A stretch of 41,297 bases of DNA from Robiginitomaculum sp. (GTDB lineage Bacteria; Pseudomonadota; Alphaproteobacteria; Caulobacterales; Maricaulaceae): positions 1 through 41,297 of the forward strand of contig JALSHE010000107.1 in the NCBI GenBank assembly GCA_026982415.1, given 5' to 3'. The translations under genes and the position numbers were made by a program. Shown here one piece after another: positions 1 through 41,297 of the stretch. The notes below the pieces were generated by a model. The model was given only the letters and a program-made list of their open reading frames with translations, made no database searches and was not told where the DNA came from. Every line of letters begins with the position of its first letter. The stretch's first letter is position 1.

Positions 1-225
1 CGTCTTCTTCAGGCTCGTCTTCTTCAGGCTCGTCTTCTTCAGGCTCGTCTTCTTCAGGCTCGTCTTCTTCAGGCTCGTCTTCTTCAGGCTCGTCTTCTTC
101 AGGCTCGTCTTCTTCAGGCTCGTCTTCTTCAGGCTCGTCTTCTTCAGGCTCGTCTTCCTCGGGTTCGTCTTCTTCAGGCTCGTCTTCTTCAGGCTCGTCT
201 TCCTCGGGTTCGTCTTCCTCGAAAT
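1..225. repeat. 15-bp tandem repeat array (14 units plus one degenerate unit)
   Basis: The unit CGTCTTCTTCAGGCT recurs head to tail without spacers. Units at 151-165 and 196-210 carry the same CCTCGGGTT variant ending, and the last unit at 211-225 degenerates into unique sequence. The variants are synonymous on the minus strand (Glu-Pro-Glu-Glu-Asp kept), which supports coding selection. The array begins at the window edge, so its full copy number is unknown. Confidence 0.95.
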
Positions 226-367
226 CATCATCACTGTCGTTGTCACTGTTGTCATCGCGACCCTGTCCGGAATCAGCAAGACTATCATTTGGGAAAAGTG
301 ACCAGACAAGTGCAATCGAACCCGTTAGGTAAATAAAAGCAAGAATGAGTGATCTTAGAAAGGCCAT
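1..367 (-). CDS. Secreted or membrane-anchored acidic EPEED-repeat protein (partial, 3' end outside window)
   Basis: The reading frame starts at the ATG at 367-365, preceded by an AAAGGA Shine-Dalgarno stretch, and stays open to the window edge. The first ~31 residues form a hydrophobic signal peptide or anchor (MAFLRSLILAF...), followed by an Asp/Asn/Ser-rich linker (DSGQGRDDNSDNDSDDDFEED) and then EPEED pentapeptides repeated at least 14 times. The repeat is encoded by a near-perfect 15-bp tandem array, so it is almost purely acidic and proline-spaced and is expected to be unstructured. I do not recognise the family. An acidic extracytoplasmic tail next to metal genes could bind cations, but that is inference. 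The C-terminus and any further domain lie outside the window. Confidence 0.7.
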   Translation of the reverse strand, partial: MAFLRSLILAFIYLTGSIALVWSLFPNDSLADSGQGRDDNSDNDSDDDFEEDEPEEDEPEEDEPEEDEPEEDEPEEDEPEEDEPEEDEPEEDEPEEDEPEEDEPEEDEPEEDEPEEDEPEED

Positions 368-432
368 AATAGCATTTTCCTTTATTGAATAATCTCGTTT
401 AAGCTATGGACAATTAGGACAGGGAACAGCCC

Positions 433-1368
433 CTAGAACTTTACACTAATTGTTGCTGTTAGTAAATCCCGGTTATAATCGACCGCTGGAAGATTAGAGT
501 TGTTGACCGCGTGTAGATATTCTAACTCTCCAAAAACTTTATCCGTAATTGGGTACTGTACTTCAACTATAAACCTGTGTTTTGTATCATCTCGCACGGC
601 AAGTATAGATGGGGTCACACTATCATAATTACGCTGTTCAAACCGATATGTTCCGCGTACACGTAGGCGTTTGCCGTTTAATGGAATGCGCTTTGAATAT
701 CTGACCCGCACTTTATGCGCTCCGTAATCAAATTGCGGCCCGAAGCTATTCACATCCTTATAGCTGTATTGGGTTTGGATATATTGCCGAACACTGTCGA
801 TGAAATAGTATATATCTACTCCGCCTTCATTTTCATGTGCATCGCGGGCAATAGATGTGTCAAAGTTTTTATCACTATACGCATAAAAGGCACGAGCCAT
901 TACTTTTTTATTGAACCGTTTTCTTATATAAGGTGAAAATCTATGTGCTGACAAAAAACCATCATTGTCAAGAGCCGCATCATAGTAACTATAATTAATA
1001 CCAGCATCAAAGCTCCCAAAGTCATGCACTATCCTGCTAGCAAGAGAATGGGTCTGGCGATCAAAACGAGAAAACTTGGAATGGTTGGTTTGCGAATACC
1101 GATAACGAACATAAAACTCTGTGTTTTCCCCAAAATCCTTATCATATCGAATAAGGCCGTAGAGACTTGCTTGGGAATCATTTGCACCTGAGTTATTATC
1201 AAGCTCAGTAACCGAAACATTGCTATTATAGCTCGCGCCCACGCCTAATTCAAATTTGAAATTTGATTTCGGATCCGCTTTTGACTGTGCGTTGGCGAGA
1301 GACGGAAACACACATAAAGCCGCCCCTGCTATAAAACCTTCATATATAAATTTGTAATCACTTCTCAT
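433..1368 (-). CDS. Putative outer-membrane beta-barrel protein
   Basis: This 311-residue protein has an N-terminal signal peptide ending near ALANA-type residues (PSLANAQ, about residues 23-29). The mature part is rich in alternating aromatic/polar strands such as FYVRYRYSQTNHS and VRVRYSKRIPL, and it ends in a terminal Phe (ISVKF), the usual BAM signal of an outer-membrane barrel. The pattern of repeated strands and a 'GASYNSNV' start recalls surface-lipoprotein-assembly-modifier/DUF560-like barrels, but I cannot assign a family firmly. It is transcribed away from the Met/His-rich gene across a 289-bp gap containing two inverted repeats. A role in metal handling would be inferred from context only. 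Confidence 0.7.
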   Translation of the reverse strand: MRSDYKFIYEGFIAGAALCVFPSLANAQSKADPKSNFKFELGVGASYNSNVSVTELDNNSGANDSQASLYGLIRYDKDFGENTEFYVRYRYSQTNHSKFSRFDRQTHSLASRIVHDFGSFDAGINYSYYDAALDNDGFLSAHRFSPYIRKRFNKKVMARAFYAYSDKNFDTSIARDAHENEGGVDIYYFIDSVRQYIQTQYSYKDVNSFGPQFDYGAHKVRVRYSKRIPLNGKRLRVRGTYRFEQRNYDSVTPSILAVRDDTKHRFIVEVQYPITDKVFGELEYLHAVNNSNLPAVDYNRDLLTATISVKF

Positions 1369-1451
1369 CGACGTTAATCCCTTTATTGTGAGTGCCCCTC
1401 ATCAATAATCAGAAATTTCTGTTATGGCTTAAGTAACACTTTGAGCCATCT

Positions 1452-1472
1452 GGTAGATTTCTATTATCTACC
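1452..1472. promoter_or_regulatory. Inverted repeat GGTAGAT-N7-ATCTACC, operator candidate
   Basis: Perfect 7-bp arms separated by 7 bases lie between the divergent genes at 1368 (minus) and 1658 (plus). A possible plus-strand -35 (TTGAGC, 1441-1446) and -10 (TTATCT, 1464-1469) with 17-bp spacing bracket it, so a regulator bound here could control the plus-strand promoter. The regulator is unknown. Confidence 0.45.
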
Positions 1473-1541
1473 TATTTGTCCAATAAGCGCTGTCAGGTGT
1501 CAAGCCTTTATGACACTGTGAGCGTTTGAGGTTATAAAACA

Positions 1542-1558
1542 CTAGGTCCTGAGCCTAG
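1542..1558. promoter_or_regulatory. Inverted repeat CTAGG-N7-CCTAG
   Basis: Perfect 5-bp arms lie 99 bp upstream of the Met/His-rich gene. Its position just upstream of an inducible-looking gene fits an operator, but arms this short can occur by chance. Confidence 0.3.
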
Positions 1559-1657
1559 GGAAAACCAAACCCACCAACATAAATAGCGATACACGATTAT
1601 GAGGGTTATGGCGATGACTTGCGTAATAAAGATATAAAACAGATTTTGGAGAAAATT

Positions 1658-2137
1658 ATGACTATAGTTACCAAATTATCAGCTGCATTGCTTGGCACAG
1701 CTTTTCTTACATTAACGGCATATAGCGCACCTACTGCCGCCGCCCACCCGCAAAAAGACCAAATGCCGCAAAACCATCAAATGAAAGCCGATGATCACAT
1801 GGGTCAGCAGCATCAAGATATGATGAAGCAAATGAAAAAAGACCACGACATGGTGTCGAAGATGGATATGTCGAAAATGGACATGACAAAGCTTTCGCCC
1901 GAATGTCAAACCATGATGACTAAAATGCAGGCAAAAATGGCGGACAAACATAAAGACGGCCAAAAAGACCATGCTATGAAAGACCATGACATGTCCAAAA
2001 TGGGCGCCCATGATATGAGCAAGATGCAAGAAAATGGTATGATGAAAGACCACAATTCTACAAACATGAAAGCCAAAATGGCCAAACACAAACAGTGTAT
2101 GGCTGAAATGAAAGAGGCTATGCCGCACAGTCACTAG
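1658..2137 (+). CDS. Met/His-rich periplasmic protein, probable copper binder
   Basis: I chose the ATG at 1658 because it has a GGAG ribosome site 7-10 bases upstream and opens a clean signal peptide (MTIVTKLSAALLGTAFLTLTA...AAA/HPQ); an in-frame start 39 bases earlier lacks both. The 159-residue protein has about 28 Met and 13 His, mostly in DHDMSKM-like motifs, with two Cys (near residues 82 and 147). Such Met/His runs bind Cu(I) or Ag(I) in periplasmic proteins such as PcoE/SilE and in the linkers of CopA oxidases. It stands just upstream of the CusCBA-type cluster, so a metal buffer feeding that pump is a reasonable inference. No named family is recognised. Confidence 0.75.
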   Translation: MTIVTKLSAALLGTAFLTLTAYSAPTAAAHPQKDQMPQNHQMKADDHMGQQHQDMMKQMKKDHDMVSKMDMSKMDMTKLSPECQTMMTKMQAKMADKHKDGQKDHAMKDHDMSKMGAHDMSKMQENGMMKDHNSTNMKAKMAKHKQCMAEMKEAMPHSH

Positions 2138-2162
2138 CTGTGTCGGCTCTATGCGGTTGGGT

Positions 2163-2199
2163 ATGGTGCCAGGCTTTCCCCTCTTGCCTGCGGCACCAT
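2163..2199 (+). terminator. Strong hairpin after the Met/His-rich gene
   Basis: ATGGTGCC/GGCACCAT (8 bp) extended by AGGC/GCCT (4 bp) with a two-base bulge forms a stable stem with an 11-base loop, in the 102-bp gap before the next gene. A TTTTT run follows about 10 bases later at 2209-2213, too far for a textbook intrinsic terminator. It may terminate, attenuate, or protect the upstream mRNA 3' end. Confidence 0.5.
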
Positions 2200-2239
2200 G
2201 TCCAATCGTTTTTAGAAATCAAGCGCGATACCACATGTT

Positions 2240-2662
2240 ATGAACCAAATGAGAACACATATTTCAACAATAAATTGGCGCATTGTATTGAATACCTTGC
2301 TGGCTACCGTGTTCTTTTTTTCAACGGCAACACTCACTCATGCGCAAACCTCTAACAGCTTCTCTGACGTTTTGAGGATGTCACAAAATATTGAACAGAT
2401 TATCGCTTCCAACGCAACCAACGTGAACGGTTGCCCGCAAATGGACAATCAGCAAACCTGTTGTGATGAAAATGAAAACATTACGCCCTGTGACACTGAT
2501 GATAGCTGTCAAACAACCTGTCAAGATTTAGGTGTTTCACACGCCCTGATAATGTCAATGCACGGTTTGGTTCCTTGGCAACCTGCAAGCATAAGCACGC
2601 CTGAATATAGTATAAAAACTGGAATTGCGGGCTTTTTAGGCGCGCCGCCTCCACGAGACTAA
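2240..2662 (+). CDS. Small secreted Cys-containing protein upstream of CusC
   Basis: This 140-residue protein has an N-terminal signal peptide (hydrophobic core VLNTLLATVFFFSTATLTHA, then QTS). The middle contains Cys-rich segments (NGCPQMDNQQTCCDE, CDTDDSCQTTCQD), followed by a Pro-rich tail ending GAPPPRD. Similar short secreted proteins with a Cys motif and a Pro-rich end are common at the start of heavy-metal RND operons, and the window has a second one at 23425 before CzcC. I cannot name a family. The start at 2240 has a weak ribosome site; the ATG at 2249 is an alternative. A periplasmic metal-binding or regulatory role is inferred from position and cysteines. Confidence 0.65.
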   Translation: MNQMRTHISTINWRIVLNTLLATVFFFSTATLTHAQTSNSFSDVLRMSQNIEQIIASNATNVNGCPQMDNQQTCCDENENITPCDTDDSCQTTCQDLGVSHALIMSMHGLVPWQPASISTPEYSIKTGIAGFLGAPPPRD

Positions 2663-2675
2663 ACTCATTTTTTCG

Positions 2676-2703
2676 TCCGTCTTCTAATGCTTTTTTAGAC
2701 GGA
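2676..2703 (+). repeat. Inverted repeat TCCGTCT-N14-AGACGGA
   Basis: Perfect 7-bp arms lie in the 94-bp gap between the small secreted protein and CusC. No T-run follows the second arm, so it is more likely an mRNA processing or stability hairpin than a terminator. Confidence 0.4.
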
Positions 2704-2756
2704 AACGCGTGCCTGTAACGCGCCAAAATGATTTAGTCTTACCTTGAGGAAATCCG

Positions 2757-4007
2757 ATGTTTCGTATCTTACTGCCTTCAATGGCAGCGCTCTCTTTGGG
2801 CGCGTCCACCCTATTTATATCCAATAAAGCTTTGGCTCAACTCCCTTTAACCTTGCCAGAAACTGTCACCATTGCTCTAAATGCCAATGACCCAAGCGTT
2901 AGCTTTTTAGAGCAAGAGGCGTTGGCATTTGAAGACCTTGCAATTGCCGATAGCCAATTGCCTGATCCTACCTTGCGGGCACAAATCACCAATTTTCCGC
3001 TTTCGAGTTTTGATTATAACCGCGAGGCTATGACGCAGCTAAAATTCGGCATAAGTCAAACGCTGCCCAAGGGGCAAACATTGTCTTTAACGCGGCATAA
3101 ACGCGGCGCCCAAGCACAAGGTTTACGGGCGCAAAAAGCACTTCGTGAACGCCAAATTGCGCTGGAAGCCCGGCAAATATGGCTCGAATTATATTATTGG
3201 CAAGAAGCGCGTAAGCTTATTTTGGAAAGCCAAAAGAAAGTTGGCGAACTTGGCGGTGTCGCTGAATCCGTTTATGCAAGTGGCCGTTCGTCCTTGCAAG
3301 ATGTTCTACGGGTGGAACTAGAGACGAGTGCTCTCGGGGCAAAATTAATCGATATAGACCGTAATGCAGATATAGCGCGCGCCAATTTGGAACGACTTGT
3401 TGGCAGAGTTGACGGTGCGCGACCTATTTCCTCTGTATTTCCAGTTTTGCCGCGCATCACGAGTGAGGGAGAGATACGTGATAAGCTTTCCCGTCATCCC
3501 TCTATGCGTGTTTTGGATGCACGGGTGGAGACAAAAAGCCGTGATGTCGACATTGCCGCTGAACAATACAAACCCGGATATAGCTTCGACGCCCAGTACG
3601 GACTTAGGGATTCGAGATCAGATCTTGGGTCCATCGGCGTTTCCGTATCTCTGCCGCTATTTTCTAAAACCAATAAAGACTACGCCCTCAGTGCCGCAAA
3701 ACGGATGCGTTCCTCACAAAAACTACAACGGGATGTCCAGGCCTTGGATCTTGACCGCTCCTTGCGCAAAGAATGGGCCGGATATACTCGCCTCGGTGAT
3801 AGAATTACCCTTTATGAAAACGGCGTTCTAGTGCGTGCACACGAGACAAGTGAAGCTGCAATGATTGCTTACGGCAATAAATTGGCCGACTTTTCAGAAC
3901 TCGTGCGCGCCGAACTTGCCGTATTGGACATAGAATTGACCTTAGCCCGTTTGCAGATCGACCGCATGAAAGCGGGTGCCTACCTTTTATATTTAAGTGG
4001 AGAATAA
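2757..4007 (+). CDS. cusC: TolC-family outer-membrane factor of Cu/Ag RND efflux (CusC-like)
   Basis: The 416-residue protein has a signal peptide (to about residue 28, KALAQ) and the coiled-coil repeats of the outer-membrane efflux protein (OEP) family, with motifs such as LPDPTLRAQITNFP near residue 70 and VYASGRSSLQDVLRVELE near residue 180. It lacks the lipobox Cys of some relatives. The protein should form the trimeric channel through the outer membrane and periplasm that completes a CusCBA-type pump. A TGAGGA ribosome site precedes the ATG. The next gene begins immediately after the stop, indicating one operon. Assignment to copper/silver comes from the downstream CusA, not from this protein itself. 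Confidence 0.85.
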   Translation: MFRILLPSMAALSLGASTLFISNKALAQLPLTLPETVTIALNANDPSVSFLEQEALAFEDLAIADSQLPDPTLRAQITNFPLSSFDYNREAMTQLKFGISQTLPKGQTLSLTRHKRGAQAQGLRAQKALRERQIALEARQIWLELYYWQEARKLILESQKKVGELGGVAESVYASGRSSLQDVLRVELETSALGAKLIDIDRNADIARANLERLVGRVDGARPISSVFPVLPRITSEGEIRDKLSRHPSMRVLDARVETKSRDVDIAAEQYKPGYSFDAQYGLRDSRSDLGSIGVSVSLPLFSKTNKDYALSAAKRMRSSQKLQRDVQALDLDRSLRKEWAGYTRLGDRITLYENGVLVRAHETSEAAMIAYGNKLADFSELVRAELAVLDIELTLARLQIDRMKAGAYLLYLSGE

Positions 4008-4008
4008 A

Positions 4009-5535
4009 ATGAGTGCTTCAAAAACCATACTATTTGCAACTATTTTCGGACTTGGCATCGGGCTTGGTATCGTTGGCAGTAAATATATAGGCAATGAGAA
4101 TTCACCATCACAGTCAACACAAACAGACGATGAAAAAAAGCCTCTCTATTGGCAAGCCCCAATGGACAAAAGCTTTCGTAGCGATACTCCTGGAAAATCT
4201 CCTATGGGCATGGATTTGATCCCGGTTTACGCCGGCGCAGACGGCACGGATGACGAGCGCAATCTCGTGCGCATCAACCCAACCGTTGAGAATAATATTG
4301 GTGTCCGCACTGCAATCGTCTCCAGTAATAACACATCCCCCATAATTGAAACAGTTGGCACGATACAAATTGACGACGATAATACGTCTGTTGTTGATGT
4401 TCGTACCGAAGGTTGGATCGAAAACATGCCCGTTAAGGCTATCGGTGATGAAGTCCGAAAAGGGCAATTGCTTTTTAAGCTATTTTCCAGACCACTTGTC
4501 AGCGCTCAAGATGAGTTCTTACAAGCCGCAAAAATGGGCAGGCAAAATTTGATAACCGCAACCCGCGCCCGTTTGCTGTCTCTTGGTATGAGCAATCGAG
4601 AAATCGCCCGGCTCAAAGAAACCGGAAAATCAATACGCCTCATGAATATATATGCGCCGAGATCCGGCATTGTTACGGAAATGGGCGCAGGCGAAGGGGG
4701 GTTTGTTAAACCCGGTATGAATGTCCTAAAAATCGTTGACTTGAAAACCGTATGGGCCATTGCAGATGTATTCGAAGATCAAGTCCATCAGGTACATCCA
4801 GGGCAAACCGTTTACATGCGCATGGCTGGCATGCCGTCGCGTGAATGGGAGGGCAAGGTCGAATATATTTATCCAACCGTAAACGCTAAAGCGCGCACCG
4901 TTCAAGTCCGTATAGGTTTTGACAATCAGGACGGTTTACTACGCCCGGAAATGTTTGCACGCCTTATCATAAAAACTGAAACAAATATGCCGGATATGGA
5001 AATGCCCAGTACAGTCGCGATTCCGCGAGAGGCCTTGATAAGAACTGGACGCTCGGAACGTGTAATATTGGCTTTGGGGAACGGGCAGTATCAACCTGCC
5101 GAGGTCGTGTCCGGGCAAGAGATAGGTGATGATATAGAAATACTCTCTGGCCTGAAGGCCGGCGAAAAAATCGTCGTTTCCGCTCAATTTCTACTCGATT
5201 CAGAAGCCAGCCTCCGAGGAACCTTGCTACGCTTAACGCCGACAAGTCAAGAAACGACCGATATGGATATGGATTTACCCGACACGGGAAAAACCATGGG
5301 TGAGGTAATTTCCATCATGCCAGAACACGGCATGGTTACGGTTGATCACCCAGCAATTGAAAACATAAATATGCCAGCAATGATAATGGCATATTCAACT
5401 GAACCTGAACTTCTCAAAAAAATAAAAGTAGGTGACCATGTAAATATTACCGTTGTCACCAAGCCAGGTGAGGATGGGAATTATCGACTTTCAGACATTG
5501 TAAAAATGGATATGGGCGGGGAGAAAAAACAATGA
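4009..5535 (+). CDS. cusB: CusB-type membrane fusion protein with C-terminal CusF-like domain
   Basis: The start at ATG 4009 has GGAG six bases upstream; a GTG at 3997 overlaps cusC and is less likely. The 508-residue protein has an N-terminal membrane anchor (~residues 5-26), then a heavy-metal-binding motif (YWQAPMDKS...PGKSPMGMDLIPVY, ~40-75), then lipoyl/beta-barrel adaptor domains. The last ~80 residues form a CusF-like domain (GEVISIMPEHGMVTVDH...INMPAMIM). In E. coli CusF the Cu(I)/Ag(I) site is H36, W44, M47, M49; here the His and both Met are seen but the Trp position is Met. The protein links the RND pump to the outer-membrane channel and passes metal to it. Its stop overlaps the cusA start. 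Confidence 0.9.
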   Translation: MSASKTILFATIFGLGIGLGIVGSKYIGNENSPSQSTQTDDEKKPLYWQAPMDKSFRSDTPGKSPMGMDLIPVYAGADGTDDERNLVRINPTVENNIGVRTAIVSSNNTSPIIETVGTIQIDDDNTSVVDVRTEGWIENMPVKAIGDEVRKGQLLFKLFSRPLVSAQDEFLQAAKMGRQNLITATRARLLSLGMSNREIARLKETGKSIRLMNIYAPRSGIVTEMGAGEGGFVKPGMNVLKIVDLKTVWAIADVFEDQVHQVHPGQTVYMRMAGMPSREWEGKVEYIYPTVNAKARTVQVRIGFDNQDGLLRPEMFARLIIKTETNMPDMEMPSTVAIPREALIRTGRSERVILALGNGQYQPAEVVSGQEIGDDIEILSGLKAGEKIVVSAQFLLDSEASLRGTLLRLTPTSQETTDMDMDLPDTGKTMGEVISIMPEHGMVTVDHPAIENINMPAMIMAYSTEPELLKKIKVGDHVNITVVTKPGEDGNYRLSDIVKMDMGGEKKQ

Positions 5536-8500
5536 TTTCCGGTCTTATAAAATGGTCAATAGGCAATCGTTTTTTGATCATACTTTTCGCAATCCTACTT
5601 GCCGTTTGGGGTGGCTATACGGTCAAAAATACACCGCTTGACGCCATACCGGATTTATCCGATGTGCAGGTCATCATCAAAACCACTTATCCAGGACAAG
5701 CTCCACAGGTGGTCGAGGACCAAGTGACTTATCCGCTAACCACGGCAATGCTTGCTGTTCCGGGTGCGGTCACTGTGCGGGGATATTCCTTCTTTAATGA
5801 CAGTTTCGTCTATATTATTTTTGAAGACGGGACGGATTTATATTGGGCGCGTTCGCGTGTTCTGGAATACCTCTCACAAGTCGCGCCCACACTCCCCCCT
5901 GCGGCACGTTCTGCGCTTGGCCCGGACGCAACGGGCGTCGGCTGGGTCTATCAATATGCACTTATAGATAAAACCGGCGGGCATGATCTCTCGCAGCTAC
6001 GTTCCATCCAAGACTGGTTTTTAAAGTACGAACTGCAAACCATTGATGGTGTTTCGGAAGTCGCCACCATTGGCGGCATGGTCAAACAATACCAAGTCGT
6101 AGTTGACCCTGAAAAACTGCGCACATATGGTATCCCGCTTGAAAAAATACGCCTAGAAATCCAGCGCGGTAACCAAGAGACGGGCGGGCGCGTCATAGAG
6201 ATGGCCGAAGCTGAATATATGGTGCGTGCATCGGGCTATATCAAAGGCATTAAAGACCTTGAGGTTATACCCCTCGCTGTCACCGACAAAGGCACGCCGA
6301 TCTTGCTGCGAGACGTAGCACAAATCCGCCTTGGCCCCGAACTACGGCGCGGTATTGGTGAATTGAACGGCGAGGGCGAAGCCGTGGGCGGCGTAATCAT
6401 TATGCGCTACGGCGAAAACGCTATGCGCACGATTGATTTGGTTAAAGAAAAGCTGGAGGAGCTAAAACACAGCCTCCCCGAAGGCGTAGAGATCGTCACT
6501 ACCTATGACCGCTCTAGCCTGATTGAGCGCGCAGTTCACACCTTAAGCGAAAAACTGCTCGAAGAATTCATTGTGGTTCTGATCGTTTGCGCGCTCTTTT
6601 TGTTTCACATTCGTAGCTCCTTGGTGATTTTACTTAGCCTACCGCTTGGGATTCTTGCCGCCTTTATTGTGATGAACATGCAAGGCATCAATGCCAATAT
6701 TATGTCCCTAGGTGGGATTGCCATTGCTATTGGGGCTATGGTGGACGCGGCGATTGTCATGATTGAAAACATGCATAAACATATTGAACGAACACCGCTC
6801 ACTAAAGAAAACCGCTGGGAGATTGTTACCAAGGCCTCCACAGAAGTAGGCCCGGCTCTGTTTTTCTCATTATTGATTATCACCTTTAGCTTCCTGCCGA
6901 TCTTTGCGCTCGAAGCCCAGGAAGGCCGTTTGTTCCACCCGCTCGCTTACACAAAAACTTACGCTATGGCAGGGGCAGCACTTTTATCCGTGACCTTGGT
7001 GCCCGTTCTTATGGGGTATTTTATTCGCGGCAAAATTCTACCTGAACATAAGAACCCGGTGAACTGGCTTTTGATGATGATCTACAAACCTTTCATCAAT
7101 ATCGTGCTGAAAGCACCATGGGCTATGATTTTGGTAGCTTTCATTGTTATGTCCAGTGCGCTCATTCCCTTAAACCGTATGGGCGGTGAGTTTATGCCCG
7201 ATCTGGACGAAGGTGATTTGCTGTATATGCCGAGCGCTTTTCCAGCCGTGTCGGCGGGTAAAATGTCGCAAATACTGCAGCAAACCAATAAACTGATTAT
7301 GACCGTTCCCGAAGTGGAAACCACCTACGCCAAAGCAGGACGCGCCGAAACGGCGACCGACCCTGCGCCTTTGACCATGGTCGAAACCACCATTCGTCTC
7401 AAGCCAAAAGAGGAATGGCGCGCGGGCATGACCATGGAGAAACTCAAAAAAGAGCTGGACGCGAAGGTTCAAATTCCGAGCTTAACCAATGTCTGGATCA
7501 TGCCGATTAAAAACCGCATTGATATGCTAGCTACTGGCATAAAAACCCCTATCGGCATTAAAGTTGCCGGCCCTGACCTCAAAATCATTGGCGAGATTGG
7601 CCAGCAGATCGAAACCGTCGTCAAGGATGTTCCCGGCACATCGTCCGTATACGCTGAGCGCGTCACAGGCGGGCGGTTTATCGACATAGACATTAAACGC
7701 GAAGAAGCAGCGAGGTTCGGGCTTAATGTCGCCGATGTGCAGGCCTTTGTACAAACCGCCATTGGCGGTATGACAGTCGCACAGTCGGTTGAGGGGCTAG
7801 AACGCTACCCGATCAATGTTCGCTATCCGCGTGAATATAGAGACTCGCTGGAACGGCTGCGTAATCTACCCGTCGTGACAAAAACGGGCGCACAAATCCC
7901 GCTGTCGCGGCTTGTTGATATATCAATATCAGGCGGCCCTGGAGTTATCCGCAGTGAAAATGCGCGGCTTAACGGCTGGATATATGTGGATATAGCCGGC
8001 GTAGATATTAGCAGCTATGTGAAAGATGCAAAAAAAGCGGTGGAACAAGTTAAACTGCCCTCAGGGTATTCCCTGTCTTGGTCGGGCCAATATGAATATA
8101 TGGAACGGGCGAAACAAAGGCTCAGTGTTGTGGTTCCGCTAACGCTCGTTATTATTCTCTTGCTGCTCTTCCTAAACTTTAGGCGCATAACACCTGTGCT
8201 CATCATTATGGGGACACTCCCCCTCGCCCTTGTCGGTGGTCTATGGTTCCTTGATATTCTGGACTATAATATGTCAGTTGCCGTCGGCGTTGGCTTTATC
8301 GCGCTTGCGGGCGTATCCGTAGAAATTGGCGTGTTGATGATTGTCTATCTGGAGCAAGCCTTGGACGCACAAATAAAGCTCGCCGAACAAGAAGGCCGCA
8401 AATTGACCAGAGAAGACTTGCGCACCTCGGTTATCAACGGTGCGCTCATGCGGGTGCGCCCTATTATGATGACGGTCGCCGTGGTCATAGCTGGCCTTCT

Positions 8501-8657
8501 CCCGATCATGCTCGGCACGGGTACAGGATCCGAGGTTATGCGCCGCATCGCCGCGCCAATGGTTGGTGGTATGACCAGTGCCACCATTTTGACATTGCTC
8601 GTCATTCCTGCAGCCTTTCTGATATGGAAAAGAATAGCATTGAAATTGCCGAGATAA
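5532..8657 (+). CDS. cusA: CusA-type heavy-metal RND transporter (Cu+/Ag+ efflux)
   Basis: The 1041-residue size and 12-TM layout fit the HME-RND family. The TM4 signature GGIAIAIGAMVDAAIVMIEN is nearly that of E. coli CusA, the class that exports monovalent copper and silver. The periplasmic motif PIKNRIDMLATGIKTPIGIKV contains the CusA-like metal-binding Met region, and Met residues continue through the pore. The ATG overlaps the cusB stop by four bases (ATGA), so the two are translationally coupled. It drives proton-powered export through CusB and CusC from the inner membrane and periplasm. No copy of the window's ECF-type promoter lies upstream of this operon. Confidence 0.95.
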   Translation: MISGLIKWSIGNRFLIILFAILLAVWGGYTVKNTPLDAIPDLSDVQVIIKTTYPGQAPQVVEDQVTYPLTTAMLAVPGAVTVRGYSFFNDSFVYIIFEDGTDLYWARSRVLEYLSQVAPTLPPAARSALGPDATGVGWVYQYALIDKTGGHDLSQLRSIQDWFLKYELQTIDGVSEVATIGGMVKQYQVVVDPEKLRTYGIPLEKIRLEIQRGNQETGGRVIEMAEAEYMVRASGYIKGIKDLEVIPLAVTDKGTPILLRDVAQIRLGPELRRGIGELNGEGEAVGGVIIMRYGENAMRTIDLVKEKLEELKHSLPEGVEIVTTYDRSSLIERAVHTLSEKLLEEFIVVLIVCALFLFHIRSSLVILLSLPLGILAAFIVMNMQGINANIMSLGGIAIAIGAMVDAAIVMIENMHKHIERTPLTKENRWEIVTKASTEVGPALFFSLLIITFSFLPIFALEAQEGRLFHPLAYTKTYAMAGAALLSVTLVPVLMGYFIRGKILPEHKNPVNWLLMMIYKPFINIVLKAPWAMILVAFIVMSSALIPLNRMGGEFMPDLDEGDLLYMPSAFPAVSAGKMSQILQQTNKLIMTVPEVETTYAKAGRAETATDPAPLTMVETTIRLKPKEEWRAGMTMEKLKKELDAKVQIPSLTNVWIMPIKNRIDMLATGIKTPIGIKVAGPDLKIIGEIGQQIETVVKDVPGTSSVYAERVTGGRFIDIDIKREEAARFGLNVADVQAFVQTAIGGMTVAQSVEGLERYPINVRYPREYRDSLERLRNLPVVTKTGAQIPLSRLVDISISGGPGVIRSENARLNGWIYVDIAGVDISSYVKDAKKAVEQVKLPSGYSLSWSGQYEYMERAKQRLSVVVPLTLVIILLLLFLNFRRITPVLIIMGTLPLALVGGLWFLDILDYNMSVAVGVGFIALAGVSVEIGVLMIVYLEQALDAQIKLAEQEGRKLTREDLRTSVINGALMRVRPIMMTVAVVIAGLLPIMLGTGTGSEVMRRIAAPMVGGMTSATILTLLVIPAAFLIWKRIALKLPR

Positions 8658-8673
8658 ATTAAATTTAAAAAAG

Positions 8674-8704
8674 TTGAGGGGTAAGTTAGTTTCCCGCGTA
8701 TTAG
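8674..8704 (+). promoter_or_regulatory. ECF-type promoter candidate C (upstream of the dihaem lipoprotein gene)
   Basis: TTGAGGGG, 13 bases, then CGCGTATTAG. The same block pair with identical 13-base spacing occurs at four other gene starts here. The -10 end overlaps the first ATTAG palindrome (8700-8715). The gene start is 145 bases downstream. Confidence 0.7.
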
Positions 8705-8715
8705 TAAGAGCTAAT
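8700..8715. promoter_or_regulatory. Operator candidate 1, ATTAG-N6-CTAAT
   Basis: Perfect 5-bp inverted arms around six bases overlap the -10 block of promoter candidate C. A second copy lies at 8808-8823. ArsR-family dimers bind AT-rich palindromes of this size, and an arsR-like gene follows at 10348-10692, so ArsR binding is plausible but inferred. Confidence 0.5.
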
Positions 8716-8807
8716 ATAAGGGGAGGTCAGATTTTTTTATAAAAATCAAACCTTAATCATAAAAAATATATTTGCGCTCGCAATTTTTTTTGAATGGTGT
8801 TATTAAT

Positions 8808-8823
8808 ATTAGCACTTACTAAT
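8808..8823. promoter_or_regulatory. Operator candidate 2, ATTAG-N6-CTAAT
   Basis: Second perfect copy of the palindrome, with different inner bases, 26 bp before the dihaem lipoprotein start. Two copies about 108 bp apart in one 192-bp promoter region suggest paired repressor binding. Confidence 0.5.
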
Positions 8824-8849
8824 ATAAAAAATGTCTAAAGGGAATTATT

Positions 8850-10340
8850 ATGTTGAAAAATTTATTTATTGCATCGTCTGCCGTAGTTTTAGTTGCGTGC
8901 GGCGGCGGGGGCGGCACTACGACACCTCCTCCCCCCCCTCCGCCTCCGCCGCCTGCAAATCAGGCACCTGTGGTTGCTAGCGCTAATGCAGATCAGAACG
9001 GACAAGTCGGGTTTGATATTAATTATGACGCAACACAAGGGGGAAGCACATTCACAGATGCAGACGGTGATACGCTTACAATAACGGTAACATTTAACCC
9101 AGCGGATAACGGCTTGGCTGCGGCGGGCGGAACAATAACTGGTAAACCTCAAAGGCTAAATGATGTCACGGTAACGGTAACAGCCGATGACGGAAATGGC
9201 GGCACGGCTAACGACACATTCATAATAAATGTTGGCGTTGACCAAAATGCCATTCAGGCCAAATTTAATGGAAATATTGACCTTACAAACCTTCCAAATT
9301 ACGAGAATCCTACCATTCCGGCATACATCACCAAGTTAACAGAAAACGGGAACCCCGTAACGGATGCCGGTGCGATTCTTGGCCGTGTGCTGTTTTATGA
9401 TATGGCTCTTTCGATTGATGATACAATATCGTGCGCGTCTTGCCACATACAAGCGCAAGGGTTTAGCGATATAGACGTGGTCAGTAGTGGCGTCTTGGGC
9501 GGTGAAACACGACGGCATTCCATGCGCCTTATCAACACGCAATATGCAAATGAAGTGAACTTCTTTTGGGATGAACGGGCTATTAGTCATGAGGATCAAG
9601 AAACTATGCCTTTGCAGGATTTCAATGAGCACGGGTTTAGCGGCACCAATGGTCGTCCTGACCTAAATGATCTGATTGCCAAGCTTCAGGCGCAGGAATA
9701 TTACCAAGAGCTTTTTCGGTTCGCGTTTTTGGACACAAATATTACGGAGCCGCGACTGCAGCTCGCACTTGCGCAATTTACAAAAAGCATCACCTCATTT
9801 GATAGTAAATATGACACTGGGCGCGCGCAGGTTGCTAATGATACAGATAATTTCCCTAATTTTTCAGTAGGTGAAAACGCAGGAAAAAATTTATTCTTAA
9901 GCCCACCCCCACGCGGTGGAGCAGGATGTTTTCGCTGTCACAGTGCGCCAGAATTTGATATTATGCCAAATATAAATGGTCATAACGGGATTGTCGCAGA
10001 AGCCTCGGATCCAACCTTGGCGGACTTTACCAATACTAGGGCGCCTACGCTTAGAGACGTCGTAAAGCCTGACGGTAGCCCTAATGGTCAAATGATGCAT
10101 AACGGAAGTAAGGCAACACTCAGAAGCGTGATTGACCATTATAACAATATCCCTGTGCCCGCAACTGAACCAGAGCGCACTCAATTTCTGGACAACATTG
10201 ATATGCGGCTCGTCATGATGTCAACCACACCACCGAGTTTGAATTTAAGTGAAGCTGAGAAGCAACAGTTGGAAGATTTCTTGAAAACTTTGACAGGGTC
10301 AAATGTTTACACAGATCCAAAATGGAGTAGCCCATTTTAA
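8850..10340 (+). CDS. Lipoprotein with Ig/cadherin-like domain fused to dihaem cytochrome c peroxidase/MauG domain
   Basis: The 496-residue protein starts with a lipoprotein signal (lipobox LVAC, Cys17) followed by Gly- and Pro-rich linkers. Residues ~37-128 form a putative-Ig/cadherin-like domain (DADGDTLTITVTF, TADDGNGGTANDTF). The rest is a bacterial cytochrome c peroxidase/MauG-like domain with two haem c sites, CASCH at 195-199 and CFRCH at 360-364. Such enzymes reduce peroxide or carry out high-valent haem oxidations in the periplasm; the true substrate is unknown. The gene sits behind an ECF-type promoter candidate and two operator palindromes, which ties it to the metal response. Oxidative protection during copper stress is an inference. 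Confidence 0.85.
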   Translation: MLKNLFIASSAVVLVACGGGGGTTTPPPPPPPPPPANQAPVVASANADQNGQVGFDINYDATQGGSTFTDADGDTLTITVTFNPADNGLAAAGGTITGKPQRLNDVTVTVTADDGNGGTANDTFIINVGVDQNAIQAKFNGNIDLTNLPNYENPTIPAYITKLTENGNPVTDAGAILGRVLFYDMALSIDDTISCASCHIQAQGFSDIDVVSSGVLGGETRRHSMRLINTQYANEVNFFWDERAISHEDQETMPLQDFNEHGFSGTNGRPDLNDLIAKLQAQEYYQELFRFAFLDTNITEPRLQLALAQFTKSITSFDSKYDTGRAQVANDTDNFPNFSVGENAGKNLFLSPPPRGGAGCFRCHSAPEFDIMPNINGHNGIVAEASDPTLADFTNTRAPTLRDVVKPDGSPNGQMMHNGSKATLRSVIDHYNNIPVPATEPERTQFLDNIDMRLVMMSTTPPSLNLSEAEKQQLEDFLKTLTGSNVYTDPKWSSPF

Positions 10341-10347
10341 GCTTGGG

Positions 10348-10692
10348 TTAATCTGACCATAATCGCCGGGCGGCTTTAATGTTGCCCGGCGTTACGCCCA
10401 TATGACGCCGCTCTATAAATTCCAGTCCATTGACAATCCAATTTGCCATATCCGGGTTGATTAAATGGTAAAAGTGATGGCGACCCTCGCGGCGCTCAAC
10501 AACAATTCTATGGGCTTTTAGCAAGCGTAAATGCTGTGAAATGCGCGGCGCTTCCAAGCCAAGGGCTTTTGCCAACCCGCTAACATCTTTTTCACCCAGC
10601 CGCAGTTCTTCAATCATCCGAATGCGGTCCGGGTGCGATAAAAGCCCGAAAATTTCTGCGAGTTCTTTTGCAACCACTTGCCTGCTTGGCAT
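10348..10692 (-). CDS. ArsR-family winged-helix transcriptional regulator
   Basis: This 114-residue protein matches the ArsR/SmtB HTH fold: recognition helix region LEAPRISQHLRLLKAHRIV (about 46-64) followed by the wing VERREGRHHFYHLI. It contains no Cys, so it lacks the ELCVC site of ArsR/CadC-type sensors; the His/Asp-rich C-terminal helix (PDMANW...ERRHMG) could hold another type of ligand. It is convergent with the dihaem lipoprotein gene, with only 7 bases between the stops, and divergent from the carbonic anhydrase gene. It is a candidate to bind the ATTAG-N6-CTAAT pair, but the effector is unknown. Confidence 0.9.
   Translation of the reverse strand: MPSRQVVAKELAEIFGLLSHPDRIRMIEELRLGEKDVSGLAKALGLEAPRISQHLRLLKAHRIVVERREGRHHFYHLINPDMANWIVNGLEFIERRHMGVTPGNIKAARRLWSD
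10364..10391. terminator. Stem-loop CGCCGGGC-N12-GCCCGGCG downstream of the dihaem gene
   Basis: Perfect 8-bp GC-rich arms with a 12-base loop lie 23 bases after the dihaem lipoprotein stop and inside the 3' end of the convergent arsR gene. No T-tract follows, so its role as a terminator is uncertain. Confidence 0.4.
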
Positions 10693-10847
10693 GACACTCT
10701 TCCCTCTCGTTATGCTTATTATCTCATCTTCTCATATACATTCTATAAAGCGTATTAATTTTCAAAGCAAAGAAATATATACTTGCAAATATCTGCACAT
10801 GTACATATATGAAGCTATATTAAAACACCTTTAACCCCGAGAGAAAT

Positions 10848-11651
10848 ATGACCAAGTTTACTAAATTATTAGCTGCATCAATATTGGGCAGCGCAATGCT
10901 AAGTGCATGCCAACCAGCATCTGAAACCAAAACACCCGTTCAAGATGTTGCCAAGAAAGTAACCAAGAAAGCCCAAAGTACAGATTGGAAATATGTTGGC
11001 GAGTACGGCGCAGCCAATTGGGGCACAATGTCTGATAAATTCAGCACCTGCGCGACGGGCAAGTTGCAATCACCATTTAATATCACAGCGGACATTTCTG
11101 CTGACCTACCAGCGCTTGGCCTTAATTATAATGCCGTTCCCATGAAGGTTATCAATAATGGCCACACAATTCAAGCAGACCAAGCGGGCGGCGGGCAGCT
11201 TGTTGTCGATGGTACAACATACAATCTTTTACAATTTCACTTCCACGCCGGTAGCGAGTACACAATTGATGGAAAATCATACCCATTGGAAGTCCACCTC
11301 GTACATGCCTCCGATGCTGGTGCGCTCGCGGTTGTTGGCGTTATGTTTGAAGAAGGCGCGGCCAATGCCGAGCTTGGAAAAATCTGGGCCAATATGCCTG
11401 CAAAAAAAGGCGAAAACGCTGTTGCAGGCGAAACAATCAATGTGAACAAGCTATTGCCAGCTAGCAAACAATATTACCGTTTCATGGGATCATTGACAAC
11501 ACCACCATGTTCTGAGGGTGTTAACTGGCACATGATGAGCACGCCAATTACCGCCTCCCAAGCGCAACTCGACGCTTTCACAGCGATTTACCCCATGAAT
11601 GCAAGGCCTTTGCAGGACGAAAACAACCGTCTTGTTGTCTTAGGTCGCTAG
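10848..11651 (+). CDS. Alpha-class carbonic anhydrase, lipoprotein
   Basis: The 267-residue protein has a lipoprotein signal (SACQ, Cys at ~21) and the alpha-carbonic-anhydrase fold: zinc ligands in QFHFHAGS and EVHLVH, the Thr199-type loop SLTTPPCSEGV, and the C-terminal NARPLQ motif. It hydrates CO2 to bicarbonate in the periplasm. One oddity is SEYTIDG where the family has SEHTIDG: the Glu of the proton/hydrogen-bond network is kept but the following conserved His is Tyr. It is divergent from arsR, and GAGAGA precedes the ATG. A link to metal resistance, for example carbonate precipitation, is only inference. Confidence 0.9.
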   Translation: MTKFTKLLAASILGSAMLSACQPASETKTPVQDVAKKVTKKAQSTDWKYVGEYGAANWGTMSDKFSTCATGKLQSPFNITADISADLPALGLNYNAVPMKVINNGHTIQADQAGGGQLVVDGTTYNLLQFHFHAGSEYTIDGKSYPLEVHLVHASDAGALAVVGVMFEEGAANAELGKIWANMPAKKGENAVAGETINVNKLLPASKQYYRFMGSLTTPPCSEGVNWHMMSTPITASQAQLDAFTAIYPMNARPLQDENNRLVVLGR

Positions 11652-11662
11652 TCCTTTCATTC

Positions 11663-12394
11663 ATGAGAAAATATATATTACTTACCAGTGCGGGCGCGCT
11701 TTTCTTTAGCGCGCCCGCACTGGCACAAACCACGGCGGGCGTATTTGGCCCAGGCATAAGTGAAAATGACCGTTCAGGGCAGTTTCGTATTGCCATGTCC
11801 CCAGGGCAAAATGACGGTACAGACCGCTGGGAATCACGCATTCACTATCAACAAGCTATTAGCGATAACTTGCGCAGCCGTATTGTTTTACAAGGCAGCA
11901 ACCTTGAAAATGGAAGCTTTGAAAGCAATTTCATACAGGCGGAACTACAATGGCAATTTAAAAAACCGGATAATAATGCATCATGGTCCAGCGCCCTTAG
12001 GCTTGATGCGCGCTTCGTCGAACAAGATGACGGGGAGAACAGACTGGGTCTCAACTGGACAAACCAGTGGAATCCCGGCGATAAATGGCAATTTAACAAT
12101 GTTATTCTAACCGCCGTAGAAATTGGCAACGATGTGCGTGATGGCCTGGTGCTTGAAGTGCGCAATGGCGTTAAATATAGAATAAATGCCGACACCAAAG
12201 TTGGCGTAGAGAGTTTCAGTGCCCTTGGCAGAACCAATGCGCTTGGCAATTTCAACACCCAAAACCACCGCATTGGCCCCGTTGTAACGGGAAAAATCAA
12301 TGATGAAATATCTTACTTGGCTGGCGCTCTGTTTGGCGCATCAAAACCCGCTCGCGATATTGACTTTAGGTTTTGGCTGGGACGAAAATTTTAA
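11663..12394 (+). CDS. Secreted protein, probable outer-membrane beta-barrel, unknown function
   Basis: Only 11 bases separate this gene from the carbonic anhydrase stop and no clear ribosome site is seen, so translation may be coupled. The 243-residue product has a signal peptide (MRKYILLTSAGALFFSAPALA/QT) and then alternating strands with aromatic residues (WSSALRLDARFVEQ, LGLNWTNQWNPG, WQFNNVILTAVEIG), ending RFWLGRKF with a C-terminal Phe typical of outer-membrane barrels. I do not recognise the family. A perfect 15-bp inverted repeat lies inside the signal-peptide codons. It is convergent with the cytochrome c gene. Confidence 0.7.
   Translation: MRKYILLTSAGALFFSAPALAQTTAGVFGPGISENDRSGQFRIAMSPGQNDGTDRWESRIHYQQAISDNLRSRIVLQGSNLENGSFESNFIQAELQWQFKKPDNNASWSSALRLDARFVEQDDGENRLGLNWTNQWNPGDKWQFNNVILTAVEIGNDVRDGLVLEVRNGVKYRINADTKVGVESFSALGRTNALGNFNTQNHRIGPVVTGKINDEISYLAGALFGASKPARDIDFRFWLGRKF
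11685..11723. repeat. Perfect 15-bp inverted repeat inside a signal-peptide coding region
   Basis: CCAGTGCGGGCGCGC at 11685-11699 is repeated inverted at 11709-11723 around a 9-base loop (TTTTCTTTA). The stem is very GC-rich and begins 22 bases after the start of the 11663 gene. It could pause ribosomes or RNA polymerase, bind a protein, or be a small mobile scar; nothing downstream makes it a standard terminator. Confidence 0.8.
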
Positions 12395-12412
12395 AGGGCC
12401 AACTGATAAACC

Positions 12413-12907
12413 CTAATTGCCGGCTTGCTGCTTGCGAATGGCTTCATATTGCTTATTGACGCCATCGTGCCGCGCCCGAACATTTTCCGGCCATTGGCTT
12501 TTGATATAAGACAATACGGCGATAATTTCTGTGTCAGTAAGTATGTCTTCATAGGCTGGCATATCACTTATATAGTCTGCACCTGCATATTTTTGCACGC
12601 CGTATTTAGTAAGGTCAAACAGCACTTGATCTGTGTGGTGCCAAGTATGGCCACTTTCGTCGTGGGGCGGAGCAGGGAGCACACCATTTGGTTTACGCCT
12701 TTTCCAATCCGCCTGCCCTTCTAAATTCACGCCATGGCAAGACGCACATGTGCTTGTATAAACTATCTGCCCTTGCTCTATTAATAGAGTGTTTCCTGGC
12801 TCAAGTTGCACAATATTATCTGGTTTTTGAACCGCATTGCCTGGGTTATTGCAGGCGCTTGCAAGCGCTCCAAGCCCTGCCATTAAAACAAATTTCAAGA
12901 CTTTCAA
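12413..12907 (-). CDS. Cytochrome c lipoprotein (monohaem)
   Basis: I chose the TTG at 12907 because GGAGGGG lies four bases upstream and the resulting N-terminus is a proper lipoprotein signal (KVLKFVLMAGLGALASAC). The mature protein holds one haem c site, CASCH, and a likely axial Met in SDMPAYED, as in class I cytochrome c. Residues around PAPPHDESGHTWHHTDQVLF resemble accessory cytochromes of copper/oxidase systems. It sits at the end of the sigma-factor operon, beginning 2 bases after the sigma stop, so it is probably co-expressed. It likely shuttles electrons in the periplasm; its partner is unknown. Confidence 0.8.
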   Translation of the reverse strand: MKVLKFVLMAGLGALASACNNPGNAVQKPDNIVQLEPGNTLLIEQGQIVYTSTCASCHGVNLEGQADWKRRKPNGVLPAPPHDESGHTWHHTDQVLFDLTKYGVQKYAGADYISDMPAYEDILTDTEIIAVLSYIKSQWPENVRARHDGVNKQYEAIRKQQAGN

Positions 12908-12908
12908 C

Positions 12909-13481
12909 TCACCCCTCCATACCAAGCATGTTTCCCAAAGATTGCCGCGCCCGATAGATCCTGGTCTCGACCGCTTTGGGGCTTATCTTCAAAATATCCG
13001 CCGCTTGCTTGTGGCTCATATTTTCTATTGTGCAGAGAATAAGCGGGGCACGCAGATTTTCCGGCAAATTGGTTATGGCGGTTTGAGTAGCTTCTAATTT
13101 GCGTTTAGCATCAATTACTGTTTCCGGGTTTTCTTCTGCTTGCATTTGAGTAATTTTAATTTCCATGATCGGCGTCATACGTTGCATGAATGATCTGGTT
13201 TTTCTCTTGCGGCCTAAATCCCTGCATTTATTCATAGCAATTTGAAACGCCCATGTAGAAAACTTATACTTTGGGTTAAACCGCGCCAAATTGCGGTGCA
13301 TAGCGATAAATGTGTCCTGCACTATATCTTCCGCGTCGTCTCCGTCCCCCATATGGCGATAGGCAAACCTGTATAGCGGGGACTTATACTTGCGCATGAT
13401 GGCCGTGAATGCAGGGTCGTCCCCTCCGGCAGCTCTCTTGACAAGCGCCTTATCTTCATCATCACTCGCCGACTCAAACAT
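12909..13481 (-). CDS. ECF sigma factor, CnrH-like
   Basis: The 190-residue protein has the two domains of ECF (group 4) sigma factors: region 2 around residues 25-95 (DAEDIVQDTFIAMHRNLARF, with FSTWAFQIAMNKCRD) and region 4 around 135-185 (LPENLRAPLILCTIENMSHK, SPKAVETRIYRARQSL). It directly follows a CnrX-like sensor gene and a CnrY-like anti-sigma gene, as in the CnrYXH system of Cupriavidus metallidurans. It is the only sigma factor in the window and is the obvious candidate to recognise the five AGGG-N13-GCGTA promoter elements, one of which lies upstream of this operon. The promoter link is inference. Confidence 0.92.
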   Translation of the reverse strand: MFESASDDEDKALVKRAAGGDDPAFTAIMRKYKSPLYRFAYRHMGDGDDAEDIVQDTFIAMHRNLARFNPKYKFSTWAFQIAMNKCRDLGRKRKTRSFMQRMTPIMEIKITQMQAEENPETVIDAKRKLEATQTAITNLPENLRAPLILCTIENMSHKQAADILKISPKAVETRIYRARQSLGNMLGMEG

Positions 13482-13489
13482 TAGCAGGG

Positions 13490-13936
13490 TTAACTGGCTA
13501 TGTTACGGAAGGATTTTTGAACGATTGCATCAAACCGCACCGCTTGTTCTTCATTTAATAGCCCGCGCATAGCGAATATATGTTCAATCGTCAAAGTTTG
13601 CAGCTCGTCTAAGGTCTTCACATATTCTGATTTTGCCGCTAAAACTTCAGGACTCATTTCATGGGAGGTTTGCATAGCCATACTCAACCGCGCATTTGCC
13701 TTCTTCATACGAATTTCCAAAGCCGTTTTTTGCGTAGCGAACGATTTTTCTAATATATGTAATTTATCATTTTGTGCTTCATCCAGAACCAGTTGCGTAT
13801 GGATTTTCTCATGCAGCCCCATCGTCTTCCCGGCATTTGGCATAATATATTTATGCCCAAGTAAAATCCCGATAACGCCCGCAATAAAGCTTAGCGCTAT
13901 GACTAAAAGAGCGCTGCGCAAACCTTTGTTAACCAC
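13490..13936 (-). CDS. CnrX-like periplasmic heavy-metal sensor
   Basis: The 148-residue protein has an N-terminal TM anchor (~8-27) and the four-helix heavy-metal-resistance fold seen in CnrX/ZraP/CpxP relatives. Counting from the GTG start at 13936, the CnrX metal ligands are all present at the same positions: His42 and His46 (GLHEKIH), Glu63 (ILEK), His119 and Met123 (IEHIFAM). In CnrX these bind Ni(II)/Co(II) and release the anti-sigma factor CnrY. The gene overlaps the CnrY-like gene by 8 bases and is followed by the sigma factor after 8 bases. The identical register also supports the GTG start. Confidence 0.88.
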   Translation of the reverse strand: MVNKGLRSALLVIALSFIAGVIGILLGHKYIMPNAGKTMGLHEKIHTQLVLDEAQNDKLHILEKSFATQKTALEIRMKKANARLSMAMQTSHEMSPEVLAAKSEYVKTLDELQTLTIEHIFAMRGLLNEEQAVRFDAIVQKSFRNIAS

Positions 13937-14210
13937 AACACGGCACCATCATTTGTGTAACACTATAGGCTGGCGTTGCTGAAAAAACGCCTAAATCATT
14001 GCTAGTTATGCTGGCATTTGCACCGATGACGCTACCAAATAAGAGTGTTGATGCAACAGGCAAGCCTTTTAACCAAAGAGGCATTTTCGAAAAATAGGCA
14101 TAGGGGGCTGATGTTTCTATGCGCTGCCAGACACGCGCCTCAAGACCGACGAGCCGCTTCTCGTCAGGCTCCGGCATGGCATTTAAATATGCATCTAATT
14201 TGTTTGTCAT
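13929..14210 (-). CDS. CnrY-like membrane anti-sigma factor
   Basis: This 93-residue protein has a short cytoplasmic helix (LEARVWQRIETSAP, ~23-37) suited to binding an ECF sigma factor, one membrane span (~50-68, LPVASTLLFGSVIGANASI), and a short periplasmic tail ending QMMVPCCG. Size, order and position match CnrY, which tethers CnrH until CnrX senses metal. The terminal Met-Met and Cys-Cys could bind a thiophilic metal such as Cu(I); classical CnrY is not known to me to have this. It lies 27 bases after the NTF2-like lipoprotein gene and overlaps the sensor gene. Confidence 0.75.
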   Translation of the reverse strand: MTNKLDAYLNAMPEPDEKRLVGLEARVWQRIETSAPYAYFSKMPLWLKGLPVASTLLFGSVIGANASITSNDLGVFSATPAYSVTQMMVPCCG

Positions 14211-14237
14211 AATTTTTCCTGTGCTTCTAAAGTCCCG

Positions 14238-14762
14238 CTAAGATGTATGAAGATGGGCAATCTTCCAAACCCCATTTATATTTTTCAAAATTGCGGTGCC
14301 ATTGCGCGTCATGCTCGAATTTTTGCCTTTATAGTTATAAGCCATATCAATAGCAAATGTTGCCGAAGCCAAATCACCCGAGACATTGGTTCTATAATCT
14401 TTGAATTCGTACTTTGTAAACACCAAATCTTGATTGGCAAATTCAGGCGCCAGGTGGTTATCGCGATAATCCGTCCAGCCAATATTATTTCCTTTGCCTT
14501 CAAATATCGTAAAGTCTGTTCCGTCTAGCAAAACAAAAGCTTCCATAGCGGCAAGGTCTTTTGCGTTGATCAAGCTAGAGTAGTTGGTCAGGAGTGCTTC
14601 GACGTTTTGCTTCTCTTGTGATAAATTCACAGATACTTTCTGCGTTAAACTTTCACGAGAGCTTCCGTCATTTATTTGATCGCCAGATTGTTGCGCCGAA
14701 CACGAAGCTACAAGCAGACCCAGAGCCAAAGGCAAGGCCAGTTTTTTTGATATATTTTTCAT
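14238..14762 (-). CDS. NTF2-like (SnoaL/DUF4440 type) lipoprotein
   Basis: I prefer ATG 14762 (GGAG eight bases upstream) over the upstream TTG. The 174-residue product has a lipoprotein signal (LLVASC) and an NTF2/SnoaL-like fold suggested by LLTNYSSLINAKDLAAMEAF, TDYRDNHLAPEF and the end GVWKIAHLHTS. Such domains often bind small ligands or work in stress responses; the ligand here is unknown. It lies between the DUF2231 gene and the anti-sigma gene, 46 and 27 bases from them, so it should belong to the same ECF operon. Confidence 0.75.
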   Translation of the reverse strand: MKNISKKLALPLALGLLVASCSAQQSGDQINDGSSRESLTQKVSVNLSQEKQNVEALLTNYSSLINAKDLAAMEAFVLLDGTDFTIFEGKGNNIGWTDYRDNHLAPEFANQDLVFTKYEFKDYRTNVSGDLASATFAIDMAYNYKGKNSSMTRNGTAILKNINGVWKIAHLHTS

Positions 14763-14808
14763 AGTTTTCTCCAAAGAGTGTGGTTATATTTTGTTTTGCA
14801 TCATACTT

Positions 14809-15555
14809 TTACATCATTCCGGGCAAGAGATGTTTTATCCCGCCGTGCGCCAAGGCACCACCCAAAAATCCGTTAACGGATACGGCCAGAGCCAGTCCGA
14901 ACAACAACACATTAAAGATCATGCTCTTGCTTATACCACCCTCTTTTTTAGCGGCCTTAGCCATTACAAAAGCGGTAACAAGTCCGCCAATCAACAACAA
15001 TGTCCCAATCCATCTATGGGTGGACATGACCACGTTTTCGCCTGCCTGCACTGGGCCGGAGTGCATCCACCCCAACACCCCTGCTCCCAAAGCACCCAAT
15101 GCACCTGTCCATACCAGCAGTTTAACCGCAGTGTCGTAATGCCCATTCTTTGCACGTATATTAAGCACTTGCGCAAATGCCGCCGTTAACAAAAGAGCGA
15201 TCGGAAAATGAACAATGAGGGGGTGGTATTTACCAAATGCCGCCATCAGTTTAGAAAACGGCGAACTGTCCGGACTGATGCCCCAATGGGAATGCCCGCC
15301 GCTATCGTCGCCAGCAGCTTCGTCATGCCCGCCTGCCTCATCATGACCTGCCCCATTTGCATCATGACCAGCCATCGTCTTTTCGGCATTCTCGCTGTGC
15401 TCATGGGCGGCGGTGCCTTCATCATTATGGGTTTGGGGTTGGGTTTGCTCTTTTTTGACCTCATGCATTTTCTGCGGATGAGCCGTCGCAATTTGCGCGG
15501 CAAAGACCGCCGTGAAGATTAGGCTAGCAATTAGAATAATATATTTAAAACGCAT
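14809..15555 (-). CDS. DUF2231 membrane protein with His-rich periplasmic N-terminus
   Basis: The ATG at 15555 has GGGGA nine bases upstream and starts a signal peptide (MRFKYIILIASLIFTAVFAAQIATA/HPQ); an upstream start at 15600 is less likely. After a His/Glu/Asp-rich stretch (DEGTAAHEHSENAEKTMAGH and following) come four predicted TM helices with the DUF2231 signature KYHPLIVHFPIALLL. Members of this family are found with cytochromes and metal genes; their activity is not established. The His-rich part may bind metal. Its promoter candidate D lies 58 bases upstream, making it the first gene of the sigma operon. Confidence 0.8.
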   Translation of the reverse strand: MRFKYIILIASLIFTAVFAAQIATAHPQKMHEVKKEQTQPQTHNDEGTAAHEHSENAEKTMAGHDANGAGHDEAGGHDEAAGDDSGGHSHWGISPDSSPFSKLMAAFGKYHPLIVHFPIALLLTAAFAQVLNIRAKNGHYDTAVKLLVWTGALGALGAGVLGWMHSGPVQAGENVVMSTHRWIGTLLLIGGLVTAFVMAKAAKKEGGISKSMIFNVLLFGLALAVSVNGFLGGALAHGGIKHLLPGMM

Positions 15556-15613
15556 AACGGACTTCCCCTGAACTTGTAATGTAATGAATTTGTGCAACAC
15601 CGCACTCTTAAGC

Positions 15614-15644
15614 CTAATACGCGTTGCCTTGTCTTATCCCTTGA
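15614..15644 (-). promoter_or_regulatory. ECF-type promoter candidate D (drives the sigma-factor operon)
   Basis: Read on the minus strand: TCAAGGGA, 13 bases, CGCGTATTAG. The -10 block is identical to site C. It implies the ECF operon is autoregulated. Confidence 0.65.
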
Positions 15645-15715
15645 GTTAATTACAATATACGCCTTTTTGCCACGTTAATTTACCCCAAACCTAATCTTTG
15701 GGATTTGCCCTAAAC

Positions 15716-16195
15716 CTAATAACTGGCGTAAATTTCGGATTTGCCGTCTTTGTAGAAGATTATAACATCATAAGGATCAAACCGACCATTTTCCATACCC
15801 GGAGAACCCGATACCATGCCAGGAACCGCGATACCAAGCGCGCCTGCAGGTTTTTCTCTAAGCAGACGTTCAATTTCGCGCATAGGCACATGCCCTTCAA
15901 TCACATAACCACCGATCAGAGTTGTGTGGCAAGATTGTAGCTGGTCAGGTACATTTGCCTCGGTTTTATACTTTTGAAGCTCCTCTGTATCATGGGCTGT
16001 GACCTTATACCCGGCCTTATCAGCATGGACAATCCAGCCACCGCAACACCCACAGGAAGCCGATTTATACACCACCATATCCTTAGACGTAGCGGAAGCC
16101 TCAGGTACCAGAGATGGCACCAAAGACGGTTTAAACATCCAAGCACCTGCACCAATTACCACGACCGCAATCAACCCAATTAAGTACTTTCTCAT
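15716..16195 (-). CDS. DUF411 metal-binding protein
   Basis: The 159-residue protein has an N-terminal anchor or signal (MRKYLIGLIAVVVIGAGAWMF) and the DUF411 core: KSASCGCCGGWIVH, DTEELQKYKTEANVPDQLQS, CHTT..GYVIEGHVP and ERLLREKPAGALGIAVPGMV, ending in DPYDVIIFYKDG. DUF411 proteins occur in copper-resistance operons and bind copper through the CxCC cysteines. A GGAGG ribosome site precedes the ATG and ECF promoter candidate A lies 73 bases further up. It is a periplasmic copper-handling protein by family association. Confidence 0.9.
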   Translation of the reverse strand: MRKYLIGLIAVVVIGAGAWMFKPSLVPSLVPEASATSKDMVVYKSASCGCCGGWIVHADKAGYKVTAHDTEELQKYKTEANVPDQLQSCHTTLIGGYVIEGHVPMREIERLLREKPAGALGIAVPGMVSGSPGMENGRFDPYDVIIFYKDGKSEIYASY

Positions 16196-16268
16196 GCCAA
16201 TCCTCCAATAAAATTACAAATTTGAGCCAACCTAACATAAGGGAAGCGCAAAACATACAGATTACCAT

Positions 16269-16299
16269 ATTATACGCGACTAAAGATAAAACCCCTCAA
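16269..16299 (-). promoter_or_regulatory. ECF-type promoter candidate A (upstream of DUF411)
   Basis: Read on the minus strand: TTGAGGGG, 13 bases, CGCGTATAAT. It shares both blocks and spacing with sites B-E. It lies in the 131-bp gap between the Cu-ATPase stop and the DUF411 start, directed at the latter. Confidence 0.7.
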
Positions 16300-16326
16300 G
16301 ACAGAAATTGTGAAATATAGAGCTGA

Positions 16327-18717
16327 CTAGAGTTTTGCGCTCCGTAATCTGAGTGCATTGCCTATGACAGAGACGGAGGATAAACTCATGGCGGCAGCGG
16401 CTATCATGGGGGATAGCAGGATACCGAGAACCGGATACAACACCCCTGCGGCAACCGGAACGCCAAGCCCATTATATATAAAGGCAAAGAACAGGTTTTG
16501 CCGGATATTCCTCATGGTGGATTTGCTGAGATTGCGGGCGCGGATAATGCCGCGTAGATCACCGCGTAATAAAGTAAAGCCCGCGCTTTCAACGGCCACA
16601 TCTGCGCCTGTTCCCATGGCTATGCCGACATCGGCTTGCGCGAGTGCGGGCGCATCGTTGACACCGTCACCGGCCATTGCAACGACTGCGCCGCTGGCTT
16701 GCAATTCTTTAATCAATGCTGCTTTGTGTTCAGGTAACATATCGGCGCGAACCTCATCAATGCCGAGTTTGTCCGCTACGGCTTGGGCAGTGGTTGCGTT
16801 GTCGCCAGTGGCCATGATGATTTTTAGGCCAGATTTATGTAAATCATCAATGGCTTCTTGAGTTGTCTCTTTAATCGGGTCAGACACGGCTATCAGCCCT
16901 GCGAGTTTGTTATCGCGCGCCACAAACATAGCGGTTTTACCTTCCGCACGCCAAGTGTTGGCTCGCTCGCGCAGTGCTTCTGGGTCAAGACCCAGAGTTT
17001 CCATCATCCGGGCATTGCCAATGGCAATAGCTTTACCGCCTACTTTGCCCTTAACGCCCTTGCCTGTCACAGCCTCAAAATCAGTTGTTTTAGTCAGTTT
17101 AATACCGCGCTTCTCAACACCGCGCACAATTGCTTCCGCGAGCGGGTGTTCACTACCAACTTCAAGCGATGCTGTTGATTTTAGGAAGTCATTTTCGGAC
17201 ACACCATCCACCGTATAAATATCCGTGAGGGCCGGCTTTCCTTCAGTCAGCGTCCCTGTTTTATCGACTATTAATGTATCGACCTTAGCGAAGTTCTCTA
17301 GGCTTTCTGCATTTTTAACGAGGACACCCGCCATTGCACCTTTACCCGTAGCGACCATAATTGACATCGGTGTGGCGAGGCCTAGGGCGCAAGGGCAAGC
17401 TATGATCAGAACAGAAACCGCTGCGATAAGAGCGTAAGCTAGCGCCGGGCTTGGCCCCCAAATTGACCAAGAAATAAAAGCAATAATAGACACCAAGATG
17501 ACGATTGGGACAAAATAAGACGCAACCTTGTCGACCATTTTTTGTATAGGTGCGCGAGAGCGTTGCGCTTCTGCGACCATGTTGACGATTTGTGAAAGCG
17601 TGGTATCGCCGCCAACACGCTCGGCTTTCAGGATGAAACTGCCGGTGCCGTTAATCGTGCCGCCAGTAACATCGTCGTTCTTGTCTTTCTTAATCGGAAG
17701 CGGCTCTCCTGTGAGCATGCTTTCGTCAACAGAGGAACTGCCCTCAAACACTGTGCCGTCGACCGGGACTTTATCGCCGGGACGTACTCGCAAATGATCA
17801 CCGACCTGAACATCCTCAAGCGGAATTTCTTCCTCGCTACCATCCGCCCGCACAATGCGCGCCATTTTTGGCGCAAGATCGAGAAGGGCGCGGATGGCGC
17901 CGCCTGTTTGCTCGCGGGCGCGGAGTTCCAACACTTGTCCTAATAGAACCAAAACGACTATGACAGCGGCGGCTTCGAAATAAATCGCGACCGTACCGTC
18001 TTCATCTCTAAAGCCAGCGGGGAAAATCCCAGGCACAGCAGTGGCTACAACCGAGTATATCCATGCGGCGCCCGTACCCAACGCGATCAGTGTAAACATG
18101 TTAAGGTTACGGCTCTTCACAGAAGCCCAGCCCCGTTTGAAGAACGGCCAGCCACTCCAAAGCACAACGGGGGTCGCAAGGATAAGCTCTATCCAGACAG
18201 AAATCCGCCTTGGAATTAATTTTTCAATCGGCAGGCCAATGAAAGGCCCCATAGCGATGATAAGGACAGGAATGGTCAGAATTAAGCCGATCCAAAACCG
18301 TTTGGTGAAATCATCAAGCTCGGTTGTGTCGGCCTCGCCAGTGACAACGCCAGCAGGCTCGATACCCATGCCGCATATGGGGCAGGAGGAGGCTCTAATA
18401 TCGCGCACTTCCGGGTGCATAGGACAGACATAAATTGTGCCCGAATAACCAGCTGGCACCAAGTCGTATTTTCCGGCGGGTGCATTTTCTGCGTCCGGGT
18501 TTGAGGCGCAACAATCATGGTCGCCATGAGCGCCCTCAGCCGTACCGTCCGTATCCAGTGTCAAAAACATACCGCAAATCGGGCAATTGCTTTTCTCGAC
18601 ATCGCGCACTTCCGGGTGCATGGGACAGGCATAAATATCGCCTTCAAAACCCTCTGGGACTTTGTCGTAATTTTTGGATTTTTCCGCACCGCTTTTGCTG
18701 TCTTTATGATCTTTCAT
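16327..18717 (-). CDS. copA: Cu+/Ag+ P1B-1-type ATPase with two heavy-metal-binding (CPMHP) domains
   Basis: The 796-residue protein opens with two HMBD-type zinc-ribbon-like repeats (CPMHPEV...CPICGM, residues 31-50 and 98-117) instead of a classical HMA domain. Then follow eight TM helices with the P-type ATPase motifs: CPC in TM6 ([11 protein letters not shown]), [26 protein letters not shown] and [11 protein letters not shown]. The last TMs contain YN and MSLSS, the marks of Cu+-specific P1B-1 pumps. It exports cytosolic Cu(I)/Ag(I) to the periplasm. The gene ends the operon started at 20346 (37 bases after the preceding gene), under ECF promoter candidate E. Confidence 0.93.
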
Positions 18718-18754
18718 GGGGAGACCTTTCTCTATATATTCTCATTGTTGTACT

Positions 18755-19120
18755 CTAAATAACCAAATCGCCATAGCCCCAAATTATGGTGCCTATGACA
18801 GCCGTAAACTGGGCGTTGATTTCAAGTTTTTGGTGATATGTTGACGGATGTTGCCGGGAAAAATTTACTTCACTCCCTGCCTTATACTTATCTAACTGTT
18901 GATTATGATAGGCGTTGCGGGAAGTCATTAACTGATAACTTATGATGATAGCAACTAACACAAGCATAGAACCGGACCGCGAAAACAATCCGCTTGTAGA
19001 CCTCAGGTCAAAAGCTAATGATAGTAAAGAAAACACCCACGCGCCCACGAGGGCTGCGGTTTGTAGCTTCAATTTTTTACCAGCTATGCGCACTCCACAA
19101 TCCTCATCAAGTGACAACAT
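18755..19120 (-). CDS. Small membrane protein, unknown function
   Basis: This 121-residue protein overlaps the CDF gene end by 14 bases, so the two are coupled. It has two clear TM segments (AALVGAWVFSLLSLAFDL, ~23-40, and SMLVLVAIIISYQLM, ~51-65) and a third possible hydrophobic end (FTAVIGTIIWGYGDLVI). No cysteine motif or known family is recognised. Given its place between a CDF transporter and a Cu-ATPase, it may be a partner of one of them. Confidence 0.65.
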   Translation of the reverse strand: MLSLDEDCGVRIAGKKLKLQTAALVGAWVFSLLSLAFDLRSTSGLFSRSGSMLVLVAIIISYQLMTSRNAYHNQQLDKYKAGSEVNFSRQHPSTYHQKLEINAQFTAVIGTIIWGYGDLVI

Positions 19121-20066
19121 TCAAATCTTCAGCACCCATATCATGGTGCTCCGTTTCTAGCTGCAGCGTTGAGAAATAGAAACCGAATTTATCTTTCAAT
19201 AAACCTTCGGCTTGCCGTAAAATTTCATCCGAGGTTTTTGTATCGAGAATTTGGATATGGGCAGAAAAAATATTTTGGTTTGAAGTTAAAGTCCAAGCGT
19301 GCAGGTGCATAACGCTTTTCACACCGTCAATACCCAACAACGCCTCCTTAACTTTAGAAATATTAACATCCTCCGGCACAGTTTGCATGAAAATATCCAG
19401 GGCGTCTTTTATAATTTTATAGCTGGCCCAGAATAGCACCAAACCAAAGGCCATGCCGAGTATGGCATCAATGGGTGTGTATCCGGTTAGTTTGATAACA
19501 ACGGCGGCAATAATGATCAAAATAGAGCCGACAAAGGTTTGCATGATGTGCCAATAGGCACCCTTCATATTCATATTGGTTTTCTGGCTCTTGAAGATCA
19601 GTTTAAAAGAGATGAACTCTGTAATAAGCCCACCAAAAGCTGCCAAAAACATAATATTGGTCGGGAGTTCAAACTCTTTGTCGAGACGCATATAGCCCAT
19701 ATACAGCACATAAATCGCCATGAGCAGCAAGAACACGCCGTTGAGAAGCGCGCCAATAATTTCGGCGCGTTTGAAGCCATAGGTCGCAGCTATTGTCGCG
19801 GCTTTACCGGAAATCCTGTTGGCAATAAATGCAATCAATATGCCCCCCACGGCAGAGAATGTGTGAAACGCATCTGATATAACGGCTATGGACTGGGAAT
19901 AAAAACCCAGACCAAGTTCGATGATGAAATATATGCCCGTCAGCCAACCGGTAATTTTCAGGATGCGCGCATCCGCATTTATTCCGTGAAAGCTACCGCC
20001 ACTTGATGCGTGCCTAGAGTGTTGCCCTGTTGCCTGCTTAGGCGTGTGTTCAGAATGATCTTGCAT
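19107..20066 (-). CDS. CDF-family cation transporter lacking both transport-site aspartates
   Basis: The 319-residue protein has the six-TM CDF architecture and aligns along its length with ZitB/CzcD: NADARILKITGWLTGIYF opens TM1, TGYTPIDAILG follows TM5, and the C-terminal domain contains GVKSVMHLHAWTLTSNQN. The TM2 site reads SDAFHTFSAVGG (H68, A72) where ZitB has HMLTD, and TM5 reads WHIMQTFVGS (H173, T177) where ZitB has HVLGD. So both His are kept and both Asp of the HD/HD site are lost. The N-terminus is His-rich. It is the second gene of the ECF candidate-E operon, before a Cu-ATPase. Its substrate may differ from Zn(II). Confidence 0.85.
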   Translation of the reverse strand: MQDHSEHTPKQATGQHSRHASSGGSFHGINADARILKITGWLTGIYFIIELGLGFYSQSIAVISDAFHTFSAVGGILIAFIANRISGKAATIAATYGFKRAEIIGALLNGVFLLLMAIYVLYMGYMRLDKEFELPTNIMFLAAFGGLITEFISFKLIFKSQKTNMNMKGAYWHIMQTFVGSILIIIAAVVIKLTGYTPIDAILGMAFGLVLFWASYKIIKDALDIFMQTVPEDVNISKVKEALLGIDGVKSVMHLHAWTLTSNQNIFSAHIQILDTKTSDEILRQAEGLLKDKFGFYFSTLQLETEHHDMGAEDLNVVT

Positions 20067-20106
20067 ATGCCCCGTCTCCTGATTTGGTTTTATTCAGTAT
20101 GTTTTA

Positions 20107-20346
20107 TTAAGCAGGTAACGCTAATTCTTGTGTAATTGCCGCCATATCAAATGCGCCTTGACCCATATATTTCAAAGAGAAATATGATGTGCATAAAACA
20201 CCAAATATGCCACCAATGGTTAAAATCCATCCGGCCCATTTAAGCAATTTGTTATCTTCTTTTTTTGCCTTGTAAAATGCGAACAAGCCGCCTGCAATTA
20301 CTGCCAGCTCTGCTTGGAATACAAGCGCCGCCATAAACATTAACAT
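20107..20346 (-). CDS. 79-residue membrane protein, unknown function
   Basis: AGGAGG lies five bases before the first of three ATGs. The protein has two TM segments (about 5-26 and 37-58) separated by a charged loop (YKAKKEDNKLLKW). I do not recognise it. It is first in the operon with the CDF transporter, the 121-residue membrane protein and the Cu-ATPase, and lies 39 bases from promoter candidate E. Confidence 0.65.
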   Translation of the reverse strand: MLMFMAALVFQAELAVIAGGLFAFYKAKKEDNKLLKWAGWILTIGGIFGVLCTSYFSLKYMGQGAFDMAAITQELALPA

Positions 20347-20364
20347 ATCAGCCTCCTGTTTGAT

Positions 20365-20384
20365 TTTGAGAATACGTTCTCAAA
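20365..20384. promoter_or_regulatory. Inverted repeat TTTGAGAA-N4-TTCTCAAA in the operon leader
   Basis: Perfect 8-bp arms with a 4-base loop lie between promoter candidate E and the 20346 gene start. It could be an operator or a leader hairpin. Confidence 0.5.
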
Positions 20385-20385
20385 C

Positions 20386-20416
20386 CTAGTACGCAGGCAG
20401 GTGACTTAGCCCTCAC
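20386..20416 (-). promoter_or_regulatory. ECF-type promoter candidate E (CDF/Cu-ATPase operon)
   Basis: Read on the minus strand: GTGAGGGC, 13 bases, TGCGTACTAG. It is the most diverged of the five copies but keeps spacing, AGGG and GCGTA. Confidence 0.6.
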
Positions 20417-20439
20417 ATTTGGTCAAGGGTTATTGATTT

Positions 20440-21321
20440 CTAATACCATGCGCGCACACCAATTACCAATTTAACTTTATCTGGCGTGCCGCCGCCTGCG
20501 CGGACGATTTGGGCGGTTTCACCCAAGCTTCTTTGCCACGATGCACCAATATAGGGTGCGAGTTCGCGCTTGAATTCATAGCGTAATCGCAGACCCATAT
20601 TTAGCTTAGTAAATCCTGCCCCGATACCAAGTTCGGGAATGTCTTGGGCGGAAAGCTTGAGGGAGCCACGGGGCTGTAAGATGAGGCGCTGGTTCAGGAA
20701 AAAGTCGTATTCAGCCTCAACACTGGAAGTGAGATCACCTTTATTACTTAAGAAGGCGGCGGCGTCGACTTCAAACCAGTAGGGTGCCAAACCTTGTACG
20801 CCAAGCACAAGATGGGTTCGGCCTTTAGGTTCGAAATCATAGCGCAATCCAGCCTGAACATCCCAGAACCTTGCAATGGGCCTCGACCATAACGCCTGAA
20901 TTTCCGCATCATCAATGGCGTTGTCAGCAAAGCTGTATTTGCCCTCGGTTTTAATCCAAAGTTTGTTCGTGTCTGTGCCGTACCAACCCTGTGCGTCCCA
21001 GATAAAAGTATCTTCGCCGTCGGTGATCTGGGTTTCAAGGCGGTCGGCAATAATGAACGAGGTTTTAAGCCCGCCCATAGTTTCAATCTCGTGAGCGCGC
21101 GCTTTAGCCATAGCCTCTGCACCCCAATATTTATCGGCCATCGACCACGGCTTGTCCGTAGCTTCGGGTGTTTTGGTTTCGTTAGTCTCGGTTTCAACCG
21201 TATCTGCTTTAGCCATATTGTGGCCTGCGTGTGGGTCATTGGCATCTTGTGCCAAGGCAGTATTCGTCGCCGCTAGGAAAGTGATACAGGAGACAAGAAG
21301 CGTTTGTTTCAAAATATTCAT
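20440..21321 (-). CDS. pcoB: PcoB/CopB-type outer-membrane copper resistance protein
   Basis: The 293-residue protein has a signal peptide (to ~24, TALAQ), a His-containing linker (NDPHAGHNMAKAD) and the CopB beta-barrel with family segments such as AQGWYGTDTNKLWIKTEG, VQAGLRYDFEPKGRTHLVLG and GLRLRYEFKRELAPYIG. It ends VRAWY, an aromatic outer-membrane end. Its start overlaps the multicopper oxidase stop by four bases, the usual pcoAB order. It is thought to sequester or pass copper at the outer membrane. Confidence 0.92.
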   Translation of the reverse strand: MNILKQTLLVSCITFLAATNTALAQDANDPHAGHNMAKADTVETETNETKTPEATDKPWSMADKYWGAEAMAKARAHEIETMGGLKTSFIIADRLETQITDGEDTFIWDAQGWYGTDTNKLWIKTEGKYSFADNAIDDAEIQALWSRPIARFWDVQAGLRYDFEPKGRTHLVLGVQGLAPYWFEVDAAAFLSNKGDLTSSVEAEYDFFLNQRLILQPRGSLKLSAQDIPELGIGAGFTKLNMGLRLRYEFKRELAPYIGASWQRSLGETAQIVRAGGGTPDKVKLVIGVRAWY

Positions 21322-23276
21322 TTGCTCATCCCTCCCATATTTTCATGGTTCATTTTTGAGTGGTCCATTTTGGAATGGTCCACCTCCTCCATATCATCCA
21401 TATTCATTTTCATTTTTGAATGATCCATCTTGCTGTGGTCTATCTTCTTCGCCGTGCTGTTTTCATCCTTGGGCAGCAATGAAACTACTTGGAACATACC
21501 CGCCAACATGTGGAAAAACAAATGACAATGAAAAGCCCAGTCACCCACATGATCAGCCGAAATATCCCATGATTGTTTCTCGCCGGGTTTGACAATCATG
21601 GTGTGTTTACGAGGCTTGTGCGTTTTAGAGCCGCCAATGCTGGAGACATTATCAGGAATGACCACATCAAAAAACATGCCGTGCAAATGAATGGGGTGGG
21701 GCATCATGGTGTTGTTGATCAAGGTCAACCGGACACGCTCGCCTTCATAAAATTTAATCGGGTCATAAACATGGGTGAATTTCTCGCCGTTAAATGACCA
21801 CATATAACGCTCCATATTGGAGGTAAGATGCAAGATAATTTCCCGCTCCGGCTCGCGGGTGTCGGGGTTTGGTTCAAGCGAGCGCAGATCCGCATATTTC
21901 AAAGTCCTGTGGCCAACATTCTCCAAGCCAATACCCGCTTCGTGCAGGCGGCTAACCGGCATTTCCGCAATATTGACAACACCCGGCCCACGTTTTATTT
22001 TTTTCTCCAAGACCTTGCGGGGTCCCATATCCATTTTGCCCATGTCCATTTTAGAATGATCCATGCCGGACATATCACCAGACATATCCATCTGGGAGTG
22101 ATCCATAGTGCTATGATCCATGCCCTCCATATCACCGCCGGACATATCCATACTGCTATGATCCATGCCCATGTCTTTCATGGTTAAAAGCGGTTTCTTA
22201 CGAAGTGAAGGCACGCTAGCCCGCATACCAGGGCGCGGGCCGAATGTAGCCACGACCTGCCCCGAACGGTCAATGCTCTCGGCAACAAAAGCAAAAGCTT
22301 TGGCTTCTTTCGGCTCAATAATAACGTCATAGGTTTCCGCCACAGCCATCTGAAACTCGTCAACTTCAAGCGGACGAACATTCAAACCATCGGCTTGCAC
22401 AATCGTCATGGGCAGGCCGGGTATGCGAATATTAAACATGGACATGGAGGCGGCGTTGATAATGCGCAAGCGCACCCGCTCGCCCGGCGTAAAGACACCG
22501 TTCCAGTTATCCTCAGTGCCGCGCCCGTTAATTAGATAAGTATAGGTAGCCCCGGTAATGTCGGAAATATCGGTTTGCGCCATGCGCATTCTGTTCCATT
22601 CAGCACGTTGCTTCATGGTCGCGCCAAAGCCGTTTTTCTTGGCGTCTTTCATAAAGTCGGGCAGTGTGCGTTTTTGGAAATTGAAACCATCAGCCATGCT
22701 CTTAAGCTTGCGAAACAGTTTCATGGGATGGGTGAATGTCCAATCGGAAATCACGATCACATATTCCCGGTCATACTTCACCGGGTCGGTGCCTTTGGGG
22801 TCGATAATCATCGGCCCATACATGCCCAGTGGTTCTTGCAAGCCGGAATGGGAGTGATACCAATAAGTACCGTATTGGGGGACGGAGTATTTATACTGGA
22901 AGGTCTCGCCCGGTTTGATGCCAGGGAATGAAACACCCGGAACACCATCCATATGAAACGGCACCAAGAGGCCGTGCCAATGAATAGAGGTGGTCTCTTT
23001 AAGGGTGTTGGTGACGTTGAGCGTAATCTCTTCGCCTTCGGTAAAGCGAATAAGCGGTGACGGAATAGTGCCGTTGACACCGACTGCCATGCCCGCACGT
23101 CCGTTAATACGCACGGGAAACTCGCCAACCGTCAAATCGTATTCAGTACCCGACAAAGCCGGAATACCGAGATTGCCCTCTGCGGCAGTTCGTGCCCAAG
23201 CGGGGGTAAGGGACGAAAGGCCAAGAAAAGCACCACCGCCAGCCGCAGTTTGTAGTAACCGTCTTCGGTTTAGCAT
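21318..23276 (-). CDS. pcoA: PcoA/CopA-type multicopper oxidase, Tat-exported
   Basis: The 652-residue protein starts with a Tat signal (MLNRRRLLQTAAGG). Copper-ligand motifs are all present: HWHG, WYHSHSG, HPIHLHG and HCHLFFHMLAGM, giving the T1 and T2/T3 centres. Between cupredoxin domains, around residues 365-415, lies a Met/His-rich segment (repeats of MDHS-M and DMSG), and the C-terminus carries another of DHSKM/MDDME type for about 40 residues after the last ligand motif. It oxidises periplasmic Cu(I) to less toxic Cu(II). Promoter candidate B lies 51 bases upstream of the ATG. Confidence 0.95.
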   Translation of the reverse strand: MLNRRRLLQTAAGGGAFLGLSSLTPAWARTAAEGNLGIPALSGTEYDLTVGEFPVRINGRAGMAVGVNGTIPSPLIRFTEGEEITLNVTNTLKETTSIHWHGLLVPFHMDGVPGVSFPGIKPGETFQYKYSVPQYGTYWYHSHSGLQEPLGMYGPMIIDPKGTDPVKYDREYVIVISDWTFTHPMKLFRKLKSMADGFNFQKRTLPDFMKDAKKNGFGATMKQRAEWNRMRMAQTDISDITGATYTYLINGRGTEDNWNGVFTPGERVRLRIINAASMSMFNIRIPGLPMTIVQADGLNVRPLEVDEFQMAVAETYDVIIEPKEAKAFAFVAESIDRSGQVVATFGPRPGMRASVPSLRKKPLLTMKDMGMDHSSMDMSGGDMEGMDHSTMDHSQMDMSGDMSGMDHSKMDMGKMDMGPRKVLEKKIKRGPGVVNIAEMPVSRLHEAGIGLENVGHRTLKYADLRSLEPNPDTREPEREIILHLTSNMERYMWSFNGEKFTHVYDPIKFYEGERVRLTLINNTMMPHPIHLHGMFFDVVIPDNVSSIGGSKTHKPRKHTMIVKPGEKQSWDISADHVGDWAFHCHLFFHMLAGMFQVVSLLPKDENSTAKKIDHSKMDHSKMKMNMDDMEEVDHSKMDHSKMNHENMGGMSK

Positions 23277-23327
23277 AATAACTCCCTAAATGCAGGTAAA
23301 TATAGTGTTTGCGAATAATCAATATAG

Positions 23328-23358
23328 CTTATACGCGTATAGATATGATACCCCTCAC
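23328..23358 (-). promoter_or_regulatory. ECF-type promoter candidate B (pcoAB operon)
   Basis: Read on the minus strand: GTGAGGGG, 13 bases, CGCGTATAAG. It differs from site A by one base in each block, while the spacer bases largely differ. Confidence 0.7.
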
Positions 23359-23424
23359 AGATAAAACCTAGTTAAACAAAATGTTATGTGTTTTTTCGCA
23401 ACACCCCTTGACACAGATTAACTT

Positions 23425-23784
23425 ATGGGTATGGGTGCATGGGATATGCGTCAGTTATTATCAACATTCTTGGTCTTGAGCCTGCTATTTATCACCATGC
23501 ATTCTGTCATGGGCGGTGAGCATGGGCCGGAGCCAACTGATAATTTCTCCTCTGGATTGCAGACCGTTATGGTTGTTGCCACAGGTGACGAACAGCTTCC
23601 ATCCGACGGTAATTCGTTCAGCACGGAATGTAATATTTGCCATACTGCCCACACATTGCTGATGCTAGCCCCTGATGAGCTAACATTGGTTGATTATGTG
23701 CCTAGCACCAAGCACATGTGGGACAATGCTCTGCGCCCCGCACTTGTGGACGATATACCCCACCCCCCTATAATCTTGATTTAA
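23425..23784 (+). CDS. Small secreted protein with Cys motif, upstream of CzcC
   Basis: The 119-residue reading frame has a hydrophobic N-terminal segment (RQLLSTFLVLSLLFITMHSV) acting as a signal peptide or anchor, a CNICH motif (STECNICHTAHTLL, ~71-84), and a Pro-rich C-terminus (DIPHPPIILI). A TTGACA -35 lies just before it, so the true start may be the ATG at 23446. Its layout resembles the 2240 protein before CusC, although sequence similarity is weak. It may be a periplasmic metal-binding accessory of the RND operon; function unknown. Confidence 0.6.
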   Translation: MGMGAWDMRQLLSTFLVLSLLFITMHSVMGGEHGPEPTDNFSSGLQTVMVVATGDEQLPSDGNSFSTECNICHTAHTLLMLAPDELTLVDYVPSTKHMWDNALRPALVDDIPHPPIILI

Positions 23785-23927
23785 CTTTGCTTTAGGGCGG
23801 AGTCCCAATTGCGTTCATATGCGAAATGCCCATTTGCGTTTACGTGTGAACGGCATGTGAACTTGCGGACTTCGCAGTGACGACCAAATGGTTGCGCCAA
23901 GCGCGCACCAAAATCAAGAGATCTAAA

Positions 23928-25253
23928 ATGAATACGAAAACATCTGTGCTGTCCTGCACTGTCTGGACTGTTTGCACTGGGGTCGTAATGCTTATGACAA
24001 GTGTTGCACCGGGAGCAGTTGCACAAACACCTACTACGGATACTTATCCCGAACTTATAACTCTAACACCAGCAAGTAGTCGAAATTTTATAAGCACGGA
24101 GACGGTTAAAAGACCGGGTGTCGCCAGCTTTGTGCAATCGGCTATGACTGGGCATCCGGCATTACAGGCGGCGCAAGCAGCACTAGAAGCCGAGAAAGCC
24201 CGGGCGCGCGGTATGGGGCGCAAGCTTTATAACCCCGAACTGGAAGTGGACTTGGAAACAGCGAGTACAGAAATCGCAACTATCGGCTTATCCCAGACCC
24301 TTGACCGCCATAAAAAACGCAAAGTGTTGCAAGACGCCGGACGTGATAATGTTTTTGCGGCTCAGGCAGCGGTGGAGTTGGTCAAGAAAACCTTGCAAAC
24401 CGAATTGTTAACTGCCTTGTCCGAATACCAGATCAATCACGACATGGTGGCATTGGCTGAAAGCAAAGTTGCATTTTCCCGCGATTTTCTAAAACTGGCT
24501 GAGCGGCGCAAAGCGGCGGGGGATTTGTCCAGCTCCGAAGTACTCACGGCGCAATTGTCACTGGCTGGTTCGCTTGCAAATTTGGCGCGGGCTAAATCGG
24601 AGCGTTCCCGGGCAACGCAAACCTTGACCACATTAACTGGCACACAGTTAGAGAGGTGGCCACTTTTACGCGGAACGCCAAATGGCCAAAGTGCGCGAAA
24701 CTGGCTGGCAAACCCTGAAGGTTTCCCAGAAATACGTTTGGCCAGTGCGCAGTCGCGGGCTTTTAGATCGCGCATTGTGGTTGTCAGAAAAATGCGCAAA
24801 ACCAACCCGACGGTCGGCGGGCGCATAGGCCTGGAAGGCTCCAACGCATTATTTGGTGTCAGCCTGGCTATCCCCTTACAGCTGAACAATAAATACTATG
24901 ATAGTATTGACGTGGCCAAGGCCGAAAGCCTTGAGGCCGAAGCTGGACTGGCTCGTATCCGCAGGCAAACTATTGCCCGTCTTAAAGGCACCGAGCGCCG
25001 CTTTGCGGACGCCGAACGAGCCTGGCAAGACTGGCAAAGCTCTGGCGCGTTGCAGCTGGACACCCAGCGCTCGCTCCTTAAGCAACTCTGGGAAGCTGGC
25101 GAGCTGAACGCCGTTAACTACCTCATTCAATTTGACCAAACTTTCGATGCACAGAGCGCGTCTGCTGAACTGAAGGCTGCCTATTGGCGCAGTTGGTTCG
25201 AGCGCTTGGATGCAAGTAATTTAATTCCACAATGGCTGGAGACCATCCAATGA
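23928..25253 (+). CDS. czcC: CzcC-type outer-membrane efflux protein
   Basis: I place the start at ATG 23928, which opens the signal peptide (MNTKTSVLSCTVWTV... AVAQ); an upstream GTG at 23877 would put 17 charged residues before it. The 441-residue protein has the OEP repeats of the TolC family: FVQSAMTGHPALQAAQAALE, LAERRKAAGDLSSSEVLTAQ and QLWEAGELNAVNYLIQFDQT. It should be the outer-membrane channel for the CzcBA pump. Its last four bases overlap the czcB start. Confidence 0.85.
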   Translation: MNTKTSVLSCTVWTVCTGVVMLMTSVAPGAVAQTPTTDTYPELITLTPASSRNFISTETVKRPGVASFVQSAMTGHPALQAAQAALEAEKARARGMGRKLYNPELEVDLETASTEIATIGLSQTLDRHKKRKVLQDAGRDNVFAAQAAVELVKKTLQTELLTALSEYQINHDMVALAESKVAFSRDFLKLAERRKAAGDLSSSEVLTAQLSLAGSLANLARAKSERSRATQTLTTLTGTQLERWPLLRGTPNGQSARNWLANPEGFPEIRLASAQSRAFRSRIVVVRKMRKTNPTVGGRIGLEGSNALFGVSLAIPLQLNNKYYDSIDVAKAESLEAEAGLARIRRQTIARLKGTERRFADAERAWQDWQSSGALQLDTQRSLLKQLWEAGELNAVNYLIQFDQTFDAQSASAELKAAYWRSWFERLDASNLIPQWLETIQ

Positions 25254-26461
25254 GAAACCAAATGAAAAATTCAAAATACTATCTAACATTATCCGCAGTC
25301 CTGCTTTTGGGCACGGCAACATATTTCGCAAACTCCCCGTCTTCTTTTGTTCAGGAGGCCTATGCCCAAGAAGCGGATAACCACGATGATCACGACGAAG
25401 AGGGCGGTGATGAACACGGGGAAGAAGAAGGCGTTATTGAAATGGACGCCGCAGAGCGCCGTAAAAACGGCGTGACTACCGCATGGCTAGCTTTGGAAAC
25501 CCTGAGCACCGAGATTACGGCGCCCGGCGAAATCATCCTCAACCAATATAAAACCAGCCGGGTCACCCCACGCATTTCCGCGCAAATCACCAAGCGCCAC
25601 GCCAAGCTTGGCGCGCATGTCAAGCGCGGTAACTCGCTAGTGACCCTGACCAGTGTCGAACTGGCCGAAGCCCAAGGCAATGCGATTGTGACTAATCAGG
25701 AATGGCAACGGGTAAAGGCCTTGGGACAGGATGTTGTTTCAAAACGCCGATATGTAGAAGCTAAAATTGCCGCACAGCTTACCAAGGCCAAAATCGCCGC
25801 CTTTGGTATGACGCCAACAGCTATCAAACGATTGCTGGCCAGTGGCGATGCGGCTAAAGCGACGGGTACATTCACGCTGTTTTCCGGGCAGTCTGGCACT
25901 GTGATGCAAGACGATTTTGTCCTTGGCGAAATTATCCAGCCGGGCCGGGTATTGTTCGAAATTAGCGATGAAAGCACGGCATGGGTCAATGTGCGCGTAC
26001 CGAGCGACGAAGCTGACCATATAAAAATCGGTGCGCCCGTGCGCCTTATGACCGGAAGCGGTAACCGCAAAACCAGTTGGAAGCAAGGCAAAGTCTTACA
26101 GCTTAACCACCAAGTTGATGAAGCCACCCGCACATTCTCCGTGCGCGTAGAAATGGATAATAAAGGCGACGAACTTCACGCTGGCCAATTTGTCACGGCA
26201 TATTTGCAAACTGGCAAAGAGGGGCACAAGGTTCTTGCCGCGCCAGTGGATGCAGTCACGTTTATGGAGGGCAAGAACATTGTCTTTGCGGTAGAGGGTG
26301 ATGAATTGCACCCAACGCCCGTGGAAATCGGTGCCAAGCGCGGCAATTGGGTCGAAATTAAAAGCGGCATTAGCGAGGGCACCGAAATCGCCACCTCGGA
26401 AATCTTCTTGCTCAAATCGCTTATTTTGAAATCAAAAATGGGATCAGGCCACGGTCACTAG
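25250..26461 (+). CDS. czcB: CzcB-type membrane fusion protein
   Basis: The ATG at 25250 overlaps the czcC stop (ATGA) and has GGAG nine bases upstream; a further start at 25232 is less likely. The 403-residue protein has an N-terminal signal/anchor (~10-22), a His/Asp/Glu-rich segment (DNHDDHDEEGGDEHGEEEG) that can bind divalent metals, and then the adaptor core: GEIILNQYKTSRVTPRISAQ (lipoyl), the hairpin with QGNAIVTNQEWQRVKALG, and the beta-barrel VNVRVPSDEADHIKIGAPVR. It links CzcA to CzcC in divalent metal export. Confidence 0.9.
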   Translation: MRNQMKNSKYYLTLSAVLLLGTATYFANSPSSFVQEAYAQEADNHDDHDEEGGDEHGEEEGVIEMDAAERRKNGVTTAWLALETLSTEITAPGEIILNQYKTSRVTPRISAQITKRHAKLGAHVKRGNSLVTLTSVELAEAQGNAIVTNQEWQRVKALGQDVVSKRRYVEAKIAAQLTKAKIAAFGMTPTAIKRLLASGDAAKATGTFTLFSGQSGTVMQDDFVLGEIIQPGRVLFEISDESTAWVNVRVPSDEADHIKIGAPVRLMTGSGNRKTSWKQGKVLQLNHQVDEATRTFSVRVEMDNKGDELHAGQFVTAYLQTGKEGHKVLAAPVDAVTFMEGKNIVFAVEGDELHPTPVEIGAKRGNWVEIKSGISEGTEIATSEIFLLKSLILKSKMGSGHGH

Positions 26462-26494
26462 AATCGGAGTGCTAGAAGCCATTAGGAATAAATC

Positions 26495-29400
26495 ATGTTA
26501 AATAAACTCGTAGAATTTTCGCTTCAGTACAAAGCGCTTGTACTGATCACCTTTGCCGTTATCGCCTTTTTGGGCGTGCGGGCAATCAATACTATCCCCA
26601 TTGACGCCTTTCCGGATGTCACTCCGGCGCAGGTCAATATCTATACGGAAAGCCCCGGATTGGCGGCTGAGGACGTAGAGGAGCTTCTGACTTTCCCGAT
26701 CGAATCGGCTATGGCCGGATTGCCGGATGTCAAGGAAATCCGTTCGGTTAGCCTATTCGGTTTGTCTTATGTGGCCGTATACTTCAAAGACGATATGGAC
26801 ATATATTTCGCCCGCCGCCTTGTGGGTGAACGCTTGCAAGAAGTGGGCGACCGTATCCCCGAAGGTTACGGCACACCTGAACTTGGCCCCAATACATCTG
26901 GGCTGGGGCAAGTGTTTTGGTACACTTTGGAGCGTGCCGACGAGAAACTGAACGCTGATATTACCGATATGGATTTGCGCACGCTTCAAGACTGGACTGT
27001 AAGGCTTATTTTGCGCACAGCGCCGGGTGTTGACGATGTAATGTCTTGGGGTGGTCAGGAACGGCAATATCAAGTGCAAATCGATCCGCTCAAGCTGATT
27101 AAATACAATCTTGGTTTCACCGAAGTTATGGAAGCCATTGAGGCCAATAATCGGCAGGTTGGTGGTCAATATATCGATCAAGGATCAGAGCAATTTCTGG
27201 TGCGCGGGCTTGGCTTGGTCAAGAACGAAGCCGATATTGGCGCGATTAAACTCAAGAGCGTGGACGGCACCGCTGTCTATATCCGTGACGTAGCCACTGT
27301 GACCCAAGCGGGCGCACTACGCTTTGGCGCTGTCACCCGCGACGGTAAGGAAGTTGTGCTGGGCATGGCCCTATCGCGCATGGGCGAAAACGCTCAATCC
27401 GTTGTTGAAAACGTCAAAGATAAACTGGAAACTGTCGAGAAAGCTTTGCCGCCCGGCGTTGTCGTCAAGCCGATTTACCAGCGCACAGATTTGGTGGAAA
27501 AGGCCGTCGGCACTGCTGAGAAAGCTTTGATACAAGGCTCCATTCTTATCGCCATTGTGCTGTTTTTGTTTTTGGGAGAAATCCGCTCGGCCATTGTGGT
27601 CACCTCGGCTTTACCACTGGCCATGCTCATCGCCTTTATCATGATGAACCAGATGGGCTTGTCGGCCAACCTTATGTCGCTAGCGGGGCTTGCCATCGGG
27701 ATTGGAATGATGGTGGACGGGGCTGTGGTTATGGTAGAGAACTCATTCCGCATCATGGCGGAGCGAAAATCCGAAGGTAATGGCCCGGTCAACAAAACGG
27801 CGGCGGTTCTTACGGCGGCCAAAGAGGTTGCCAACCCGATGACCTTCGCCATCGCCATTATCATCATCGTGTTCATGCCTTTGTTTACGCTTGAGGGTCT
27901 TGAGGGTAAGTTGTTCAAACCCATGGCTTTTAATATCAGCTTTGCTATGGCTGGGTCATTATTGTTGACCTTGACGTTAATCCCGGTTCTGGCCGCTTTA
28001 ATCTTGAAACCCAAAGAGGAAAAAGACACACTTTTAGTGCGTATTTTAAAGCGTGGCTACCTGCCTTTGCTGGCGTTTTCTCTTAAACGCAAAGCTTTGG
28101 TTATGGGCAGCGCCATTGTTTTGCTCATTGGCTCGCTCAGCCTGTTTCCCTTGTTGGGCAAGGAGTTTATGCCGCAGCTTCAAGAAGGGTCAATCATGTG
28201 GCGGGTATCGTCCATTCCGTCCACTTCGCTGGATCAGTCTATCAAAATCGCCAAAAACATCGAAAATGCCCTGAGCGAATATCCCGAGGTTGAGACAACT
28301 ATCTCTATGATTGGCCGGGCTGAAAAGGGCGAAACGGCGGATGTTAATTATATGGAAGTTTACACCGCCCTCAAACCGCCAGAGGACTGGCCGGGCAATC
28401 GCAATATCACCGAACTGGCCGAAGACATGCGCGAGACGCTAGAGGAAGTGGCACCAACATCAGTGGTCGCTTTCACCCAGCCTATTCAAATGCGGGTGGA
28501 GGAACTTATCTCCGGCGTGCGCGCTACATTGGCGGTCAAACTTTACGGTGAAAACCTGCAAGAACTTGACCGTTTATCTGCCGAAATTAAGGAAGTTTTG
28601 GAAGGTGTCGAAGGCGTTGCCGATTTATCTTTGGAGGCCAATATCGGCAAGCCGCAAATCCGAATCGAAGTGGATCGGGCAGCTTTGGCACGCTACGGTA
28701 TGAACGCCGATGATGTGCTGACCATTGTACGCACGGGTATCGGCAGCGAGCCTGTCAGCACATTAATCGATGGGGTCAAGCGGTTTGAAATCACCACGCG
28801 CTATATTGATAGCGCGAAATCATCCGTGCAGGCCATTGGCAATATCCCTATGCAAACCAGTGAGGGAGCGATTATCCCCTTGTCCAAAGTAGCCAATATC
28901 ACCACCACGGAAGGTTATTCATTTGTCCGCCGCGAGCAATTACAGCGCTATGCGGTGATACAAATGGACGTGCGCGGACGCGATATTGACAGCTTTGTTA
29001 GCGACGCCAACTTTGCTATTCAAGAAGCCGTTGAAATGCCGGTGGGCTATTGGGTTGAATGGGGCGGGGCATTTGAAAACCAACAACGGGCTATGAAACG
29101 GCTCAGCGTCATTGTTCCGATAACGATTTTCTTTATCTTTGTACTTTTATACACGACATTCAATTCCCTGCGTTACGCTACCATGATTATCGCCAATGTC
29201 CCCTTTGCCACTATTGGCGGGCTGGTTGCGCTCTATATCTCGGGGCAATATTTGTCAGTGCCGTCAGCTATCGGGTTTATCGCCGTGTTCGGTGTGGCCA
29301 TGCTCAATGGTATTATCCTGCTTAGCTTTATTAACGAGTTACGCGATAAAGGATTAAGCGTTAGCGAAGCTGTGCGCCAAGGGGCAGAGCTACGCTTACG

Positions 29401-29632
29401 GCCCGTTATGATGACGGCCAGTTCAACCATATTGGGGCTAATCCCCATGCTACTATCCAGCGGTGTCGGGGCCGAAACCCAGCGTCCATTGGCGGCGGTA
29501 GTGGTGGGTGGTTTGATTACGTCAACTCTACTGACACTAATATTATTGCCCTTGATTTACGAATTTGTGGAAACCCGCAGAGAAAGAAAACTGGAGCAGA
29601 AATTACTCAAAAAACAGGAGGTATTATCATGA
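26495..29632 (+). CDS. czcA: CzcA-type heavy-metal RND transporter
   Basis: The 1045-residue protein is a full HME-RND pump. The TM4 signature is GLAIGIGMMVDGAVVMVEN: the Asp and Glu equivalent to D408 and E415 of Cupriavidus CzcA are kept, but the first Asp (D402, in DFG) is Gly here. So it is not a canonical DFG-type Zn/Co/Cd pump, although its partners CzcB (His-rich) and the following ZntA-like ATPase argue for divalent cations. AGGA precedes the ATG; the stop overlaps the PII-like gene start (ATGA). Confidence 0.92.
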   Translation: MLNKLVEFSLQYKALVLITFAVIAFLGVRAINTIPIDAFPDVTPAQVNIYTESPGLAAEDVEELLTFPIESAMAGLPDVKEIRSVSLFGLSYVAVYFKDDMDIYFARRLVGERLQEVGDRIPEGYGTPELGPNTSGLGQVFWYTLERADEKLNADITDMDLRTLQDWTVRLILRTAPGVDDVMSWGGQERQYQVQIDPLKLIKYNLGFTEVMEAIEANNRQVGGQYIDQGSEQFLVRGLGLVKNEADIGAIKLKSVDGTAVYIRDVATVTQAGALRFGAVTRDGKEVVLGMALSRMGENAQSVVENVKDKLETVEKALPPGVVVKPIYQRTDLVEKAVGTAEKALIQGSILIAIVLFLFLGEIRSAIVVTSALPLAMLIAFIMMNQMGLSANLMSLAGLAIGIGMMVDGAVVMVENSFRIMAERKSEGNGPVNKTAAVLTAAKEVANPMTFAIAIIIIVFMPLFTLEGLEGKLFKPMAFNISFAMAGSLLLTLTLIPVLAALILKPKEEKDTLLVRILKRGYLPLLAFSLKRKALVMGSAIVLLIGSLSLFPLLGKEFMPQLQEGSIMWRVSSIPSTSLDQSIKIAKNIENALSEYPEVETTISMIGRAEKGETADVNYMEVYTALKPPEDWPGNRNITELAEDMRETLEEVAPTSVVAFTQPIQMRVEELISGVRATLAVKLYGENLQELDRLSAEIKEVLEGVEGVADLSLEANIGKPQIRIEVDRAALARYGMNADDVLTIVRTGIGSEPVSTLIDGVKRFEITTRYIDSAKSSVQAIGNIPMQTSEGAIIPLSKVANITTTEGYSFVRREQLQRYAVIQMDVRGRDIDSFVSDANFAIQEAVEMPVGYWVEWGGAFENQQRAMKRLSVIVPITIFFIFVLLYTTFNSLRYATMIIANVPFATIGGLVALYISGQYLSVPSAIGFIAVFGVAMLNGIILLSFINELRDKGLSVSEAVRQGAELRLRPVMMTASSTILGLIPMLLSSGVGAETQRPLAAVVVGGLITSTLLTLILLPLIYEFVETRRERKLEQKLLKKQEVLS

Positions 29633-29937
29633 AAGAAGTCAAAGCATATATTCACATGAACCGGGCGGCAGATGTCGTCCGGATGCTTAGGAAAGCCGAG
29701 TTTACCTCGTTAATGCTAGCTGAAGTCAAGGGTACATTTGCAGCCCTTGACGCGCAAGAGCAGGAGTATTCGACGGAACTTGGCGCACGCGTTATCACCG
29801 AAATTAAACTGGAATTGGTTTGCCAAGACGAGCAAGTGGACGAAGTAATCGCCTTGATAAAAGAAAACGCAAAAACTGGGCGCGAAAGATCCGGCGCTAT
29901 TTATATCAGCGATATAACGGCCTATCATCAATTTTAA
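29629..29937 (+). CDS. PII-like signalling protein of the metal-efflux type (PII-NG)
   Basis: The 102-residue protein resembles GlnB/PII fold members: MKEVKAYIHMNRAADVVRML at the start, T-loop region GTFAALDAQEQEYSTELGAR, and GRERSGAIYISDITAYHQF at the end, the B/C-loop region. It is coupled to czcA by ATGA and has a strong AGGAGG site. A PII group linked to heavy-metal RND operons is known (called PII-NG). It probably senses a ligand and adjusts the pump; the ligand is unknown. The classical T-loop Tyr51 context is not clearly conserved. Confidence 0.85.
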   Translation: MKEVKAYIHMNRAADVVRMLRKAEFTSLMLAEVKGTFAALDAQEQEYSTELGARVITEIKLELVCQDEQVDEVIALIKENAKTGRERSGAIYISDITAYHQF

Positions 29938-30014
29938 ACTATTAGCAAATTTCACTTGAACCTTAAGCTACTAGAGGTTTTACGGTGAAGTCAAATTTTG
30001 AAAAGGGGAAAACT

Positions 30015-32150
30015 ATGGGTAATGAATTGACAATGAAAATCGAGGGCATCGATTGCCCGTCTTGCGTGGGACCGATTGAAAAGGCGGTTTGCGCCTTGCC
30101 AAGCGTCAAGGATGCCAGCGTCAATTTTGGCAATGGCAAAATCAAATTGAATTTTGAAGAGGGCGGCAAGGACGTAAAAGCTGTTGAAAAAACCATCAAT
30201 AAGCTTGGCTACAAAATTGCTAAAAACGAAACCGGACACGCGTCCGGTGGACTTGAAGTCTGGTACAAAACCAAAAAAGGCAAGCTTGTGGTTTTCACGG
30301 GTGTCATGCTGGTGTTGGCTACTCTGGTTTTCATATTCGCCAAACATGCAGTTATCAACCTTGGTGGATTCCAGATTGAAGTTTACGAACTTGGCTATGC
30401 CGTAGCCGCTCTGGTCGCACTTATGCCCATGGCGAAAAAAGCCTTCCAGTCAGCGCGGGCAGGTAGCCCGTTCACCATTGATACTCTGGTAACATTCGCT
30501 GTCGTTGGTGCCATCCTTATTCAGGCATCGGTCGAAGCGGCAGTGGTCGTTTTCTTGTTTGCGTTGGGTGAAATGCTGGAAAGCATGGCGACTGCAAAAG
30601 CGCGCAAAAGCGTGCAAGCCTTAGCCGACCTTGCGCCCAAAATGGCGTTTCTAGTTAAGGGCGAAGACGTGAGCGAAGTAGCGGCGGATACTTTGGCTAT
30701 TGGTGATGTTGTTGAAATCCAACCCGGCGGGCGGGTGCCTGCGGACGGGGTGATTGTGTCCGGTTCCACCTCTCTCGACGAAAGCTCTATTACGGGCGAG
30801 AGTATCCCCGTGCGCCGGGGTATTGATGAGGCGGTGTTTGCTGGCGCAATTAACACAGACGGCGTTATCCGCCTGCGCGTTGATAAAACCTCCGAAGACA
30901 ATATGATCGCCCGCATCATGAACCTCGTTGAAGAAGCCGAAGCCGGGAAATCCCCCACGGCGCGTTTCATTGATAATTTTAGTAAATATTATACGCCGGG
31001 CGTATTGCTTGCGGGCATTTTGGTCGGTACGATTGCCCCTTTGTTTTTTGGTGGCGACTGGATGGCGTGGATATATAAAGGCCTGGCCATTTGGCTCATT
31101 GGCTGTCCGTGCGCGCTTGTCCTCTCGACCCCGGCGGCAATTACATCCGGCATTGCAGCGGGCGCACGCAAAGGCTTGCTCATGAAAGGCGGCGTGGTGC
31201 TAGAGGCTATTGGCAAGGTTAGCACCATCGCTTTTGACAAAACCGGCACCCTGACCGCTGGCAAACCAAAGGTTACAGACATACATGTGTTCAAAGGAAC
31301 CGAAGCCGATATGATGTCTTTGGCCGCCGCCGTTGAGGTCACATCTTCTCACCCACTGGCCGAAGCCATTGTCGCCAAGGCCAAACAGCAAGGCGTTAAA
31401 TTTTCCCGCGCCAAAAATGCCAAAGCGCTCTCTGGGCGCGGCGTTGCGGGCCTGATTGGTAAAACTTTGGTGACGATCGCCTCACCGCGTTACGCCGAGG
31501 AAATTTCCAAAATTGACGATGCGGCACGCAAAATATTCCTAGATTTTGAGGAACAAGGCAAGACTCTTGGCGTGGTGGTCAAAGGTAAAACCCTGCTCGG
31601 GGTGATCGCCATGCGCGACGAACTGCGAGAAGATGCAAGAGCCGCCATGGATAAGCTCGACACCATGGACATCAAAACCATCATGCTGACTGGCGACAAT
31701 GCCCGCACCGGCAAAGCCATAGCCGCACAACTCGGTATGGATGTTCAGGCCGAGCTTATGCCCGACGACAAGCTGCAAACTATAGAAGCGTTAAAGCAAA
31801 TGGGTAGCGTTGCCATGGTCGGCGACGGTATTAACGACGCCCCTGCCCTCGCCCGTGCTGACGTTGGCATCGCCATGGGCAGCGGTACTGACGTGGCGCT
31901 GGAAACCGCAGACGCCGCATTGCTACACGAACGGGTAAGCGGCATACCGGCTCTGGTCAATTTGTCCAAAGCGACCATGAAAAACATCCACCAAAACATA
32001 GCCTTTTCGTTAATCTTGAAAGCTGTGTTCCTAGTGACAACCATGATGGGCGCAACATCGCTTTGGATGGCTATATTGGCAGACACAGGTGCAACGGTTA
32101 TCGTGACGCTAAATGCGCTAAGGTTGTTGCGGTTTGATCCTTATAAGTGA
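30015..32150 (+). CDS. zntA: ZntA-type Zn2+/Cd2+/Pb2+ P1B-2 ATPase
   Basis: The ATG at 30015 has AAGGGG nine bases upstream; the GTG at 29985 is an alternative. The 711-residue pump has an N-terminal HMA domain with GIDCPSC, the CPC motif with the P1B-2 signature (GCPCALVLSTPAAITSGIAAGARKG split as CPCALVLSTPAAITSG), DKTGTLTAGKP, SSHPLAEAI, GDGINDAPALARAD, and the final TM with ADTGATVIVTLNALRLL, whose Asp is the P1B-2 metal ligand. It exports Zn(II), Cd(II) and Pb(II) from the cytosol. It follows the PII-like gene by 77 bases and likely belongs to the czc operon. Confidence 0.95.
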   Translation: MGNELTMKIEGIDCPSCVGPIEKAVCALPSVKDASVNFGNGKIKLNFEEGGKDVKAVEKTINKLGYKIAKNETGHASGGLEVWYKTKKGKLVVFTGVMLVLATLVFIFAKHAVINLGGFQIEVYELGYAVAALVALMPMAKKAFQSARAGSPFTIDTLVTFAVVGAILIQASVEAAVVVFLFALGEMLESMATAKARKSVQALADLAPKMAFLVKGEDVSEVAADTLAIGDVVEIQPGGRVPADGVIVSGSTSLDESSITGESIPVRRGIDEAVFAGAINTDGVIRLRVDKTSEDNMIARIMNLVEEAEAGKSPTARFIDNFSKYYTPGVLLAGILVGTIAPLFFGGDWMAWIYKGLAIWLIGCPCALVLSTPAAITSGIAAGARKGLLMKGGVVLEAIGKVSTIAFDKTGTLTAGKPKVTDIHVFKGTEADMMSLAAAVEVTSSHPLAEAIVAKAKQQGVKFSRAKNAKALSGRGVAGLIGKTLVTIASPRYAEEISKIDDAARKIFLDFEEQGKTLGVVVKGKTLLGVIAMRDELREDARAAMDKLDTMDIKTIMLTGDNARTGKAIAAQLGMDVQAELMPDDKLQTIEALKQMGSVAMVGDGINDAPALARADVGIAMGSGTDVALETADAALLHERVSGIPALVNLSKATMKNIHQNIAFSLILKAVFLVTTMMGATSLWMAILADTGATVIVTLNALRLLRFDPYK

Positions 32151-32312
32151 GTAAACGGAAACCCATCCACAAAAATTCTAAGGTTATAAAGGGATAGCAG
32201 TCAGGCCGTACTGATAAACAAATACACTATAAAAATATGGTGCGAGTGGCGTGCGTCAAGACTAGATTTTATATGCAATAGATTCAATATCTTACGAGCG
32301 TTACCTTTCAAA

Positions 32313-32357
32313 ATGTGTGCAAATATGTGTGCCACTATGTGTGCAAATATGTGTGCC
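32313..32357. repeat. Direct repeat of 21 bp (period 24) built from ATGTGTGC units
   Basis: ATGTGTGCAAATATGTGTGCC occurs twice exactly, 24 bases apart. Each copy itself contains two ATGTGTGC units. It could be a recombinase core or a site of slipped replication. Confidence 0.85.
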
Positions 32358-32500
32358 GTTTTCTGAACACCAAAGGTGAATTCACTGAATGATCGCTTTA
32401 TGAGTACGATTCGGCCAGATGCTCAATAAGGCTCTAAGAAATATATCTGATCTTTCACATTCTATGTCTTGCAATCTATGCCTTGCAATTTTACTATATT

Positions 32501-32518
32501 TGTAGTAACGTACCTACA
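32501..32518. promoter_or_regulatory. Operator-like palindrome TGTAG-N8-CTACA upstream of the antitoxin
   Basis: Five-base arms plus a central ACGT give 14 of 18 symmetric bases. It lies 24 bases before the antitoxin start, where Phd/YefM antitoxins usually bind to autoregulate. A tandem TCTATG(T/C)CTTGCAA repeat (32461-32488) precedes it and may hold the -35. Confidence 0.5.
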
Positions 32519-32542
32519 TTGAGCAAGTAAAGGAGTTTGGCT

Positions 32543-32800
32543 ATGGGCATTACAACAGTTTCCAGCCGCGATTTTAACCAGGATGTTAGCAAGTCCAAGC
32601 GGGCAGCTTGCACTGGGCCAGTATTTATTACTGACCGTGGACACCCTGCCCATGTCCTATTGACGATTGAACACTACCAGAAAATTACGGGCAAACAAAA
32701 GAGCATTATTGACTTGCTGTCCATGCCCGAACTCGCCGATATAGATTTTGAAATTCCGCGCATAAGCAAGCAACTTTATAAGCCCGCTAATCTGTCCTGA
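32543..32800 (+). CDS. Phd/YefM-family antitoxin
   Basis: ATG 32543 has AGGAG seven bases upstream. The 85-residue protein starts with the Phd/YefM DNA-binding fold (MGITTVSSRDFNQDVSKSKR, FITDRGHPAHVLLTIEHYQK) and ends with a short acidic toxin-neutralising tail (MPELADIDFEIPRIS). The stop shares a base with the toxin start (TGATG), the normal antitoxin-toxin arrangement. It should neutralise the downstream PIN toxin and repress the operon. Confidence 0.9.
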   Translation: MGITTVSSRDFNQDVSKSKRAACTGPVFITDRGHPAHVLLTIEHYQKITGKQKSIIDLLSMPELADIDFEIPRISKQLYKPANLS

Positions 32801-33219
32801 TGTATTTACTAGACACCAATGTCATTTCAGAATTAAGAAAGTCTGGCTCTGGTAAGGCGGATAAAAATGTCACCAAATGGGCGAACAAGGTATCAGCATC
32901 AAATCTTTATTTATCCGCCATTACTATTTTAGAATTGGAAACCGGCATATTATTGATCGAAAGGCGAGACGAGGCACAAGGAGCATTGCTCCACACCTGG
33001 ATGGATACACATGTCTTGCCCGCCTTTTTAGATCGCATCATTCCCGTAGATACCGCTGTTGCACAGGCTTGTGCCAAGCTTCATGTTCCTGCCCCCCGGT
33101 CAGACAGAGACGCCCTGATAGTAGCAACGGCATTGGTTCACGGCATGGTGGTCGTGACAAGGAATATTTCAGATTTTGAGCCAACCGGCGTTAAAACACT
33201 CAACCCATGGCAATTATAA
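32800..33219 (+). CDS. PIN-domain toxin (VapC-type RNase)
   Basis: The 139-residue protein has the PIN fold and acidic active-site residues: MYLLDTNVISELRK at the start (Asp5), the ITILELETGI segment (Glu), and SDRDALIVATAL and TRNISDFEPTGV near the end. Such toxins cut RNA, often tRNA, in a Mg2+-dependent manner. It pairs with the Phd-type antitoxin upstream, a combination seen in StbD/FitAB-like modules. Confidence 0.92.
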   Translation: MYLLDTNVISELRKSGSGKADKNVTKWANKVSASNLYLSAITILELETGILLIERRDEAQGALLHTWMDTHVLPAFLDRIIPVDTAVAQACAKLHVPAPRSDRDALIVATALVHGMVVVTRNISDFEPTGVKTLNPWQL

Positions 33220-33268
33220 GATGACAATTAAAAAGGAAACCGTAGAAACCAAACCCCATTAAGTGAAA

Positions 33269-33463
33269 TCACCTTAGCTTTGAGACAGGCTTCTGCATGT
33301 GGTTATCAGGCAAACGGGATTCAACACGGAGGAACCGAAATTGTTTGGTTTCAAGTTCCATCTCTAACCGTTCAAATACGGGCCAGTATTTTTCGCCGTA
33401 AGCATTTATGAGTTTTGCTACGGTTGATAATCCAGCTTCCAGTTCTGATTCCGTTATCGCCAT
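33269..33463 (-). CDS. Small conserved-looking protein downstream of the truncated Fic gene
   Basis: The 64-residue reading frame begins at ATG 33463, sharing one base with the Fic stop (TAATG), which suggests coupling. It is mostly helical (LSTVAKLINAYGEKYWPVFERLEMELE). I do not recognise the family. It may be a Fic partner, but there is no positive evidence. Confidence 0.55.
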   Translation of the reverse strand: MAITESELEAGLSTVAKLINAYGEKYWPVFERLEMELETKQFRFLRVESRLPDNHMQKPVSKLR

Positions 33464-34179
33464 TAAGATTGACGGATAGGTTCTGTTCCTTCGTTTAGAA
33501 CATCTAAATACCGGGCGTAGGCATAGATACGGCCACGATCTTTACCGGTTATTTCAGTGACTATGCCGAGCCGCTGCAAATTGGAAAGCGCGTTATTGGC
33601 GGTCGGAAAACTGGCTTGTGCAAGTTTGGCAATACCTGTGACCGACATAATTGGCCGTTGCTGCATAATGTCGTGTACCTGGTGCGCCGTAGGAGCCGCC
33701 CGCTTGAGGGTGTTGATCTTTAGCGTATCACTGGCAAAAATTTCGGATATTGTTCTGGCAGCCTGATGAGCCTGCTTTGCAACATCCCGCACACCTGACA
33801 AGAAAAACTCAAGCCACACTTTCCACCGCCCGTGCTCGCGCACTTCATTGAGCAAAGCATAATATGTTGCTCTATGGGTTTTTAAATACAGGCTGAGATA
33901 TAACAATGGTTCTTCCAATATACCTTCCGCGCAAAGATACAAAGTGATCAGCAAGCGGCCAAGTCTGCCATTTCCGTCAAGAAATGGATGTATTGTTTCA
34001 AACTGTAAATGGGCAATGCCGGCTTTAACAAGGGGCGAGAGCTTATCGTCCTTACTGTGCAAAAACTTTTCAAGATTTGCCATGAGATCAAGGACGGATT
34101 CCGGCGGCGGCGGAACAAAAATAGCATTACCGGGACGTGCCCCACCTACCCGATTATTGGGGAGTGCCTCATTCATCAC
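33463..34179 (-). CDS. Fic-domain protein lacking the N-terminal region
   Basis: The 238-residue frame (GTG 34179 or ATG 34176) has an intact Fic active site HPFLDGNGRLGR (64-75), which transfers AMP or another nucleotide moiety to proteins, and a C-terminal winged helix (TAHQVHDIMQQRPIMSVTG, FPTANNALSNLQRLGIV). Full-length relatives (~370 aa) have a further N-terminal domain of about 130 residues with the inhibitory helix (S/T)xxxE(G/N); this gene begins at VGGARPGNA, so that domain is missing. No coding remnant of it is seen upstream. It is either a 5'-deleted gene or a form freed from self-inhibition. The ribosome site is weak. Confidence 0.8.
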   Translation of the reverse strand: MMNEALPNNRVGGARPGNAIFVPPPPESVLDLMANLEKFLHSKDDKLSPLVKAGIAHLQFETIHPFLDGNGRLGRLLITLYLCAEGILEEPLLYLSLYLKTHRATYYALLNEVREHGRWKVWLEFFLSGVRDVAKQAHQAARTISEIFASDTLKINTLKRAAPTAHQVHDIMQQRPIMSVTGIAKLAQASFPTANNALSNLQRLGIVTEITGKDRGRIYAYARYLDVLNEGTEPIRQS

Positions 34180-34316
34180 TTATCTTTCAACATTAGAACG
34201 TTTTCGATGCACTAGTTTTTATTCATTCTCCTTTCTATTGGTCACCAAACAAGCAAAGTATTAGGCTGCAAGACGCTTTGTCTTTTGGTCTACAGCGTTT
34301 AGCATCTCTATTCGCC

Positions 34317-34327
34317 GCATTTAATGC
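34317..34327. promoter_or_regulatory. Operator candidate GCATTTAATGC
   Basis: Perfect 11-base palindrome upstream of the Fic gene, followed by AGA. A near copy lies 55 bases further on. Confidence 0.5.
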
Positions 34328-34371
34328 AGAGAATAATGCTTGCGGTGCGGTGATTAGTCTTTATATTCACG

Positions 34372-34382
34372 GCATATAATGC
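34372..34382. promoter_or_regulatory. Operator candidate GCATATAATGC overlapping a TATAAT-like -10
   Basis: Palindromic GCAT-N3-ATGC followed by GGAGA, 10 bases before the Fic GTG start. Together with 34317-34327 it gives the consensus GCATNTAATGC, likely autoregulatory. Confidence 0.5.
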
Positions 34383-34392
34383 GGAGATTAAG

Positions 34393-35505
34393 GTGTATAT
34401 TCATCAGGACAATGCTTGGCCTAATTTTTATTGGGATGACAAACGGCTGACAGAACGGCTTGCTTCGGTGCGGCATCGGCAGGGGCGGTTGATTGGCCGT
34501 ATGGAAGCACTTGGGTTTGACCTACGGGCAGAAGCCGTATTGCACACGCTGACCGAAGATGTGCTTAAATCGAGTGAGATCGAGGGTGAGGTGCTGGATA
34601 AGGAACAAGTGCGCTCGTCTGTTGCTCGCCGCCTTGGGATGGATATAGCTGGCCTCACGCCTTCGGAACGTCATGTGGACGGGGTTGTGGAAATGATGCT
34701 CGACGTAACACAAAAATATGACCAGCCCCTAACTGATGAACGCCTGTATGATTGGCACGCCGCCTTGTTCCCGACAGGGCGAAGCGGCATGAGTAAAATC
34801 ACCGTTGGCGCATGGCGAACAGATAGCGGCGGTCCGATGCAGGTCGTATCAGGCGCAATAGGCCGCGAGCGGGTTCACTACGAAGCCCCCGCCGCAAAGC
34901 GCCTTAAAAAAGAAATGAAGGCATTTCTAAAATGGCTCAATAATAATAAAAGGGGCAATGGCAGCATGGATTTGGTCGTCAAATCTGCGGTTGCCCATTT
35001 ATGGTTCGTCACACTGCATCCGTTCGATGATGGCAATGGCCGCATTGCTCGTGCCATCTCTGACCAAGCCCTCGCCCGCTCTGAACAAAGCGCCAACCGC
35101 TTTTACAGTATGTCGAGCCAAATCCTCGAAGACCGCAAAGCCTATTACAACATTCTTGAAAGTACTCAAAAGGGCGGGCTTGATATAACGGCTTGGCTCG
35201 AATGGTATCTAGGCTGTCTTGACCGCGCCTTTGACGGCGCAGAAGTTATCCTCGGCAAAGTAATACAAAAGGCCAATTTCTGGCAAATCAATAGAAGCCG
35301 CACATTCAACGACCGCCAAACCAAAGTGCTCAACCGTTTACTTGACGGCTTCGAAGGAAAACTAACCTCATCCAAATGGGCCAAGCTAACCAAATGCTCC
35401 CAAGACACAGCCTTACGCGATATAAATGATCTGCTGGCGCAAGGCGTTCTGATGAAAGAAGTAGGCGGTGGACGGAGTACGAGTTATGCTTTGGCAGAAT
35501 TATAG
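34393..35505 (+). CDS. Full-length Fic-family protein with DUF4172 N-terminus
   Basis: GTG 34393 has GGAG six bases upstream. The 370-residue protein has the DUF4172 N-terminal domain (MYIHQDNAWPNFYWDD), the inhibitory motif S60-S61-E62-I63-E64-G65 (SSEIEG), the Fic catalytic loop HPFDDGNGRIAR at 209-220, and a C-terminal winged helix (KLTSSKWAKLTKCSQDTALR, DINDLLAQGVL). The inhibitory helix sits in the N-terminus (class II Fic), so the enzyme should be self-inhibited until activated. The wHTH and the two palindromes upstream suggest autoregulation. Target protein unknown. Confidence 0.92.
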   Translation: MYIHQDNAWPNFYWDDKRLTERLASVRHRQGRLIGRMEALGFDLRAEAVLHTLTEDVLKSSEIEGEVLDKEQVRSSVARRLGMDIAGLTPSERHVDGVVEMMLDVTQKYDQPLTDERLYDWHAALFPTGRSGMSKITVGAWRTDSGGPMQVVSGAIGRERVHYEAPAAKRLKKEMKAFLKWLNNNKRGNGSMDLVVKSAVAHLWFVTLHPFDDGNGRIARAISDQALARSEQSANRFYSMSSQILEDRKAYYNILESTQKGGLDITAWLEWYLGCLDRAFDGAEVILGKVIQKANFWQINRSRTFNDRQTKVLNRLLDGFEGKLTSSKWAKLTKCSQDTALRDINDLLAQGVLMKEVGGGRSTSYALAEL

Positions 35506-35519
35506 TAAAGGAAGTGAAA

Positions 35520-35570
35520 ATGGTAGAATTAACTCAGGAACAACTGCGTTTTCTTCGATCTCACAAGATT
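35520..35570 (+). pseudogene. 5' remnant of a gene cut by an IS3 element
   Basis: AAGGAAG and ATG at 35520 open a frame reading MVELTQEQLRFLRSHKI, which then runs into the IS3 fragment and stops at 35621. The start resembles N-termini of a small conserved alphaproteobacterial protein, but the identity is uncertain. Confidence 0.4.
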
Positions 35571-35826
35571 CAAAGATGCCGATGTCAAAATATCCATGGA
35601 CGGCAAAGGCCGCTGGATTGATAACCGGATGATCGAGCGGCTCTGGCGGTCACTGAAATATGAATGCGTATATTTGCGCGCCTTTGAAACTGGCCAACAA
35701 GCCAAGCGGGATATTGGCGAGTGGATAACCTATTACAACACCGAACGCCCTCATTCAACGCACGGCATATTGACACCAGGCGAAGCCTATGACATGAAAA
35801 CACAACCAGAGAAATTGGCAGCATAA
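35566..35826 (+). pseudogene. C-terminal fragment of an IS3-family transposase (OrfB)
   Basis: About 80 residues from KDADVKIS to EKLAA match the end of IS3-family OrfB: SMDGKGRWIDNRMIERLWRS, LKYECVYLRAFETGQQAK, then YYNTERPHSTHGILTPGEAY. The final catalytic Glu segment (the E of DDE) lies in ERLWRSLKYE-type context. The upstream OrfA and most of OrfB are absent, so the element is dead. Confidence 0.85.
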
Positions 35827-35861
35827 TGATAACAGCAATTCACCTTATTTAAGCTGCCACA

Positions 35862-35885
35862 TGGTCCAAATTATAGGACCACCTC
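35862..35885. mobile_element. Probable right end of the IS3 remnant
   Basis: TGGTCC-N8-GGACCA, followed by CCTC, lies 36 bases after the transposase stop, as expected of an IS3-type terminal inverted repeat. No matching left end was seen. Confidence 0.5.
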
Positions 35886-35903
35886 TTAATATATGAGGGA
35901 AAA

Positions 35904-36782
35904 ATGACTAAAACCTGCGCCGCTACAGAACAATTTCCTACTAATCTCAATCGAGACTTAACAACACAGGAACTCCAGTCATATCATGATGATGGCGCTG
36001 TTGTTCTTAGGAATGTTGTGCCCATGGTCTGGATTGAGCATATGCGAAAAGCCATTCAGTTGATTTTAGACAACCCAGGCGATGCGTCTATGGAGTACAC
36101 CCCTAAAAACAGCAAGGGGCGGTATTATGGTGATTTTTTCATTTGGCTTCGCAATAATGATTTTCGCGCGTTTATACAAAACTCTGCATTGCCTGAGATA
36201 GCAGCGAAGGTATTCGGCAGCGAACGCGTTCAGTTTTTTTATGATCAGTTGCTGGTTAAAGAACCCGGTACACGGGAGGAAACGCCTTGGCATCAAGACC
36301 TGCCATACTGGCCGGTTCGGGGGCAAGATATATTGTCTTTGTGGGTACCCTTTGATCACGCCAATAAGCAGTCCGGTGTTGTTCACTACCTAAAAGGGTC
36401 GCATAAATGGGGAAAAAAATATGCACCGAGTGCATTTTCCAAAGATTCCGGGTTTGATGAGACTTATGCAAAAATGGGGCTGGAGCCATTGCCCGATATG
36501 GAAGCTCTCATAAAAAAACATGAGGTTATGTGTTGGGATGTGGAGCCGGGTGATATTATTTTGCATCACCCGCTCACTCTGCATTATGCGCCTGGAAATA
36601 GCTCTAAAACGGGGCGCAGGCGGGGTCTTGCTCTCCGGTATTTGGGCGATGATGCAGTCTATGACGACCGACCGGGCACCTTTATGGAGAACCCCAAGAT
36701 ACAGGCCATTCTGCCAAAATTTTCGGTCAGTGATGGTGATAAATTACCTGAAAGCTTATTCCCGACTGTTTGGCCGCGCTGA
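35904..36782 (+). CDS. Phytanoyl-CoA dioxygenase (PhyH) family Fe(II)/2-oxoglutarate enzyme
   Basis: The 292-residue protein has the PhyH core: LTTQELQSYHDDGAVVLRNV at the start, the iron ligands H-x-D in TPWHQDLPYWPVRG and a distal His in ILHHPLTLHYAPGN, and the 2OG-binding Arg in RRRGLALRYLG. GAGGG precedes the ATG. It hydroxylates a small molecule in the cytosol; the substrate cannot be deduced. It converges on the M19 dipeptidase gene with 27 bases between, and borders the IS scar. Confidence 0.9.
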   Translation: MTKTCAATEQFPTNLNRDLTTQELQSYHDDGAVVLRNVVPMVWIEHMRKAIQLILDNPGDASMEYTPKNSKGRYYGDFFIWLRNNDFRAFIQNSALPEIAAKVFGSERVQFFYDQLLVKEPGTREETPWHQDLPYWPVRGQDILSLWVPFDHANKQSGVVHYLKGSHKWGKKYAPSAFSKDSGFDETYAKMGLEPLPDMEALIKKHEVMCWDVEPGDIILHHPLTLHYAPGNSSKTGRRRGLALRYLGDDAVYDDRPGTFMENPKIQAILPKFSVSDGDKLPESLFPTVWPR

Positions 36783-36809
36783 TCAATTTCGGTTGAATTC
36801 AAATGAAGT

Positions 36810-37955
36810 TTAATTGCCTGTAACGGCTTTAAGAACGCGAAGTCCATTTCCACCAATTATCTTGGCGACTTCATCTTCACGCAGTCCTCGTTGTAATAGG
36901 CGCATCACAACAAGGGGAAAATCTGCATAATCATCCCAAACCGGCTTATAATTAGCGTCCATGTCTGTACCGATACCCACATGGTCAATGCCAACTATAT
37001 CCACAAGCTCTAATATCCGCGTGATCATACCGTCCATGGTAGATATTCCAATACCCGCCGGCCAAGAACCGATAATACCGCCTGCTTGCGCAATGCGAAG
37101 AGCCAAGTCTTTAGTAATGAACCTTGGCATGACTTGGTCACTTTTTAATATATGCGTATGGGAACATATGATGGGGTGTTCGGAAATATCTATAATTTGC
37201 GAAAGGCTGGCAAGTGAAGCATGGGCACCGTCTATAACTATGCCAAGGGTATTCATCGCTTTAATAATCGCTTTGCCTTGATCCGTTAGTCCGTTGTGGA
37301 CAGGCGTGGCCGTCATCATATCACCAATTTCGTTGTGGTGATAATGCATGGGATTTATCACCCGCACACCATCTCCGTAACACAAACGAAGTTTTTCAAC
37401 ACTTCCCTCTAGAAAATCGCCGCCCTCAACACCTAAAAGCATGGCGGTGTTTTTATTTTTGCGTGCTTGCAAAATATCTTCGCTGTTTAAAGCGCGAACG
37501 ACTAATTCTCTGTCCGCCAAGGCTTGTAAATTCTGTATTTGAGTTTGGTAGCTGGCCCAAGCCTCGCCGACTTCATACTTACGCACGGCCACTAGGCCCT
37601 TGCCTTTGACTAGACTTAGAATTTGGAAGTCTGAAACGGCACAAAAAGTGACAGCGTTCATGCCGCCAGTTTTCATGCCAGCAATAGCCTTGTTTTCAAA
37701 TGCCCCCCTTACTGCGTAAAGCTTCATCACGCCCTTTAGGCCACTTGCATCCTTAACGAAGGTGCGCCCGGGGTGAGCATGGAGATCAAAGCTCGGATGT
37801 TTGGCTATTAATTCTTTGGCTTTAACAAGTAAATCAGGGTCAGGTTCAAAACCAAGGATTATCGGTTTTGGCTTCATCTTGAAATATAGGCCAAGGCCGA
37901 TTGCGCTAAGGACGCCCGCGCCTCCTACTAAAATTTTCCGGCGTGTAACTCCCAC
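36810..37955 (-). CDS. M19 (renal-dipeptidase-like) metallopeptidase with Tat-like signal
   Basis: GTG 37955 has GGAG six bases upstream and starts a Tat-like signal (TRRKILVGGAG); the TTG at 37976 is less likely. The 381-residue protein has M19 motifs: GVEGGDFLEG (bridging Glu), INPMHYHHNEIGD, IDGAHAS and ICSHTH (two His ligands), and GIGTDMD. The first ligand motif, normally HxD, is HAH (FDLHAHPG). It should hydrolyse dipeptides or a related amide in the periplasm. It shares the strand with the TonB receptor and MarR genes (39 bases after the receptor). Confidence 0.85.
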   Translation of the reverse strand: MGVTRRKILVGGAGVLSAIGLGLYFKMKPKPIILGFEPDPDLLVKAKELIAKHPSFDLHAHPGRTFVKDASGLKGVMKLYAVRGAFENKAIAGMKTGGMNAVTFCAVSDFQILSLVKGKGLVAVRKYEVGEAWASYQTQIQNLQALADRELVVRALNSEDILQARKNKNTAMLLGVEGGDFLEGSVEKLRLCYGDGVRVINPMHYHHNEIGDMMTATPVHNGLTDQGKAIIKAMNTLGIVIDGAHASLASLSQIIDISEHPIICSHTHILKSDQVMPRFITKDLALRIAQAGGIIGSWPAGIGISTMDGMITRILELVDIVGIDHVGIGTDMDANYKPVWDDYADFPLVVMRLLQRGLREDEVAKIIGGNGLRVLKAVTGN

Positions 37956-37994
37956 TTCAGACTCCAATATAATCAATAATAAAGACGTGAATAG

Positions 37995-40262
37995 TTAGAA
38001 CTTATAGCGTGCTGTCACGCCCCATTCACGCGGGTTTCGGGACCAGGAAAGGGCATTAAAAGCTTGAAACCCAATGACGGGAATAGCTGGATTGACCAAG
38101 CTATTGGCTGTGTCAAACCGTGAAGCCTGGTTGGGAATAAACACCCCTGTGACCGCACTGTCTTCTTCAAACAGATTGTCAACCCATACTAATAGTTCCC
38201 AAGTGTCTCCCTCAATACCTGTGCGTAGGTTAATGAGTGTTGTATCACCGGAAAACGCTTGATCGGTTTGCACAATATTTTGGTCCGACTGATAAGCAAA
38301 GTCGGCGCGGGACTTCCAGTTGAGGTTTGAACTGACCGGGCGGCTATATTGCAAAGACGCATTTGCCGTGATTTCAGAAACATATTGCAAACGGTTGCCG
38401 TCAAGCACCGGGTTGCCGCCAAGAGCCGCGATTGCGCCAAATGTATAGCTATCATAAGACGAGTCCGTGTAAGCAAATCCGCCCGTAAAGTCTAATCCAT
38501 CAGCAAGCCGTGCGCGCATTTCTGCTTCAAAACCCTGAACAGATGTTTGCCCAGCATTGGCATTTAGCACCGCAAAGGTTTGACCAAGAGCGCGAACGAT
38601 TTGATCATTCCAATCGATTTTAAATGCAGCTAAATTCAATGTCGCATTATTGGAAATTCTGGTTTTTAAACCGACTTCATAGTTCCAGCTTTTTTCTGGC
38701 GCATATGTTCGTTCACTGTCCAAAATGGCTCCTGCAGTTGTAACAACATTAAAACCGCCCGCCTTTACGGCTTTGGAAACACTACCGTAAAGCAAGGTAC
38801 TATCGTTCATTTGATAGTCCAAAGTAAACCTGGGAACAAAATTATCAAATGTAGCTTCTTGATCAAAAGTTGCGCTCGCCAATGTCAATGGGTTCGTGTC
38901 AACGGCTATGGCTCGCTTCTTCTCGCTCGTCCAACGCCCTTCGATCGTTGCTGTCAGTTGGTCGGTTATATCTAGATTGGTAGAACCAAAGATAGCAAAA
39001 CTTTCGGTTTGCTCGTTCGTGTTATTAATAATGCCCGCAGGAAGCAAGCCACCAAGTGGAGAAGGGGCTAGAGCTGTTGCCAAGCCAAGTGCGCCATCAA
39101 CAAATGTGTCTACTGTGTCGGTAGTAGAATCAAGATCATAGTAATAAACCCCAGCCATCCAGCCTAGTTTTTTATCGGTCGGCGAGTTTACGCGCAGTTC
39201 TTGGGAAAATTCTTTTTGGGCAATAGCTTGCGTTGTGTAGCGGATAGACCTTGCTTCGTAATCATTATCCGTGGCGTTATCTACATCAAGGTTATTATAT
39301 CCTGTTATAGAGGTGAGTGTATAGCCATTTGACAAATCATATTCGGCACTAAGAGACAGTATTAAATTGTCTCGATTATTGTGGCCAGGCGTTACCGCAA
39401 ACCCGGTTCTGAAACTCGGGATTTCGCCTTCAAACAACTGGAAAGCCGGTGGTAACGGGGCAGGTGTCGGGTTGGCCAATGATGCGTTGCTGACGAGGAA
39501 CCTTGCGGGGTCGTCTCCGTCTCTTGTCGCGTCAAACCCCACGCGGGCAACGACTTCTAAATTTTCGCTCGGTGTAAACATGAGAGCGCCTGTTAGAATT
39601 GTGCTTTCACGTTCATCCAAATTCCCCCCCGTAAGCTCATTGGTAAAAAACCCGCTGCGTTTCGAATACAAACCGCCCAGTTGAAAATACACACTGTCTT
39701 CGGCAATAGGGCCGCTTATATTGCCACGGACTTCATAATGCCCTCCATTGCCTGCCGTCACTTCCGCTTGTCCTGACATTTCGTTGCCGGGCTTTTTTGT
39801 GACAAAATTAACAGCCCCTGCAAATGTATTTCGACCGTAAAGTGCACTTTGTGGGCCTTTGGCAATTTCTACGCGTTCAATGTTACCGCCAAGCATAGCG
39901 TCCATAATGCTTCGTGATGATTGATAAACACCGTCAACAAAAAAGCCGACATTAGGCTCCCCAATCGTCGTTGATTGTCCGCGAATAACGGGTGTGGATC
40001 CACCACCCCCAAATAAAGGAGCGAATGTAAAGCCTGGCGTTAGCAAGGCGATGTCTTCAACATTGTTAATCCCGGCATTTTGAATATCAACGGCAGTAAA
40101 GGCGGTGATTGCCAAAGGTACTGATTGTAAGGTTTCAGATTTTTTACGGGCGGTTACGATAATTTCGTCCGTAACTTCCTGAGCCTGCACAACCGAGCCA
40201 GAAACAGCCAGCAGACTGATTGCCACGCTATTAAGGATTGTTTTTTTATAAGAATTTTGCAT
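37995..40262 (-). CDS. TonB-dependent outer-membrane receptor
   Basis: The 755-residue protein has a signal peptide (to ~27, VVQAQ), a TonB box (DEIIVTA), a plug (LQSVPLAITAFTAVDIQNAG, RGQSTTIGEPNVGFFVDGVY, IERVEIAKGPQSALYGRNTF) and a 22-stranded barrel ending WGVTARYKF. It imports a siderophore, carbohydrate or other large nutrient; the substrate is unknown. GGAGG precedes the ATG. The MarR gene lies 44 bases upstream and the dipeptidase follows, suggesting one operon. Confidence 0.95.
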   Translation of the reverse strand: MQNSYKKTILNSVAISLLAVSGSVVQAQEVTDEIIVTARKKSETLQSVPLAITAFTAVDIQNAGINNVEDIALLTPGFTFAPLFGGGGSTPVIRGQSTTIGEPNVGFFVDGVYQSSRSIMDAMLGGNIERVEIAKGPQSALYGRNTFAGAVNFVTKKPGNEMSGQAEVTAGNGGHYEVRGNISGPIAEDSVYFQLGGLYSKRSGFFTNELTGGNLDERESTILTGALMFTPSENLEVVARVGFDATRDGDDPARFLVSNASLANPTPAPLPPAFQLFEGEIPSFRTGFAVTPGHNNRDNLILSLSAEYDLSNGYTLTSITGYNNLDVDNATDNDYEARSIRYTTQAIAQKEFSQELRVNSPTDKKLGWMAGVYYYDLDSTTDTVDTFVDGALGLATALAPSPLGGLLPAGIINNTNEQTESFAIFGSTNLDITDQLTATIEGRWTSEKKRAIAVDTNPLTLASATFDQEATFDNFVPRFTLDYQMNDSTLLYGSVSKAVKAGGFNVVTTAGAILDSERTYAPEKSWNYEVGLKTRISNNATLNLAAFKIDWNDQIVRALGQTFAVLNANAGQTSVQGFEAEMRARLADGLDFTGGFAYTDSSYDSYTFGAIAALGGNPVLDGNRLQYVSEITANASLQYSRPVSSNLNWKSRADFAYQSDQNIVQTDQAFSGDTTLINLRTGIEGDTWELLVWVDNLFEEDSAVTGVFIPNQASRFDTANSLVNPAIPVIGFQAFNALSWSRNPREWGVTARYKF

Positions 40263-40306
40263 TTAAGCCCTCCATTTTGCTTTGTTTATTATTATTAATT
40301 TGGGTT

Positions 40307-40834
40307 TTATTCCCATTCATCATGTTCAATCCTTTGCTCCGCAAAGAATTTATCAATTTTGTCGAACGCATTGAAAAGAGCTTGCCTTTCTTGTGGATTG
40401 AGGCAGGCTTCAATTTCAAGCGCGAATTTTTTCCGGTCAGGAGCAATTTCGTCGTGGGCATCGGCACCCTTTTGGGTCAGCATAACCAGCAATTTTCGTC
40501 GGTCACGTTTTGAGCGGCGCGCTTCAATTAAACCAGATTTCACCAAAGACTTTACTGCCCGGGATATTGTTGCCTGATCCAGACCCATAGCATCTGCAAT
40601 TTCGCTATTTGTATGTGGCCCGCATGATGCCAGAAAGGACAATATTCGCCAATCCCGCACAGGTATGCCAACATTGCCGACTTTCACTTTCCCGCGATAA
40701 GCAAGGTTCAAAGTCAGCATAAAGGCTCGGTAGGGTAAATACTGATCTAGATCGAGCGCATGCCGCACCGTCACTCCTTTTGGGAATTTACGTATACGTT
40801 TAGGCGGCATCGGAAATTGAACAAGTTTCACCAT
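40307..40834 (-). CDS. MarR-family transcriptional regulator
   Basis: The 175-residue protein has the MarR winged helix: IPVRDWRILSFLASCGPHTN, SEIADAMGLDQATISRAVKS and the wing LIEARRSKRDRRKLLVMLTQ. AGGGGA precedes the ATG. It is divergent from the RidA-like gene over a 113-bp gap holding a perfect palindrome, so it likely represses both directions until a small-molecule ligand binds. Confidence 0.93.
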   Translation of the reverse strand: MVKLVQFPMPPKRIRKFPKGVTVRHALDLDQYLPYRAFMLTLNLAYRGKVKVGNVGIPVRDWRILSFLASCGPHTNSEIADAMGLDQATISRAVKSLVKSGLIEARRSKRDRRKLLVMLTQKGADAHDEIAPDRKKFALEIEACLNPQERQALFNAFDKIDKFFAEQRIEHDEWE

Positions 40835-40884
40835 AGCTTTCCCCTAGTCAAATACTGGCAGTATATGCAATAGCAGATTAACCG

Positions 40885-40896
40885 TTGCATATGCAA
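40885..40896. promoter_or_regulatory. MarR operator candidate TTGCATATGCAA
   Basis: Perfect 12-base palindrome in the divergent MarR/RidA gap. A related half-site TATATGCAAT lies at 40861-40870. Confidence 0.65.
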
Positions 40897-40947
40897 GCAT
40901 TTTATTGCTATTACAATTTGATGGAAAGCAATTAAGGTTGATATGAT

Positions 40948-41297
40948 ATGCAAGAAACAACACAATCAAATATAAGGCGTGTACGCACAGTCATAGATCG
41001 ACGAAAAATGATCACCTTGGCGACGTGTGGTGCGGTGACGCTGACAGGCGCGTGCGCCCGTCAACCAGTCACGGAAAAAACCGATATAGAGCAAAAACTA
41101 AGCGAGCTAGGCGTGAAGTTACCCGTCGCAGGCAAAGCAGTCGCAACCTATGCCCCATTTAGGATTGTTGGAAATATGGTGTATATTGCAGGGCAAGGGC
41201 CGTTAGCGGAACCGAATGTGCCCGTGCTTGGCAAGGTTGGCAAAGATTTGACGATTGAGCAAGGGCAGTATGCGGCACGCCTTGCATGCTATAACAT
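40948..41297 (+). CDS. RidA/YjgF-family protein with lipoprotein or Tat signal (partial, 3' end outside window)
   Basis: ATG 40948 has AAGG about 11 bases upstream. The 116 visible residues start with a signal containing DRRKM and the lipobox TGAC, unusual for a RidA protein, which is normally cytosolic. The RidA core then begins: ELGVKLPVAGKAVATYAPFR, GNMVYIAGQGPL, LGKVGKDLTIEQGQYAARLA. It resembles the Atu1372-type subgroup. It may deaminate reactive imines or have another lyase activity outside the cytosol; the remainder lies outside the window. Confidence 0.8.
   Translation, partial: MQETTQSNIRRVRTVIDRRKMITLATCGAVTLTGACARQPVTEKTDIEQKLSELGVKLPVAGKAVATYAPFRIVGNMVYIAGQGPLAEPNVPVLGKVGKDLTIEQGQYAARLACYN

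Follow-up and report, generated by a model that had tools for sequence, protein, structure and literature searches.

A clade of cation diffusion facilitators lacking both aspartates of the classical metal site, with a tendency to lie in copper operons

Textbooks attribute transport and selectivity in the superfamily of cation diffusion facilitators (CDFs) to their metal site. In the classification of CDFs into 18 clades (Cubillas; Barber-Zucker 2017) each clade has its own A-site signature, and the quartets named are HD-HD, ND-DD, DD-DD, DD-HD, EN-HD, HH-DH and HD-(E/H)D (PMC5703985). The zinc exporters ZitB/CzcD and ZnT1/3/8 carry HD-HD or HD-ED sites. Simulations of ZnT1 showed that zinc release needed protonation of both Asp (PMC11549101), and a model of the same protein puts N127 less than 10 Å from the zinc, with function lost when this residue is mutated to Lys (PMC6851190). 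The manganese CDF SLC30A10 (ZnT10) is described in a 2026 review as binding Mn at D40, N127, D248 and S252, with E25 also needed (PMC13272668).

The window, as we call the whole stretch of 41,297 nucleotides of Robiginitomaculum sp. DNA that was analysed, carries a CDF gene at 19107..20066, exactly where the original prediction had placed it; the strand, minus, can now be added. Its reading frame is intact and codes for 319 amino acids. The protein scores 214.5 bits with TIGR01297 (cut-off 82.35), 103.3 with PF01545 (cut-off 26.6) and 48.3 with the ZT_dimer model PF16916 (cut-off 26.7). Within NCBIfam the superfamily model alone scores above its cut-off, and the ZitB equivalog NF002923 gives 154 bits, below its cut-off of 408 bits. 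In the predicted model (pLDDT 86.5, pTM 0.76) six long helices are joined by an alpha/beta domain at the C-terminus, and its top structure matches are ZnT and YiiP structures, with a Z of 25.4 for ZnT3 (rmsd 3.2, 293 residues aligned) and of 24.2 for SLC30A10. By its profile matches and its fold of six transmembrane (TM) helices with a dimerisation domain, the protein is a member of the CDF superfamily (TC 2.A.4). It does not have the tetrahedral TM2/TM5 A-site with Asp ligands: HA-HT stands in place of HD-HD, and two of the four ligands are kept. One further CDF match is found in the source genome, with the quartet HDHD.

TM2 of the window protein reads H68-TFS-A72 and TM5 reads H173-IMQ-T177, residue for residue as had been predicted, with both classical aspartates lost and both histidines kept. 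The two helices align with those of ordinary CDFs without a gap (for example SDAFHTFSAVGG against SDAAHMATDALA, and GAYWHIMQTFVGS against RAAYWHVLGDALGS), therefore no shifted Asp is recovered and both are truly replaced. On the minus strand, the kept His68 and His173 are encoded at 19863..19865 and 19548..19550, Ala72 in place of the classical TM2 Asp at 19851..19853, and Thr177 in place of the TM5 Asp, together with Gln176, at 19536..19541. The pattern goes well past anything chance would give: in an alignment of 119 CDFs, 91 are HA-HT and the 28 outgroup proteins are HDED (15) or HDHD (13). A wider set holds 95 HA-HT rows, or 84 distinct sequences, the repeats including L174 (the window protein itself), L091 (the same as L040) and L140 (the same as L061), and 98 other rows, or 97 distinct sequences, with the quartets HDHD (32), HHHD (16), HDED (15), DDHD (9), YDHD (6), ENHD (4), HDEA (4) and rarer ones. 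Position 72 is D, H or N in these 98 ordinary rows and position 177 is D, A or H; A72 and T177 occur in none of them, nor do Q176, M116 or M123.

Twelve residues are invariant in 95/95 family rows: E50, D65, H68, A72, M116, M123, E150, H173, Q176, T177, S181 and D200. Met116 (19719..19721, minus strand) and Met123 (19698..19700, minus strand) both lie in TM3, and the position of the latter is occupied by Glu in 59 of the 98 other rows. Many family-specific residues are common to 62 representatives below 85% identity when these are compared with the 28 outgroup proteins. C-terminal position 298 is His in all 28 outgroup proteins and F (91), M (3) or R (1) in the family rows, and the TM segments hold 0.04 Cys per protein in the family versus 0.83 in other CDFs. 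With ZitB/CzcD and ZnT1/3/8 the family shares the superfamily, the fold, both site histidines, D65, E50, D200 and the C-terminal domain, but it differs from them in A72 and T177 for Asp, E150 for Asn, Met123 for the TM3 Glu and F298 for the His of the C-terminal domain.

The original prediction of an altered metal site was right about the loss of both Asp and the retention of both His, but it missed the gained E150 and the kept D65, S181 and E50. With these residues and the two histidines H68 and H173 in place, the site looks rewired rather than emptied. Glu150 in TM4 (19617..19619, minus strand) is present in 95/95 family rows and 4/98 others, and the same position is N in 61 of the 98 ordinary rows; in a profile alignment it falls on ZnT1 N127. 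By residue offset, D40, N127, D248 and S252 of SLC30A10, together with E25, map to D65, E150, T177, S181 and E50, a mapping derived from residue numbering together with the alignment to ZnT1, which for N127 assumes that SLC30A10 and ZnT1 are numbered alike in this part. Asp65 (TM2, 19872..19874, minus strand) and Ser181 (TM5, 19524..19526, minus strand) are thus the counterparts of D40 and S252. Under this offset mapping two of the four residues of the shifted Mn site of SLC30A10 are kept in the family, D65 and S181, with Glu150 at the place of Asn127 and Thr177 at the place of Asp248; His68 stands where SLC30A10 has Asn43. From these correspondences we infer a relocated metal site in the HA-HT family. 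Since an acid has been gained and D65, S181 and E50 are kept, a softer metal does not follow automatically.

The sole other rows with E150 are the four HDEA rows, which, like the family, are without the TM5 Asp. Unlike the family, they keep the TM2 Asp, carry Glu at positions 65 and 173 and have none of the rest of the signature. These rows (L185, L187, L206 and L210) belong to a distant CDF group in which the alignment is less sure, and they are perhaps a second, independent trade of the TM5 Asp for a TM4 Glu.

In a quick maximum-likelihood tree built with the four quartet columns masked, a single branch of length 2.88 (SH-aLRT 100) separates 52 family representatives from 24 others. Judged by their sequences, HA-HT CDFs form one sharply bounded clade, as the original prediction had suggested a broad alignment might reveal. 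The two observations it had named as speaking against it, Asp ligands at shifted positions and a scatter of the variant among pseudogenes, are both absent, the damaged copies seen being two, L022 (fragmentary) and L093 (apparently frameshifted). The 91 HA-HT proteins comprise 79 loci from a scan of reference genomes, the window, 8 plasmid loci and 3 other genome loci, the seemingly frameshifted L093 included. The reference scan took the best 80 of 211 relatives, of which 79 were HA-HT and one was the fragmentary L022; among its six baits one (ISDAFHTF) contains H68 and none contains A72, H173 or T177, and bait-free searches of the phylum and the class agree with it. In the phylum, 4 of 398 genomes, the source genome among them, hold a protein of at least 50% identity, the next among the matches listed being at 35%. 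In the class, 4 of 385 genomes, again counting the source genome, reach E 1e-55 or better. The 72,556 plasmid records give 50 matches at E 1e-60 or better, 31 of them typed conjugative, and 861 at 1e-20, with identity dropping among the matches listed from 47.8% to 34.7% or less. No intermediate form was seen among the 98 other rows (by A72 and T177) or among the phylum and plasmid matches listed (by identity), a set of matches that rarer intermediates between the clade and ordinary CDFs could escape.

Record titles place the family in Pseudomonadota, Actinomycetota, Bacteroidota, Acidobacteriota, Nitrospirota, Campylobacterota, Calditrichota, Patescibacteria and Woesearchaeota, among others. 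The named cultured strains are Pseudomonadota and Actinomycetota and most of the other records are metagenome-assembled genomes (MAGs) or bins, so phylum labels that depend on a single locus may be binning errors. An MCO-CDF-ATPase gene order, in which MCO stands for multicopper oxidase, recurs nearly identically in Ochrobactrum/Brucella, Paracoccus, Gemmobacter and Chelatococcus records (L048, L050, L051, L052, L054, L055, L060, L062 and L081), and four of the CDFs in these loci are identical over residues 35-305, which together with the recurring order suggests recent transfer.

HA-HT is not among the quartets named in the part of the text of the 18-clade A-site study covered here (PMC5703985). 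The Co/Ni CDF gene dmeF is reported to be induced by Cu in Sinorhizobium meliloti (PMC6044271). A term search of PMC10141476 and PMC8478169, both on copper resistance in marine bacteria, gave no match to the CDF terms tried. Among the open-licence papers listed by the literature searches, as judged from title and opening of the abstract, no CDF of the HA-HT kind was found tied to copper. DmeF, which we take to be HHHD-like, would by its quartet belong to a different clade. To our knowledge, a CDF that exports Cu(I) or Ag(I) driven by protons would be the first of its kind.

The minus strand of the window reads MCO, CopB, a 79-aa protein, the CDF, a 121-aa protein, a Cu-ATPase, a DUF411 protein and a DUF2231 protein, and a single transcript is likely. 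The CopA-type MCO (21318..23276; TIGR01480, 792 bits, cut-off 478.95) overlaps by 4 nt the gene of the outer-membrane copper resistance protein CopB (20440..21321; PF05275, 286 bits). Next upstream of the CDF lies the gene of the 79-aa small membrane protein (20107..20346), which has no family; the 121-aa small membrane protein (18755..19120), with a sub-cut-off NCBIfam match only, is encoded by a gene that overlaps the CDF gene by 14 nt. They are followed by the copper-type P1B ATPase with two HMBD motifs (16327..18717; TIGR01511, 608.8 bits, cut-off 397) and the DUF411 protein (15716..16195; PF04214). The two small membrane proteins and the Cu-ATPase had been named before as operon mates of the CDF and are indeed there, but that list was incomplete, as MCO, CopB and DUF411 lie on the same strand. 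As general parts of the system the two small proteins were rejected: Pfam holds no family for either, and relatives of the 79-aa protein lie near 5/91 family loci and of the 121-aa protein near 2/91, the 91 taking in the broken L022 and the repeats L136-L138. A promoter scan gave 10 sites, no excess over the 13.7 in shuffled sequence, and terminator-like sites numbered 14 versus 8.8 in shuffles (sd 2.4). An RND pump region is divergent from the CDF operon. The plus strand carries a metal-resistance region at 2757-8657, 8850-10340 and 26495-32150, with two RND pump genes, an outer-membrane efflux gene, a MauG-type di-haem peroxidase and a second P-type ATPase with an HMA domain.

Across the family, a copper gene lies on the same strand within 150 nt of the CDF gene at 18 of 59 non-redundant loci versus 0/26 controls (p=0.0009), the controls being 17 chromosomal and 9 plasmid ordinary CDFs, unmatched by phylum to the family. 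The 59 loci leave out the broken L022, the repeats L136-L138 and the window's own locus, and for the plasmid controls 9 ordinary CDFs were taken from the 10 among the plasmid matches listed, H58 being left out. A copper marker (Cu-ATPase, MCO, CopB or DUF411) was found within 8 kb at 42/59 family loci and 0/17 chromosomal controls; against ordinary plasmid CDFs (4/9) the same proximity gives p=0.14. The 8-kb link is therefore partly a metal-island effect, and the link to copper rests on same-strand adjacency. CueR was dropped from these counts because its query also matched 3 controls, which is what one would expect of a general MerR regulator. At 17 of the 59 loci, some of them short, none of the four markers lies within 8 kb. 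The tie to copper operons anticipated in the original prediction thus holds in that a same-strand copper neighbour is commoner than for ordinary CDFs, but it is a tendency and not a rule.

Twelve of the 18 adjacent cases include an ATPase, of CPH type in L024 and L070 and with no Cu motif found in L059. Most full-length neighbouring ATPases carry the CPC and N....P.AAG motifs; CPH replaces CPC in L019, L024, L029, L032, L056 and L070, which we take to mark the CopB-type P1B-3 class. Among eight annotated plasmid relatives, seven have MCO, DUF411, CopB, cueR or a P-type ATPase in the stretch inspected, and the remaining one, L086, has a transposase and a gene for alcohol dehydrogenase as its neighbours. 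On roseobacter plasmids a gene for a VTT-domain protein is often beside the CDF gene, in some cases accompanied by one for a DUF6010 or DUF302 protein (VTT neighbours at L083, L084, L088, L089, L068, L071 and L074).

A gene for an EamA-family (DMT) transporter is near the CDF gene at 22 of 91 family loci. In 20 of the 22 it lies downstream on the same strand, and several of these genes abut or overlap the CDF gene. Copper markers are also present at 15 of the 22 and absent from 7. The EamA loci include L018, L019, L021, L023, L066, L070, L071, L073, L089 and L090. At loci without a copper marker the neighbours include EamA, methyltransferase, acyltransferase, ion-channel, cytochrome c and SnoaL proteins.

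Our preferred reading, to which we give a probability of roughly 0.4, is that a CDF with a rewired site uses proton coupling to export a cation related to copper, Cu(I) or Ag(I) being the likeliest, through the relocated site. What is observed behind it are the residues, which are invariant, their confinement to one clade, a model with the CDF fold and the operon setting. With Asp removed from TM2 (A72) and TM5 (T177), Glu added on TM4 (E150) and His68, His173, Asp65, Glu50 and Ser181 kept, the protein would still work by proton-coupled alternating access. The His pair together with D65 and E150 would bind the ion outside the classical site, displaced outwards by roughly one turn of the helix. 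Compared with HD-HD CDFs the site would be short of one acid (D65 and E150 versus D65, D72 and D177), which would suit a monovalent ion. This ion would pass from the cytoplasm to the periplasm, where the neighbouring MCO and CopB would act on copper. It is a rather doubtful proposal that the clade is specialised for the monovalent soft ion Cu(I) or Ag(I), with acidic ligands moved from TM2/TM5 to TM4, as a proton-driven exporter beside Cu-ATPases that hands copper to periplasmic oxidases. Several observations count against export of Cu(I) or Ag(I): D65 and E150 are hard ligands and the TM segments are nearly free of Cys, 17 loci have no copper marker within 8 kb, the 8-kb proximity is not clearly above that of plasmid controls, and EamA genes also accompany the CDF at loci without copper markers. 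Moreover, the zinc release simulated in ZnT1 needs the two Asp that the family has lost, which counts against proton-driven export.

The strongest rival is an exporter of divalent metal, be it Mn, Zn, Fe, Cu(II) or another, whose shifted site resembles that of SLC30A10 (D65, E150 and S181, plus E50) and whose gene moves along with metal islands. Binding of a divalent ion could still be achieved with two acids and two His, the family site maps onto the Mn site of SLC30A10, and ordinary plasmid CDFs are also found within 8 kb of copper genes. We nevertheless regard it as unlikely, as the same-strand adjacency to copper genes was not shared by any control and both D47 and D248 are present in SLC30A10, whereas the family lost both Asp. 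The loss of both classical Asp, the replacement of His298 in every family row and the direct operon partnership with ATPase and MCO would also fit a CDF-like protein that serves in the membrane as a scaffold or sensor, binding copper for delivery to the ATPase or assisting in the loading of the MCO. This non-transport role is improbable, however, as all TM helices and the polar residues E50, D65, E150, H173, S181 and D200 are strongly conserved, which suggests a working cavity, and members also occur without an ATPase or MCO nearby. More improbable still is the export of a different cation or of a metal-ligand complex together with the EamA-family transporter; the downstream, sometimes overlapping EamA genes speak for such a partnership, but most of those loci also carry copper markers and in the window no EamA gene lies between MCO and ATPase. 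As for an artefact of misalignment, frameshift or gene decay, the damaged L022 and L093 are what could be cited for it, and its likelihood is negligible: misalignment was rejected on the ungapped TM2 and TM5, and a pseudogene or lone oddity on the clade itself and on the 84 distinct sequences from isolates, plasmids and MAGs that have the same residues.

The preferred reading of a rewired exporter aside, a natural and widespread clade without both Asp and with a TM4 Glu offers a ready test of how selectivity and proton coupling are built in CDFs, and whether a site can move, as asked for SLC30A10, becomes testable outside animals. Our results also hint that copper resistance in many environmental bacteria, plasmids included, involves a class of transporter that has not been credited with copper and that the generic annotation 'cation diffusion facilitator family transporter' conceals.
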